From an uncultured Flavobacteriales bacterium (GTDB lineage Bacteria > Bacteroidota > Bacteroidia > Flavobacteriales_D > Parvicellaceae), in NCBI GenBank assembly GCA_943787725.1, contig CALSNM010000001.1, forward strand, positions 248,001 to 312,000: a stretch of DNA of 64,000 nucleotides, written 5' to 3'. Under the pieces are notes generated by a model. It searched no databases, was not told where the DNA came from, and was given only the letters and a program-made list of their open reading frames with translations. The translations under genes were made by a program, and so were the position numbers. Below, in pieces: positions 1 to 64,000 of this stretch. Each line of letters opens with the position of its first letter. The stretch's first letter is position 1.

Positions 1-180
1 TCTGACCCTACTAACACTTTCTTTATCAACCAAGGAGCATTGGAGGGAACAGGCTATAGCACAACATTAATTAGCGCTAAACAAATATTTTTGAATAAAG
101 GTTATACTAAACAAGCATTTTTCACTAGTCCTCAAAGGTTTCCTGTTGTATTAGCTCAATATTGCTGGATGAATAAATAA
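1..180 (+). CDS. C-terminal end of an uncharacterised protein (5' truncated by window)
   Basis: Open frame 1 from base 1 (SDPTNTFFINQGALEGTGYST...AQYCWMNK*) to TAA at 178-180, followed by a terminator-like hairpin. Confidence 0.6.
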   Translation, partial: SDPTNTFFINQGALEGTGYSTTLISAKQIFLNKGYTKQAFFTSPQRFPVVLAQYCWMNK

Positions 181-188
181 AATTTGAA

Positions 189-218
189 AAAGGAGAGACA
201 GTTTCTCTCCTTTTTTTT
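189..218 (+). terminator. Rho-independent terminator
   Basis: AAAGGAGAGA-cagtt-TCTCTCCTTT followed by a T-run. Confidence 0.7.
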
Positions 219-222
219 GAAA

Positions 223-849
223 ATGTATTTTGTAAAAACGCCAAAAATAGCTCGAGCTTTTAATAAGAAAGCAATTTGGAATATTCCGAACAACGATAAA
301 GAGGTATTTTTAACGTTTGACGATGGACCTACTCCACTAATTACACAGCATACGCTAGACATCCTCAAAAATCACCAAATTAAGGCGACATTTTTTTGCT
401 TGGGAAAGCATGTTGAAAATCACCCTGAAATATTCAAGAAAATTATAGATGAAGGGCACGCAGTTGGAAATCATTCGTATTCTCACTTAAAAGGATGGAC
501 AACAAAAAACGAAGAGTACCTGGAAGATGTTCGAAAAGGAGAAGCGATTATAAAATCCAATTTATTTAGACCTCCGTACGGAAAAATTAAACGAAGCCAA
601 GTAAATTTACTAAATCCGCAAACTAAAATTATTCTCTGGGATGTTCTTCCCGGTGACTTTTCTCCTTCTAATAATGTAGAAAAAATAATATCAAATACGC
701 TGGGCGCAGTGGAATCAGGATCCATTATCGTATTGCACGATAACGCTATCTGTGGAAATAAAATGTTACAAGCACTTCCATTTATCATTGACAAACTGAA
801 AGAAAAACAATACAACTTTTCAGCAATAACCCAACAGACACTGCCTTAA
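223..849 (+). CDS. Polysaccharide deacetylase (NodB homology) family protein
   Basis: FLTFDDGPTP, HSYSH and RPPYGK motifs. ATG at 223 preferred over TTG at 184, which lies in the terminator. Confidence 0.88.
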   Translation: MYFVKTPKIARAFNKKAIWNIPNNDKEVFLTFDDGPTPLITQHTLDILKNHQIKATFFCLGKHVENHPEIFKKIIDEGHAVGNHSYSHLKGWTTKNEEYLEDVRKGEAIIKSNLFRPPYGKIKRSQVNLLNPQTKIILWDVLPGDFSPSNNVEKIISNTLGAVESGSIIVLHDNAICGNKMLQALPFIIDKLKEKQYNFSAITQQTLP

Positions 850-956
850 AATAAAATCTTACATAATAATTAACAGTCAATTACAATATTTTGTTGGTTA
901 AATCGTCTAATAATTAAAGCTTCGAATATTTTATAGGATAAGCTTTAGATACAAAC

Positions 957-964
957 TATATTTG
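957..964 (+). promoter_or_regulatory. Possible Bacteroidota -7 element (TATATTTG)
   Basis: Matches TAnnTTTG just upstream of ATG 981; no convincing -33 box seen. Confidence 0.3.
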
Positions 965-980
965 CAAAAAAAAAGACTTC

Positions 981-1169
981 ATGAAGTTGACTGCATATGA
1001 CAAACTTAGAGTTATTTTAGGCGTTTTGCTTATTGCCTTTATGGTAATGGCTACGCTTAAATATGGATTAAAGGGTAGTCCTATGTTTAAAATAGCGGTT
1101 TTAGCCCTTGATGCAATTGTTATTTATTATGCAGTTAACAGACTGATATTAAGAAAAAAAGAAAAATAA
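981..1169 (+). CDS. Small two-TM membrane protein
   Basis: 62-aa ORF with two hydrophobic segments; overlaps next start. Confidence 0.6.
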   Translation: MKLTAYDKLRVILGVLLIAFMVMATLKYGLKGSPMFKIAVLALDAIVIYYAVNRLILRKKEK

Positions 1170-2007
1170 TGGAAGAATTAAAAATTGAATTAAAATGGGT
1201 TGTTCTGGCAGGTGTTGGAATTGTAGCAGGTATAATCTTTTTCATGTCATGGCAAGATGTTGATCCAGGAGAAGAAGGATTTATATACAGACCTTATGGA
1301 AAGGGAGTAGAAACGGATATTTCTTACAATGAAGGAACGCAGTTTATCGCGCCTTGGAATGAAATAATCACCTACAATGTGCTTGTGCAAAGTAGAAATT
1401 ACGACTCGCAAGTAATGGACAAAAACGGAACCGACATTGGTGTTGTTATTGCGGTAAACTACCATGCGTTAAAGGGTAAAACGGCATTACTTCACTTAAA
1501 GCATGGAAAAGGATTTGCCGAATCGTTTATTGATAAAAAAGCAAAAGGTGCAATAAAAGATGTTATTGGAAGGTATACCTATGTTGAAGCATACTCTACT
1601 AAACGTGAAATTTTAGAGCAAGAAATAGAGGCAATACTCATGTCGATTTTGACTCGAATTATGTTGCTTTAGACTTCGTAGAAATCGCAGACATTAATTT
1701 ACCTCAAAACATTGCTATTGAGATTACAAATAAAGAAACGCAAAAGCAACGAAATCAAACGGCTAAGGAAAAGCAAAAAGAAGAAGAGTACCTAGCTAAT
1801 GCAAGAATTGAGAAAGCAAGAGGAGATTCTTCTTTGGTTGTTTCTGCTCGATTTAAAGCAGAAGCTATTTCTTTGGAGGCTGAACAAATTAGTAAAAACC
1901 CACAATACATTGAATTAAAAAAATGGGAAAGTTGGGATGGCAACGGTTCTCCTTATGGAACAGGCAATGTTTTCGGTGATAATGCAATTTCTATTTTGAA
2001 ACAATAA
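1169..2007 (+). CDS. SPFH/Band 7 (prohibitin-like) protein, frameshifted in this sequence
   Basis: ORF 1169-1672 continues in another frame (NTHVDFDSNYVALDFVEIADINLPQNIAIEITNKETQKQR...ISILKQ*) to 2007. One missing A near 1633 restores one frame. Confidence 0.8.
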
Positions 2008-2029
2008 CAATAAACTTAATTAAATCTAA

Positions 2030-2062
2030 AGCAATCTTACCTAGGTAAGGTTGCTTTTTTTT
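2030..2062 (+). terminator. Rho-independent terminator
   Basis: AGCAATCTTACC-TA-GGTAAGGTTGCT followed by T10. Confidence 0.65.
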
Positions 2063-2095
2063 TTCTGCAAATTCGTATCAAGAATTTCTGGTAAT

Positions 2096-4494
2096 TTAAA
2101 AGTCAAGCCTGTAGAAGAATATTGGTAAAAAACCTAACTGATAATTCTTGCGGATTGGATTGGCTGTAGGATCTCCAGGAACAGGGGCATAAGTCAAATT
2201 TAATATGTTTTTTGTGCCCAAAAGATTAACAATGTCAAGCGAAAACTCATGTGTTACTTTTTTTGCATTGTACTTATACGATAACTTAAAATCTGCTCTA
2301 AAATAATCTTCAAATTGCAACTCATTAAACCCTTCGTCTATAAATATAATTTCCTGCTGCGCAGTTGAAGCTGAATCATTGACTGTCCCATATCGCTTGC
2401 CTCCAGCCACAGTCACTTTTGCACCTAGACCCAATGAGGTCTTTTCGTTCAATTTAAACTCCCTTCCGGTTAATATATTTGCAGCATATCCCCCATTAAA
2501 ACTTGTATTTCTTTCAATACCATCACTCCCTTCATAACGAGAATTATATACTGCTCCCGTCAATAGCATATGCCAGTTACTGCTATAGTATTTTTCTAAA
2601 GTAAACTCAATCCCATAATTATATCCTGTTCCACTATTCTTTAGAGAATCTGGGAAAAATCGACTGAATCCACTTCCTTGATTAATTAATGAAAATGACG
2701 AAGGATTCAGTTCAACCGGAATATTGGATAAGTCCTGATAATAGGTTTCGATTTTTCCCGATACATTTTTAGCTATTTTTCGAGAATACCCTAATACCGC
2801 ATGATTACTTTTCATATAGTCCATCCCTTTATTATGCGCTTCCGTATTTCCTTCTAACTGATAAAAATACGTATAGACCGGTAATGTTTGTGAATGCCTT
2901 CCAATACCTAAACTAAGGGAGTTTTTATCGTTTACTATCCATTTAAGACCTGCTCTTGGTTGAGCCCAAGAATGACTATTACTAAGTGAAAAACTTTGAT
3001 TATGCAGACCGACAGTAAATATAAAATCATCTGAAAACTTATGTTTCCATTGAATATACGACTGTATCAACATAAATGCTTGGTTCGCATTCCACCTGGT
3101 CCTGTAAACACCAGGAAGAGTATCATTTTCTGTTATACTATCACTTAAATCAGCTATATAATAATCAGCATTGTACCCAATTTTCAGAACATCCTTTTTT
3201 CCAAACTTTCTTATTGAGATATGTAGAACTGGTAAATTTAGATGTATTGAACTGGTACCCCATATAATTGGAAAGTATGCTGTCCTGAACAAATTCGCCA
3301 TTTGCGGGATTAACGTGTCTATAAATTAAATCATGCTTGGTTGACTGTCTTTCATAAGACCCTCCTAATGTTGTTTTTACAAAGGTTTTTTCATTCAATG
3401 GCTTTGTGTATGTTAATCCACCTATTGCCATTCCCGTGCTAAAGTATTGATCTCGATCATTTTGTCCGTATAAATCAATTTCGGAAGTATCTTTTTGATC
3501 ACTTATAAGAATATCAATTCCACTATTACCGCCAATACCCCATAAAGCAAGGTTTCCACCTTTTTTGAAAGGAAAATTCATTTTGAAAGATAAATCTTGA
3601 TATTGCGGCAATGCATTTGTTCCTACGTCAATGCCTGCAGCTTGAAACATTCCAAGCGTAGAATACCTATACATGAATAGGTAGGACGCAGATTTCCCTT
3701 TTTTGAAAGGGCCTTCTGCCATTAATTCTGCTCCTAAAACACCAAACTGCGCTGTCCATTCGCGTTTCTCATTATTTCCTGCCCTTAACTTTAAATCAAA
3801 AATACCCGAAGTACTATTGCCATATTCGGCCGGAAATGCTCCTGTGAAAAAATCACTGTTTGCCATTAACTTGTTGTTGAGCATGCTTGTGGGACCTCCC
3901 GAAGTACCTGAAATTGCAAAATGATTTGGATTGGGAATATCAACTCCTTCAACGCGATACACGACACCTAAAGGAGAATTACCTCGAATAACAATGTCAT
4001 TACGACTATCATCTGCCCCTCCTACTCCAGCAAAATTTGATACCATTCGAGCAGGATCTCCTCTACTTCCAGCATATCTTTCGGTTTCTTCAACTGAAAA
4101 AACACGTGCACTAACAAGCGCCATGTCATTGTTTACCTTATGATCCGAACCCGCTACTATTTGCACAGCATCTAACACTTCTGCAGACTCCTCAATACTA
4201 ACGTTTAGTATAACCTCTTTACCTGAAGTTACAACAGTAATACGGTCTTGCTGAGTATAACCGACATAAGAAACCCTTACGGAATGTCTTCCAATTGGAA
4301 TGTTTTTTCAATTTATAATTTCCATCCAAGTCTGTTACTGCTCCAATAATTGGATCAACCGTAGTAACCATTACGGTCACTCCTGGCAATGGAAACTGAG
4401 ACTCTTTATCTACTACTTTTCCCTTAATGGTTTGTTGCCCAAAAGATGCTAATGATAACAAGCATAAAACTGAAACTAGAATTTTGTTGACCAT
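2096..4494 (-). CDS. TonB-dependent receptor with N-terminal carboxypeptidase-regulatory-like domain (two apparent frameshifts)
   Basis: Three consecutive ORFs (GKVVDKESQFPLPGVTVMV; plug RMVSNFAGVGGADDSRNDIVIRGNSPLGVVYRVEGVDIPNPNHF; barrel) join if one A is removed from A-runs near 4305 and 3197. Confidence 0.85.
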
Positions 4495-4560
4495 ACGGGT
4501 CTAAATTAAGTAATAAACGGGGTTAAATATAACCAAATACTTATTTAAACAAATACAAGT

Positions 4561-5254
4561 TTAGGCGTTGACTAGACCCAGCCACGATTCAAATATAGCT
4601 TTTCCATCTACATTGCTTAATTTAGCATCTGCAGCTCTTTCTGGGTGCGGCATCATTCCAAAAACATTTTTAGCCTTATTTGTTATACCCGCTATGTTTT
4701 CCAAAGCTCCATTTGGATTAGCATCAGCGTTCACTTCTCCTTTAGCATCACAATATCTAAACAAGAACTTGATCATTATCGTTCAATTCTTTCATTACAG
4801 CATCACTTGCATGAAACCTTCCTTCACCATGAGCAATTGGAATTTTATACGCCTTGTTTTGATCTAAATGTTCAGTTAATTTTGCTGAATTCGACTCAGG
4901 TTTTAAATAAACATTTTTACAAATGAATTTCTGATTATTATTATGAAGTAGCGCTCCCGGCAACAAACCACTTTCACATAGAATTTGAAAACCATTGCAT
5001 ACTCCAAGAACAAAACCTCCTTTGTTTGCATGTTCAATTACAGCGGTCATAACAGGAGAAAATCTAGCAATTGCCCCAGAACGTAAATAATCTCCATAAG
5101 AGAACCCTCCTGGCAAAACGATTGCATCACACCCTTTTAAGTCTGTATCTTTATGCCATAGTTCTTCAACTTCTTGTCCTAGAATATCTTTAAGAACATA
5201 GATCATATCTTGATCACAATTAGAGCCTGGAAAAGTAATTACGCCAAATTTCAT
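4561..5254 (-). CDS. purQ: Phosphoribosylformylglycinamidine synthase, glutaminase subunit (one apparent frameshift)
   Basis: [16 protein letters not shown]...[20 protein letters not shown]...[10 protein letters not shown]-terminus [26 protein letters not shown]...GMMPHPERA in a shifted frame near 4767. Confidence 0.9.
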
Positions 5255-5330
5255 TTTTATTGTCTTTTAATAAGTTACAAAGGTACTTTAATAATAAAAA
5301 TATTCAACAATGAAAAGGAAAAGTTATACG

Positions 5331-6308
5331 CTAATAAAGATAGATATTCACAAGAATTGAAATAAATATTATGTAAAAAAACAATTGAGACAACCATTCC
5401 TTTTTTGCATAATTGAAATAAAAAGCAATTAGCAAACTTAAAGGCACTGCTCCAACCAATGCAAACACATTTTCACATGAAAATTGCTGAACGAGAGATA
5501 CAATAGCAATTGATAAAAATATAATAAATAGAAAAAAGAAAATAATTTTTCGAAAACGCAATGAGCTAGCTTTATACTGGCGCGATATATTATACCCTGA
5601 AAAACTAACCAAAACTAACACAACTCCTAACAGGATATAATAGGGCCATGAGACGGCTATTTTCAGAGCGTAATATTGTTCGGAATCAAACGTAAAGTAA
5701 TTGACCCAATTATTAAGCGCGCCGCCCCAAACCAAAGCCACAATCCAATACAATCCAAAAATGGTGAATGCGAAAAATGGGATAACCCACTCTCTCCAAA
5801 CAAAAGGTCTAAATATTTTTAATGCTATCCACACCAAAGCTAACATTAATAAGGAAGGGAAATAAAACACTCCTCCCAACAAAATAAAAACAGTAGCGTC
5901 AAACACCTCCTTTTTGCAAGGAACTTGACTGTAGATATTAAATAATCGCCTAACAGCGAGAATCCAAAATAAGTTCGAAATAACTATTGGGCTTAATCCC
6001 TGATGCTCTTTTATGGCACTCATAAAAATCACATATAGTAGCGCAGGCAACAGTGTATTCCCGGTAAATAATTCACTTTTATTTATTAAATTATTTAATA
6101 TCAATGCTGAAATTACAATAATGAGCAACGCTAGTAATTGGGAAAAAGTAGGACTACCTAGATTTGACAACCATTGATACAAAGGTGAAGCACCTGAAAA
6201 ATCAACAGTATTGGGATTAAGTAATCCAGGTAGCCAAAAAAGTAAAGCCATAATTGGCAATAGAACCAACCCCGTTAAACTATCAGATTTATAAAATTTT
6301 AAAATCAC
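5331..6308 (-). CDS. Multi-TM membrane protein, DUF6427-like
   Basis: 325 aa, strongly hydrophobic, located next to purD as I recall for this family in Bacteroidota. Confidence 0.65.
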   Translation of the reverse strand: MILKFYKSDSLTGLVLLPIMALLFWLPGLLNPNTVDFSGASPLYQWLSNLGSPTFSQLLALLIIVISALILNNLINKSELFTGNTLLPALLYVIFMSAIKEHQGLSPIVISNLFWILAVRRLFNIYSQVPCKKEVFDATVFILLGGVFYFPSLLMLALVWIALKIFRPFVWREWVIPFFAFTIFGLYWIVALVWGGALNNWVNYFTFDSEQYYALKIAVSWPYYILLGVVLVLVSFSGYNISRQYKASSLRFRKIIFFFLFIIFLSIAIVSLVQQFSCENVFALVGAVPLSLLIAFYFNYAKKEWLSQLFFYIIFISILVNIYLY

Positions 6309-6414
6309 TCCTACAAAAATATCTTATTTGTTCATCTTTTTATAAAAGATCTTATTAAACACCTGAATTATTGTGGATATTTTATACTTTTGGAACAGAT
6401 TTAAAATTATTACT

Positions 6415-6600
6415 ATGGATTGGTTAGTGTTTCCTTTGGCAAAGATGATGTATTGGTTCTTTCAAAATGTTCTAGAAAACTTGGAGAACTTGCCTAACTA
6501 CGCTTTTTGTATTTTCGCGGTTATTGCATTTACATATTGGGTTAAATGGCAAATGAAATACAATGCTGAAGCAGAAGCTAATCCGGATCAAATTAAATAA
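6415..6600 (+). CDS. Small membrane protein, DUF6341-like
   Basis: MDWLVFPLAKMMYWFFQNVLENLENLPNYAFCIFAVIAFTYWVKWQMKYNAEAEANPDQIK. Confidence 0.6.
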   Translation: MDWLVFPLAKMMYWFFQNVLENLENLPNYAFCIFAVIAFTYWVKWQMKYNAEAEANPDQIK

Positions 6601-6605
6601 CCCTT

Positions 6606-7906
6606 CTACTTTTTTGTATCTGTCTTAGGCTTTTTGATTAAATCAAATCCAATGTCCTTTCTGAAGTTCATTCCTTGAAAGCTCAACTCATCTATTGAAT
6701 CATAAGAGTTTTTAGTGCCGACTCAATATCTTTACCGAAAGAAGTTACGGCAAGAACTCTTCCGCCATTTGTAACAATGCCCTCTTTTGTTTCGGATGTG
6801 CCTGCATGAAAAGGAACGCTTTTAAGCACATTCTCAAACCCTGTAATTTGAGCGCCTTTTTTATATTTCTCAGGATATCCACCAGCAACTAACATTACGG
6901 TAGCAGCAGTTCTTGGATCAAAATGAACGTCTCTTTCAGACAAAGTACCCGATGCAATTCCATCAAAGAGCTCTAATAAATCGGACTTTAATCGTGGCAT
7001 TACCACTTCTGTTTCCGGGTCTCCCAATCGGCAATTGTATTCAATAACATAAGGGTCTCCTTTTACATTAATAATCCCAAAGAAAATAAAGCCAGAATAG
7101 TCTATCCCTTCTGCTCTTAAACCTTTTATAGTGGGAATAATAACCTGATTATCTACTTTGTCAATAAATTCTCTATTTGCAAATGGTACAGGTGAAACAG
7201 CTCCCATTCCTCCTGTGTTTAAACCCGTATCTCCTTCTCCAATTCGTTTGTAATCTTTAGCCGCTGGCAAAATCTTGTACGATTTTCCATCTGTAATAAC
7301 AAATACGCTTACTTCTATACCATCAAGAAATTGTTCAATCACCACTTTGGAACTAGCTTCACCAAATTTCGCATCTTTCACCATGCTCTTTAATTCCTTT
7401 TTAGCAAGTGCTAAGTCGTCTATTATTAACACCCCTTTTCCTCCTGCTAAGCCATCTGCTTTTAATACATATGGAGCAACCATTTTATCTAGGTGTGCAT
7501 ATCCAGCATCTAAATTTTCGGGTGTTACCGTAAAATATTTCGCTGTTGGAATATTAAATTTCTTCATGAACTTCTTAGAGAAATCCTTACTCCCTTCCAA
7601 TTGAGCACCTTCCTTTTTAGGGCCGATTATAGTAACCTCTGCTAAATCCTCTCTTGTTTCAAAATAATCGTGAATTCCACCTACTAATGGAGCTTCTGGT
7701 CCAACAACAATAATTTTTACATTTTTCTCTAATGCAAAACTTGCCATTTTCTTAAAATCCAAAGGTGAAATATCTACATTGATCCCAACTTCACTTGTTC
7801 CAGCATTCCCCGGAGCGATATAAAGATTTTCCATTCGTGAACTTTGGGCCAATTTCCATGCAATTGCATGTTCTCTGCCGCCTGAACCAATAATAAGTAC
7901 ATTCAT
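6606..7906 (-). CDS. purD: Phosphoribosylamine-glycine ligase (C-terminal frameshift)
   Basis: MNVLIIGSGGREHAIAWKL...ADGLAGGKGVLI...YNCRLGDPETE. The true C-terminus (NSYDSIDELSFQGMNFRKDIGFDL...) is recovered in another frame if one A is added near 6714. Confidence 0.93.
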
Positions 7907-8032
7907 TTCCTTTGATTTTTGACAAAGAAACAAAGTTACGTGCCTTGTTTAACAGATTGTTATTAACAAGCATGAAACTCTTTTAACAGAAGTGATTAAA
8001 AGGCAACTTTAAGCTCTAAAATTATAATTCAG

Positions 8033-8040
8033 TATATTTG
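8033..8040 (+). promoter_or_regulatory. Possible -7 element (TATATTTG)
   Basis: TAnnTTTG match 8 nt before ATG 8049 of the metal-efflux cluster. Confidence 0.3.
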
Positions 8041-8048
8041 TAATCAGA

Positions 8049-8375
8049 ATGAAATTATTTGCACTCATATTATCTTTTTCTATGTTTTTCTCAACCGTGG
8101 TGCCTTGCCATGCAGGAGAACATGACCATACAGAAAAATGTGAGCACCATGGAGAACATAAGCATGATGGCCCATCCGACGACAAAGAGAACAATGATGA
8201 ACACCCTTGTTCACCATTTTGCGGGTATCATTCTTCTGTTAACAGCCCCACATCAAGTCCAACTATTATTTTAGAAAATATTTTCTTTACTGAAAGTGTC
8301 GAAAAAGTGTTTATTTATACCCCGACTTATTTCTACCTCCTAGAATTCTCAATCTGGAACCCTCCTAAAGCATAG
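8049..8375 (+). CDS. Small secreted His/Cys-rich protein (DUF6660-like), first gene of metal-efflux cluster
   Basis: Signal peptide then CHAGEHDHTEKCEHHGEHKHDGP...HPCSPFCGYH; directly upstream of cusA-like gene. Confidence 0.65.
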   Translation: MKLFALILSFSMFFSTVVPCHAGEHDHTEKCEHHGEHKHDGPSDDKENNDEHPCSPFCGYHSSVNSPTSSPTIILENIFFTESVEKVFIYTPTYFYLLEFSIWNPPKA

Positions 8376-8452
8376 ATGCCCTATTTCGCATCTATTTTTC
8401 TCGCTGTAATTAGTACAGTTGGGTTTCCCGTTACATTGTAAAATTCTTTATC

Positions 8453-11400
8453 ATGATAAATAAACTAATTGATTTTTCAATTAGGAATAAGTTTATTATT
8501 GGCCTTTTTACCTTGGCATTGATTGCCTGGGGTTCTTATTCCATTAAACAAATTCCTATTGATGCTGTGCCAGATATTACTAATAATCAGGTACAGATAA
8601 TAACGCAAATGCCAGATTTAGCTGCACCCGAAGTTGAACAGCAAATTACGATTCCTATTGAGAAAGCAACTCAATTTATTCCTGGCGTTATAGAAATTCG
8701 TTCGATTTCAAGATTCGGCTTATCTGTTGTTACTGTTGTGTTTAATGACGCTATGGGTATTTATCTCCCACAACAATTAGTAGAGCATAAACTCTCTGAA
8801 ATAAAAGAAAAAATAACTAAAAATGACTTAGGGAATCTGGAAGTGGCTCCACTTTCAACTGGACTTGGAGAAGTTTATCAATATGTTTTAAAAGCTGACA
8901 GCTCTTCAAAAAATAAGTATACAGCAATGGACTTGAGATCCATACAAGATCGAATTGTTAAACCTCAATTGGGGGGAATCGAAGGTGTAGTTGATGTAAA
9001 TAGTTTTGGCGGGTACTTAAAGCAAATTGAAGTCGCAATAAACCCTGAGTTACTCAAAAACAAAGAAGTGTCATTTGCTGAAGTATTTGATGCTTTAGAA
9101 AAAAACAATAAAAACACAGGAGGAAGCTACATTGAAAAAGGGAGTGAAAATATCTACATAAGAAGTATAGGGCAAATTTCGTCTATGGAGGATATTCGAA
9201 AAATTTCAATTAAAAACAATAAAGGAAATCCTCTACTAATCGAACATATAGCTGAAGTTAAAATAGGTTATGCGCCTCGTTTTGGCGCAATGGGAAGAAA
9301 TGGAGAAGGAGAAGTTGCCGGCGGCATGGTTCTGATGATGAAAGGAAGTAATGCCAATAAAGTTGTAGCAAGAATAAAAGAACGGTTAATTACTATTAAA
9401 AAATCGTTACCGGAAGGAATTGACTTAATTCCTTTTATTGATCGGTCGGAACTTATTGGCAGAACTACCTCAACGGTATTTACCAATTTATTGGAAGGTG
9501 GTTTAATTGTAATCTTCATTCTGGTTTTACTTCTTGGAAATTTTAGAGCAGGCCTTATTGTGGCTTCAGTTATACCCTTGTCTCTTTTGTTTGCCATTTC
9601 TTTGATGAACCTCTTTGGTGTTTCTGCTAATCTTATGTCTCTTGGAGCTTTAGATTTTGGAATTGTGGTCGATGGGGCAGTAATTATTGTAGAAGCCATT
9701 ATCCTTCGATTGGCTAAAAACCGATCTGGAGAAATATTAACGCAAAAAGAAATGGACAAAGAAGTTCGAGAAGGAGCCAGTAAAATTAGAATTTCTGCGG
9801 CCTTTGGAGAGATTATTATTTTAATCGTTTATCTACCTATTCTTGCTCTTGTAGGGATTGAAGGGAAAATGTTTAGACCAATGGCACTGACCGTTAGTTT
9901 TGCCATTGTTGGAGCGTTTGTATTATCGCTCACCTATGTACCGATGATTACTTCTGTCTTTTTAAAGAAAAATATTAGCCCTAAAAAAACAATTGCCGAT
10001 AGCATAATGGGCTTTTTCCAAAGGTTGTACATTCCTATTTTACAATTGGCACTGAAGTTTAAGTTTATCGTTTTAGGATTAGCAGCAGTAATCTTTATTG
10101 TTAGTATCATGACCTTTTCTAAAATGGGAGCAGTTTTTATTCCTCGTTTAGAAGAAGGAGATTTAGTTGTGAGTATCGCTCATAAACCAGGAACCTCCTT
10201 AACTCAAATATTAAAAACATCAAATCAGGTAGAAAAAATTCTGATGGCGAATGTCCCCGAAATTGAGCAGATGTGCTCTCGAATAGGAACAGCCGAAATC
10301 CCAACAGATCCAATGCCAATAGAATCAGCAGATATTTTTGTGGTATTAAAAAACAAAGAAAACTGGACTTCTGCTTCCACCCTACCTGAATTAGTAGACA
10401 TCATAAAGCGAGAAATTAGTGTTGTTCCAGGAATCAATGTAGAAATTTCTCAACCTATTGAACATATGTTTAACACGTTAATATCTGGTGTTCGATCTGA
10501 TATTGCAATCAAACTATACGGTGAAAACCTAGATATTTTAGACGCTAAAGCGAAAGAAATTCAACAACTAATTAGTGGTATAACTGGCATTGGAGACGTA
10601 AAACCTGAAGAAATTAAAGGAATGCCGCAGGTTGCTATTACCTATAAAAAACAAGCTCTTGCTAAATATGGATTAAACATTGAAGAAATAAGTGACGTCG
10701 TACAAGCTGGATTTGGGGGGAAAACAACAGGTGTTCTTTTTGAAGAAGAATGGCCAGTAGACATTGTAATGCGGTTGGATAGCGCCCATAGAAAGGACAT
10801 TAAAGATATAGAGAACATGTATGTTTATCTTTCAGATGGGAATCAAATACCTTTAAAAGAAATTGCAAATATCGACTACATTAAAGCGCCTGTTCAGGTA
10901 TCTCGAGACAATGCAAAACGAAGAGTAGTAATTGGTGTTAATGTCAGAAATAGGGACATAGAAACGCTAGTAACTGAAATACAAAACAAATTAGATGCAG
11001 AATTGGACTTACCGGCTGGGTATTATTTAAAATATGGTGGACAATTCGAAAACCTTCAAAACGCAAAAGACAGATTGCTTATAGCTGTTCCAATTGCATT
11101 AATCTTAATCTTTATTCTACTCTTTTTTACTTTTAACTCTATAAAACAAGCGTTATTTATTTTTACCGCCATTCCATTGGCTGCTATGGGGGGCGTTGCC
11201 GCTTTATGGTTACGACAAATGCCTTTTAGTATTTCTGCTGGGATTGGTTTTATAGCCTTATTCGGTGTTGCTGTATTAAATGGAATAGTCCTCATAGCCT
11301 ATTTCAATCAATTGAAAAAAGAGGGTGTTTCCAATACTATGGAACGAATTATTACTGGAGCAAAGGTTAGGCTTCGTCCCGTAATAATGACTGCTTCGGT

Positions 11401-11575
11401 AGCTGCACTGGGGTTTTTGCCCATGGCAATTTCTACCGGAGACGGCGCAGAAGTGCAACAACCTTTAGCAACTGTAGTTATTGGAGGTTTGGTTTCTGCA
11501 ACCCTATTAACCTTGTTGGTTCTACCTGTTTTATATGCATTATTCGACACTAAAAAAACGAAATCTCATGAATAA
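8453..11575 (+). CDS. cusA: CusA/CzcA-family heavy-metal efflux RND permease
   Basis: 1040 aa; HME-RND pattern: NNQVQIITQMPDLAAPEVEQQITIPIE, LGALDFGIVVDGAVIIVEA, repeated TM blocks. Confidence 0.92.
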   Translation: MINKLIDFSIRNKFIIGLFTLALIAWGSYSIKQIPIDAVPDITNNQVQIITQMPDLAAPEVEQQITIPIEKATQFIPGVIEIRSISRFGLSVVTVVFNDAMGIYLPQQLVEHKLSEIKEKITKNDLGNLEVAPLSTGLGEVYQYVLKADSSSKNKYTAMDLRSIQDRIVKPQLGGIEGVVDVNSFGGYLKQIEVAINPELLKNKEVSFAEVFDALEKNNKNTGGSYIEKGSENIYIRSIGQISSMEDIRKISIKNNKGNPLLIEHIAEVKIGYAPRFGAMGRNGEGEVAGGMVLMMKGSNANKVVARIKERLITIKKSLPEGIDLIPFIDRSELIGRTTSTVFTNLLEGGLIVIFILVLLLGNFRAGLIVASVIPLSLLFAISLMNLFGVSANLMSLGALDFGIVVDGAVIIVEAIILRLAKNRSGEILTQKEMDKEVREGASKIRISAAFGEIIILIVYLPILALVGIEGKMFRPMALTVSFAIVGAFVLSLTYVPMITSVFLKKNISPKKTIADSIMGFFQRLYIPILQLALKFKFIVLGLAAVIFIVSIMTFSKMGAVFIPRLEEGDLVVSIAHKPGTSLTQILKTSNQVEKILMANVPEIEQMCSRIGTAEIPTDPMPIESADIFVVLKNKENWTSASTLPELVDIIKREISVVPGINVEISQPIEHMFNTLISGVRSDIAIKLYGENLDILDAKAKEIQQLISGITGIGDVKPEEIKGMPQVAITYKKQALAKYGLNIEEISDVVQAGFGGKTTGVLFEEEWPVDIVMRLDSAHRKDIKDIENMYVYLSDGNQIPLKEIANIDYIKAPVQVSRDNAKRRVVIGVNVRNRDIETLVTEIQNKLDAELDLPAGYYLKYGGQFENLQNAKDRLLIAVPIALILIFILLFFTFNSIKQALFIFTAIPLAAMGGVAALWLRQMPFSISAGIGFIALFGVAVLNGIVLIAYFNQLKKEGVSNTMERIITGAKVRLRPVIMTASVAALGFLPMAISTGDGAEVQQPLATVVIGGLVSATLLTLLVLPVLYALFDTKKTKSHE

Positions 11576-12758
11576 CATTTTTCATATAATTAGCCTTGTC
11601 TTAGCATTTGGATTGTTTAGTAGCAGCTATTCCCAAGATGCGCTGACAATAGAAAGTGCTCTGCAACTTGCACACACCAACAGTCCTGGATTGAAGGCCG
11701 CGACATTGTTTGTGGAAAAAGAAAAAGCATTGCTTAAGACAAATCGCTCTCTTGATAAAACAGCATTTTCGTACTCCCTCGGTCAAATTAATTCAGACAT
11801 GGTTGATTACAGTATTAACGTCAATCAATCTTTTAAATTTCCCGCTTCTGGAGTTAGAAAACAATTCCTAGAAGCAAAAGTTGCAGCAGGAGAAAGCAAC
11901 TTGGAATTAGCCAAAAGTGAGTTAACCCGATCTGTAAGAATCGAGTTTGTTGCGATTATTAATTTACAAAAGCAATTAGAACTTTTTGAAGAACAAGAGG
12001 GTCTTTATAAAAAAATGCTGGATCTCTCAACAAAAAAATTGCTAGTTGGCGAATCCAATATTTTGGAAAAAACAACTGCCAAGAGCCAATTTCAGAAAGT
12101 GCAAATTGCACGAAAGAAAATTGAAATGGAATTGACTACACACAAATCCAACTTGAGTATCTTGTTATATACGGAAATTCAGCCCCTTTTTATTGATGCA
12201 AAAACTACACTAGAACTGCCGTTATTAGATAGTTCTGAGATAAGCAAAAACCCCATGTTAAGCTTTTATCAGAAAACGATAGCTATAAAAGAAAAGCAAG
12301 TGACAGTGAACAAAAAGGAGTTTTTTCCGGATTTTAAAGCAGGGTATTTCAATCAGCAAATAGAAGGTACGCAGGGCTTGCAAGGAATACAGTTTGGAAT
12401 AGCTATTCCCTTATTTAATCGCTATCAAAAAGCAGTTGTAACCGCATCTAAAATAGAGATAGAGATTGCTAATCAGGAAATGGAGAATTATCGCCTTACG
12501 TTGTATAAAATGTTGCAGCAACAACTTCAAAATTGTAGCAAATATTATCTGGAAATTGACTATTACGAAACAAACGGAAAGGCATTAGCGAACCAATTGA
12601 TAGACTTATCTAACAAGGCATATAACGCGGGAGAAATAGGCTACATTGAGTATGTTCAAAGCATTAAACAAGCGAAACAAATAAAAATTAGTTATTTACA
12701 AAGCTTACAAAAACATCAAGCAGAAACAATTGAAATCCTTTATTTAACAGGGAAATAG
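11568..12758 (+). CDS. TolC/CusC-family outer membrane efflux protein
   Basis: Signal peptide, long coiled-coil OEP pattern, AYNAGEIGYIEYVQS; overlaps cusA end. Confidence 0.87.
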   Translation: MNNIFHIISLVLAFGLFSSSYSQDALTIESALQLAHTNSPGLKAATLFVEKEKALLKTNRSLDKTAFSYSLGQINSDMVDYSINVNQSFKFPASGVRKQFLEAKVAAGESNLELAKSELTRSVRIEFVAIINLQKQLELFEEQEGLYKKMLDLSTKKLLVGESNILEKTTAKSQFQKVQIARKKIEMELTTHKSNLSILLYTEIQPLFIDAKTTLELPLLDSSEISKNPMLSFYQKTIAIKEKQVTVNKKEFFPDFKAGYFNQQIEGTQGLQGIQFGIAIPLFNRYQKAVVTASKIEIEIANQEMENYRLTLYKMLQQQLQNCSKYYLEIDYYETNGKALANQLIDLSNKAYNAGEIGYIEYVQSIKQAKQIKISYLQSLQKHQAETIEILYLTGK

Positions 12759-12778
12759 AACGTATTAATACAAATAAC

Positions 12779-14011
12779 ATGAAAAATTATATAATAATCA
12801 TTCTACTCGTATTCGGAATAAGCAGTTGCGAAAACAATTCTATTATTGAAGGACATGAGCACGATCATGAAGCGCATGGAGCAAAAGGTGCTGTTGAATT
12901 AACTGAAAAACAGCTGAGTTTAATCGACTATGAACTGGGGAATTTCAGACAAATGGATTTTGGTAAAAACATAAAATGTAGTGGAGAATTGGAACTTCCT
13001 CCGCAAAACAAAGCCAGTGTAAGCGCCTTGCTTGGTGGTCGCGTAAAAAGCATTGATGTGATTGAGGGAAATTTTGTAAAAAAGGGACAAACCCTTGCTG
13101 TACTGGAACATCCAGAGGTGATTGAATATCAAGAGCAATTTCTAGATGTTGCTAATAACATCTCCGTATTAAAAAGCGATTTTGAGCGGAAGCAAGCTTT
13201 ATTCAACGATAGCATCACTTCTCAGAAAGTATTCGAACAAGCTGAATCGGATTACCATAGTGCAGTTGCAAAACTAAATACCTTAAAAGCGAAATTATCG
13301 CTTATTGGAGTTTCTGCTGAGCAAGTCGAAAAAGGAAATATCACTTCGGGAATTACAATTAAATCTCCAATAGATGGATATGTTCGGTTGGTAGAAATAA
13401 ACATTGGAAAATTTGTTGAACCAGCATCTGAAATGTTTGAGATTGTAGACAATGAACATATACACATCGATTTACACGTTTATGAAAAGGATATTAACGC
13501 GATTAAAATTGGACAAAAAGTACTATTTTCTTTAGCTTCTAATGAAGGTGTGGATTACGAAGCGGTAGTATTTGCAATTGGAAAAGCATTTGAAAACGAC
13601 ACTAAATCAGTTCGTGTACATGCAGAAATAATTGCAAAAAAACATAACTTGCTGCCGGGAATGTATGTAAACGCCATAATAGTTACAGATCCACAAACAA
13701 GACGCGTATTGCCAGACAATTCCATTATCTCGGAAGGTGAAAAAGAATATATTTTTGTACAAACTATAAAAAAAGCAGATGAACATGAAGACCACGACCA
13801 TGGACATGAAGAGGAGAGTCATGAAGGACATCGGCATAATGCAGCGAAGGTTGGCTTTTTAAAAATTGGCGTTAGCACAGGTAACTCTGAGTTGGGATAT
13901 ACAGAAATTCTCACTACAGGCTCTATCCCTCTTAACGAAGGAATTGTTCTTAAAGGTGCTTTTTACTTGCATGCAGAAATGAAAAAAGGAGATGCAGGAC
14001 ATGTACATTAA
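12779..14011 (+). CDS. CusB-type periplasmic adaptor (membrane fusion protein), His-rich
   Basis: Lipoprotein signal, HEHDHEAHG, biotinyl-like GGRVKSIDVIEGNFVKKGQTLAVLEHPE, C-terminal HEDHDHGHEEESHEGHRH. Confidence 0.88.
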   Translation: MKNYIIIILLVFGISSCENNSIIEGHEHDHEAHGAKGAVELTEKQLSLIDYELGNFRQMDFGKNIKCSGELELPPQNKASVSALLGGRVKSIDVIEGNFVKKGQTLAVLEHPEVIEYQEQFLDVANNISVLKSDFERKQALFNDSITSQKVFEQAESDYHSAVAKLNTLKAKLSLIGVSAEQVEKGNITSGITIKSPIDGYVRLVEINIGKFVEPASEMFEIVDNEHIHIDLHVYEKDINAIKIGQKVLFSLASNEGVDYEAVVFAIGKAFENDTKSVRVHAEIIAKKHNLLPGMYVNAIIVTDPQTRRVLPDNSIISEGEKEYIFVQTIKKADEHEDHDHGHEEESHEGHRHNAAKVGFLKIGVSTGNSELGYTEILTTGSIPLNEGIVLKGAFYLHAEMKKGDAGHVH

Positions 14012-14027
14012 ATAAAAAAAATACTAA

Positions 14028-14499
14028 ATGAAAGCTGCTAAAGTTAGTGATATAAAAAAAGATTTGAAAAACAAGACACAGCCAGAATTATTGGATTTGT
14101 GTTTACACCTTGCTAAATTTAAAAAAGAGAATAAGGAGCTACTAACGTATTTATTGTACGAAGTAGATGACGAAGCTTCTTTTATACAAAGCATTAAAGA
14201 AGAGGTAGACGAACAGTTTTCTAGAAATCAATACGAGTAGCTACTACTTTATCAAAAAAAGTATGCGAAAGATTTTGCGAAATATTAAAAAGCATATTCG
14301 GTATTCTAAAAATAAAGAAACAGAAGTTGAGCTACTTATTTACTATTGTAGTAAGCTAAATTCATTTAGCCCTTCAATAACGAGAAACACCGCCCTGGTT
14401 AATCTTTATCAGAGACAAATCGTTTCCATCCGAAAAACGGTGTCTTCCTTACATGAAGATTTACAGTATGATTTTGGATTGCAGATAGAGGAATTATAA
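14028..14499 (+). CDS. Uncharacterised ~157-aa cytoplasmic protein (apparent frameshift)
   Basis: Two ORFs (14028-14240, 14263-14499) merge into one reading (...DEQFS-EINTSSYYFIKKSMRKILRNIKKHIRYS...) if one nt is removed near 14222. Confidence 0.6.
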
Positions 14500-14611
14500 G
14501 CGTAAATCAGTAAACCATTGCATTTGATGAAGCTTTTATGACGACTCAGATAATTCTATCCGAATTTGGGTTTTTTAATGTTAACTTGAAAAAAAAATAA
14601 ACCCATTCCTT

Positions 14612-15676
14612 ATGAGAAACCTTATATTACTACTTATTATTATTTCCAATGCTTTTTATGCTACCGCGCAAACAACAGCAATACCAGACGTTAACTTTGA
14701 GCAAGAGTTAATTGATCAAGGATACGATGATGTGATTGATGGAACTGTTCTTACGGCTAATATAAGTTCCATAACACATTTTGAATTCCTCTCTCTAACC
14801 ATAACCAACTTGACTGGAATTGAAGACTTTACTGGATTAACTCATTTTCAAGTTACTGCATTATCTTTAACTGTGCTTAATGTATCTCAGAATTCGCTTC
14901 TTGATACGTTGATGATTGGACTTACGCCGCTAACTAGTCTGGATTTAACACAAAATTCTAACCTTAATTACTTGATACTTGCTAATTCTAATATTGGCAG
15001 CCTTGACCTTTCTCAAAACGCAAATTTATCCTTTTTATTTTGTGACGACAACTACCTATCTAGTGTTGATGTGTCGCAAAACACTAATTTATCAATCTTG
15101 TATTTACCCAATAATCAGCTTACAAATATTGATGTAACCCAAAACGCAAATTTAAATTTGATAGATGTTTCTGGAAATCAAATCACCAGACTTGATTTAA
15201 GTCAGAATAACGCTTTAATTTCTATTAACTGCGACACCAATCAACTCGAATGCTTAAATGTTAAAAACATTACAAATAATTCCTTCCTAGATTTATCAGC
15301 AAGCGGTAATCCAAATTTAACATGCATTGAAGCAGATGATGTTGCCTACGCCACAGCCAATTGGATTGAAATTGATGCGCAAACTTCTTTCAGCGAAAAT
15401 TGCAACAACCTTTGTTCTTTGGGAGTTAGCGATAGTCGTTTACCAAATATTTCGATTTACCCTAATCCAACTTTAGGCAATTTAACCATAGAACTGAATA
15501 ACACCGCATCTAATATTAACCTCAGCTTGATGAATTCTATAAGTCAAGTTGTATTGACTAAAAACTACAATTCAACGAACTACATTAATCTCAATTTAGA
15601 TGTTCCTAAAGGTCTTTATTTCTTGCGGCTAGAAAGTAATGGGAAAGTTATTACTAAGAAGATTATTAAAGAATAA
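14612..15676 (+). CDS. Secreted leucine-rich-repeat-like protein with T9SS C-terminal sorting domain
   Basis: Signal peptide; repeats LxxLDLSQNxNLxxL; C-term ISIYPNPTLGNLTIEL...GLYFLRLESNGKVITKKIIKE. Confidence 0.8.
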   Translation: MRNLILLLIIISNAFYATAQTTAIPDVNFEQELIDQGYDDVIDGTVLTANISSITHFEFLSLTITNLTGIEDFTGLTHFQVTALSLTVLNVSQNSLLDTLMIGLTPLTSLDLTQNSNLNYLILANSNIGSLDLSQNANLSFLFCDDNYLSSVDVSQNTNLSILYLPNNQLTNIDVTQNANLNLIDVSGNQITRLDLSQNNALISINCDTNQLECLNVKNITNNSFLDLSASGNPNLTCIEADDVAYATANWIEIDAQTSFSENCNNLCSLGVSDSRLPNISIYPNPTLGNLTIELNNTASNINLSLMNSISQVVLTKNYNSTNYINLNLDVPKGLYFLRLESNGKVITKKIIKE

Positions 15677-15686
15677 AATACAAGTA

Positions 15687-16064
15687 CTAATCCATATATT
15701 CTTGCCATTCCACTAAGACATATTTTCGTCTATCATTTTCTGTTCTTTGAATGAACCCATATTCATAACAAAAAAGGTAAACCTCCCCTTTCTTGTTTTT
15801 CCAATAGTGCGTAAAATATTTGGGATCAAAACCAGCTTCCAAAAGTTTTTCCTTTCTAACAGTTGCTTTTCCTGCCTTATTAAAATTCTTTAAAAGCCTC
15901 CTATTGGTTTTTAATTGAGCATCTATCCTGTTATACATGTTCGCTTCCTTTTCCAAGCTTTTTTGGTAATGATAGGCAGATTTACAACTTGGATTACAAA
16001 ACAGTTTATCCAACCTTCCTTCAACTTTTTCTTTACAGTATAAACACTTCTTATTACTCCTCAT
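15687..16064 (-). CDS. Zn-ribbon-like small protein, divergent from the recombinase
   Basis: MRSNKKCLYCKEKVEGRLDKLFCNPSCKSAYHYQKS: CxxC...CxxxC pattern; the ORF could start as early as 16133. Confidence 0.55.
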   Translation of the reverse strand: MRSNKKCLYCKEKVEGRLDKLFCNPSCKSAYHYQKSLEKEANMYNRIDAQLKTNRRLLKNFNKAGKATVRKEKLLEAGFDPKYFTHYWKNKKGEVYLFCYEYGFIQRTENDRRKYVLVEWQEYMD

Positions 16065-16147
16065 AATCGCACAATATACGTTAGTTATACGTTTAATCCT
16101 ACGCTTATATTTGTTTATCACTTTTACTATCATTTACCTTTACTTAT

Positions 16148-17296
16148 ATGAAAGAGAAACACAGTAGAATAGTAACGCTTAAGCATTTATTCATTAATCA
16201 AGAAAAGAAAATTGGGCTAAAATTTTATCCCAATAAAATTATTCAAACCATTGTAAAAGGTCTTCCACAGGTAAAGTGGAGTAAAGAATTTGAAATAGCT
16301 TATATACCAAATACAACTCAAAATATTGATCTTATTTTTGATAATTTCAGACAAATAGCTTGGGTAAATTGCAGTCACTTCTACCCTAAGAAAATTAGCA
16401 CAATTAACATGAAACCTATAAGTGTTAACTATTATCGCAACCGGAAATTTGCTGCTGGATATAGAACATGCCCTGAAGAGTTCTATCAAAAATTAGAACT
16501 AAAAAACTACTCACTCAATACTGCTCGTATATATATCTCTATGTTCGAAATTTTTATAAATCACCATGGGAGAACTGAGCTGAACAGTATCGACGAAAAC
16601 AGCATAAGAAACTACTTGCTATCACTGGTTCGTGAAGAAAAATCTGAATCCTATATCAACCAAATGATAAATAGCATAAAATTTTATTATGAAGTGGTGA
16701 TGGAAATGCCAAATCGTTTTTATTCAATAGAACGACCTCAAAAAAAAAAACAATTACCTAAAGTAATTAGTAAAGAAGAGATAGGAGACCTGATACAAAA
16801 CACGAACAACATTAAACATAAGTGTATAATTAGTTTACTCTATTCAGCAGGACTTAGGAGAGGAGAACTACTAAATTTAAAATTGGAAGATATAGATAGT
16901 AAACGAATGGTAATAACCATAAATGGAGGGAAAGGAGGAAAGGATCGAATAACCTTATTGAGTGAATCTGTATTAAATGATTTAAGAATTTATTATAAAG
17001 AATGGAAACCAAATCTTTATTTGTTTGAAGGAAAAGCCGGAGTTAAATATTCGGGAGCCAGTGTTGTGAAAATTGTTCAAAATGCTGCAGTTAAAGCAAA
17101 TATTCGAAAAACAGTAACACCGCACATGTTACGCCATAGTTTTGCAACTCATTTATTAGAAGATGGAACAGACCTAAGATACATTCAAGTTCTACTTGGT
17201 CACAATAGCACCCAAACCACTGAAATTTATACCCAAGTAGCAACAACGAATATCAAAGCAATAAAAAGTCCTATAGATTCTCTATATTTACAGTAA
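16148..17296 (+). CDS. Tyrosine recombinase/integrase with extra N-terminal ~90-aa domain; candidate cassette integrase
   Basis: Catalytic pattern GLRRGE, GGKGGKDR, PHMLRHSFATHLL, LLGH, IYTQV (R-K-HxxR-H-Y). N-term KIGLKFYPNKIIQTIVKGLPQVKWSKEFEIAYIPNT is outside the catalytic fold. Confidence 0.93.
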   Translation: MKEKHSRIVTLKHLFINQEKKIGLKFYPNKIIQTIVKGLPQVKWSKEFEIAYIPNTTQNIDLIFDNFRQIAWVNCSHFYPKKISTINMKPISVNYYRNRKFAAGYRTCPEEFYQKLELKNYSLNTARIYISMFEIFINHHGRTELNSIDENSIRNYLLSLVREEKSESYINQMINSIKFYYEVVMEMPNRFYSIERPQKKKQLPKVISKEEIGDLIQNTNNIKHKCIISLLYSAGLRRGELLNLKLEDIDSKRMVITINGGKGGKDRITLLSESVLNDLRIYYKEWKPNLYLFEGKAGVKYSGASVVKIVQNAAVKANIRKTVTPHMLRHSFATHLLEDGTDLRYIQVLLGHNSTQTTEIYTQVATTNIKAIKSPIDSLYLQ

Positions 17297-17308
17297 CGAC
17301 ATATTATG

Positions 17309-17347
17309 GATAACACACATATGTGTGTTATCTGCTTGTTGGCACAC
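17309..17347 (+). repeat. Integrase-proximal candidate recombination site s0: 24-bp perfect palindrome plus GTTGGCACAC
   Basis: GATAACACACAT|ATGTGTGTTATC (17309-17332), then tgctt, then GTTGGCACAC (17338-17347), complementary to 20278-20287. Confidence 0.65.
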
Positions 17348-17357
17348 ATACAAAGCA

Positions 17358-17831
17358 ATGAAGAAAATAACAATAATAACAATTATTACTATCTTGTTTA
17401 GTCTAGAGGCTAAGGCACAAGAAATGAGAGGAGCAATAGGAATTCATCCAATAAATAATATGATAAGTTGGAGGTCAAATAACTACAAAAAACATTTTTG
17501 GGATTATAAATTTGAATATCAAGCAGGTTCAGTTAGTGGTGTACCTTTTGTAAATATCTCACCACAAGTAAACTTATGTTGGAGAAGACAAAATAATGAA
17601 TTTGTAAAATTTTATTGGGGTATTGGTTTAGGATTAGAAACATTTGTTCCTCGTCTGGCTATTCCTCTCGGTATAGAGTTTTTTCCTTTAGAAAAAGCAC
17701 CTCAATTAAGTATTGGAGCAGAAGCTTCTCCAATACTCATTTCAATTGGAACAGGTTTTTCAACAACAATAAAAGGAGATTTTGCTATAAGGTATTATTT
17801 CACAAAAAAAGACAAGAAGAAAAATGATTAA
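17358..17831 (+). CDS. Secreted uncharacterised protein (beta-rich; cassette 1 ORF a)
   Basis: MKKITIITIITILFSLEAKAQ signal peptide; ATG 20 nt after unit start. Confidence 0.65.
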   Translation: MKKITIITIITILFSLEAKAQEMRGAIGIHPINNMISWRSNNYKKHFWDYKFEYQAGSVSGVPFVNISPQVNLCWRRQNNEFVKFYWGIGLGLETFVPRLAIPLGIEFFPLEKAPQLSIGAEASPILISIGTGFSTTIKGDFAIRYYFTKKDKKKND

Positions 17832-18930
17832 ACCTCAATACATATTCTTTTCGCTTATAATTCTTATTTTTTCTTGTAAAAAGATAGATGACCTTACGCC
17901 TGAAACTCGTAGTTTCCATATAGGATTTCAACCTTGGGCACACGATTTAGGATATTCAGCTACAGTACACGCATACGATAATATTTCAATCTATGGAGAT
18001 ATTATATCAACTCAATTGGATGATGGCATTCCTTGGGAACAAGCTTACACGGGTGCTGATTTTCCAACAGATGTATTAGACAATATAAATGAGAGAAAAG
18101 CACTAACCCCACAAAATGCTAAAGTGTTTTTATCGTTAATGCCTTTGTCAGAGGGGAGAGATGATATTGCACAATACTGGGGGCAAGAAAATGAAACTAT
18201 AAAACAACAATGGTCTTCGAAAAAGTTTACAGATACAGCAGTAGTTACAGCATATCTTAATTATTGTAGAAGGATGATTGATTTTTTTCAACCAGATTAC
18301 TTTTGTTATGCAGTTGAAGCTAATGCTTCATTTTCAGAAACAGATATTACCTATCAAGAATTTTTGCCTTTTTGTGATACAATATATTCTACTTTAAAAA
18401 CAGAATACCCAAACTTACCAATTATGCTTTCTTTAGTTACTAATTTCTTAGGAGGAGATATAGTTTCTGGTACAACCGAACAGTTACTGCAATATTCAGA
18501 CTATGTAGCAATAAGCTCATACCCTTTTTTACTACCAAATGCTCCTTTTGGAAATGCTAATCCTCAAATGATTCCTAATAATTGGTATAATAGAATGGCT
18601 AATTTAGCACCAAACAAACCCGTTTGTATCACAGAAACAGCATATATAGCAGAAGATTTAAAAGTATCCGCTTATTTTATTGACTTAATAGGTAGAGAGG
18701 AATGGCAAGCAGAATATGTTCAACAATTATTTATAGAAATGAATAATTTGGATGCTGAATTTATTATTTGGTTTACCGCAAGAGATTACAATTATGCTGG
18801 AAAAAAATTAGAAGGAATAGTTGACCCCGCATTTAATATTTGGATGGATACAGGAATATTAGATGAAGCTGGTAGAGAAAGACCATCAGCAAAGATTTGG
18901 AAACAATGGAAATCAATACCCGTAAATTAA
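17824..18930 (+). CDS. Lipoprotein, possible TIM-barrel glycoside-hydrolase-like (cassette 1 ORF b)
   Basis: Lipobox ...LIFSCKK; YAVEANASFSE, VAISSYPF and CITETAY resemble the acid/base and nucleophile contexts of clan-A-like hydrolases. Family not assigned. Confidence 0.5.
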   Translation: MIKPQYIFFSLIILIFSCKKIDDLTPETRSFHIGFQPWAHDLGYSATVHAYDNISIYGDIISTQLDDGIPWEQAYTGADFPTDVLDNINERKALTPQNAKVFLSLMPLSEGRDDIAQYWGQENETIKQQWSSKKFTDTAVVTAYLNYCRRMIDFFQPDYFCYAVEANASFSETDITYQEFLPFCDTIYSTLKTEYPNLPIMLSLVTNFLGGDIVSGTTEQLLQYSDYVAISSYPFLLPNAPFGNANPQMIPNNWYNRMANLAPNKPVCITETAYIAEDLKVSAYFIDLIGREEWQAEYVQQLFIEMNNLDAEFIIWFTARDYNYAGKKLEGIVDPAFNIWMDTGILDEAGRERPSAKIWKQWKSIPVN

Positions 18931-18935
18931 TTATT

Positions 18936-20273
18936 ATGAAAAACACAACAATATTTTTACTATTAAGTCTACTAACATTCAACTCTTATGCTCAACTACC
19001 AAAAGGAGACAGGATTTTTGCTTGGCAAGTTGATATGGCACAAAATAACAATTACGACTCGGCTTATGCTTATGCACAAACAGGATGTATGGAATCAATT
19101 CATCTTTTCTTTACTTGGTCAAGTATAGAAGTTAGTAATGGCAATTTTGATGCCTCCTATATGGCTAATACATTGGATATTTTAGATATTTACCATCCTG
19201 CTTATGGAAATAAAGCTGAATTACAAATTGCAACAGTAAATACAGTAGCCAAAGAAACACCTTCAGACTTATTGGCTGTAGATTTTGATAATCCTATTAT
19301 GATAAATCGTTTCAAAGGGTTTCTTGATACATTGTTTACCCATATCCCTAATCTTGAACTTTCAGCCTTAAACATTGGAAATGAAGCAGATATTTATTGG
19401 GGGACAGACGCTACAAAATATTCTCAATATAAAATGTTTTTAGACTCTGTTATTCCTTACGCTAAACAGCTTTATTTTAACTTACACGGAACCGATTTAA
19501 AAGTAGGTACAACTTTTACTTTTGATGGTCTCACATCTGCTTCTACATCAGCTTTGTGTCAAACAGTAAATGATTCTTTAGATATTACAGCCCTTACTTA
19601 TTACCCTTTAAATCCAGACTTTACAATGGAGTCTCCATCTATTGTTAGTAGTGATTTTGCTAACTTAGTCAGTATATATTCAGACACTTTACAGCCAATA
19701 TATTTTGCTGAATGCGGATATGCTTCAAGCGATAGTTGCAATAGTTCAAATACCCAACAAGCACAGTTTTTCCAAAATGTATTTACTGCTTGGGACACGT
19801 ATTACGACAATATTAAATACATAACAATATTTAAAACAACAGACTGGTCACAGCAAGAAGTGAATGATTTTGCTATTTATTATGGTATTTCTGACAATAT
19901 TTTTTTAGAATATTTAAGAACATTAGGTGTTAGGACTTGGGACAATGATGGAATTAATAAACCTGCTTACGAAACGATACTTTGCGAATTGAATGCAAGA
20001 GGATGGTGCTCAGTAAACTGCATCACAACAGGAGTTAATGAACAAGTCAAGAATCAGTTTGTTTCAGTTTATCCAAACCCAACAAATGGACTAATAAATA
20101 TAGATACTGAAAAGACAATCACGCAAGTGAAAATTCACAATAATATTGGGAAATTAATCCTTGTTTCAACTAAGAGCAACTTTGAAATCAGTAACTTAAC
20201 AAATGGAATATATTATATAACCATTGAATTTGAAACTGGTGAAATAGAAAGAAAAAAACTGATAAAAGAGTAA
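18936..20273 (+). CDS. Secreted TIM-barrel hydrolase-like protein with T9SS sorting domain (cassette 1 ORF c)
   Basis: Signal peptide; LSALNIGNEADIYWG, ITALTYYPL, IYFAECGY; C-term VYPNPTNGLINID...GIYYITIEFETGEIERKKLIKE. Confidence 0.6.
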   Translation: MKNTTIFLLLSLLTFNSYAQLPKGDRIFAWQVDMAQNNNYDSAYAYAQTGCMESIHLFFTWSSIEVSNGNFDASYMANTLDILDIYHPAYGNKAELQIATVNTVAKETPSDLLAVDFDNPIMINRFKGFLDTLFTHIPNLELSALNIGNEADIYWGTDATKYSQYKMFLDSVIPYAKQLYFNLHGTDLKVGTTFTFDGLTSASTSALCQTVNDSLDITALTYYPLNPDFTMESPSIVSSDFANLVSIYSDTLQPIYFAECGYASSDSCNSSNTQQAQFFQNVFTAWDTYYDNIKYITIFKTTDWSQQEVNDFAIYYGISDNIFLEYLRTLGVRTWDNDGINKPAYETILCELNARGWCSVNCITTGVNEQVKNQFVSVYPNPTNGLINIDTEKTITQVKIHNNIGKLILVSTKSNFEISNLTNGIYYITIEFETGEIERKKLIKE

Positions 20274-20277
20274 GAAC

Positions 20278-20477
20278 GTGTGCCAACAATGGCTAAAAAA
20301 CATAGGGGTTTTGGTGGTGATTTGAAGTTCATAGCTTCGATTGAAAACCGCTAAACCAAAATTTTGATAATGAAAAAAGAAAAATAATTATAAAAATATT
20401 TGGCTTGGCTAAGTGCTAAATTGAAAGGGCAGCGTTTCAAACTCCCCTACGATTTCTTAGCCGGGTCGTTAGCAAAC
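20278..20477 (+). repeat. attC-like site s1 (about 200 bp)
   Basis: GTGTGCCAAC-aat-GGCTAAaaaacatAGGGG ... CTCCCCTacgatttcTTAGCC-gggtc-GTTAGCAAAC: nested imperfect palindrome between two ORFs. Confidence 0.75.
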
Positions 20478-20494
20478 ATTAAAAAATAAAACAA

Positions 20495-23400
20495 ATGAAA
20501 AAACTATTACTCATTTTATCCTTAGCGTGTCTTACGCTTGCAAATACTTCATTTGCGCAACAAGGCCTTGATCAAACAACTTTACCTGCTGGTCATAGAA
20601 TAGCAATGGGCCAAGATATTGAAGTATATGGCAATGAACAATATGTTGTTTTGGAGGACGGTTCTAGCGGGATTTATGGTGCACTATATAAAAACGATGG
20701 CACCACGTTAACCCAAATAACGTTGCCAGGGTCCTTAAGAATGGCTCAAGATTACGAAATGGAAGTTTATGATAGTGATTTGTTCGTTGTGCTAGAGGAT
20801 GGTTTTAGCGGGATTTATGGTGCTCTTCACAAATATGACGGAACTACTTTTACACAAATAACTTTACCTGGTTCTCTTAGAATGGCTGCTGGTTATGACA
20901 TAAGAGTTTATGGAAATGATTTGTACGTGGTGCTAGAGGATGGTTTTAGCGGGATTTATGGCGCATTATATAAATATGATGGTACAACATTCGCTCAAAT
21001 AACATTGCCTGGATCTTTAAGAATGGCGCAAGATTACGATATAGAAATCTACGCTAACAATCTAATGCTTGTTCTAGAAGATGGTTTTAGCGGCATTTAC
21101 GGTGCTCTTTATGAGTTCGATGGCACAACACTTGCTCAAAAAACCTTGCCTGGATCTTTAAGAATGGCTGCTGGCTATGATATGGAAGTATACAACAATG
21201 ATCTTCATATAGTCTTGGAAGATGGATCTAGTGGCATATATGGTGCCTTACATAAATATGATGGTACAACATTCGCTCAAATAACATTGCCTGGATCTTT
21301 AAGAATGGCGCAAGATTACGACATAGAAATCTACGCTAACAATCTAATGCTTGTTCTAGAAGATGGTTTTAGTGGGATTAATGGTGCTCTTTATGAGTTC
21401 AATGGTACAACTTTTACCCAAAAAACCTTTCCTGGAGCACTAAGAATGGCTGCTGATAACGATATGGGAGTCTATAATTGTCAACTTTATTTTGTTCTTG
21501 AAGATGGATCTAGTGGTATATATGGAGCTCTTTATAACTATAATGGTGCCAGGTTGAACCAAACAACTTTACCTGCTGGTCATAGAATGGCAATGGGCCA
21601 AGATATTGAAGTATATGGCAATGAACAATATGTTGTTTTGGAGGACGGTTCTAGCGGGATTTATGGTGCACTATATAAAAACGATGGCACCACGTTAACA
21701 CAAATAACGTTGCCAGGGTCCTTAAGAATGGCTCAAGATTACGAAATGGAAGTTTATGATAGTGATTTGTTTGTTGTGCTAGAGGACGGTTTTAGCGGGA
21801 TTTATGGTGCTCTTCACAAATATGACGGAACTACTTTTACACAAATAACTTTACCTGGTTCTCTTAGAATGGCTGCTGGTTATGACATAAGAGTTTATGG
21901 AAATGATTTGTACGTGGTGCTAGAGGATGGTTTTAGCGGGATTTATGGCGCATTATATAAATATGATGGTACAACATTCGCTCAAATAACATTGCCTGGA
22001 TCTTTAAGAATGGCGCAAGATTACGATATAGAAATCTACGCTAACAATCTAATGCTTGTTCTAGAAGATGGTTTTAGCGGCATTTACGGTGCTCTTTATG
22101 AGTTCGATGGCACAACACTTGCTCAAAAAACCTTGCCTGGATCTTTAAGAATGGCTGCTGGCTATGATATGGAAGTATACAACAATGATCTTCATATAGT
22201 CTTGGAAGATGGATCTAGTGGCATATATGGTGCCTTACATAAATATGATGGTACAACATTCGCTCAAATAACATTGCCTGGATCTTTAAGAATGGCGCAA
22301 GATTACGACATAGAAATCTACGCTAACAATCTAATGCTTGTTCTAGAAGATGGTTTTAGTGGGATTAATGGTGCTCTTTACGAGTTCGATGGCACAACTT
22401 TTACCCAAACAACCTTCCCTGGAGCACTAAGAATGGCTGATAATCACGATATGGGGGTCTATAATTGTCAACTTTATTTTGTTCTTGAAGATGGATCTAG
22501 CGGTATATATGGAGCTCTTTATAACTATAATGGTGCTTATACATGTGTGAACAATATCGAGACTGTATGTAACTCATACATATCACCTTCTGGCATTAAT
22601 TACACATCTTCAACCATGATTAATGAGGTTATATGTAGAGAAATTTACTCAATAGACTTAACAATTATCAATTCCGCTACAGCGGCCGACACAAGAACAG
22701 AATGTAATTCTTACACTTGGATTGATGGCAACAATTATACTTCAAGCAATAATACTGCGACATACAACATTGCTGGTGCTGCTGCTAATGGATGTGATTC
22801 TTTGGTAACACTTGATTTGACAATTGTTAATTCGGCTACAGGTACCGATACAAGAACTGAATGCAACTCTTACACATGGATTGATGGAAACAATTATACT
22901 TCTAGCAACAATTCTGCAATCTTCAATATTGTTGGAGGCGCTGCAAATGGCTGCGATTCTTTGGTAACCCTTGATTTGACTATTGCTAACTCTACTTCAG
23001 GAACAGATGTTATTACAGCATGCGGTTCGGATGGTTTTGAAATTCCAAATAATGGAATAGATGACGATTATGATGGAAATATTGATGAGTATTTAGGCTA
23101 CCAATGGATTGACAACAATTATTACACAGCATCTAATAACACTGCAACATGGATTGAAACAAATGCTGCGGGTTGTGACTCAACAGTCGCATTAGATTTG
23201 ACAATACTTCCTCCATTTGTTACCGAGGAAGATGTCATTACCGCATGTGACTCATACACATGGATTGATGGAACTACATACACATCATCTAGTTATGGTT
23301 TAGCTTACTTCAGTGATGTAAATGGATGCGATTCAGTTTTAGGGTTTTTGGATTTAACAATCAATAGTGTTTCAGATCTTACTGCTTCAACCTCAGGACT

Positions 23401-23839
23401 AGTTATTACCGCAAATAATATAGATGCCACATACCAATGGTTAGATTGTGACAACAGTAACGCAATTATCCCCGGTGAAACTGGGCAATCTTATACAGCA
23501 ATAACAAATGGCAATTATGCTGTTGAATTAACCGAAAATGGATGTGTGGATACCACAGCTTGCGTTTCTATTACATCTGTAGGTGTTCTTGAAAACACCT
23601 TTGGAGATGAGTTTGCGGTTTACCCTAACCCAACTAATGGAAATTTTTCTATCAATCTTGGAGCTATTTATGAATCTTTAATAGTTTCAATTACTGATAT
23701 TTCAGGTAAATTGATTGATTCAAAAACCATTACACAATCACAAGTTCTAAATCTCAACATAAAAGAACCTGCTGGGTTATATATGGTTTCTGTTCAAGCA
23801 GGAGATAAGAAAGCTAATATTAGGTTAATAAAAGAATAA
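20495..23839 (+). CDS. Giant secreted repeat protein (14 x 47-aa repeats + WIDGNNYTSSNN repeats) with T9SS sorting domain
   Basis: 1114 aa; signal peptide; repeats DGTTFAQITLPGSLRMAQDYDIEIYANNLMLVLEDGFSGIYGALYEY; C-term FAVYPNPTNGNFSINL...IRLIKE. Confidence 0.85.
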   Translation: MKKLLLILSLACLTLANTSFAQQGLDQTTLPAGHRIAMGQDIEVYGNEQYVVLEDGSSGIYGALYKNDGTTLTQITLPGSLRMAQDYEMEVYDSDLFVVLEDGFSGIYGALHKYDGTTFTQITLPGSLRMAAGYDIRVYGNDLYVVLEDGFSGIYGALYKYDGTTFAQITLPGSLRMAQDYDIEIYANNLMLVLEDGFSGIYGALYEFDGTTLAQKTLPGSLRMAAGYDMEVYNNDLHIVLEDGSSGIYGALHKYDGTTFAQITLPGSLRMAQDYDIEIYANNLMLVLEDGFSGINGALYEFNGTTFTQKTFPGALRMAADNDMGVYNCQLYFVLEDGSSGIYGALYNYNGARLNQTTLPAGHRMAMGQDIEVYGNEQYVVLEDGSSGIYGALYKNDGTTLTQITLPGSLRMAQDYEMEVYDSDLFVVLEDGFSGIYGALHKYDGTTFTQITLPGSLRMAAGYDIRVYGNDLYVVLEDGFSGIYGALYKYDGTTFAQITLPGSLRMAQDYDIEIYANNLMLVLEDGFSGIYGALYEFDGTTLAQKTLPGSLRMAAGYDMEVYNNDLHIVLEDGSSGIYGALHKYDGTTFAQITLPGSLRMAQDYDIEIYANNLMLVLEDGFSGINGALYEFDGTTFTQTTFPGALRMADNHDMGVYNCQLYFVLEDGSSGIYGALYNYNGAYTCVNNIETVCNSYISPSGINYTSSTMINEVICREIYSIDLTIINSATAADTRTECNSYTWIDGNNYTSSNNTATYNIAGAAANGCDSLVTLDLTIVNSATGTDTRTECNSYTWIDGNNYTSSNNSAIFNIVGGAANGCDSLVTLDLTIANSTSGTDVITACGSDGFEIPNNGIDDDYDGNIDEYLGYQWIDNNYYTASNNTATWIETNAAGCDSTVALDLTILPPFVTEEDVITACDSYTWIDGTTYTSSSYGLAYFSDVNGCDSVLGFLDLTINSVSDLTASTSGLVITANNIDATYQWLDCDNSNAIIPGETGQSYTAITNGNYAVELTENGCVDTTACVSITSVGVLENTFGDEFAVYPNPTNGNFSINLGAIYESLIVSITDISGKLIDSKTITQSQVLNLNIKEPAGLYMVSVQAGDKKANIRLIKE
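20565..22538 (+). repeat. Near-identical tandem DNA repeat, 2 x 987 bp, each of 7 x 141 bp
   Basis: 'tttacctgctggtcatagaat' at 20581 recurs at 21568 (offset 987 = 7 x 141); intervening sequence almost identical. Confidence 0.85.
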
Positions 23840-23860
23840 AACGATTTGCTAACAATGTAT
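22687..23860 (+). repeat. Copy A of a 1.17 kb direct duplication
   Basis: Near-identical to 24487-25661 (offset 1800, then 1801 after a 1-nt insertion). Confidence 0.9.
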
Positions 23861-23915
23861 ATGAAATCATAGCTCTCATTCGGACGTTACGCTTCATATA
23901 CTAAACGTTAGCAAC
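23845..23915 (+). repeat. attC-like site s2 (71 bp)
   Basis: TTTGCTAAC-aat-GTATATGAA ... TTCATATAC-taaac-GTTAGCAAC; 9-bp perfect inner stem (23857-23865/23893-23901). Confidence 0.85.
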
Positions 23916-23944
23916 ATTAAAGAAAAATCTCAATAATTAAAACA

Positions 23945-25640
23945 ATGAAAAAAATTTACATTTTAACATTAATCTTAATAAGTCTAAATTCATACTCTCA
24001 AAATTGCAATATTGGAAATGAAAATGCAACTGGCAGTTTTACAACTGGAAACTTTGGTGCTAATTACTTATTAGGTGTTAAGTACACACTTTCTCAATTG
24101 GGCACATTAAATTCTATTAACCTTATTGGAAATAACACAGGAGAGGGAGTTCAAATGGCCGTTTATGACGATAATGGAGGTACTCCTAATAATTTAATCG
24201 CTTCTAGCAGTCAATCTACTGTTGGAACTGGAATTACTACCCTACCTGTAACCCCTGTTTTACTTCCTCCTGGAGATTATTGGATTATGGCAGTTTATGA
24301 ATCTGGAGGTAATTCTTCAAATTATAACCCAAGTGCAACAGGAAATGTTGTTTATTACTCCTCTTTGCAGTATGGTAGTGCTATACCGACCAATGCTTCT
24401 GGATTTACAAGTTATAATGGACAAGATTTTTTATACTTTTTAAGTATAGATTGTGGAAACACACTTTGCCAACCTAACACAGGTACCGACACAAGAACAG
24501 AATGTAATTCTTACACTTGGATTGATGGCAACAATTATACTTCAAGCAATAATACTGCGACATACAACATTGCTGGTGCTGCTGCTAATGGATGTGATTC
24601 TTTGGTAACACTTGATTTGACAATTGTTAATTCGGCTACAGGTACCGATACAAGAACTGAATGCAACTCTTACACATGGATTGATGGAAACAATTATACT
24701 TCTAGCAACAATTCTGCAATCTTCAATATTGTTGGAGGCGCTGCAAATGGCTGCGATTCTTTGGTAACCCTTGATTTGACTATTGCTAACTCTACTTCAG
24801 GAACAGATGTTATTACAGCATGCGGTTCGGATGGTTTTGAAATTCCAAATAATGGAATAGATGACGATTATGATGGACATAGTTGATGAGTATTTGGGCT
24901 ACCAATGGATTGACAACAATTATTACACAGCATCTAATAACACTGCAACATGGATTGAAACAAATGCTGCGGGTTGTGACTCAACAGTCGCATTAGATTT
25001 GACAATACTTCCTCCATTTGTTACCGAGGAAGATGTCATTACCGCATGTGACTCATACACATGGATTGATGGAACTACATACACATCATCTAGTTATGGT
25101 TTAGCTTACTTCAGTGATGTAAATGGATGCGATTCAGTTTTAGGGTTTTTGGATTTAACAATCAATAGTGTTTCAGATCTTACTGCTTCAACCTCAGGAC
25201 TAGTTATTACCGCAAATAATATAGATGCCACATACCAATGGTTAGATTGTGACAACAGTAACGCAATTATCCCCGGTGAAACTGGGCAATCTTATACAGC
25301 AATAACAAATGGCAATTATGCTGTTGAATTAACCGAAAATGGATGTGTGGATACCACAGCTTGCGTTTCTATTACATCTGTAGGTGTTCTTGAAAACACC
25401 TTTGGAGATGAGTTTGCGGTTTACCCTAACCCAACTAATGGAAATTTTTCTATCAATCTTGGAGCTATTTATGAATCTTTAATAGTTTCAATTACTGATA
25501 TTTCAGGTAAATTGATTGATTCAAAAACCATTACACAATCACAAGTTCTAAATCTCAACATAAAAGAACCTGCTGGGTTATATATGGTTTCTGTTCAAGC
25601 AGGAGATAAGAAAGCTAATATTAGGTTAATAAAAGAATAA
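23945..25640 (+). CDS. Secreted WIDGNNYTSSNN-repeat protein with T9SS sorting domain (frameshift near 24875)
   Basis: ORFs 23945-24886 and 24861-25640 are the two parts. Compared with the paralogous copy upstream, the break is a 1-nt insertion (ggaaatattg -> ggacatagttg). Confidence 0.75.
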
Positions 25641-25661
25641 AACGATTTGCTAACAATGTAT
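24487..25661 (+). repeat. Copy B of the 1.17 kb direct duplication
   Basis: See copy A; identity ends inside the attC-like site after gctaacaatgtata. Confidence 0.9.
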
Positions 25662-25703
25662 AAGCGGCATTAAAACGGCCGCTTATACTTGACGTTGTAG
25701 AAC
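25646..25703 (+). repeat. attC-like site s3 (58 bp)
   Basis: TTTGCTAAC-aat-GTATAAGCGGC-attaaaacg-GCCGCTTATAC-ttgac-GTTGTAGAAC; 11-bp perfect inner stem. Confidence 0.88.
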
Positions 25704-25714
25704 ATAAATTATAT

Positions 25715-28700
25715 ATGCCGAAATTACATAAGCAAATACTTATCTTATCAATATTAGCGGCATTCCTCGTTATCAACATAGATGGCAATGCCCAGCAAAA
25801 ATACTATCATTTACTAGAAAAAAAGAAATACAATAAAGTAGAAAAAAAAGCGGGTAAAGACCTGTCTAAAGTATCTGTGACAGACACATATCACCAAACC
25901 ATGCTCAATCATATACATGCACTTTTATACAGCACCAGAAAATTTAAAAAATACAATACCGAAAAAGCATATGAATATATGCTTGTTACTCAAAAATTAT
26001 ATGCCAATATTTCTGATCAGAAAAAAATTGACAAACTTCAGAAAAAACAGATCAACAACAGCTCATTAGCCAATAATCTTCAAACCATATGCCAGAAGGC
26101 ACTCGATGATGCAATAGAAAAAAATACCATTAAAAATTTTCAATATTATTTAGACTACTATTTAAGAGCGGAGCTGGATAAAAGGCATCTAGCAACTAGT
26201 AAAAGAAATGAATTGGCATATCAAGCAGCTGTAAATACAAATACTGTAGCAGCCTTTCAAAATTTTATAGACACCTATCCAGATGCAATACAAATTCCAG
26301 AAGCTATAGTAAATAGAAACCACTTGGCATTTTTAAATGCTCAAAAAATCAATACAGTTGAATCTTTTCAAACTTTCATAGATACGCATCCAAATGCAAT
26401 AGATGCACCCAAAGCAATTATAGAAAGGGATCTTCTTGCGTTTAATAACGCAAAAGAAAAAAACACTTCAGTAGCCTATTATAATTTCATGAAAAAATAT
26501 CCAGAAAGTGAGCAATACAACAAAGCATTTTCTTTATACGAAGAAAGACAATTTTATGAAAACACAATCTATGATAATTGGGTAAGCTATAAAGATTTTT
26601 TATATGATTTCCCCAACAACTCATGGTTTTCAGCTGCAGAAGATAGTATTTTCCAAATTGGAAAAAGAACTGATGATTTAACAACTTTGGAATTTTGCAT
26701 CAATAACTTTTCTGATTCAAAAAGAGATACTGCCCTATTATACTATTATGAAGTTTATACACTTGATGGAGATTTAAATACCATACTCAGTTTTTATGAA
26801 AAGCACAATGATTATTTTTTAATGGAATTCAAAGAAAATGACATTGCCACTGCTGAGTTAGGAGATCAATTACAACTGCACTTACCCTATGATTATCACG
26901 ATCATGATATCTACGATAAATACATAAGAACTGCAGCACCTAAAGAAAAAGCATTTGTTGCATTACAAAGAATGATTTCTCCCTATATTAAAACTAAAAA
27001 ATGGGAAAAAGCAATTAAAATAGCAAATGAATATTTACCTCTATTTAATAAACGGAATAAAAAAATACTTAGCCTTATTTCCATTCTTGAAAAAGTAGAC
27101 GATAATACAATACAGATTAAATCTATTGGAAGTAGGATCAACTCAAGTTCTGGAAAAGAATATTCACCTATTATTTCTGCTGACAATAAATCACTTTATT
27201 TCTGTGGCAAACAAAGAAAAGACAATATAGGTGGCGAAGATATCTATGTTGCTAAAAACTCATCATCTGGATGGAGCAGAGCAAAATTAGTTAAAGAATT
27301 ATCTGATTCCAACACAAATAATGCTCCCTTGTGTGTAAGTGCAGATGGAAACGAAATTTTGCTTTTTCATAATGGCGATATTTTCTCAACCAATAAAACC
27401 ATTGAAGGTTGGGAAAACAACTTAAAACTTAATTCATTAATAAACACTAAATATTGGGAAGGTGATGCTACTATAAGCTCTGATGGAAATGAATTAATCT
27501 TTATTAGGTCTGCACAAAAGTTTGAAGCGAAATACGAATTAATTTTTCTAATCGACAACACAGGGTCAATGCAATCATGTATAAATGGGGTTAAAGAAAA
27601 TATTAGAAATTTTATTAGTAATCTTAAAGATGATGAATTAAAAATTGTAAAATGGAATGCTAAAATAATAGCATACAAAGATGCAATTAGTGATAGAGAT
27701 TCATATTACTCATTCCCATTTACTGATGATGAACATACTTTATATAATCAACTAGCAAGAATTTATGCTGAAGGAGGAGACGATGAGCCGGAATCAACTA
27801 TTGAAAGTTTATTTAGAGCAGCAAAAGAAACAAAATGGGATAAGGATGATGAAGTAATAAAAGTTATAGTATGTTTTACAGATGCAACAAATAAAAAAGA
27901 AATTTCAAGAAAAATTAGATCTAAATATGGAACAATAAATACAAAATATTTAAAAAAAGAACTTGATAAAAAAAATATCAACCTATTTCTTTTTTGTCAA
28001 AATGATCCAGATTATACTATAATATCTAACTTTAATCATGCCCATGTAACTCAATATCAAAATGCTATTAATCAATTACAAAATGCTGATTATTCATTAA
28101 TAATGAAATCATTATCAGATAAAATCTCTCTTTTGGCCAATAATGTACCTATTAATCATGGAGACAGACAGCTTAATGGAGATATCTATGTTTCCCATAG
28201 AGATTATTTGGGAAATTGGAGCAATCCTATCCCATTAGGTAATAAAATAAATACAAGGTATAGCGAAAGATCACCTTTTTTACATCCTGATATGAAAACA
28301 CTTTATTTCAGCTCAGATGGTCAAGGTGGCTTAGGTAAGCTGGATGTATTTAAGTCTACCCGATTAGCAGATTCATGCTGGGATTGCTGGAGTGATCCTA
28401 TAAATTTAGGTAAAGAGATCAATACAACAGAATCAGATTGGGGGTATAAAATTTCTACAGATGGAGTAAAAGGTTATTTCTCTAAAAAAACGTCTTCCAA
28501 TAACAATGAAGACATCTATTACTTAAATATCCCTGCCTATCTTCGGCCTGGATTTGTGGCTACTATTTCAGGAAAACTGTTAGACAAAGAGAATCTTCCA
28601 GTTTCTGCAAATATTCGCTGGGAAGACCTTGAGACTAAAAAAGTAATAGGGATATCCAAAAGTGACCCTTCTGATGGCAGTTATTTCATTGTTCTTCCTT

Positions 28701-29182
28701 TAGGTAAAATGTATGGTTATTTTGTTGAAGATTCCAGTTTCTTTCCTCTTTCAAATAACATTGACTTAAGGGATTCAATTAAGCAAATTACACTCGAAGA
28801 AAACATTGCAATGGTCACGTTTGAACAGATGATCAATGAAGGAGTTGCAGTACCAGTAAATAATCTGTTTTTTGAATCCAATAAATATGAATTACTTGAT
28901 TATTCTATACCTGAATTAAAAAGAGTGGCTAAGATCATCATCGAAAATAACCTGCATACAGAAATTAACGGACATACTGATAACATAGGAAATGATAAAT
29001 TGAATATGGAATTATCTATCAATCGTGCTAATTCTGTAAAAATTTTCTTAGTCGATCAAGGTGTTGATCCAGAAATACTAAAAATCATAGGACACGGAGA
29101 ATCCAAACCTGTTGCAAGTAATGATACAGATCAGGGAAGAAAGAAAAACAGACGAGTTGAGATCAATTTAATTAAAAAATAA
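25715..29182 (+). CDS. OmpA-family protein with TPR/helical N-terminus, PD40-like blades and an inserted vWA domain
   Basis: ISADNKSLYFCGKQRKDNIGGEDIYVA (PD40-like), YELIFLIDNTGSMQSCINGVK (vWA MIDAS-like), C-term NNLFFESNKYEL...INGHTDNIGNDKLN...NRRVEINLIKK (OmpA). Confidence 0.85.
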   Translation: MPKLHKQILILSILAAFLVINIDGNAQQKYYHLLEKKKYNKVEKKAGKDLSKVSVTDTYHQTMLNHIHALLYSTRKFKKYNTEKAYEYMLVTQKLYANISDQKKIDKLQKKQINNSSLANNLQTICQKALDDAIEKNTIKNFQYYLDYYLRAELDKRHLATSKRNELAYQAAVNTNTVAAFQNFIDTYPDAIQIPEAIVNRNHLAFLNAQKINTVESFQTFIDTHPNAIDAPKAIIERDLLAFNNAKEKNTSVAYYNFMKKYPESEQYNKAFSLYEERQFYENTIYDNWVSYKDFLYDFPNNSWFSAAEDSIFQIGKRTDDLTTLEFCINNFSDSKRDTALLYYYEVYTLDGDLNTILSFYEKHNDYFLMEFKENDIATAELGDQLQLHLPYDYHDHDIYDKYIRTAAPKEKAFVALQRMISPYIKTKKWEKAIKIANEYLPLFNKRNKKILSLISILEKVDDNTIQIKSIGSRINSSSGKEYSPIISADNKSLYFCGKQRKDNIGGEDIYVAKNSSSGWSRAKLVKELSDSNTNNAPLCVSADGNEILLFHNGDIFSTNKTIEGWENNLKLNSLINTKYWEGDATISSDGNELIFIRSAQKFEAKYELIFLIDNTGSMQSCINGVKENIRNFISNLKDDELKIVKWNAKIIAYKDAISDRDSYYSFPFTDDEHTLYNQLARIYAEGGDDEPESTIESLFRAAKETKWDKDDEVIKVIVCFTDATNKKEISRKIRSKYGTINTKYLKKELDKKNINLFLFCQNDPDYTIISNFNHAHVTQYQNAINQLQNADYSLIMKSLSDKISLLANNVPINHGDRQLNGDIYVSHRDYLGNWSNPIPLGNKINTRYSERSPFLHPDMKTLYFSSDGQGGLGKLDVFKSTRLADSCWDCWSDPINLGKEINTTESDWGYKISTDGVKGYFSKKTSSNNNEDIYYLNIPAYLRPGFVATISGKLLDKENLPVSANIRWEDLETKKVIGISKSDPSDGSYFIVLPLGKMYGYFVEDSSFFPLSNNIDLRDSIKQITLEENIAMVTFEQMINEGVAVPVNNLFFESNKYELLDYSIPELKRVAKIIIENNLHTEINGHTDNIGNDKLNMELSINRANSVKIFLVDQGVDPEILKIIGHGESKPVASNDTDQGRKKNRRVEINLIKK

Positions 29183-29193
29183 ATTAATTAGAA

Positions 29194-29250
29194 TTCTACA
29201 ACAAGGGCTAAAACAAATTGCATAACCTAGTTTAGCCAAATCGTTGAGGA
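29194..29250 (+). repeat. attC-like site s4 (57 bp)
   Basis: TTCTACAAC-aag-GGCTAAAacaaattgcataacctagTTTAGCC-aaatc-GTTGAGGA. Confidence 0.8.
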
Positions 29251-29267
29251 TTATTTAATCAATAAAA

Positions 29268-29843
29268 ATGGTAGAGCATAGATTAAAACTCACCGCGAAA
29301 AAACTAAAGAGATTAAAAGTTGATTTCGCGTTAAATAACAATAGTGTTCTTTTGCGAGGCACATCTTTATCTAAAGGATATATTTTCGTTACAATAATTC
29401 TACCAATAGTGGTTTTTGCTATTATTATAATTGGCTTGGGCATCATCATTCTCGCTCCAGAGTTTGAAAGAATTGTATTCCCAAAAATAATATTGTTTCT
29501 TCCATTGGTCTTGTTGTATTATGGTATAAAGAATATGATAAAGCTTAGGCAGAGCAAAAAATGTCAAGTTAATATTATGCCCGGAATGGCAATTTTAACA
29601 TATAAAAATAATGCTGATTTGGTTGTACCTATAGAGAAAATAAAAGAGTTGTCAATTAACATTGAAGAAAATGAGAGTGGTGTTATAGGTGGGATATATA
29701 TAACAAATAATGACCTTGAATCTTACTTATTGCTGAGTTTAATTGACAATAACGTAAAATATTTAAAAAATGATCTGGAATACATCAGAAGTACTTTTTT
29801 GATGATTTTAAATCTAGATAAAACTATTGCTAACAATGGGTAA
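29268..29843 (+). CDS. Uncharacterised protein with two TM segments
   Basis: 191 aa, hydrophobic hairpin GYIFVTIILPIVVFAIIIIGLGIIIL...; 25 nt after unit start. Confidence 0.6.
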   Translation: MVEHRLKLTAKKLKRLKVDFALNNNSVLLRGTSLSKGYIFVTIILPIVVFAIIIIGLGIIILAPEFERIVFPKIILFLPLVLLYYGIKNMIKLRQSKKCQVNIMPGMAILTYKNNADLVVPIEKIKELSINIEENESGVIGGIYITNNDLESYLLLSLIDNNVKYLKNDLEYIRSTFLMILNLDKTIANNG

Positions 29844-30062
29844 GCAACATGCTTCAAAGCAGAAAGGGAAAGAGCTGTCTGTTTACCCATAATATTTGCT
29901 AGCAGAGGTAATGAACTAAATTTACTTGCTGCATTCAAGTATCTGTATTTAATCGGATAAGCTTTTGTAAAAGAAATCAGGTATCAGAAGTACCGCAAAT
30001 ATTATTAACTTTGATATCATCGGATTGAGCATGCACGTTGCTTACACTAAACGTTATATGCA
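29827..30062 (+). repeat. Long attC-like site s5 (236 bp)
   Basis: TTGCTAAC-aatgg-GTAAGCAACATGC ... GCATGcacGTTGCTTAC-actaaac-GTTATATGC. Confidence 0.7.
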
Positions 30063-30112
30063 ATTACGAATAAAATTTTTATCTTTACTATATCAAAACT
30101 AAAATTTAACAC

Positions 30113-30487
30113 ATGAAAAAACTACTACTTTTTGGAGCTCTTGCTTTTGGTTTGAATGCTTTTGGGCAAGTTGAGGCAGGTGTCTATTCTAACCAAGCTG
30201 GTCAAATACTTAAGATACAGAATCTAAGAGAATGCTGTTTCGATTATGAAGTAGAATGGGGTGTCAACGACAAATATGGTTGTAAATTTAGCGCTATGGG
30301 CACTGCAACATTCTCATCTACATCATCGGCTTATGATGGTGAAAATCCAGATTATGACTATGATGTCTCATTTTCCATAGAAGGCAAAGTGATAAGCGTA
30401 AGAGGCGGGCTCGGATATGTTGGCATGGACTGTGCTAAATTCAGTGATTTCGAAAGTGAATACTACTCTAATTTCAGAATGAAATAA
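30113..30487 (+). CDS. Small secreted uncharacterised protein
   Basis: MKKLLLFGALAFGLNAFGQ signal peptide; Cys-containing 124 aa. Confidence 0.6.
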   Translation: MKKLLLFGALAFGLNAFGQVEAGVYSNQAGQILKIQNLRECCFDYEVEWGVNDKYGCKFSAMGTATFSSTSSAYDGENPDYDYDVSFSIEGKVISVRGGLGYVGMDCAKFSDFESEYYSNFRMK

Positions 30488-30502
30488 AAACACGAAAACT
30501 TT

Positions 30503-30533
30503 AAAAGCCCTTCAGAAATAATGGGCTTTTTTT
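30503..30533 (+). terminator. Rho-independent terminator
   Basis: AAAAGCCC-ttcagaaataat-GGGCTTTT + Ts. Confidence 0.7.
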
Positions 30534-30537
30534 GAAT

Positions 30538-30716
30538 CACATAACAGCACCTTTACTCCACCACAGTTTCATTTTAACGAATTCATTTCCCTACAAGATG
30601 CGTCGATAGTATAGCGGCAAAACGTCAAGCACAATTAAAAACTAGCTCAGAATATGAATGAACATCATTCCTTATTATATCATCTAAACGGAACTTGAGA
30701 AGGTTTTGTTGGAGAA
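30538..30716 (+). repeat. Degenerate attC-like site s6 (candidate)
   Basis: CACATAAC ... ACCTTtaCTC ... GAGAAGGT-ttt-GTTGGAGAA; weak complementarity. Confidence 0.35.
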
Positions 30717-30731
30717 TATTTTTATGATAAT

Positions 30732-30985
30732 ATGAATCGTGTCATTGAGCAACTATACAAAGAAGTTCTTATAAATGATGGTAATACCTCTTTCAAAAAT
30801 TATCAATATGCTATATACAGATACAATAAAAATGTTTATATTATTATGAAAGTCATTTTAGATGAACCTTTGGATGTATTAAATCAAAATCAATAAGTAT
30901 AGAAGCTATAAATAATTTACTCAATAAAGAAGGTCATCTGATTAACATAAAACAGATTCAATTATTTGAATATGAATACTACTAG
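30732..30985 (+). CDS. Small uncharacterised cassette ORF (~84 aa) hidden by a frameshift
   Basis: MNRVIEQLYKEVLINDGNTSFKNYQYAIYRYNKNVYIIMKVILDEPLDVLNQ, then in another frame KSISIEAINNLLNKEGHLINIKQIQLFEYEYY*. Confidence 0.5.
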
Positions 30986-31050
30986 CTTAAAAAGAAAAAT
31001 TCCTTGAGAAAGTTTTATGATATTGTGTAATTAACGCAAATGTTTAATGC

Positions 31051-31102
31051 TTTCCAACAACACCTAAACCAAATTGCATAACTTGGTTTAACGTTAGCAA
31101 AC
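31051..31102 (+). repeat. attC-like site s7 (52 bp)
   Basis: TTTCCAAC-aacacc-TAAACCAA-attgcataac-TTGGTTTA-ac-GTTAGCAAAC. Confidence 0.82.
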
Positions 31103-31121
31103 ATTAGAAACTTAATACCTA

Positions 31122-31598
31122 ATGAAAAAAAGCATTAAAACCATTTTACTAATCACCACTACAATCTTGTTATCGTCAACTAACATTGTTTACAGTCAAA
31201 AAGAAAGCGTAAAAGATGTAGGGTTTTATAAAAATGCAATACATGGAAATGTCGGTATCGGCGGATTGTATTTAACGGCAAATGGATATTATGAGAGAAT
31301 GATAACCCAGAGCAGCAAAATCTTATCTTTTGTTAAGGTTGGTATTGGAGGATATTCGACATGGGGTGATGAAGGAAATTACATTCTTGGTCAATTTGGG
31401 ATTCTATCAGGCGCTAATAAACATCATTTGGAACTAGGTGCTGGACCTAGGTATGTAACAAACGGAAACATACAGGGATATGGTCCTTTTACTGCGACCA
31501 TAGGTTGGAGGATTCAAAAACCTGGAGGAAATTTCATATTTAGGCTGGGAGCGTCATGGCCTGAAGCAATATATGTTGGGTTAGGGTTTTCTTTTTAA
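31122..31598 (+). CDS. Secreted uncharacterised protein (possible small beta-barrel)
   Basis: Signal peptide, Gly/aromatic-rich, ends in aromatic (YVGLGFSF*). Confidence 0.6.
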   Translation: MKKSIKTILLITTTILLSSTNIVYSQKESVKDVGFYKNAIHGNVGIGGLYLTANGYYERMITQSSKILSFVKVGIGGYSTWGDEGNYILGQFGILSGANKHHLELGAGPRYVTNGNIQGYGPFTATIGWRIQKPGGNFIFRLGASWPEAIYVGLGFSF

Positions 31599-31658
31599 AC
31601 CCGGCTAATTCCATTTATTGATTCTAAAATAAGTCAAATGAAAATAAATTAGAAATAT

Positions 31659-31728
31659 CGCTAACAATGCCTAAGTCACATTGCTTTGCTATCTTAAATC
31701 ACGTATTTTAGCTGAAACGTTATAGCCA
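31659..31728 (+). repeat. attC-like site s8 (70 bp, weaker)
   Basis: CGCTAAC-aatgc-CTAAg ... tTTAG-ctgaaac-GTTATAGCC. Confidence 0.55.
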
Positions 31729-31858
31729 ATTTTAATAGAATGGATTTACAATGCTACTTTGTTCGTGGCATTTCAAAGAGGACGAAACGCAAGGAAAATT
31801 AAATGCTACCCGTTTAATAAACAGTATTGAACTCACCCCCTAAAAAACAAATAAACAC

Positions 31859-32665
31859 ATGCAACAACAAAAGGTGCTGCCAAAATATAAGAATGAAAGT
31901 GAGATAAAAAAACAAGATGATAAGAAACCTATTAATTTGTTCAACACGACATTAAAAAGCTTGATAGTTGGAAAATTAGTTTTAATCCTTGGCCTTAGCT
32001 CATCAATTACAACTTCCTGTAATTCAGAACATGGCAGGTCAGAAAACCCATCAATTTCAAGTTCCGAATACATATTTGGCATTGACATATCTCATCATCA
32101 AGGAAGAATTGATTGGAGTGAAATGAAAACTTCTCATCATCCTATTGAGTTTGTATTTATAAAAGCGACTGAAGGTAAAACTTTCAAAGATCCTAAATTT
32201 AAAGACAACTGGAAAAATGCTAAAAAATATAATTATATCAGAGGAGCTTACCACTTCTATAATCCAAATTCAAACTCCACAGAACAATTTGAAAATTTTT
32301 CAAATATGGTGAATCTTGAAAAGGGAGATTTTATTCCTATACTCGATATAGAAAAAGAGAGTAAGTTAGGTAGGGAAAATCTAAGAAAAGGGGTTTTAAA
32401 TTGGTTAAAACTCGCAGAACAAAAATATGAGGTAAAACCAATGATATATGCTGGTTTAACATTTTACCAAAGCACATTAAAAGGTTATGTTGATGAGTAC
32501 CCTTTATGGATTGCATGCTATTCCGATAAATACCGTTTAAAAAATGAAAAATGGACTTTTCATCAATTTACTGAAAATGTTAGGGTAAAAGGCATAGAGC
32601 CATTGGTAGATGGTAATGATTTTAAGGGAGAAATAGAGGATTTGAAGCAAATGTGTATAAAATAA
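31859..32665 (+). CDS. GH25 family lysozyme/muramidase
   Basis: FGIDISHHQGRIDWSEM, FVFIKATEGKTFKDPKFKDNWKNAKKYNYIRGAYHFY, IPILDIEKES, YPLWIACY, WTFHQFTE. Confidence 0.85.
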   Translation: MQQQKVLPKYKNESEIKKQDDKKPINLFNTTLKSLIVGKLVLILGLSSSITTSCNSEHGRSENPSISSSEYIFGIDISHHQGRIDWSEMKTSHHPIEFVFIKATEGKTFKDPKFKDNWKNAKKYNYIRGAYHFYNPNSNSTEQFENFSNMVNLEKGDFIPILDIEKESKLGRENLRKGVLNWLKLAEQKYEVKPMIYAGLTFYQSTLKGYVDEYPLWIACYSDKYRLKNEKWTFHQFTENVRVKGIEPLVDGNDFKGEIEDLKQMCIK

Positions 32666-32834
32666 TAAAATGAAAAATTACTCGTTCTATTCAGTATCTT
32701 AAGAGCATTCAACTCATACAGGAAAAGTCTTAATGGTAAATGATCCAGCTAATAAGTAAACATTTAAAGAACACAACACAGTCTAAGTAGCATAAAAATC
32801 AATTAGAATAGTTGAGTTGCAAAAACAGAAAGTT

Positions 32835-33125
32835 ATGAAATTATTGAAATCTCTATTTGCCGGAATAATGATTTGCCTAACTGTACTGTCATGCGATAAA
32901 GAAAATAGCAATCCAGATAATATTGAAATAACAGGAACAATTCAAAAACAAGGTATAACTTCTTATCAATACGGAACACATACTATATCGGGACATGCTT
33001 TAAGAAGCAATTCTGTGGACTTAGATAATTATATTAATCAAAATATAACTGTTGTTGGGTATAAAATTGAGGGATACCCAATTGATGGTGGACCTGACTA
33101 CATTGAAGTTGAAGAAATTAAGTAA
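32835..33125 (+). CDS. Small lipoprotein
   Basis: MKLLKSLFAGIMICLTVLSCDKENS lipobox. Confidence 0.6.
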   Translation: MKLLKSLFAGIMICLTVLSCDKENSNPDNIEITGTIQKQGITSYQYGTHTISGHALRSNSVDLDNYINQNITVVGYKIEGYPIDGGPDYIEVEEIK

Positions 33126-33148
33126 AGTCTTAAATAACCCTAGACTGA

Positions 33149-33165
33149 TTCCGATAGTATCGGAA
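33149..33165. repeat. Short perfect palindrome TTCCGATA-g-TATCGGAA
   Basis: Read directly; enclosed by TAAATA/TATTTA. Confidence 0.6.
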
Positions 33166-33199
33166 CGCTATTTAGCCAGCCCGCTAACCAAAAATAAAT

Positions 33200-33670
33200 A
33201 TGAGAAGTTTAAACGAGGTAAGGATAGTAGAATTAAGACCAATTACTTTGGGACAAGTAATTCATAAAGGAGATTTTCAAGGGATAGGAAAAGCATACTC
33301 GAAATTGTCAAAATGGGCTAAGCAAAATGGATTGAACAACAAAAAAGTGAATAAAACTTTGACCATATATCAAAATGACATCAACGAAGTGGGTATTGAA
33401 AATCTTGAACAAAGGGCATCAATCATCCTTGATAAAAAATGTGAACCAAGTAATGAAGTAAGTATAATAGAATTTGAACCTGGGAAATGCGCGGTAAGAA
33501 GGTATGAACTAAACTCTTTCTTTGAATAGAAAAATGTTTGGACAGATATGAAAAAATATACTGATAATCATGAATTAGAATTCTCTATGACGGGCTCCTT
33601 TGAAGTCTATCAACCAAAACAGCATAACAAAACTGTTGTTGATATTTGTATTCCTTTGAAAAAGAGTTAA
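33200..33670 (+). pseudogene. GyrI-like (effector-binding domain) protein interrupted by in-frame TAG at 33527-33529
   Basis: VRIVELRPITLGQVIHKGDFQGIGKAYSKLSKWA...GKCAVRRYELNSFFE*KNVWTDMKKYTDNHELEFSMTGSFEVYQPKQHNKTVVDICIPLKKS in one frame. Confidence 0.7.
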
Positions 33671-33681
33671 AAAAACTTTGG

Positions 33682-33764
33682 CTATTCAAGGCGGTGGTTC
33701 TAATGTTAATACTAATAATAGAGCGCTTGGATATTCTTGTCGATGCATCAAGGATTGATGTTTT
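33682..33764 (+). pseudogene. C-terminal remnant resembling a FISUMP domain
   Basis: LAIQGGGSNVNTNNRALGYSCRCIKD*, similar to the G(F/Y)S(V/C)RC(V/I)(K/R)D terminus. Confidence 0.4.
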
Positions 33765-33842
33765 GACAGATTGTGTATTTTTGAAAATAATCTACATTAA
33801 TGGCACATTAATTGAAAAGTAAGGAACCTAATAAAATTATTT

Positions 33843-35116
33843 ATGAAAAAAAAACACTACAATTTTATTTGCATTAATCTTAGCTCTGATCACAATCAAA
33901 AATGCAACAGGACAGAACAATCAATGGTCCGCAATTAACAAATTTAGAAATTGCATGACCTCCATGCAATCTACAAATGATGAATTGACCCGATTCAATT
34001 ATGCCATGAATTACTTTTTGACTGAACACTCAACAACAATTCAATTGCAAGATGCTTGTCATTACTTATACAGTGATCAAAAGAAATATGAACTTGGCGT
34101 AGCAGCTTACCCATACATTATAGATAAAGATCATTTCTTTAATATCTATGACTCATTTACGAAATTCTCGTGGGCAATCAAACTATATCACAATACGCAA
34201 GAAAAACAACAGTTAACTGCATTAGCGAATGACTATCAGCTAAATATAAATCAAGACAACAATGCGATCTACGATCTGTTGATTCAGAAAGGTGATATGC
34301 TACTTTCAAACAATCAATTTGATGAAGCCTTGCTAATCTATCAGCAAGCGCTGGAAATAAAGCCATCAGATCAAGTTGTAATTGGCAAGATAAATGATGT
34401 TGCAACAATACAACAAGAGCTTGCTGCTATTCTTGAAGCTGAAAATCAGCTGAATGCTCAATTTGACTCTTATATACAACAAGGAGATGTTTTGTTATCG
34501 TCCAATAAGGTGGAAGAAGCTATTTCAATGTATGAGATGGCAATGGCATTAAAGCCTGGAGATGAAACAGCTTATCAGCGAATTAAAGAAGCAAATCATT
34601 GGAAAATGGAGCTTACAAATATGGTGGAAGAGGAAAACCAAAAATGGACGCAATACAACTTCCTAATGCAAAAAGGAGATATCCTCGTTTCTTCGAATAA
34701 GTTTGATGAAGCTGTAGCGGTATACCAACAAGCAAGTGCAATATTCCCTAGCGAACAAATGCCATATAGCAAAATTCAAGAAGCGAATCGTCTAAAACAA
34801 GAATTAGCAAATGCCAATGCAATCTGTACGACAAGTGAAAGTGAATTCAAAAACATCTTAACGAGCATTGATGACCAAACCTTTGCAGACGATCAAATGG
34901 AAATGGCGAAAAAAACACATTCAAAAGAAGTGTTTTACCATTGAGCAAATGAAGGAAATTGTGCCTATTTTCAGTATGGATGACGACAAGCTTAAAATGA
35001 TTAAATATCTATATAACTACTCCTATCAGCAAAACCGCTTTTATGAGTTCAGAAGCTTATTAACATTCAATAGCACTCAAAAAAAACTGGATGAGTTTTT
35101 AGTTAACAAAAACTAA
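33843..35116 (+). CDS. Secreted TPR-repeat protein with C-terminal DUF4476-like domain (two apparent frameshifts)
   Basis: Signal peptide MKKNTTILFALILALITIKNATGQ appears with 8 instead of 9 A at 33846-33854. ADDQMEMAKK-HIQKKCFTIEQMKEIVPIFSMDDDKLKMIKYLY...DEFLVNKN appears with one less A near 34912. Confidence 0.65.
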
Positions 35117-35142
35117 ATTCTGAAGAATTGGGACAATAACTA

Positions 35143-35199
35143 CCTACAAAACTTTCTAAACCAAAATGCATAACTTGGTTTATTCAATCGTTGTAATTC
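35143..35199 (+). repeat. attC-like site s9
   Basis: CTACAAAAC-tttc-TAAACCAA-aatgcataac-TTGGTTTA-ttcaatc-GTTGTAATTC. Confidence 0.65.
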
Positions 35200-35211
35200 A
35201 TTCCAAAACAA

Positions 35212-36426
35212 ATGCGACCATACATAATTCTTATACCAACTATTCTCATCCTTTTTCTAAGCTGCAGGAAAGTCAATGAAGATTGCAATGTAAATGAATA
35301 TCCAAATGCTCCAGAAAAAGTATGGTATTCCGAAGTTAATGGAAGCGAAGAAGAATCTCATGGTCATTTTATCATGAGTTGCTCAGATGGTGGATATCTA
35401 CAAATCGGAGAAACGGGTTTTATTCCCAATTCGGCTAAAATACTTGTTATAAAGACGAATAGCTCAGGTAATTTAATTTGGAAAAAGGAGTTTGGTGATG
35501 CAGGAAACAATCTTGGTAATTCCGCAATCGAAACATCAGATGGTTACATAATATGTGGAGCCCTTAATGAAAACAGCACTCTTATAAAACTGGAAAAAAA
35601 CACAGGTTCTGAAATTTTTAGTCAATCTGTAGATAATGGCGGAAGCGACGCATTTGAACATTTAACAGTTACTTCCAATGGAATAGTAGCGGTGGGATAT
35701 GTAAACGCTGATGACAATAGCAATACATTTTATACGGAAGGTGAAGGATTTATAACCTTCCTTGACGCTAATGGAATAAAACAAATGGGATTTAACATCA
35801 ACGCACATCTGTCTCATGCCTATAGAATTCAACTTCATAATAGTGATTTATTTATATCAGGACTGACAGAGGGCGCAAATGACTATGGTCTTATTAAGAC
35901 TGACAGTTCAGGAAATGTTTTGTGGAGTAAAAATTTTGGTGGGTCCAAAGCAGACCATTGCTTTGGAATGGATATGAGTAATGATGGATCCATTTTTCTT
36001 ACTGGGCATACCTTATCAGGAACTGAAAACTGGGATGCCTATACGATGAAAATTGATTCGAATGGAAATCAAATTTGGGAATCAAAAGTTGGAAATCCAA
36101 GGGGATTTAAGCCTAAGTTCATTCATGATGAAGTCTGGGGAATAAAAAGCACGGCGGATGGCGGATGTATTATTGTTGCTGGAACCGGAGACGAGTGTGG
36201 CAGGTATAAAAGACGCTGTGGGAATAATGGAGATAATTCAAACACATGGCATGTATATTTGGTTAAATTTGACTTGAATGGGAATGTTGATTGGGAGAAA
36301 ACGTATGGTGGCAAAAAGTCTGAAGATTGGGCTGGAGAAGACATTGATCTTACCGCAGACGGGGGCGCCATAGTCGCAGTGGACAATGGCAAATTTGGAT
36401 TTTTAAAAATAGAACCTTTTCAGTAG
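35212..36426 (+). CDS. Lipoprotein with beta-propeller-type SDGGY.../NGNxxWxK repeats
   Basis: ILFLSCRK lipobox; repeats ILVIKTNSSGNLIWKKEFGD, GLIKTDSSGNVLWSKNFGG, YLVKFDLNGNVDWEKTYGG. Confidence 0.7.
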   Translation: MRPYIILIPTILILFLSCRKVNEDCNVNEYPNAPEKVWYSEVNGSEEESHGHFIMSCSDGGYLQIGETGFIPNSAKILVIKTNSSGNLIWKKEFGDAGNNLGNSAIETSDGYIICGALNENSTLIKLEKNTGSEIFSQSVDNGGSDAFEHLTVTSNGIVAVGYVNADDNSNTFYTEGEGFITFLDANGIKQMGFNINAHLSHAYRIQLHNSDLFISGLTEGANDYGLIKTDSSGNVLWSKNFGGSKADHCFGMDMSNDGSIFLTGHTLSGTENWDAYTMKIDSNGNQIWESKVGNPRGFKPKFIHDEVWGIKSTADGGCIIVAGTGDECGRYKRRCGNNGDNSNTWHVYLVKFDLNGNVDWEKTYGGKKSEDWAGEDIDLTADGGAIVAVDNGKFGFLKIEPFQ

Positions 36427-36440
36427 TGAAAAAGATACAA

Positions 36441-37460
36441 ATGAATAACTCCGTAATCAAAAATATTAAACCGTTGGGCTTTCCTTGGGAAACACAAGAC
36501 CCATTTCTATTCTGCGCTTATCACAGGGATGAGTATCCTGAAGGTAATACGAACATGGGAATAGATTTTGAGCAACTCAAAGGAAGAAATGTGGGCAATG
36601 ATTTCACTCTTAAAGATGGTTGGAGAATGTATCATGGAGCAAACATACCCGGCTTTCCATATCATCCACATAGAGGGTTTGAAACGATTACCATCAACAA
36701 AGAAGGTGTAGTAGACCATTCTGATTCTCAAGGAGCTGCTGGCCGCTTTATGGGCGGAGATGTGCAATGGATGACAGCAGGAAAAGGAATTCAACATTCT
36801 GAAATGTTTCCATTAATCAATCCAGACAAAGCAAACCCACTAGAAATTTTTCAGATTTGGTTAAATCTCCCAAAAGCGTCCAAAATGGTTGAACCGCATT
36901 TTAAAATGCTATGGAATGAAGAAATTCCGATAGTCAATCATGCAGACGATTCAGACAATAGAACTACTATTCAGGTAATTGCAGGCAAAATAAACAACAC
37001 AAAGGCACTCGAACCAACCCCTGATTCTTGGGCAGCCAACTCAAAAAACGCAGTTGGAGTTTACACTGTAAAAATGGATGCAAACGCCATTTGGACACTA
37101 CCTAAATTAGAAGTTGAAGCCAACAGGTCTATTTTCTTTTACAAAGGAAATAAGATTATAATTGAGGAGAAGACGATTTACACCAACCACATCATTGAGT
37201 TGCAAGCAAATGCAAACATTGAGATTCAAAATGGGAATCAAGACGCTTACTTCCTAATTCTAGAAGGAAAACCTATTGGGGAGCCCGTGGCACAATATGG
37301 TCCTTTTGTGATGAATACGCAAGAAGAAATACAAAAAGCAATGAAAGACTATGGTAGAACTCAATTCGGAGGATGGCCATGGTCAGAAAGAGAAGTTGTG
37401 CACCACAGAGAAAAAGGACGATTTGCTCTACACACTAGTGGAAAAGAAGAAAATAAATAA
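36441..37460 (+). CDS. Pirin family protein
   Basis: HPHRGFETITINKEGVVDHSDSQGAAGRFMGGDVQWMTAGKGIQHSEMFP. Confidence 0.9.
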   Translation: MNNSVIKNIKPLGFPWETQDPFLFCAYHRDEYPEGNTNMGIDFEQLKGRNVGNDFTLKDGWRMYHGANIPGFPYHPHRGFETITINKEGVVDHSDSQGAAGRFMGGDVQWMTAGKGIQHSEMFPLINPDKANPLEIFQIWLNLPKASKMVEPHFKMLWNEEIPIVNHADDSDNRTTIQVIAGKINNTKALEPTPDSWAANSKNAVGVYTVKMDANAIWTLPKLEVEANRSIFFYKGNKIIIEEKTIYTNHIIELQANANIEIQNGNQDAYFLILEGKPIGEPVAQYGPFVMNTQEEIQKAMKDYGRTQFGGWPWSEREVVHHREKGRFALHTSGKEENK

Positions 37461-37574
37461 AACTGCACGCCCCCATTTTGAATATTCCAGCCAACAATAC
37501 ATAAAGGTAACAGCAGTTTGGAATAATATCAAACCTTCTTTTAATTTATTTGGGTATATTGTTAGTGAAAAGAA

Positions 37575-38519
37575 TTGAGAGGGTTATTATCCTCTGATAC
37601 TTCTGAAATAGAGGTTGGCAACATGAAAAGAGAGCAATATAATCACAGAGAACAGGAACGAAGACTATGGAATAAATGGCAGAATTCTGATAAACGCAGA
37701 CTTTTCAATGAACAAAAGCAAAAGCCGCTGCAAGCATTGATGTTTTGGATAACTCACTATCCCAGTATTCTTCCAATATTATTTTTAAATCTAATCCCAA
37801 TATTTGGCGTAATTTTTTATGATTGGGAGGCTTTGGGTATTCTTGGCGCCTATATCTTAGAAACGTTTGTCATTCTGTTTTTTTCGTGTTATAAAATATT
37901 TTTTTTAAAAAACAGCACGTGCTTAGAAATAATGAAACACGCGCCCAAAAAAATAATAAACCCCGAACCGAATAAACTCTTTTGTATTACGAATGATATG
38001 GTCCCCTTTCCAAATGTTGGTAGAAGCAGAACAGAAAAACTGCAGAACGATTATAAATTGTCTGAAGAGAAAAATGCAAAGTTTCTTTATCACATATATC
38101 GTTATAAAATACATCGCGTTTTATTTCTGTCATCTTTGTGTTTCGTTTGGTCCCTCTTTTTCTTGGTTTTTATTGGGCCTGAGAACTGGTCTGCGTTATT
38201 TAGCCTTTCCACGCTATATGCAATCAGCTTATTGTTTTTTTATCACTTCATCTCGTTCATCGCAAATTATTTTTTCAAACAAGAAAATGAAAAAAGCAGC
38301 ACTTTTTACAAGAGTCAACTGGACCCTATATTTCGAATGATGATCCTCCATGTTGTTATTTGTTTAGGTGCTTTGGCAGCTGGAGGTCATACTTATGATT
38401 TTCCTATGCTATGTATATTAACATGCATTAAGTTGTGTATAGATTTATATTTTCACTTTTCATCACACCCAAGCACAATTGAAGAAAGAATTACTAAATG
38501 GGATTTATATGTTAAATAA
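37575..38519 (+). CDS. Multi-TM membrane protein (possibly DUF6498-like)
   Basis: IFGVIFYDWEALGILGAYILETFVILFFSCYKI and further TM segments. Confidence 0.5.
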   Translation: MRGLLSSDTSEIEVGNMKREQYNHREQERRLWNKWQNSDKRRLFNEQKQKPLQALMFWITHYPSILPILFLNLIPIFGVIFYDWEALGILGAYILETFVILFFSCYKIFFLKNSTCLEIMKHAPKKIINPEPNKLFCITNDMVPFPNVGRSRTEKLQNDYKLSEEKNAKFLYHIYRYKIHRVLFLSSLCFVWSLFFLVFIGPENWSALFSLSTLYAISLLFFYHFISFIANYFFKQENEKSSTFYKSQLDPIFRMMILHVVICLGALAAGGHTYDFPMLCILTCIKLCIDLYFHFSSHPSTIEERITKWDLYVK

Positions 38520-38659
38520 CAACTTCAATTACGATTGGATCTGTATATTTTCTAATAAATAGTTTTCTTTCTTTGGAATAACATCTTTTAACAATGTTTC
38601 GATTCTTTTGAAATGTAACTGCTGAATATGTATATTTAGGATTATCAAAAAAGTAAATT

Positions 38660-39226
38660 ATGTCTGTCATCGATATTTTAATTACGATAATATCCACACC
38701 CATAGTATGGATTATTGTCATTTATATCATACATGTCTACAATAAATTAGTTAAATCCCGAAATATTCAAACTGAAGCATGGAGTGGTGTGGATGTCCAA
38801 CTCAAGAAACGTCATGATCTTGTTCCTAACTTGATCAATATTGTAAAAACCTATGCTGAATATGAAAGTGACCTTATTGAAAAAGTTACCTTGGCCAGAT
38901 CATCTGCTATGGAGGCCAAAATGATTAATGAAAAGAGCAGTGGAGAAGGTTTGTTGGGGCTACAATTGGGAAATTTAATGGTATTGGTTGAAGATTACCC
39001 CGATCTTAAAGCAAATGATAATTTCCTAGACCTACAAGAGAATCTAGCAGATATTGAAGATACAATTCAGCATGCCCGAAGATATTACAATGGTTCTGTT
39101 AGGGATTTAAATAATTTAATAGAAAAGATTCCTTCAAATATAGTTGCACGTCTTTTTCGGTTTAAAAAAGCTGAGTTTTTTGAAATACAAGATACTCAAG
39201 AAAGAAAAGTTCCCAAAAGCTATTAA
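38660..39226 (+). CDS. LemA family protein
   Basis: N-terminal TM, VDVQLKKRHDLVPNLINIVKTYAEYE, ARRYYNGSVRDLN. Confidence 0.9.
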   Translation: MSVIDILITIISTPIVWIIVIYIIHVYNKLVKSRNIQTEAWSGVDVQLKKRHDLVPNLINIVKTYAEYESDLIEKVTLARSSAMEAKMINEKSSGEGLLGLQLGNLMVLVEDYPDLKANDNFLDLQENLADIEDTIQHARRYYNGSVRDLNNLIEKIPSNIVARLFRFKKAEFFEIQDTQERKVPKSY

Positions 39227-41223
39227 TGAAAATCCTGATATACATATGCATCCTTTTCATGTCCACCAAACTGATTGGTCAGAAGATTTACGAAGACGTC
39301 AAAATAAAACGCTTTAAAAGTGAAGTTTGGATTCCGCGTACTGGAAATATAGAAGTCTCAGAAAAAATAACTTGTGTATTCAAAAAGTCTACTGGCAATC
39401 CCGTATTTGTTCGAAAAATCAGTCACCGGTACAAAAACCTCCACCAAAAGGAACAACACAACAGCAGTTGCCAAATTAAATCATTGAAGATAGACAAACA
39501 ACCGGTTACGTATATAATTGATGACGATAGTGTTTTCATTTATTTCGGACAAGCCAATGATAGAATTTTACCCGGAACTTATGAATTTGAATTTAAATAT
39601 GACATTGTTAACCAAATATCTTGCAGCGAGAATAGAGATTATTGCGACTTAACTTGGGATGTAAATGGATTTAATTCAGGATATGCTATTGATCAGTTGA
39701 TTTGTATTGTTACGGCTGAAGAAAAAAACATCCTCTCTTACCCTGGTTCTTATGGTGGTTCAATGGTCCCTACATCATTAGGTTATACAATTGAGGGAGG
39801 AAAATATTGTTCAATTCAATCCGATACCAACAATGTTGTTTTTAAATCAATAAAGAAATATAAATCGGATGAGGGACAGCGGATTACGGTGCTTCTTCCA
39901 AAAGAATATTTTTCGCCAGCTGTTGTAAATTCCGCCATAGAAAGAGATAAATTAAAACATCAAAAAATTCTTGACCTTGCCCAAAAGCAATCCAAGAGAG
40001 ATTACAATGGTTTGCCAATTGATAAAGAAACTAAAAAACAAGCAGATCCAAATGAAAATAAAAAAGTATCCGAAAAAGATCGGGAGCTAATAATGGACAG
40101 TTGGGAGTATCAGGAAAAAAAACTTGAAGAGCTAGCTCGAGAAGAGGAAAATAATGCAAATCAAGATGAAATGATCGGTTTGTATGAGAGAGACTCCGTT
40201 TACACTATTCGTTTTACCGTTATTGGCATATTGCTAATTGGTTCATTTTATTTTGTAGTGTGGAGAATGTATGGAAGGGATCCACCTGAGGATACGGTGT
40301 ATCCTATATACTACCCTCCACACAATTTACAGCCATCAGCAATGGGGTATATACTGGATTACTTTGATATGACGACAAATCGTTATTTTACAGGTGAGGT
40401 CCTCAATTTGGTATCCAAAAATGCGATTCGAATTGAGAAAAGAAAAAATCGCCGTGAATCTATAGTATTTGTTAAAAATGAATTTACTGAGCTTACTCCA
40501 TCTGAGGATGAGCTGGTTCTCAAGGAAATCAAGATCCGACTTACACCGTCTGAGGAAGAGCTATTAAATACTTTGTTTCCAAAAGGAAATGAACTGGTTA
40601 TTTCTCCTGAAAACCGCGGTATTATTGGAGAAGCAAAACTAACTGTTTTGAGGCATTCCGGATCCCAAAATGAGAATAATCGTTTGTTTGCTACGAATGA
40701 TAAGTGGGTATTATACGGTTGGCTGATATCAGCCATTTATTTTATAATTGGTTGGTTGGTGTGTTTTCAAAATACCGAATTTTATGTTCCTTTGGTTTTA
40801 GTTGTAATAGCGGTAATCATGAGGTTTATTGTTCCTAGTTTTTCCAGATATAAATTAATTAGAGGATTACTTTATGGTTTTATATTCTTTTTTCTGACCG
40901 TCTTTTGCTTGTATTTCTTTGCCACTTTCGCATCAGGGTTATATTTCCTTTTTTGGCTTTTCTTATTAGGAATCAATTATCGTTTTATAGAACTTCTCAA
41001 GGCTCCAACCACTCTTGGGCAACAATATATGGCTGACATCAAAGGTTTCAAAATGTATCTTTCCAAGTTGGGTAATTTTAAAAACAGCACCTTTAATTCT
41101 TTTCAGCTTGGACAAAATGAGCTTGATCATTACCTTCCATATGCCCATGCACTTGGTGTGCAAATTAAATGGGTTGAAGAATTTGAAGATCAATTTGAGA
41201 ATGAGCTCCAACCTAAAAATTAA
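39226..41223 (+). CDS. DUF2207-type membrane protein
   Basis: Directly downstream of lemA; extracellular domain then TMs; PPEDTVYPIYYPPHNLQPSAMGYI. Confidence 0.8.
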   Translation: MKILIYICILFMSTKLIGQKIYEDVKIKRFKSEVWIPRTGNIEVSEKITCVFKKSTGNPVFVRKISHRYKNLHQKEQHNSSCQIKSLKIDKQPVTYIIDDDSVFIYFGQANDRILPGTYEFEFKYDIVNQISCSENRDYCDLTWDVNGFNSGYAIDQLICIVTAEEKNILSYPGSYGGSMVPTSLGYTIEGGKYCSIQSDTNNVVFKSIKKYKSDEGQRITVLLPKEYFSPAVVNSAIERDKLKHQKILDLAQKQSKRDYNGLPIDKETKKQADPNENKKVSEKDRELIMDSWEYQEKKLEELAREEENNANQDEMIGLYERDSVYTIRFTVIGILLIGSFYFVVWRMYGRDPPEDTVYPIYYPPHNLQPSAMGYILDYFDMTTNRYFTGEVLNLVSKNAIRIEKRKNRRESIVFVKNEFTELTPSEDELVLKEIKIRLTPSEEELLNTLFPKGNELVISPENRGIIGEAKLTVLRHSGSQNENNRLFATNDKWVLYGWLISAIYFIIGWLVCFQNTEFYVPLVLVVIAVIMRFIVPSFSRYKLIRGLLYGFIFFFLTVFCLYFFATFASGLYFLFWLFLLGINYRFIELLKAPTTLGQQYMADIKGFKMYLSKLGNFKNSTFNSFQLGQNELDHYLPYAHALGVQIKWVEEFEDQFENELQPKN

Positions 41224-41612
41224 ATCAATTAAGAATGAGTACCTGTGAAATAACAAAAGCCTGGGTAAGGATTTACAATCTTGAAATTTAAACATGAAAT
41301 TCGTTACGTTAATTTAATCCGATTGACCAGGACGGAAGTAAAATCAAACCATATTTTGACTGTCTCCATTGCTATGCAATTTTACACATTTGACTTTGCT
41401 TTATTGGTGACCTCCACTGAAAAGAGTTAAAACATTTTGTTCTTTGGCAGCATAACTCATATATAATTACTAAATTTCAGAATCAGATTTAATTAATGTG
41501 ACAAAATCATCTATTAAAAGTAAACATAACTTTTGAAACAAAACTGAGAAACGGAACTTCTCTTAAATTTAGATAATAACGAACCATTAATTAACAACTC
41601 TAATATTCCTCA

Positions 41613-44600
41613 ATGCCTATTTATAAATTTTTGTCTCTTGCAACAATATGTTTACTGCAGCTAACATCATTCGCGGATGTAAAAAAAGAACAGAAGTTGC
41701 ATTATTTTAATGGCTTTAAGAAGATTGAAGGATTAAAAATCAGCCATGACCCAGGTATTTACAATCAAAACATTGAATTAACAATTCAAATACCAGGAAT
41801 AAGTGATTATTCCGTTGTCACTTCGAATGCAAAGGGTGACGTGCGCAGAGGAAAATCCTTTACTATCAGTGAAACCTGTGTTTTACGCATTAGTTATGAC
41901 GACACAACAGGAGTGAAACGGAATTATATCGGGAACTATATTGTAAATGAAAATCATGATTTACCTATTGTATCACTTGCAGTTGATGCCCATGACTTTT
42001 TTCCTCCCACTGGAATATATGAGGGGCACACGGCACTTGTTGATAGCGTTAAAACTCGAATTGGACGTGCTTGGGAAAAGCAACCGATCACAGGGTTTGC
42101 ACAGTTCTTTTTTAATGGGAAAATGATTGACGAACTTGAGCTAGACATTAAAACATATGGAGGAATGACACTCGGTTGGAAAGAGAAATCAATACAATTG
42201 TCTGCCAGAAAAAAACTACATGGCAAAAGCAAGATCAAGGTTAAACTTTTCGAGAATTTACCACTTAGAGAGTTCCAGCATGTTGTTCTACGAACTTCGG
42301 GAAATGATCAAAACAAAACACGCATCAAAGATTTATCAATTAGTCAAGTCGCAGAAGATATTCATGTCAACACAAAGGGAGGTCGTCAGGTTGTTCTTTA
42401 TATAAATGGGCAGTACTGGGGAATTCATAACTTAAGAGAAAAAGTGAATGTCGATTATTTTAAATACCGCTATGACTGGAAAAAAGGAGGGTTTAGTGAG
42501 ATTCAGGGATCAGGATTTGGATACCCTGTTTATAAAAAACTAATCAATTATGTGCGGAAACATAGCGGAGACAATGACTTTAAACAACGTATTTCAGATA
42601 GCATAGATGTTGAGAATTTCTATAATTTCAATATTATTCAAACATTCATAAGTAATGTTGATTACCGCGGAAATATTAGGTTTTTTAAGCCAAATGAAGG
42701 GAAATGGAAGTGGGTACTTTATGACACGGATCTCGGATGTAATAAGCAGTTCTTAAAAAGAAATTTTATTCGAGACAGAACGTTTCCCGTTCATGAATAC
42801 TGGTACAATCCGAGTTATGCTTACACACTATTAAATAACATGCTAAAAAATGAAGATTTAAAGAAACGATTCATCAATCAATACTGTTTCTTAATGGCAA
42901 CTCACATAACGGCAAAAAACTTCAATTTGAAATTGGATCAAAATGCGGCTAAAATTGAAAGCGAACTAGATAAACACTTTAAAAGAAGAAGCAGTTTATA
43001 TAAGGAAAATAGAACTAGATATGTAAAGCAAATAACCTATTTGAAAACGTATTTCAATCTTCGTACAGAGTCTGCTTTCAAACATTTAAGTGAAACATTT
43101 AGTCTGGGATCACCAGTCCCTTTGAAAATAACACAATCAATTGACCATTTTAATGGAATTAAAGTTAATGGTTCAGAAATTTTAGTAAATAATGTAGACG
43201 GGAAGTTTTATACTGAATACGATTTAAATATTGAAGCAGTTGAGTCTAATCACTTATATAAGTTTGATAATTGGAGCGATGGCAACAATAAAATGGCAAG
43301 AAACATTCTACCGGGAAAAGTATCGAATTTAAATGCTTCATTTATTCATTTGAACACTTCTCCATTACTAGGAAAGCTCATTTTAGATAACTATTACGTA
43401 AATAATTCGAAGAAGAATCCCTTGATATTCGTAGTACTTACAAATGTAACAAATGAAGAAATACGTTTGGATAGTGTAATATTGTATGAGGATGTCAGTG
43501 GTGAGCAAATGGAATTTCAAAATAAAGTAATTAGACCTGGAACTTCTTTCATTCTAACAAACCAATGTGAACTACTTAAACAAAAGTGCAAGACGGAAGA
43601 GCATAAAGTTTTTACATTTATGAATGGCATCACCTTTCATAATACTATTAAACTGGCTCTTATTGAAAAAAATATAGGCTGGATAGATAGTTTACAATTG
43701 ACAGTAAGTGACTCGTTGATTATTGAGAACGCTGGATATCTGGCAACGAAAGAAAATGGAATGGTAAATATTGAACCGAAGAAATTGAAGGATTTGGAGA
43801 CATTGGGATTTGGAAGAGAAATAGTAAAAGAGCCATTTAAGGAGAATCCCGTAAAATCTGACTCTATTCTAACAACCGTATCGATTGTTGCACTTGGATT
43901 GTTGACTGCCATACTTGGTTTCTTATGGTTCAGGGGCAGGAAGGCCAACCTTGGGGTTATCATTTTGCTATTATCATCAGGCGTTAATTTTTCACAAGAT
44001 TCATTGGTGCCAATGCCAGATGAAAATAAAATATTGACACGTTTAGATGAAACCTTAATACGTAAAGATAAGTTTGGATTAGAAGCGATAGAAAATCGCG
44101 CTACTGACAATAAGGGTAAAGGTGATGAGCGATTCAATGGCACACGTAATTTTCGAGTTGTTCTTTATGACCTGGTTTATAGAGGTGGAGGAAACAATTT
44201 GCATTTGAAAGATACAATTCCAAAATACTACTTATGGAATCCTATGCCATTATACGGATTAAAACAATTACAAAAAATAGGATTTGATAAAGCTGTGTAT
44301 TTATATTCACATAATTTTGATTACTGGTATCCACAAAAACGTTTGGATTCATTGGCAGAATCTGGATTTGATTACATCTGTGAGATGAAGATAGAAGGAA
44401 ACTATAAAGAAGAGTATTTCGCAGATGTTATGGCACGCGCAAATGATACAACTATGGGAATGATGTATATGCATTGTTGGAATGGTTGGCATCAGTCGGG
44501 AACTATAGCTGCATATACATTGATGCAGTTTTGTGATTATAGTAATTCACAGGCATTGAAATATTGGGAGCGATGTACAGACGGAAACTACAAAGGCTAT

Positions 44601-45101
44601 AAAACTGTAAAAAGCAGAATCCGAAGCTTCAAACCTATTAAAGGATACAGTTTTACAACCAAGCAAAAAAAGAAGCATTGTCCTTGTGAAGAGGACATTA
44701 AATCATCAAATGGATTGCAAAGCGCAGATGACAAGATAAACCTGACAGAGGATGAAATGATGCAGAAAAGTCATTCTTCATCTAACAAATCGTATTCGAA
44801 TTACAAAGTGAAATCTGGAGATAATCTTGGTGAAATCGCAGAACGTCATGGAATGAGATTATCGGAGCTAAAAAAGCTAAACCACATTCGTGGCACAACT
44901 ATTTATGCAGGTCAATCATTGAAGGTATACGATAGAAAAGGATACTCTAAAAAGAAATCTGGATTTACCTATTCAGTAAAAAGTGGAGATACTTTATCTG
45001 ATATAGCAGTTAAATATAAAACAACCGTTGCTAAGATTAAGAAGGTAAACAATCTAAAAAGTGATAACCTTCAGATAGGGGATAAGTTGAAAATACCTTA
45101 A
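41613..45101 (+). CDS. CotH-kinase-like protein fused to a phosphatase-like domain and two LysM domains
   Basis: CotH-like: GGRQVVLYINGQYWGIHNLREKVN, WKWVLYDTDLGCN. DSP-like: YRGGGNN...YMHCWNGWHQSG. C-term YKVKSGDNLGEIAERHGM and YSVKSGDTLSDIAVKYKT (LysM). Confidence 0.8.
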   Translation: MPIYKFLSLATICLLQLTSFADVKKEQKLHYFNGFKKIEGLKISHDPGIYNQNIELTIQIPGISDYSVVTSNAKGDVRRGKSFTISETCVLRISYDDTTGVKRNYIGNYIVNENHDLPIVSLAVDAHDFFPPTGIYEGHTALVDSVKTRIGRAWEKQPITGFAQFFFNGKMIDELELDIKTYGGMTLGWKEKSIQLSARKKLHGKSKIKVKLFENLPLREFQHVVLRTSGNDQNKTRIKDLSISQVAEDIHVNTKGGRQVVLYINGQYWGIHNLREKVNVDYFKYRYDWKKGGFSEIQGSGFGYPVYKKLINYVRKHSGDNDFKQRISDSIDVENFYNFNIIQTFISNVDYRGNIRFFKPNEGKWKWVLYDTDLGCNKQFLKRNFIRDRTFPVHEYWYNPSYAYTLLNNMLKNEDLKKRFINQYCFLMATHITAKNFNLKLDQNAAKIESELDKHFKRRSSLYKENRTRYVKQITYLKTYFNLRTESAFKHLSETFSLGSPVPLKITQSIDHFNGIKVNGSEILVNNVDGKFYTEYDLNIEAVESNHLYKFDNWSDGNNKMARNILPGKVSNLNASFIHLNTSPLLGKLILDNYYVNNSKKNPLIFVVLTNVTNEEIRLDSVILYEDVSGEQMEFQNKVIRPGTSFILTNQCELLKQKCKTEEHKVFTFMNGITFHNTIKLALIEKNIGWIDSLQLTVSDSLIIENAGYLATKENGMVNIEPKKLKDLETLGFGREIVKEPFKENPVKSDSILTTVSIVALGLLTAILGFLWFRGRKANLGVIILLLSSGVNFSQDSLVPMPDENKILTRLDETLIRKDKFGLEAIENRATDNKGKGDERFNGTRNFRVVLYDLVYRGGGNNLHLKDTIPKYYLWNPMPLYGLKQLQKIGFDKAVYLYSHNFDYWYPQKRLDSLAESGFDYICEMKIEGNYKEEYFADVMARANDTTMGMMYMHCWNGWHQSGTIAAYTLMQFCDYSNSQALKYWERCTDGNYKGYKTVKSRIRSFKPIKGYSFTTKQKKKHCPCEEDIKSSNGLQSADDKINLTEDEMMQKSHSSSNKSYSNYKVKSGDNLGEIAERHGMRLSELKKLNHIRGTTIYAGQSLKVYDRKGYSKKKSGFTYSVKSGDTLSDIAVKYKTTVAKIKKVNNLKSDNLQIGDKLKIP

Positions 45102-45153
45102 TGAGGTAAATTTAGAAAAGTTAAATACGTAGTACAAACGAAACAAAAGAAGT

Positions 45154-45492
45154 ATGGAAAACTTAATAAAGTTACCTCAAATTATTGTTGCAATATCTGT
45201 TGTATATGTTTGGACTTTTAGATTTCATAATGTATTAAAAGAGTTCGAGCAATTCGGATTGAGCGATTTAACGCGAAATATTGTAGGAGCAACAAAAATA
45301 TCTTTAGCGACATTGCTTATTGTGGGTATTTGGTATCCCTCATTAATTCTTATTCCATCTATTCTTATGGGTCTATTAATGATAGGTGCTCAATATTTTC
45401 ATTTCAAAATAAGTAATCCATTTATTAAACATTTACCTTCTCTGATGCTTTTGGTTCTGAGTGCTTTTATAGCATATTCTTCCTATTCTTAA
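45154..45492 (+). CDS. DoxX-like membrane protein
   Basis: 112 aa, four hydrophobic segments, RNIVGATKISLATLLIVGIWYP. Confidence 0.55.
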   Translation: MENLIKLPQIIVAISVVYVWTFRFHNVLKEFEQFGLSDLTRNIVGATKISLATLLIVGIWYPSLILIPSILMGLLMIGAQYFHFKISNPFIKHLPSLMLLVLSAFIAYSSYS

Positions 45493-45533
45493 ATAAGCAT
45501 GTCTGTAATTACAATAGTTACTTTAATATCAAG

Positions 45534-45740
45534 TTTCTCCTTTATAGCTAATCTCAGCAACGCCAATTTTATCCTTGTTTTTATATAAAATATTTAATTC
45601 ATCTTTTGTAGGTAATCTCCATCCATCTCCTAAGTTTTCACAAGCCTCTTTAGCATCATCCCAATTCATAAGTCCTACTAAATCTTCGGTCATCACTTCA
45701 CCTGAGAGGGTACCAATTTCGTATATAGTTATGAATGGTT
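45534..45740 (-). pseudogene. Remnant of a DUF1566/FISUMP-like domain
   Basis: Reverse strand reads GLMNWDDAKEACENLGDGWRLPTKDELNILYKNKDKIGVAEISYKGET*; truncated. Confidence 0.5.
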
Positions 45741-45807
45741 ATTGAAGAAAGATCCCTACCTTTCCTTGGAAAACATAAACTAAGGGAGTAAGATACCCCC
45801 TTAGTTG

Positions 45808-45881
45808 TGACCCAGACAGGATTCAAACCTGTAACCGCCAGAGCCGAAATCTGATGCGCTATTCAGTTGCGCCACTGGGCC
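45808..45881 (-). tRNA. tRNA-Arg (anticodon TCG)
   Basis: Acceptor GGCCCAG/CTGGGTC, anticodon stem-loop TCAGA-TTTCGGC-TCTGG, TPsiC arm ACAGGTTTGAATCCTGT. Confidence 0.88.
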
Positions 45882-45883
45882 AA

Positions 45884-47116
45884 TTACTTTTTCAACACCC
45901 AAACAGAAATACCTTCTGTATTTTTGATCTCTTTCTTTGCTTTCTTGGCTTCCTTACGAGAACTATATTTCCCAAAGGAAACGCGATGGAGTCCTTTATT
46001 TTGATCTACAATCATTGCTTCATACCCTTTGTCCACAAACTTCTTAACTAATCTCTCCGCATTTGATTTTTTACCAAAGCAACCACCAATTACAAAATAT
46101 CCCTTCTCCAAAGAAACAGGCTCTATGCTAGTATAAATTTCTTTTTCTACAAATGTAGTATCCGCAGCAAAAATGTCTGTAGTTTCTTCTTGTGAAATAT
46201 TTATCTCTTCATTAGTTTCAATTAACAAATTATCTTCATTAACAGAGACAATTTTAGTTTCTTCTATTAAAACCTCAGGCACTTCTTTTTCTTCAATTAA
46301 AGGAGATATAATTAGCTCTCGCTTATAATTGGCTGTTCTCTTTGTTTTGCTATACGTAAATGGATTCAAATCTGAATACTGAAAATTATCTCCTCCAGTT
46401 AATAAATCCGTTTTCATAGGAATCCATGCAGAATAAAACACTATTGGAATTAATGCTGCTGCTACCCACCAATAATTCCTACGACTTGCAGAAATCGGTA
46501 TGACCTCATCTTCGTTTTTAACCGGTTGTAGCTTATCCTTGTCATGAATAATCTCTAATGGCCTAACATTCAACTCTTTAATTGGTGATTCAGGTATAGA
46601 TTCTTTCTCTCGTTCAAGAGGAATAGCTTTTACAATTGGTAATCCAAATGAATTTATCAAAAAGTTGGTTGAACTAGGTTTGAAACAAATGTTGTTTTCT
46701 GGATCTAAAAAAAGAACGCCAACTTTATCAATTTCAAATCGTTTGGAGATAGATAAAGCTGATTTAATCTCATCAACAAATTTGGAAATATCAATAATTG
46801 ATTGTTCATAGCTAATGCCATTGTTTGCAATTATTTTGTGTGCAAGCAGTCCATCATTATTTGTTAAATATTTATTGAAAATTACTGTCTTAGCTGGAGG
46901 AAAAATACGCCTAGTATTTTCGTCAACTTTCGCAGAAACATAATTGGCTACAAAACCACCAAAATCCGATAGAATAACACAATCATGCTGGAATAGTAAC
47001 TCAAAAATATGTTGGTCAATCTTTTTCAAATGATGAATCTTTAACTCATTAAGGGAGACTAAAACAAATATAACACGAATTTTGGGGACATACAACAGTA
47101 AAACAAAAAAGGTCAA
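45884..47116 (-). CDS. Prokaryotic CCDC81-like HU-domain protein with TM and C-terminal SPOR domain
   Basis: LLFQHDCVILSDFGGFVANY..., TM WWVAAALIPIVFYSAWIP, SPOR YFVIGGCFGKKSNAERLVKKFVDKGYEAMIV. True start probably internal. Confidence 0.75.
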   Translation of the reverse strand: MTFFVLLLYVPKIRVIFVLVSLNELKIHHLKKIDQHIFELLFQHDCVILSDFGGFVANYVSAKVDENTRRIFPPAKTVIFNKYLTNNDGLLAHKIIANNGISYEQSIIDISKFVDEIKSALSISKRFEIDKVGVLFLDPENNICFKPSSTNFLINSFGLPIVKAIPLEREKESIPESPIKELNVRPLEIIHDKDKLQPVKNEDEVIPISASRRNYWWVAAALIPIVFYSAWIPMKTDLLTGGDNFQYSDLNPFTYSKTKRTANYKRELIISPLIEEKEVPEVLIEETKIVSVNEDNLLIETNEEINISQEETTDIFAADTTFVEKEIYTSIEPVSLEKGYFVIGGCFGKKSNAERLVKKFVDKGYEAMIVDQNKGLHRVSFGKYSSRKEAKKAKKEIKNTEGISVWVLKK

Positions 47117-47170
47117 TCTTCAGATAATTATCAGAATGAATGACCTTTTAAAATATAAATTTATTTTTTA

Positions 47171-48508
47171 CTACTTCATTTCAAATGTATTCATGAAATC
47201 GGTCGTAAAATTACCCTCGTTAAATTTCTCGTCTTCCATTAACTGTTGATGGAATGGTATTGTTGTCTTTACACCTTCAATTATATACTCATCTAAAGCT
47301 CTTTTCATTTTAGTAATGGCCTCTTCACGCGTTTGAGCAACAGTGATTAACTTCGACATCATAGAATCATAATGAGGCGAAATCATATAGTTTGCATATA
47401 CATGCGTGTCAATTCTGATTCCATGTCCTCCAGGAGAATGATAAGAGGTAATTTTACCAGGACTCGGCATAAAATTGTTATGCGGATCTTCTGCATTTAT
47501 TCTACATTGAATAGAATAAGCTTGAGGAAAATAATCTTTTCCTGAAATTTTCTCACCACTAGCAATTCTAATCTGTTCTTTAACCAAATCTCTATTAATT
47601 ACCTCTTCCGTAATTGTATGCTCTACTTGGATACGCGTATTCATTTCCATAAAGTAGAATTTGCGATGTTTATCTACTAAAAACTCAACTGTTCCAACTC
47701 CTTCATAATTGACTGCAAGTGCCGCTTTTTTTGCAGCATCACCCATAGATTTACGAAGTTTATCCGTGATGAATGGAGAAGGCGTTTCTTCAACTAATTT
47801 TTGATGGCGTCTTTGAATTGAACAATCTCTTTCAGATAAGTGACAAACAGTACCGAATTGATCCGCTGCTATCTGTATTTCAATATGACGAGGCTCCTCA
47901 ATGAATTTCTCCATGTACATTCCATCGTTTCCAAAAGCGGCAGCAGATTCTGCTCGTGCACTATGCCATCCATCTTCGCACTCTTCAGCATTCCAACACA
48001 ACCTCATACCTTTTCCACCGCCACCAGCAGTAGCTTTCAACATAATAGGATATCCTATTTTTTCAGCCGTTTTAAGGCAATCAGCTAAATTCTTTAACAA
48101 ACCTTTAGAGCCAGGCACACAAGGAACTTTTGCCTTAAGCATTGTAGCTTTTGCATTTGCTTTATCTCCCATTCCTTCAATTTGTTCGGGAAGTGCGCCA
48201 ATAAATTTAATATTATGCTCTTGGCAAATTCTGGAGAAACCTGCGTTTTCGCTTAGAAAACCATATCCCGGATGAATTGCATCCGCATTTGTAATTTCTG
48301 CAGCCGCAATAATATTAGGAATCTTTAAATAGGATTCAGCACTAGAAGCCGGGCCAATACATACAGCTTCGTCAGCGAAACGGACATGCAAGCTGTCCGC
48401 ATCTGCAGAAGAGTACACAGCAACCGTTTTAATCTCCATTTCTTTGCAAGTGCGAATAATGCGCAATGCTATTTCGCCTCTATTAGCAATTAATATCTTT
48501 TTAAACAT
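47171..48508 (-). CDS. accC: Acetyl-CoA carboxylase biotin carboxylase
   Basis: [53 protein letters not shown]. Confidence 0.97.
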
Positions 48509-48567
48509 GGTAATTTGCTTAGGTAAATAAAATTACAACTTTAAAAGTTGCTTTTAAATTGAATCTA

Positions 48568-49089
48568 TTAAGATGGGTCTACTAAAAATAAAGGTTGATC
48601 AAACTCAACCGGAGTTGCATCATCTACCAATACTTTTACGATTTTTCCAGAAACATCAGATTCAATTTCATTAAATAGTTTCATCGCCTCTACAATACAA
48701 ATCGCATCACCTTCTTTGACAGAATCTCCTACCTCAACAAAAGCCGGTTTATCCGGCGAAGAAGAACGATAAAAAGTTCCAATCATTTGTGACTTTATTG
48801 TTATGTAGTTTTCGTTCTCATCTGGGGCGGCAGCTGCTGATGCTGGCGCTGATGCAGCAGTAGGAGCAGCAGTTGCAGCAGGAGTAACTTGCTGAACAAT
48901 TGGCTGGGCAACGGGCGCCTGCATAACCGGAACTTGTTGAATGACCGGATCAGCAGCAACATTAGATTTCTTTTTAGCCATATAGTCTGACTTGATAAGA
49001 ATTTTAAAATCTTTTTGCTCAATTTCTACTTCATTTACGCCGGAACGAGAAACAAATTTTATTAAGTCTTGAATTTCAGAAAGTTTCAT
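48568..49089 (-). CDS. accB: Biotin carboxyl carrier protein
   Basis: C-terminal CIVEAMKLFNEIESDVSGKI; Ala/Pro linker. Confidence 0.96.
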   Translation of the reverse strand: MKLSEIQDLIKFVSRSGVNEVEIEQKDFKILIKSDYMAKKKSNVAADPVIQQVPVMQAPVAQPIVQQVTPAATAAPTAASAPASAAAAPDENENYITIKSQMIGTFYRSSSPDKPAFVEVGDSVKEGDAICIVEAMKLFNEIESDVSGKIVKVLVDDATPVEFDQPLFLVDPS

Positions 49090-49205
49090 ATATTAAGGTT
49101 ATTTATATTTATTTTAGGAGAGGCTAAGGTATAAAAAAATGTGAATGGACGTTCAATCCCATTTAAGATTTAATAGTTAAATAGTAATACTTTAAAGTTT
49201 CTATC

Positions 49206-50192
49206 TTAATAAGCCCATTTCAGGTAAATAGAACCCCAAGTAAATCCTCCTCCAAAAGCAGATAAAACAATGTTATCTCCCTTCTTTAGTTTGTCTTCCC
49301 ATTCCCACAAACATAATGGTATAGTTCCAGCTGTAGTGTTCCCATACTTTTCAATATTTACCATGACCTTTTCTTTTGGCAAGCCCATTCGATTTGCCGT
49401 TGCATCAATGATTCGCAAATTTGCTTGATGCGGCACTAACCAATTAATATCTTTACTTGAAAGATTATTTCTCTCCATTATTTGAGCAGAAACATCAGCC
49501 ATATTGGTTACGGCAAATTTAAATACCGTTCGTCCTTCTTGATAAACATACATCTCCGGAGAACCAACATTTTCTTTCGTTATGGGATGCATAGATCCAC
49601 CTACTTTTTGGAGTAAATACTCTCGCCCAGCACCATCCGCTTTCATAACAGCATCTTGAATGCCCAGCCCCTCATCATTAGGCTCTAAAAGAACTCCACC
49701 TGCACCATCTCCAAAAATGATACATGTATTTCTGTCTCGATAATCAATTATACTCGACATCACATCACCACCTATGACAATTACCTTTTTGGCCGTTTTA
49801 TTTTCTATGTATTGCTGACCTGAAGTTAAAGCATATAAAAACCCCGAACATGCAGCACTGACATCATGACCCCAAGCATTTTTTGCACCAGACTTGTCGC
49901 ATATAACATTCGAAGTACTAGGAAACCTGTAATCTCCTGTAATTGTTCCCACAATAATCATATCAATTTCCAAAGGAGAAATCCCTCTTTTGTCGCAAAT
50001 ACCCTTGACAATTTCAGCTCCTAAATCAGACATTGCTTGGCCAGGAGCACACTTTCTTCTTTCCTTAATCCCAGTTCTTGAAACAATCCATTCATCATTA
50101 GTGTCAACCAATTTCTCTAAATCGGCATTAGTAAGTTTCCCTTCAGGAACTGCTCCATGCACCGCTGTTATTGCTGCTGTAATTTTACTCAT
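49206..50192 (-). CDS. fabH: Beta-ketoacyl-ACP synthase III
   Basis: DEWIVSRTGIKERR, DVSAACSGFLYAL, VPHQANLRIIDA, YGNTTAGTIPLCL. Confidence 0.96.
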   Translation of the reverse strand: MSKITAAITAVHGAVPEGKLTNADLEKLVDTNDEWIVSRTGIKERRKCAPGQAMSDLGAEIVKGICDKRGISPLEIDMIIVGTITGDYRFPSTSNVICDKSGAKNAWGHDVSAACSGFLYALTSGQQYIENKTAKKVIVIGGDVMSSIIDYRDRNTCIIFGDGAGGVLLEPNDEGLGIQDAVMKADGAGREYLLQKVGGSMHPITKENVGSPEMYVYQEGRTVFKFAVTNMADVSAQIMERNNLSSKDINWLVPHQANLRIIDATANRMGLPKEKVMVNIEKYGNTTAGTIPLCLWEWEDKLKKGDNIVLSAFGGGFTWGSIYLKWAY

Positions 50193-51127
50193 TCAAATGC
50201 TTCTTTTATTTTAGATGCAAGGCTAGCTTCCGTAACATCTTTTGCCAAAACTAACATATTCTTGATAGCTTTTGGACTTGAAATCCCATGACCTATCAAC
50301 ACATTACCGTTAACACCCAAAATAGGAGTACCTCCGTAAATCTCATAATTAAAGCGACTAAAGTACTCATCTAAAGAACCTTTCCTTGCCATAATACCAT
50401 ATACAGCTTCTGCTTGCTTTAGCACTACATTTCCTGTAAAACCATCGCAAACAACAACATCCACAGTATCAGAAAACAAATCTCTACCTTCAATATTCCC
50501 TGCAAAATTAAAATCTTTCGATCCTTTCATTACTTGATAAGCCGCCTGAGAAAGCAAATTTCCTTTACCTTCCTCTTCTCCAATATTTAATAAACCTACT
50601 TTCGGATTCTTAATTCCAAAAACACTTTCAGCATATAACGAACCTAATATTCCAAATTGGTATAAAACATCTGGCTTACAATCAGCATTTATTCCTACAT
50701 CTAAAATTACTCCTACACCGCCATTATTTTTTGGCAAAACCGAAGTAATACTTGGGCGTATAATTCCTGGAATTGGTCGAATAGTGTACATTGATCCAAC
50801 AAGCATAGCTCCTGAATTACCCGCACTTGCAAATGCCTGAATTTCATTTTTTTGCAATAAGTCAAAACCTTTTGCAATGCTAGAATCTTGTTTTTTCCTA
50901 TACGCTTTTGCGGGGTGCTCTTCCATCTCTATGACTTCAGAAGCATGTATTAAATCAAAAAGAGAAGCGTCTATAGCCTCCCTTTTAAGTATCTCCTCAA
51001 CTTTCGATTTATCCCCTATTAAAACTAGGCGAATATCATCTGAAAATTGCTTTTGTGCCTCAATTGCTCCGAGAACAGTAGCCTCGGGAGCAAAATCACC
51101 ACCCATAATATCTAAACCGATTTTCAT
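50189..51127 (-). CDS. plsX: Phosphate acyltransferase
   Basis: MKIGLDIMGGDFAPEATVLGAI, VVVCDGFTGNVVLK. Confidence 0.96.
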   Translation of the reverse strand: MKIGLDIMGGDFAPEATVLGAIEAQKQFSDDIRLVLIGDKSKVEEILKREAIDASLFDLIHASEVIEMEEHPAKAYRKKQDSSIAKGFDLLQKNEIQAFASAGNSGAMLVGSMYTIRPIPGIIRPSITSVLPKNNGGVGVILDVGINADCKPDVLYQFGILGSLYAESVFGIKNPKVGLLNIGEEEGKGNLLSQAAYQVMKGSKDFNFAGNIEGRDLFSDTVDVVVCDGFTGNVVLKQAEAVYGIMARKGSLDEYFSRFNYEIYGGTPILGVNGNVLIGHGISSPKAIKNMLVLAKDVTEASLASKIKEAFE

Positions 51128-51168
51128 CGACGAAATGTAATAAGAATTTTTTACAAATCCCTATTTAT

Positions 51169-51360
51169 TTATAGCGCCAATTCTTTTTCCATTACAACTT
51201 TACCTTTGTAGTAAAGTTTACCTTCAGACCAATAAGCTCTGTGATATAAGTGTGCTTCACCGGTTGTAGGGCAAGTAGCAATTTGCTGTGCTTCAGCTTT
51301 ATAGTGAGTTCTTCTCTTCTTTCTTCTCTGGTTTGAGATTTTTCGTTTCGGATGTGCCAT
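51169..51360 (-). CDS. rpmF: 50S ribosomal protein L32
   Basis: [24 protein letters not shown]. Confidence 0.96.
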
Positions 51361-51382
51361 TGTATATGGTTTTTAATTCTTA

Positions 51383-51946
51383 TTAATTCTTGTTTTTTAA
51401 TTCTTTCAATGCTGCCCATCGAGGATCAACAGCATCATTCTCTTCACTTTTCGATTCTAATTCTTGTTTCTCTGTCAATAAATACTGACTAACTATATCC
51501 TTTACTTTATCATTACACCCTCCATCTTCATGCGTCATTTTGGCTGGAATACAGAGGTGAATAAATTCATATATAAAACGGGAAACGTTAATCTCATAAT
51601 CGGATAAAGGGATTGCAGTAACTTCATCATCTGAACCTATAAAAGCCTTATCTGAGAACTTACAGATTTGCCTAAATTCATTGGAAATATTTAGCACTAA
51701 AGGATCAAGACAAACATCACATTCGACATTTAACGTTCCCTTTATTGAAAACATAAGCACCAACATAGTACTGGATTTTTCCAATTGCAATTCAACATCT
51801 ACATTCCCATCCTCAAAAACAGAGTCTGCGTTTATAAAATTTGTAAAGAACTCTTTTCCAATTTTATAGCTATAACCATGAATTCCTTCCTTAAGCCCTA
51901 CAAATGAAATGTCATATTTCTTAAGATTTTCCTTCCATGATTCCAA
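51383..51946 (-). CDS. YceD/DUF177 family protein
   Basis: CDVCLDPL, position upstream of rpmF. Confidence 0.9.
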   Translation of the reverse strand: MESWKENLKKYDISFVGLKEGIHGYSYKIGKEFFTNFINADSVFEDGNVDVELQLEKSSTMLVLMFSIKGTLNVECDVCLDPLVLNISNEFRQICKFSDKAFIGSDDEVTAIPLSDYEINVSRFIYEFIHLCIPAKMTHEDGGCNDKVKDIVSQYLLTEKQELESKSEENDAVDPRWAALKELKNKN

Positions 51947-52065
51947 AAAATGGACGGCAAAGATAAAAAAATATGTTTGAATATAAAAACTTATCCAAAA
52001 TACGTAAACATCAATCTCAGCTATTATTCTTTTCGAAGTTCGATATTATTTATTTTTGGACTCTT

Positions 52066-52494
52066 ATGGGGTTAGAAGAACTTGGATATTTAGGGCTGTT
52101 TATTGCTGGTTTTTTAGCTGCTACAGTTATACCATTTTCTTCAGAAAGCCTATTAACTATAGCACTTCTGAATGGATTTGATCCATTTCTCTGTTTAATC
52201 ATTATCACATCTGGAAATTGGCTTGGGAGCTTAACAACATACGGAATTGGTTATATAGGAAATGTTAATTGGATTGAAAAATATTTTAAAATAAGTCGAG
52301 AAAAGATAGAAAAAATGAAAAGTTATCTCGATAAATATGGAACATTGCTCGCATTATTTGTCTGGGTGCCTATTATCGGAGATGCATTTGCCTTAGCATT
52401 GGGCTATTTTAAAGTGAACTTTACTCTAACAGCCATATTTATGTTGATTGGTAAATTTTTGAGGTATTTATTACTAACTTTTCTTTTCAATTAA
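52066..52494 (+). CDS. YqaA/DedA-like membrane protein
   Basis: GLEELGYLGLFIAGFLAATVIPFSSESLLTIAL, ITSGNWLGSLTTYGIGY. Confidence 0.8.
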   Translation: MGLEELGYLGLFIAGFLAATVIPFSSESLLTIALLNGFDPFLCLIIITSGNWLGSLTTYGIGYIGNVNWIEKYFKISREKIEKMKSYLDKYGTLLALFVWVPIIGDAFALALGYFKVNFTLTAIFMLIGKFLRYLLLTFLFN

Positions 52495-53394
52495 AACGCA
52501 TATAGTCTTCGGGATTTAATGCTGTCCCTTTGTGCCAGAGCTCAAAATGTAAATGCGGACCGGTCGAGAGTCTTCCCGAATTACCAATGATAGCAATAGG
52601 CTCCCCTGCCTCTACAAATTCACCAACCTTCTTTAAGACAAACGCATTATGTTTGTAGACCGAAATTAAGTTGTAATTATGTTGCAAGTATATAACATGT
52701 CCAGCTTCTGGTGTCCATGTATTAAAAACAACGGTTCCATCTAAAGTTGCCATAACAGCTTCATCTTTTGGAGCAACCACATCCACACCAAAATGACCCT
52801 CCTTTAGGTTAAAGTATCCTGATACGGACCCATCAATAGGAGTAAAGAAAAACACACCTTTCATATCATCATTCTGACTAACGGCTCCCTCTTTATTATG
52901 TAACTCATACTTTTCTCTTAAATCAATTTTCACCCGCAACAAGCTATCTTTTTCCGAGGTTGAAAAATCCATCATGGCGTAATTTGTTGAATCTCGATTA
53001 TAAGCTGAATCCTGCGAGGTAGGGTCCGCAGGCAATTCATCATTAAGAATAGTTATCAAATTTTGATAGTAAAGATCTTCAATATTAGATTGGTGCTTTA
53101 CCTTTTCCAAATATTGGATATTTTCCAGATCTATTTTCCTTAACTTCAATTCTTCACTATGACTAGGGATTCCGGGTATCCATTGTTTTAATGGTGTGTA
53201 AGCAATTAATAAATAAGTAGATATGGTAATTAGTATTGTAAAAAAAGAGATAAGCACAGCAGCATTGAGAGGAGAAAGCGTAAAATGTCTTTTCTCTTCA
53301 AAACTCTCTGCATTTACAACAACAATGCGAACCTTCTTGCTAAAACGCTGGAATAGTGATAAATTTTGTTCCTTTTCTTTTTTCGATTTGCCAT
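52487..53394 (-). CDS. M23/LytM family peptidase (N-terminal frameshift)
   Basis: GHFGVDVVAPKDEAVMATLDGTVV, GNSGRLSTGPHLHFELWHKG. N-term MANRKKEKEQNLSLFQRFSKKVRIVVVNAESFEEKRHFTLSPLNAAV is recovered with one extra A in the A-run near 53376. Confidence 0.85.
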
Positions 53395-53515
53395 TGATTG
53401 CTACAAATATTGTTAAAAATCATTTAGGTATCCGCTATTCCTGAACAAAAATTAACGCTTATAATTAAAATAAAACCCATTAAAACAAAATAAATTAGAA
53501 GGATTGTAGTTATTA

Positions 53516-56219
53516 TTGCAGGTTTCAAATTCCTTTGTGAAGGTTATCAATCCATATAAAGCTTTAGTACCCATATTATTAATTGTTGGTCTAGCAATTA
53601 TTGGCTGTAGCACTGAAAAAGATGCATGGCTAAATAGAACTTACCATAACACTACGGCTAAATACAACGGCTTCTTTAATGCAGGTGAAATAATTAAGGA
53701 AGCAATGACTAATTATTCTGAAGCTAGGACGGAAAATTACAACGTAATTATTCCCATTTATGAGTATGCTGATGAGATAGGATCAAAATCTCTTTATGCT
53801 CCCAATGGATACAGCAGCGCCTAAGTGTGAAACTGTTATAGGGAGACATTCAATGCCCTCTTTAAAAAAGGGGCAATTCCGAAAAACAGAGTGGTGCAGA
53901 TGGATTGACGATAACTGGCTGGTAATTGGTCAATCCAATTTTTACAAAAGAGACTTTGAAAAAGCCTTAAAAAGATTTACTTATATCGAAAAGCAATATT
54001 CTAAAGAGCCAATAAAGTATGTAAGTATGCTTTGGCAAGCAAAAACATATATCGAGCTTGAAAATTATGAAGAAGCTGAAGATATTTTAAAAAAACTTAT
54101 CGAAGGAGAAAAAGAGCTTTTACAGATGCTTGCGGAGCAAAAAGAGGAAGAAAAAAAGCAAAAAGGAAAATCAAAATCTCGCTCTAAGTCTAAACAGAAG
54201 AGCAAGTCCATTAAAGAGGATAAAACCCCGCCGCCATTTCCGAAAAATTTTAATCAAGAAATTGCTCCTATCTATGCAGATTTATTTTTGCGACAAAAAA
54301 AATATCCTCAAGCAGCAGAAAAACTAATAGCAGCAATTGAATTAGAAACAAAACGACAATTTAAAACACGTCTTATTTTCATCCTTGCTCAAGTATCGCA
54401 AGAATTAGGAAGTCCGCAAGCATCTAGTTTGTATGAAGAAGTTGTAAAATTAAATCCGAAATATGAAATGGCTTTTCAAGCCAAGATAAAGCAGGCATTG
54501 GCTTATAGTGGGGGAAACAATAAATCAATAAAGGCGCAGCTTTTAAAAATGGTGAAAGATGATAAAAATGCTGAGTATTTAGATCAAATATATTTTGCAT
54601 TGGCTGACATGACTCTAAGAGAAGGGGATCGTCCGAAAGGCATTGAATATTTGGAGCTTTCTGTGCTTGAAAGCAGCTCAAACAATGATCAAAAAAGTAA
54701 ATCTTTTCTTCGATTAGGCAAATTATACTATGCGGACAAAAATTACATAAAAGCTCAGCGATACTACGATAGCACCATGACTGTTTTACCAAAAGAACAT
54801 GAGGAATTTGCATTGATAGAGCTTCAAAACATCAGTTTAACAGAGCTAGTAAACCAACTAGAAATAATAACTAATAGCGACAGTATTAGGCAACTATGCG
54901 CACTTTCTGAAAAAGATTTGATTGCAAAAATTGAAGACTTAATTCAGAACAAGAAAGATGATGACACTAGAATTAAAGAAGAAAATAACTCAATGGCACC
55001 TGTTCCATTTGGTGGAAACACAACCGGTGTTTCTGGAGGGAAATTTTGGGTATGGGACAATAACCTAAGAGGAAAGGGATTTAATGACTTTAAAACAGCA
55101 TGGGGAAGTAGAAAACTAGAAGACAACTGGAGAAGACTGAACAAAAGTAGCAATTCAGACGGAGAGGAAAATTCTGATGGAGATGATGGAGATGTGAAAG
55201 ATGAATACACGGTTGAGTTTTACATGAAAAATCTTCCCTGCGGAGATGATGAAAAACTACTAGCATCTGAGAACGAAATGATGAATGCGCTTTATGAGGT
55301 TGGCACAATATATAGAGTGAAATTAAATGATCCAAATGCAGCAAAAGAGACGTTCAATGTTTTAGTTAACAGGTTTTTACCCAAGCAAAAAGCCGTTGCA
55401 GGACTTTATCAGTTATATCTACTGGAAATTGGAGAACAAAAGGAAAAACACAAAAAAACAATTCTGAATGACTTTCCAAATAGTGAGTATGCCAAGTTAA
55501 TTCTTAACCCTAATTATAAGCAGGCCGAACAATTAGCTAAAGAGAAAGATAAGGCTGGATATGCTGCTACTTATGAAAAGTATAGGCAGAAGCAGTATGC
55601 TGAAGTAATCATTCATTGTAACGGGATAATTAAAACAGATTCGGCCAATGCATTTCTTTGCAATTACTACTTCTTAAAAGCACAAGCGATAAGCGAAAAA
55701 AACTCTGGACTAGACACCATAGGAATATTAGAGCAGGCTCTGAGTGATGTCGTAGATCACTGCGAAGAACATGAGGTATACTTTAATGCAAAGGCTGCAT
55801 TGGATAAAATAAGAAAAACAAATTCTATTGAAGAAGCAAAAGAAGGGAAAGGAACTTATATTTTCGACCCAAGTTTAAAGCACTTTTTTGTAATGGTAAT
55901 TCCTAACGAATCGGGTAAAACAAAAGATACTAAAATGAAATTATCGAATTTTAATTCTACTTCATTCTCGAAAAGTAAACTAAAAACAACCAGTACTTTT
56001 ATCGATCAAGACAGACAGCTTGTTTTAGTAAAAGAATTTAAAAACAAAAAAGCTGCTGATGATTATTACTTGGCATTTAAGGTAAATAAAAAACAAGTGA
56101 AATCAATTAACAATGCCTATACTTATTTTGTTATTACCAACAAGAACTATGCTTCTCTGATGATAGAAAAATCAGTCGACGATTATCTCGCTTTTTTCAA
56201 AAAAAACTACGCCAAATAA
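53516..56219 (+). CDS. SprE/PorW-like TPR lipoprotein (T9SS/gliding associated), one frameshift
   Basis: IIGCSTEKDAWLNRTYHNTTAKYNGFFNAGEIIKEAM then TPRs. ORFs 53516-53824 and 53796-56219 join if one A is removed near 53797. Confidence 0.8.
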
Positions 56220-56388
56220 TTCCTCTTCCTGCTGCCTCTCCGAACTAACTAAGTTATTTTAAGTAAACTACAACCTAAATTAACCTTAGGTTTATTACTC
56301 ATCAAAATAATGGAATCAAACACTTTTTCTAAAGCTTAAAATAGCATTAATTTGAAATTCACTATCTTCGCCCAAAGAATAATACAAT

Positions 56389-56824
56389 ATGTTTAAAGGA
56401 AATAAAGAAACAATGGCAGCAGGAAACGTTAATTCACCAGACAAATTAAATCGAATTGTAGCAGGAACTTCTATTGAGGGAGAAATAATTTCGGAAGGTA
56501 ACATTCGAATTGACGGAAAGGTAAAAGGAACAGTTTCTACCAAAGGAAGATTAGTGATTGGTCCGGAGGGAAATATTGAAGGGAATATAACTTGTTCTAA
56601 TGCTGATGTTGAAGGGGTTCTGGAAGGAGCAATTAAAGTGAGTGAATTACTAACATTAAAAAGCACTGCCAAATTACAAGGAGATATAGTAACGTCAAAA
56701 TTATCAATTGAACCAGGAGCTGTATTTGGAGGCACCTGTAACATGGGTGGCATCGTAAAGGACATGCCAAAATCTTCAGAAGATGATTCCTTCAGAAGCT
56801 GTTAGAGAAGACAAAACTGCTTAA
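56389..56824 (+). CDS. Bactofilin family protein (C-terminal frameshift)
   Basis: GTSIEGEIISEGNIRIDGKVKGTVSTKGRLVIGPEGNIEGNI; likely tail SEAVREDKTA* in another frame. Confidence 0.85.
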
Positions 56825-56846
56825 GTTCACTCGTATCAAGTTCAAA

Positions 56847-57228
56847 TTGCCAATAACCAATAAAGTAAGAGGGTTTCTTTTAATTATCGCAGGTGTTTCT
56901 GGCGGATACATTTGTGACAAGCAATTTCAAAATAATTTTCCAATCTGCACCATCGTATTGCCAATTATGGCTACTATGATTGCATACACGATGAATAACC
57001 TATTAAATGATGATAGAAGAAGAAGAAAGCTAATTTATTCGTCAGGTTTTCATCTGCTGGAATACAAATGGCAATATTAATTATTGGAGGAGCTCTTGGC
57101 GGTCAATATTTAGATGAACAAAGCGGAAATGAAAAACCTGTTTACACTGTTGTTTTTTCATTAATTGCTGTAGCAATTGGACTTTATCTTATCATTAAAG
57201 AAGTTTTGAATATTACTAAAGAAGACTA
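56847..57228 (+). CDS. AtpZ/AtpI-like membrane protein region (frameshifted, gene limits uncertain)
   Basis: LIYSSGF(S)SAGIQMAILIIGGALGGQYLDEQSGNEKPVYTVVFSLIAVAIGLYLIIKEVLNITKED* after correction near 57052; upstream part also AtpZ-like. Confidence 0.55.
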
Positions 57229-57238
57229 ATTTTGCGCT

Positions 57239-57601
57239 ATGAAAAAACTGATTCCACTGTTTTCATTTGCATTAGTCCTTTTTGGACTGCATTTAACGCT
57301 TATCCTTTTCTTGCTCAAAGATCAAAGATTAAGTTTTATCTTAGGAACACATGCTTTTTTATTCTTCTTTTTATTCGTGGGAAACTTAGCTATGCGTAAA
57401 GTGAAATCAATTGACCCTAAAAAAGTTGGAATGACTTTTTTAGCGATTACAGTTTTTAAAATGCTCTTCTCAATTGTATTTATTTTTGTGATAAAACAAA
57501 ATTCCAGTTTAAATAAGAATGAAATTATACTGAATTTTTTTGGAGTGTTCTTTCTCTATCTTATATATGAAGTTGTTACAGCCATAAAAGAATTAAAATA
57601 G
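57239..57601 (+). CDS. Four-TM membrane protein (DUF6168-like)
   Basis: 120 aa; follows AtpZ-like gene. Confidence 0.6.
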   Translation: MKKLIPLFSFALVLFGLHLTLILFLLKDQRLSFILGTHAFLFFFLFVGNLAMRKVKSIDPKKVGMTFLAITVFKMLFSIVFIFVIKQNSSLNKNEIILNFFGVFFLYLIYEVVTAIKELK

Positions 57602-57662
57602 CTCTCCGTAATAACTGTTAATTATTATAACAGAAATAGCTGTAAAATAGAGAAATAGAGTT

Positions 57663-57670
57663 TACTTTTG
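57663..57670 (+). promoter_or_regulatory. Possible -7 element (TACTTTTG)
   Basis: TAnnTTTG match upstream of the UspA gene. Confidence 0.35.
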
Positions 57671-57736
57671 CAATGTGAATAAGATTTACTAATATTACAA
57701 TATAGATTTAGAAGTATTTAATTAAAAAGAATAATA

Positions 57737-58567
57737 ATGAGTTTAAAATCAATTTTGGTTCCAACTGACTTTACTAAAGAAGCTCACACAGCAATCAACC
57801 ATGCTGTAGAATTAGCAAATACAATCAACGGAGAGGTTATATTACTTCATGTAGTAGAAAACAAAGAGGATGTAGAACCTGCGAAAGCTAAATTAGCCGA
57901 AGAACAAAAGCTTGCGAATGAAATGGAAGGAAGTGTTCCTGTAAAAACAATGATTCGTATTGGAAACATATTCAATGACATAGGGGATTCTGCCGCGGAA
58001 ATAAATGCTTCTATGATAATCATGGGAACGCATGGTGCTAGTGGATGGCAAAAAGTTGCTGGAAGTCATGCACTTAAAGTTGTAACAAATTCTTCTGTAC
58101 CTTTTGTTATTGTGCAAAATGACATGATGCATGTAGGAGGTTACGATAAGATTATGATTCCTTTAGATCTGCATAATGAAACCAAGCAGAAATTAGAAAT
58201 CGTTGCTGATATGGCTAAATATTTTGATTCTGAAGTACACATATTTACGCCAAAAGAAACAGATGAATTTTTAAGGCATAAGCTGAATGGAAATATTGCT
58301 TGGGCTAAAAAATACCTTGCTGAAAAAGGAATTAAAAGTGCTACTCATGTTTCTGAAAAAGGGAACTTTGTTAAAAACATGATTTCTACAGCACAAGACT
58401 TAGAGATTGATTTAATTTCTATAATGAACCTACAAAAAAACTCATTAATGGGAATGTTTGGAAGTAGTTATGAGCAATCAATCATCACTAACGACGGACA
58501 AATACCCGTTTTATGTGTTAATCCGAAAGTAGTCTCTAGTGCTGGAGGATCTGTTTTTTCTAGATAG
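57737..58567 (+). CDS. Universal stress protein (two UspA domains)
   Basis: MSLKSILVPTDFTKEAHTAINHAVELA, MIIMGTHGASGWQKVAGSHALKVV. Confidence 0.92.
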   Translation: MSLKSILVPTDFTKEAHTAINHAVELANTINGEVILLHVVENKEDVEPAKAKLAEEQKLANEMEGSVPVKTMIRIGNIFNDIGDSAAEINASMIIMGTHGASGWQKVAGSHALKVVTNSSVPFVIVQNDMMHVGGYDKIMIPLDLHNETKQKLEIVADMAKYFDSEVHIFTPKETDEFLRHKLNGNIAWAKKYLAEKGIKSATHVSEKGNFVKNMISTAQDLEIDLISIMNLQKNSLMGMFGSSYEQSIITNDGQIPVLCVNPKVVSSAGGSVFSR

Positions 58568-58589
58568 AAAGAACAATATTAATTACAAA

Positions 58590-58620
58590 AAGCCCGTGAT
58601 TCAAATCACGGGCTTTTTTT
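58590..58620 (+). terminator. Rho-independent terminator
   Basis: AGCCCGTGATT-ca-AATCACGGGCT followed by T-run. Confidence 0.88.
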
Positions 58621-58653
58621 GTACCTTTACTTTAGCACCGAATTAGCTATTCA

Positions 58654-59056
58654 ATGAAAAACATACTTTTCTTTATTTTTATTATGCCGTACCATCAATT
58701 TGTTTTCCCAACAAATGCTTCCAAAAGAACCTAATATTATTACTGCAGGTTGCGAAGTAGTTGAAAAAGCATTTGTAAATAAAGTTGGTAAGCCACAGAA
58801 TTTAAAGAACTATACCTAGGTGTTCTATTCAGGATTACTACATCAAATTTTGTGAGAGCAAAGTTTCTTTGAAGAAGATGAAGAAGTACATGACAAAGGG
58901 TTAACCGTTACCTATGAAGTAAAAGAAGGGGAATGGGATATCTGCGAAGGTGACCAGAAATCCAAAGTCGTATTGGGCTTACGCAATCGTTCTAAAATTA
59001 AAAGAGTAAGCCGCGTAAACCAATCCCGAAAAGCGGAGTTAGGTGGCTTTAGTTAA
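58654..59056 (+). pseudogene. Degraded secreted protein gene
   Basis: One frame reads LFSQQMLPKEPNIITAGCEVVEKAFVNKVGKPQNLKNYT*VFYSGLLHQIL*EQSFFEEDEEVHDKGLTVTYEVKEGEWDICEGDQKS...GGFS* with internal TAG and TGA. Confidence 0.6.
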
Positions 59057-59480
59057 TCGTTGCAATACACTTAAGCTCGATTGCTATAGGAGATGGCAAT
59101 GCATTTATCTCCACAGTAGTTCTACACGGTTGATTATCTTTAAAATACTCCGCATACACTCTGTTATACGTTTTAAAGTCTCTTTTCATGTCTACAAGAA
59201 AAGTAGTTACATCAACTAAGTTCTCCCAACTAGAACCGGATTCTTCTAGTATCAATTTTACATTTTCAAAAACTGATCGACACTGCGCTTCAAAATCAAA
59301 AGTCTCGTAATTACCATTTTTATCAAACTTTAACCCGGGTATATTCGCTTCTTCACTTCCAGAGCCTGCAGCTCTCGGACCTACTCCAGACAAAAACAAC
59401 AAATCACCTACCTTTCTCGCATGTGGATACAATCCCATTGGTTTCGGTGCTTTTTGTGAATTAATTCTGGCGTTTTCCAT
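59049..59480 (-). CDS. RidA/YjgF family protein
   Basis: YPHARKVGDLLFLSGVGPRAAG, VDVTTFLVDMKRDFKTYNRVYAEYF, PCRTTVEINALP. Confidence 0.9.
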   Translation of the reverse strand: MENARINSQKAPKPMGLYPHARKVGDLLFLSGVGPRAAGSGSEEANIPGLKFDKNGNYETFDFEAQCRSVFENVKLILEESGSSWENLVDVTTFLVDMKRDFKTYNRVYAEYFKDNQPCRTTVEINALPSPIAIELKCIATIN

Positions 59481-59483
59481 GTT

Positions 59484-61201
59484 TTACTTTTTGATAATTA
59501 CAACTTCAATTCTGCGGTTAATATCTCTCCCCCATCTATATTTATTAGATGCTATTGGATTACCTGAACCACATCCAGAATAATAAAGTCTATTGGAATC
59601 AATCCCTTTTTCAATCAGATAATCGTGCAGTGCTTTTGCCCTATTTTTAGAGAGAACAACGTTTTTATCTTCGATCCCAGATTTATCAGTATATCCGAAA
59701 ACTTCTATAGATAATTCAGGATTCCGCTTAAGCACATCGACTAAGGTATCTGCTTGGATTTTAGAAGTTACAGTTAATTCAATCATGTTAGGCTCAAACA
59801 ATACGTGTTTCAAAATAACAGCTTCCCCGATTTCTTTTTTCTCAAAGTCAATTAATGAGGAATTGGCATGCATTTCAAGCGAATCTTCCGATACCACTGG
59901 AGTTTCATCCACAAGGTTATCCATTGATTCTGCTTTTTTAGAAAGAATCTTTACTTCGATCCTTCGATTTGCTGCTCTACCATCTTTTGTTCTGTTAGAA
60001 TAGGCTGGCTTGGCAGAACCATAACCTATAAGAGACAATCTATCTGGCGAGATTCCTTTTGCAATAAGATGATCATACACAAATTTAGCTCGACTTTTTG
60101 AAAGTTTCTTGTTCGTTTGCTCATTTCCAGAACGGTCAGTATGCCCACTTATTTGAATTTTTAAATCAGGGCTCTTTTGCATTGCAGCAAACAAATTTAT
60201 CAAATCTTCATTTGTGTTTGTTCCGGAAAAAATTGTCTTTCCTGGAGCAAACTTAACATGCGTTAATATCAAAGTTGTATTCAAAGGAATTGCTTCTGGA
60301 ACGATTACCAAATGCTCAACACTTATGTGCAATTGGGAGCTATCTATGAATTCAGGCATAGGCGCACAGATTTTATTTCCAAGAGAATCTTCAAGCAAGA
60401 ATTCCGAATAAGGTTCGAAATCCATTATTTTTTGTCGAATCGAATTATATCGAGGACTTGTATTCGCGCCATCTGTTCCTAAGTCCCAGTAAGCTGTAGC
60501 ATCTAAATCAGAAAACCCACAAAACTGTTTTAAAATTACTGCAGAGATAAAACCAGAAGCATGCCAACCATTCCAGCAGTGCAAATATACGGGACCTGTA
60601 TTTGGATCTATAGCACTTTTGTAAATCAAGCCCTAACATTTCCTTAATGTGCTCTTTATCGTAGTAATCATATTGTGAATACTCCATTTCATTTTGCGCT
60701 TCGTTAACGCAATCACATGTTTCATATTCTGGTGCACTGTCCCAATTTTGCTTATACAAATAAATAGAATGAGAAAAGCCTTCTTTACATAGGTTGGCAA
60801 TTCCATCATCGGGCAGAGGGTTGTGATTGTTGCGCTTATCTGTTTTATGGTAATAGTTATTTGCACCACCTCTATATGCGACGCCGTGAAGAACTGTCCT
60901 CATATTTCGCGTACCATATAAACTATCAAAACCATTACCAAAATTGTCAATCACTTTGTACATTAAATCGGGTTCTTTATATCGATTCACGTAATAATCA
61001 CTTTCTAATAAAAAGGTTGGGTTATACAATTCCTCTTCTAAAGTGATTTCCGGACAAATTTCAGGGAAGTCGATTTTTGACTAGTTCTTCATAGGTATAT
61101 AAAGAATCATAAAATGTAGAATCTGGATTATATACGTTCTGACCCGCATACAGGTTAGCAAAACTAATCAGCCAAAGAAATATAATAATTAATCGTATCA
61201 T
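59484..61201 (-). CDS. Secreted phosphatase-like domain + two OmpA domains (two frameshifts)
   Basis: Signal peptide MIRLIIIFLWLISFANLYAGQ; AYRGGANNYYHK...YLHCWNGWHASG; two OmpA motifs (ISGHTDRSGNEQTN..., VFGYTDKSGIEDKN...). Joins at about 60625 and 61073. Confidence 0.8.
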
Positions 61202-61315
61202 TCTACACAAAAATACAAGGATAGTATGTGTCTACTGTCCTCTTTCTTTTAAGTTATTAACACAAATATCTGAATGGTGAGTGCGTTTAAAACGGAGAAA
61301 TGTATAATATATTAT

Positions 61316-62758
61316 TTACAACTTAATACAAACGTTTGTTTGTTCGGTAAAAAAGTTCAATGCATTAAATCCTCCTTCACGACCAACACCAGAATTTTTA
61401 ACTCCACCAAAAGGTGTTCTTAGATCTCGAACCAACCAACAATTGACCCAAACAATTCCTGAAGCTAAACTAGCGCCTAATCTTGTAGATTTGCTAACAT
61501 CTTGTGTCCATACAGTTGCTGCCAGACCATATTCTGTGCTATTTGCCATCATTGTAACTTCTTCTTCTGTATCAAAAGGCATAATTGTAACTACCGGCCC
61601 AAAAATTTCTTCTTGATTCGTACGACAATCAAATGCTAAACCTTCAATGATAGTTGGCTCCATAAAATATCCTTCAGAAAGCTCTCCTGCTAGCTGAACT
61701 TTATTTCCGCCGGCTAGCACTTTACCCCCTTCTTCCTGAGCTAATTGCACATAAGACAAAACTTTTTCTAAATGAGCTTTCGACACAATTGCTCCCAAAT
61801 TAGTATCAGCATCATTTGGATTTCCAACTTTAAGTTGTTTTGTTTTAGCGACAAAAGCATCTCTAAACTTCTCGTAAATTGGTCTTTCAACAAAAATTCT
61901 AGAGCCACATAAGCAAATCTGTCCTTGATTGGCAAAAGAAGAAAGCATGGTTGTTTTCAGCGCTTTATCAAAATCGCAATCAGCAAAAATGATGTTTGGA
62001 TTTTTACCTCCTAGCTCTAAACTCAATTTTTTAAACATTGGAGCAGCAACTTTAGCAATAGCTCTTCCGGTAGCTGTGCCTCCAGTGAATGAAATTGCCT
62101 TAATTCCAGGATGCGTCGTTATTGGAGAGCCTACGCTTGGCCCCATTCCATGAATAATGTTTAATACTCCTTTCGGCAAGCCTGCTTCAATACATAACTT
62201 AGAAAACAAATAAGCTGTCATGGGTGTTACTTCAGAAGGTTTTGCAACTACGCAATTCCCTGAAGCTAATGCTGGTGCAATTTTCCACGTAAAAAGATAC
62301 AATGGAAGGTTCCATGGAGAGATACACCCAACCACTCCGATTGGTTTACGCAAAGTATAATTAATTGCTACACCATCCATATCATGACTTTCGGAAGCGT
62401 AATGTAAAACAGCCGTTGCAAAAAAGCGCATGTTACTTGCAGCACGCGGAATATCGACATGGGTTGCAAGTTTAACTGGTTTACCATTATCGATGGATTC
62501 AGCTTTAGCTAATTCTTCTAAATTCTCTTCAATCAAATCAGCAATACGCAACATTATTTTTGAGCGTTCTTCTTTTGGAGTTGCGCTCCAGCTAGCAAAA
62601 GCTTGATTTGCCGCGTTATAGGCTAATTCAATATCCTTTTCATTCGAATCAGGAATTTGACTATATACTTTTCCAATAGATGGGTTGTAATTATCCAAAA
62701 AAGAATTATTAATCGGTTCTACTAACGCACCATTTATGTAATTAAGAATTTTTTCCAT
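61316..62758 (-). CDS. Aldehyde dehydrogenase family protein
   Basis: CISPWNLPLYLFTWKIAPALASGNCVVAKPSE, LELGGKNPNIIF, GQICLCGSRI, EEIFGPVV. Confidence 0.95.
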   Translation of the reverse strand: MEKILNYINGALVEPINNSFLDNYNPSIGKVYSQIPDSNEKDIELAYNAANQAFASWSATPKEERSKIMLRIADLIEENLEELAKAESIDNGKPVKLATHVDIPRAASNMRFFATAVLHYASESHDMDGVAINYTLRKPIGVVGCISPWNLPLYLFTWKIAPALASGNCVVAKPSEVTPMTAYLFSKLCIEAGLPKGVLNIIHGMGPSVGSPITTHPGIKAISFTGGTATGRAIAKVAAPMFKKLSLELGGKNPNIIFADCDFDKALKTTMLSSFANQGQICLCGSRIFVERPIYEKFRDAFVAKTKQLKVGNPNDADTNLGAIVSKAHLEKVLSYVQLAQEEGGKVLAGGNKVQLAGELSEGYFMEPTIIEGLAFDCRTNQEEIFGPVVTIMPFDTEEEVTMMANSTEYGLAATVWTQDVSKSTRLGASLASGIVWVNCWLVRDLRTPFGGVKNSGVGREGGFNALNFFTEQTNVCIKL

Positions 62759-62772
62759 AGTTCAAGAGTTTC

Positions 62773-63009
62773 TTATCGACAAACATCTAACGCTTCCTCA
62801 AATTTTGCCATTTCTTCTGCATCATTTCCTAATGATTTGATTATGTCGACATAGATTGCTCGGCACGAATCACCAATTACAGTCAACTCTATTAGAGTCC
62901 GCTCTAAACTGTTGCGTATAGCATTGACATAACCTTTCTGAATCTGGATGAACAGGATCACTGCAAGACTGAAGGCTAATTGAAAATAAAACACCAACTG
63001 AAAATACAA
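62773..63009 (-). CDS. Short uncharacterised ORF (possibly a damaged secreted protein)
   Basis: 78 aa, hydrophobic N-terminus, C-terminal MAKFEEALDVCR. Confidence 0.35.
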   Translation of the reverse strand: MYFQLVFYFQLAFSLAVILFIQIQKGYVNAIRNSLERTLIELTVIGDSCRAIYVDIIKSLGNDAEEMAKFEEALDVCR

Positions 63010-63052
63010 TTTTCTTTAACACAATCGAATAATTTAGAAGTTTCCTCAAATG

Positions 63053-63085
63053 TAAAAGCCTTTTGATAAAATCAAAAGGCTTTTA
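63053..63085 (-). terminator. Terminator hairpin for the 63108 gene
   Basis: TAAAAGCCTTTTGAT-aaa-ATCAAAAGGCTTTTA, 15-bp perfect stem. Confidence 0.8.
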
Positions 63086-63107
63086 ACTACTAAATATTTA
63101 AATCTAG

Positions 63108-63998
63108 TTATTGTTTCACAATTTTCTTATGAACAGAGTGACCTTCGACTGAAATTTGTAGCATATAAATACCCGCTTCCAAAGCTTCAATGTTTACTTC
63201 TGCTTTATTGGCAGAAGCGCTTTCATTCTTGATTAATTTTCCATTCATATCCAATATTGAATAGCTCCAATTTGAGGCTTCAACAATTATCGAAAAGAAT
63301 CCATTACTTGGGTTTGGTTGAACTCTAGCGTTTAATAATAATTCGTCTATTGAATTTGGTGGGTTTGGAGGAGCAATAGTATGCCTATTAGAACGTGTAG
63401 TATTATGATCTTGTGCTTTTGTTGCGGTGCAAGTATTAGGAGTGGCAATTTGCACTAAATAGGATATGTTTGATGTATTTGGCACCGCAATATCTGTATA
63501 AACTAAGGTCGTTAGCGATACTGAATCGACCACTTCCCAATCATTTGTTCCGGTTGAATCTCTTAAAATTCTATAGTAAAAATTACTTGTAAACCCTCCA
63601 TAAGCTTGCCATACTAAATCAGCTGTATTACCCACTAAGTTTGGTGCATTCAAGTGAATTGTTTGATGGAAATCACTTAAGTCACTTTCATTACCACAAC
63701 TATCAACTACAGAAATCTTATAACGATATTGGGTTACTTGTGGATTTACTCCGCCAGTAACATCTTCATACTGACTTAAAGAATCATAAGGGACACTGTC
63801 TACATATGTATAGGTGCCAACGACATCTCTATATACATTAAAATGCGAGATCCCATTTGCTATAGGTTTTTCCCAAACAATAACGTTCTTAGTTGATGTT
63901 GAATCTACCGTAACAACACATACTTCAATAGGAATTACGTCAATACCAATGTTCGCAGTATCTGTTGCAACACAGCCATTAGCATCTGTAACAGTCAA
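63108..63998 (-). CDS. Fibronectin-III-like secreted protein with T9SS sorting domain (N-terminus outside window)
   Basis: Repeated FnIII-like segments; C-term VQPNPSNGFFSIIVE...GIYMLQISVEGHSVHKKIVKQ. Confidence 0.8.
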   Translation of the reverse strand: MTVTDANGCVATDTANIGIDVIPIEVCVVTVDSTSTKNVIVWEKPIANGISHFNVYRDVVGTYTYVDSVPYDSLSQYEDVTGGVNPQVTQYRYKISVVDSCGNESDLSDFHQTIHLNAPNLVGNTADLVWQAYGGFTSNFYYRILRDSTGTNDWEVVDSVSLTTLVYTDIAVPNTSNISYLVQIATPNTCTATKAQDHNTTRSNRHTIAPPNPPNSIDELLLNARVQPNPSNGFFSIIVEASNWSYSILDMNGKLIKNESASANKAEVNIEALEAGIYMLQISVEGHSVHKKIVKQ

Positions 63999-64000
63999 AA

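Follow-up and report, generated by a model that had tools for sequence, protein, structure and literature searches.

A probable integron of Xer-like type in an uncultured member of the Flavobacteriales: integrase, attI, cassette array and relatives in Bacteroidota

Described systems and the integrase of the window

The closest described system is the classical integron, from which the concepts of attI, attC and CALIN are taken, and in which an integrase and its attI stand beside same-strand cassettes with attC hairpins and a G^TT crossover. The integrases of Treponema integrons, which are not part of the tree presented below, are likewise IntI proteins with the IntI insertion. As for the rAID-1 arrays of gut Bacteroidales, Ross and colleagues may reportedly have remarked on integron-like features when they described them in 2019. 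PMC12247911 characterises these arrays (Ross et al. 2019) by a recombinase, by genes in one orientation and by motifs between the genes, and leaves open how they are built. Integron surveys define the integrase by its IntI domain, and in the published survey complete integrons are nearly absent from Bacteroidetes (PMC9024848). One survey describes the insertion as 'not fully conserved' among integron-like recombinases (PMC8138268). The IntI domain has been described as needed for activity (Messier and Roy 2001, in the form in which PMC9668308 cites them). Finally, in the reverse-orientation integrons of Treponema the integrase is transcribed toward attI, in the same direction as the cassettes (PMC3607928), and on Acinetobacter plasmids a recombinase gene, xerD/TnpF, lies beside tet(X3), whose mobility is known there to proceed by ISCR2 and IS26 (PMC7758954).

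Here we analyse a window of 64,000 nucleotides, by which we mean the whole stretch of DNA under study, from an uncultured Flavobacteriales bacterium (contig CALSNM010000001.1, positions 248,001 to 312,000). Its tyrosine recombinase is, in our judgment and with a probability of roughly 0.87, the integrase of a chromosomal integron type that is widespread in Bacteroidota, a 'Xer-like or rAID-type integron'. Namely, much of what defines an integron in functional terms is found at this locus: a site-specific tyrosine recombinase, an adjacent attI, and attC hairpins with a GTT crossover (Table 1).

In the recombinase, Pfam places Phage_integrase at residues 206-366, preceded by a SAM-like N-terminal domain from residue 110. 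All catalytic residues (R237, K262, H326, R329, H352 and Y361) are present and do not vary across the family. An earlier, sequence-only reading of this DNA had seen no obvious IntI signature in the protein, and the IntI-specific profile bears this out: the score against TIGR02249 is 193.8, below the cut-off of 265, with an alignment that splits at residue 285. What is more, the distance from KGxxDR to HxLRH is 58 aa in the window integrase and in nearly all family members, as compared with 66 in most XerC and XerD proteins and 100 in IntI1 and IntI2, as in most of the other IntI-type proteins. Because this spacing was measured (58 aa vs 100), the insertion before HxLRH can be called truly absent and not merely diverged and, falling outside the IntI clade as well, the protein does not belong to the IntI family in the sense of TIGR02249.

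Could it then be a housekeeping Xer protein that resolves chromosome dimers, or else a resolvase of plasmid type, and stand beside repeats by chance? Such a role would agree with the score against NF040815, the mixed 'XerA / integron integrase' model of NCBI, which the integrase exceeds (227.6 vs 220), and with its best matches among solved structures, which are archaeal XerA proteins. The XerC and XerD models are not passed (195 vs 329.6 and 191 vs 335 bits, respectively). Still, the genome carries a separate recombinase of XerC/D type that lies in the Xer clade, while the window integrase lies elsewhere; the attI position, the attC covariation and the closing tags described below are array-specific; and a different family member occupies the same site in genomes of the same genus. 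We therefore regard the housekeeping explanation as very improbable.

The sequence-only reading had also pointed to an extra N-terminal domain, with some 90 residues ahead of the SAM-like domain. The domain is present and conserved in the family, and the stretch in question is closer to 105 residues. Structure prediction yields a small, confident unit of strand-strand-helix-strand-strand-helix-strand order, with pLDDT about 93 over residues 11-70. No Pfam family was matched in a search with this domain, and comparison with the PDB gave no confident fold match, such that the YciH, XPB and HARP-like matches (best E 0.06) are to be taken as leads only. The domain may serve in DNA binding.

Phage and ICE integrases are recognised by an arm-binding domain together with an element context; here the N-terminal domain has no Pfam match, and close relatives have no viral context. 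The proposal that we are dealing with an integrase of a phage, an ICE or an IS91-like transposon, with repeats that are unrelated to it, draws on the moderate similarity of IS91-associated tyrosine recombinases (39.6% for that of Bradyrhizobium) and on the plasmid-borne location of some family relatives. However, when the context of close relatives was checked, neither viral contigs nor phage records yielded a tier-1 family member, the IS91-associated recombinases fall outside the clade, and no transposase gene was recognised in the window array, all of which makes this proposal hardly credible.

All 16 ORFs of at least 110 aa within 17297-38600 lie on the + strand, and therefore transcription of the integrase gene runs toward the cassettes, as the sequence-only reading had it. 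That reading called the orientation unlike classical intI; the difference is real, but the same-direction arrangement is already known from Treponema (PMC3607928).

The attI site and the cassette array

Immediately downstream of the integrase stop codon, both the window and its relatives carry a palindrome with GTT after it. Under a strict rule (palindrome of at least 8/9, then GTT, no more than 120 nt from the stop) this attI is present in 28 of 38 close relatives and in 2.1% of control windows; the other 10 relatives are below the threshold, at least one of them because its contig stops at the site. The arms vary while their pairing is kept, with 35 distinct left arms among 39 loci, although the arms in this comparison were picked for pairing and the fair test is the strict-rule count of 28/38. 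Some more distant homologs, such as L114 and L053, have no clear attI or array. Past the stop codon, the Bacteroidota -7 motif TAnnTTTG, which could point to a Pc promoter for the cassettes, occurs in 16/38 distant members (4.5 expected) and in 7/25 close relatives (3.7 expected), and none was seen in the gap between integrase and cassettes of the window.

Table 1. Coordinates of the integrase gene, the predicted attI and the cassettes with their attC sites in the window
Feature	Position	Strand	Remarks
Integrase gene	16148..17296	+	382 aa tyrosine recombinase, XerA/XerD-like catalytic core without IntI insertion
N-terminal extra domain	16148..16390	+	~80 residues (about residues 8-75), conserved in family
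attI	17300..17340	+	CATATTATGGAT-AACACACAT/ATGTGTGTT-ATCTGCTT-G^TT; begins 4 nt past integrase stop codon; predicted crossover after G17338
Cassette 1	17339..20468	+	three ORFs, 17325/17361-20273
attC1	20285..20470	+	long type, about 186 nt
Cassette 2	20469..23907	+	1114-aa repeat protein with T9SS sorting tail
attC2	23851..23910	+	
Cassette 3	23908..25694	+	3' part in common with cassette 2
attC3	25652..25697	+	short; E 1e-12, but in training set of attC model
Cassette 4	25695..29243	+	1155-aa OmpA/PD40/VWA protein
attC4	29200..29246	+	short; in training set of attC model
Cassette 5	29244..30053	+	ORF 29268-29843; own closing tag mismatched
attC5	29832..30056	+	long type, weaker evidence
Cassette 6	30054..31093	+	possibly 6 and 7, degenerate attC between
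attC7	31056..31096	+	short; in training set of attC model
Cassette 8	31094..31719	+	copies at other loci of G001, G002
attC8	31663..31722	+	outside training set, E 2e-5
Last attC recognised	35150..35193	+	outside training set, E 0.004

The cassettes run from 17339 to at least 35190 and end in attC hairpins, and the downstream flank is conserved from about 37203. Among nine array proteins, Pfam finds OmpA, a T9SS tail, GH25, Pirin and others and no immunity families, and a scan of the array with Rfam returned only a tRNA. Two of the cassettes show internal or shared repetition. Namely, in the gene of cassette 2 a 141-bp unit is repeated in tandem about 13 times (20572-22588), with two halves that are 98-99% alike, as expected of a recent internal duplication; cassettes 2 and 3 are 99-100% identical at their 3' ends over about 1.2 kb (22679-23381 and 24479-25182); and an apparent frameshift divides cassette 3 into the overlapping ORFs 23945-24886 and 24861-25640.

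The first approximately 10 bases of many cassettes are the reverse complement of the 3' end of the same cassette. In cassette 1, for instance, the 5' sequence GTTGGCACAC, at attI, has its exact reverse complement 2.9 kb downstream, in GTGTGCCAAC at 20278-20287, and GTGTGCCAAC is followed by a hairpin and then by the next GTT. Judged from the sequences, such self-complementary ends look like what a circle would leave behind when opened at G^TT. A 10-nt closure is seen at 32 of the 62 loci with enough sequence, where about 7 would be expected by chance. In the 29 closing cases that were taken further, the match at positions 1-10 was the selection rule, i.e. at least 10 nt by construction; past it, position 11 is mismatched in all 29 (A against G in 27), and the match extends to positions 12 and 13 in 27. 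When tags are permuted to other loci, 8 of 812 trials match. Counting consecutive closing cassettes from attI, one finds seven in locus L051 and six in L049, values equalled by 1 and 3 of 5000 permutations, respectively. Applied to the window by itself, the test has little force (167/5000 permutations are as good), since good closure is confined to the first cassettes and has been lost in cassettes 5 and 6; the window array is therefore partly decayed.

Aligned with one another, 15 short attC sites reach 93.3% pairing. Of the 11 inner-stem pairs, 8 show double changes, the stem has no conserved bulged base, and 0 of 500 shuffles attain the covariation score. The hairpin loops have an invariant AT...AAC despite the varying stem sequence. 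A model built from these 15 sites recovers two window sites on which it was not trained (attC8 and the last attC), detects pairs of sites in other parts of the genome (C1:385191/388197, C5, C6 and C10), and has matches in 27 of the 40 relatives, a group that had itself supplied some of the training sites. Mismatches in the stems are one-sided: 100 are of the bottom-strand G.T wobble type, as against 20 of the top-strand type. In the circular form the bottom strand is, by thermodynamic prediction, the more stable one in 45 of 47 attC sites, not all of which are independent, and on these models the wobble bias would set the choice of strand.

How would such a system work? In the mechanism that we propose, a circular cassette bears one attC, the halves of which are complementary over 10-14 bases and an inner stem. 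The bottom strand is predicted to fold more readily, as A.C mismatches of the top strand become T.G wobbles, and the integrase would join the folded cassette to the palindromic attI just 3' of its own gene, with exchange at G^TT; excision would re-create the circle. Catalysis by the window integrase, a single-stranded substrate and strand choice would all belong to this scheme, in which the cassettes may be transcribed by read-through from the integrase side.

Beyond the shared features named at the outset, this type resembles classical integrons in the stem-spacer-stem form of attC, in the predicted bottom-strand bias and in the occurrence of attC arrays away from the integrase. It differs from them in that its integrase has no IntI insertion, has an extra N-terminal domain in close relatives and forms a separate clade, in that attI is palindromic and 3' of the integrase gene, in that closing relies on cassette-specific tags of about 10-14 nt whereas classical sites have a short shared R box, and in that the predicted strand bias comes from G.T wobbles and not from bulged bases.

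Descent and distribution of the family

The comparison covered eighty loci of public genomes, nearly all from Bacteroidota. In a sample of the phylum, with membership set at scores above about 215 bits (a hand-set threshold and a hand count), the family integrase is found in 42 of 74 same-class genomes (about 57%) and in about 54 of 226 genomes of other classes. IntI above the cut-off occurs in 1 of 37 same-class genomes and in 47 of 113 other-class genomes. Such matches to the IntI model, at L254-L257 and in genomes of other classes of the phylum, are far commoner than the published complete-genome survey suggests for Bacteroidetes.

In the phylogeny against XerC/D and IntI, the integrase sits in a clade of its own, apart from both: IntI proteins are monophyletic (100/100), the window family is a separate clade (94/92), and the Xer proteins and IS91-linked recombinases are outside it. 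The sequence-only reading had suggested an independently evolved cassette integrase. That it is a cassette integrase is upheld by attI, attC, the closing tags, the single cassettes shared between genomes and the family as a whole. Independent evolution does not follow, since a tree that joins IntI and the window family has a slightly better likelihood (p-AU 0.53). Because this joint tree is not rejected, common descent followed by gain of the insertion, or loss of the insertion, is as possible as a separate origin.

The same result lends something to the view that this is a classical integron integrase after loss of the insertion, with an array that is an ordinary decayed integron, as do the shared attC architecture and GTT crossover and the presence of IntI4 (2a3v) among the best fold matches. 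That said, the insertion is absent in nearly all family members, even beside long, intact-looking arrays, attI is a palindrome 3' of the gene, the 15 short attC sites have no conserved bulged base, and the IntI set is monophyletic to the exclusion of the window family; we thus consider a classical integrase after such a loss unlikely. The Xer-like integron remains our preferred reading.

Two described systems appear to connect with it. The recombinases of L220 and L221, which we read from their gene content as gut rAID loci, fall within the tree of the window family, and in the array of L220 the closing test succeeds at 93 of 110 positions, the best of 2000 permutations reaching 83. In other words, rAID-1 and the window have in common a homologous recombinase, a co-oriented array, and intergenic motifs that conform to attC with closing tags. 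They differ in that the crossover context of rAID-1 is mostly ATT and in that its cargo consists of immunity genes, whereas the window carries secreted or outer-membrane proteins and other genes, and orphan immunity genes, the typical rAID-1 cargo, were not seen among the nine proteins of its array that were compared with Pfam. The second system is xerD/TnpF beside tet(X3) (PMC7758954), which is 53% identical to the window integrase and inside its family, with an attI palindrome of the same form between its stop codon and tet(X3). Unlike the window cassettes, tet(X3) has no intact attC or closing tag after it. We considered tet(X3) as a complete, intact cassette and dropped the idea, its 3' side being without a matching R'' and GTT, and claim only its position.

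As far as the open-access literature goes, what is new here is an integron type that spans the phylum and has an insertion-free integrase and its own form of attI, the cassette-specific closing tags and the predicted bottom-strand G.T wobble bias, as well as the union of rAID and the tet(X3) xerD with the Xer-like integron. Standard integron searches have missed this type because its integrase lacks the defining IntI part. If our reading is true, a large part of the movement of gene cassettes in Bacteroidota of the sea and the gut has so far escaped notice, rAID arrays gain a mechanism of construction, and the role of the IntI domain becomes testable against a natural relative without it. More broadly, we would give even odds to a history in which single-strand capture arose twice, or before the IntI insertion, and in which a Xer-like lineage of Bacteroidota without the IntI domain, choosing strands by wobbles, built the rAID arrays and perhaps first mobilised tet(X).

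Some plasmid-borne relatives have neighbours of interest. On a Flagellimonas plasmid (L056, 11032-12807) erm(F) is directly upstream of a distant family recombinase, with a Tn3-family transposase gene lying another 1.2 kb or so upstream, and in the array of a Chryseobacterium plasmid (L057, 13131-21951) Crp/Fnr-type regulator genes are repeated behind a family integrase.

Apparent movement of single cassettes between loci

Comparison of genomes indicates that cassettes have moved as single units, with junctions at or beside G^TT. Cassette 2 has a 97% copy at another place in the same-genus genome G002, with different DNA past its attC, on a contig that stops at the 5' boundary of the cassette; its attC end recurs at a second locus of G002, where similarity halts right after CGTTA and another cassette follows. 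Cassette 8 has an 89% copy in G002, joined exactly at CGTT to a different upstream attC, and an 87% copy in G001, where the match starts 15-20 nt inside the boundary. Transfer of cassette 2 between species was entertained on account of its 97% identity and dropped, given that conserved genes are 95% identical in G002. A better case for such transfer, judged by sequence identities, is cassette 1, which is 82% identical in a genome of another genus (G030), as against 74-76% for conserved genes, the match covering the cassette from 18 nt past its predicted 5' boundary to 6 nt before the 3' crossover.

Three genomes of the same genus (G001, G002 and G003) have this upstream flank too, and next to it another member of the integrase family, 42-43% identical to that of the window. 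In 22 of 72 public loci the contig stops no more than 500 bp away on the array side, and in none of them does it do so on the other side (p 5e-7). Variable or repetitive arrays would give this pattern, and repeats may lie behind it no less than variation.

The flanks of the array have features of their own. The upstream flank with efflux-pump genes (8219-14496) shares 99.7% identity with G002 across 6.3 kb, as against 95% for the conserved genes at 47171-51127, and a recent exchange of this flank with G002 is possible, going by these identities. Downstream, the 4.1-kb region 37203-41293 has two copies in G002 (C18 and C9) with 98-99% identity, and several places in same-genus genomes match the sequence around 45807-46498, where a tRNA gene stands at 45808-45881 on the - strand.
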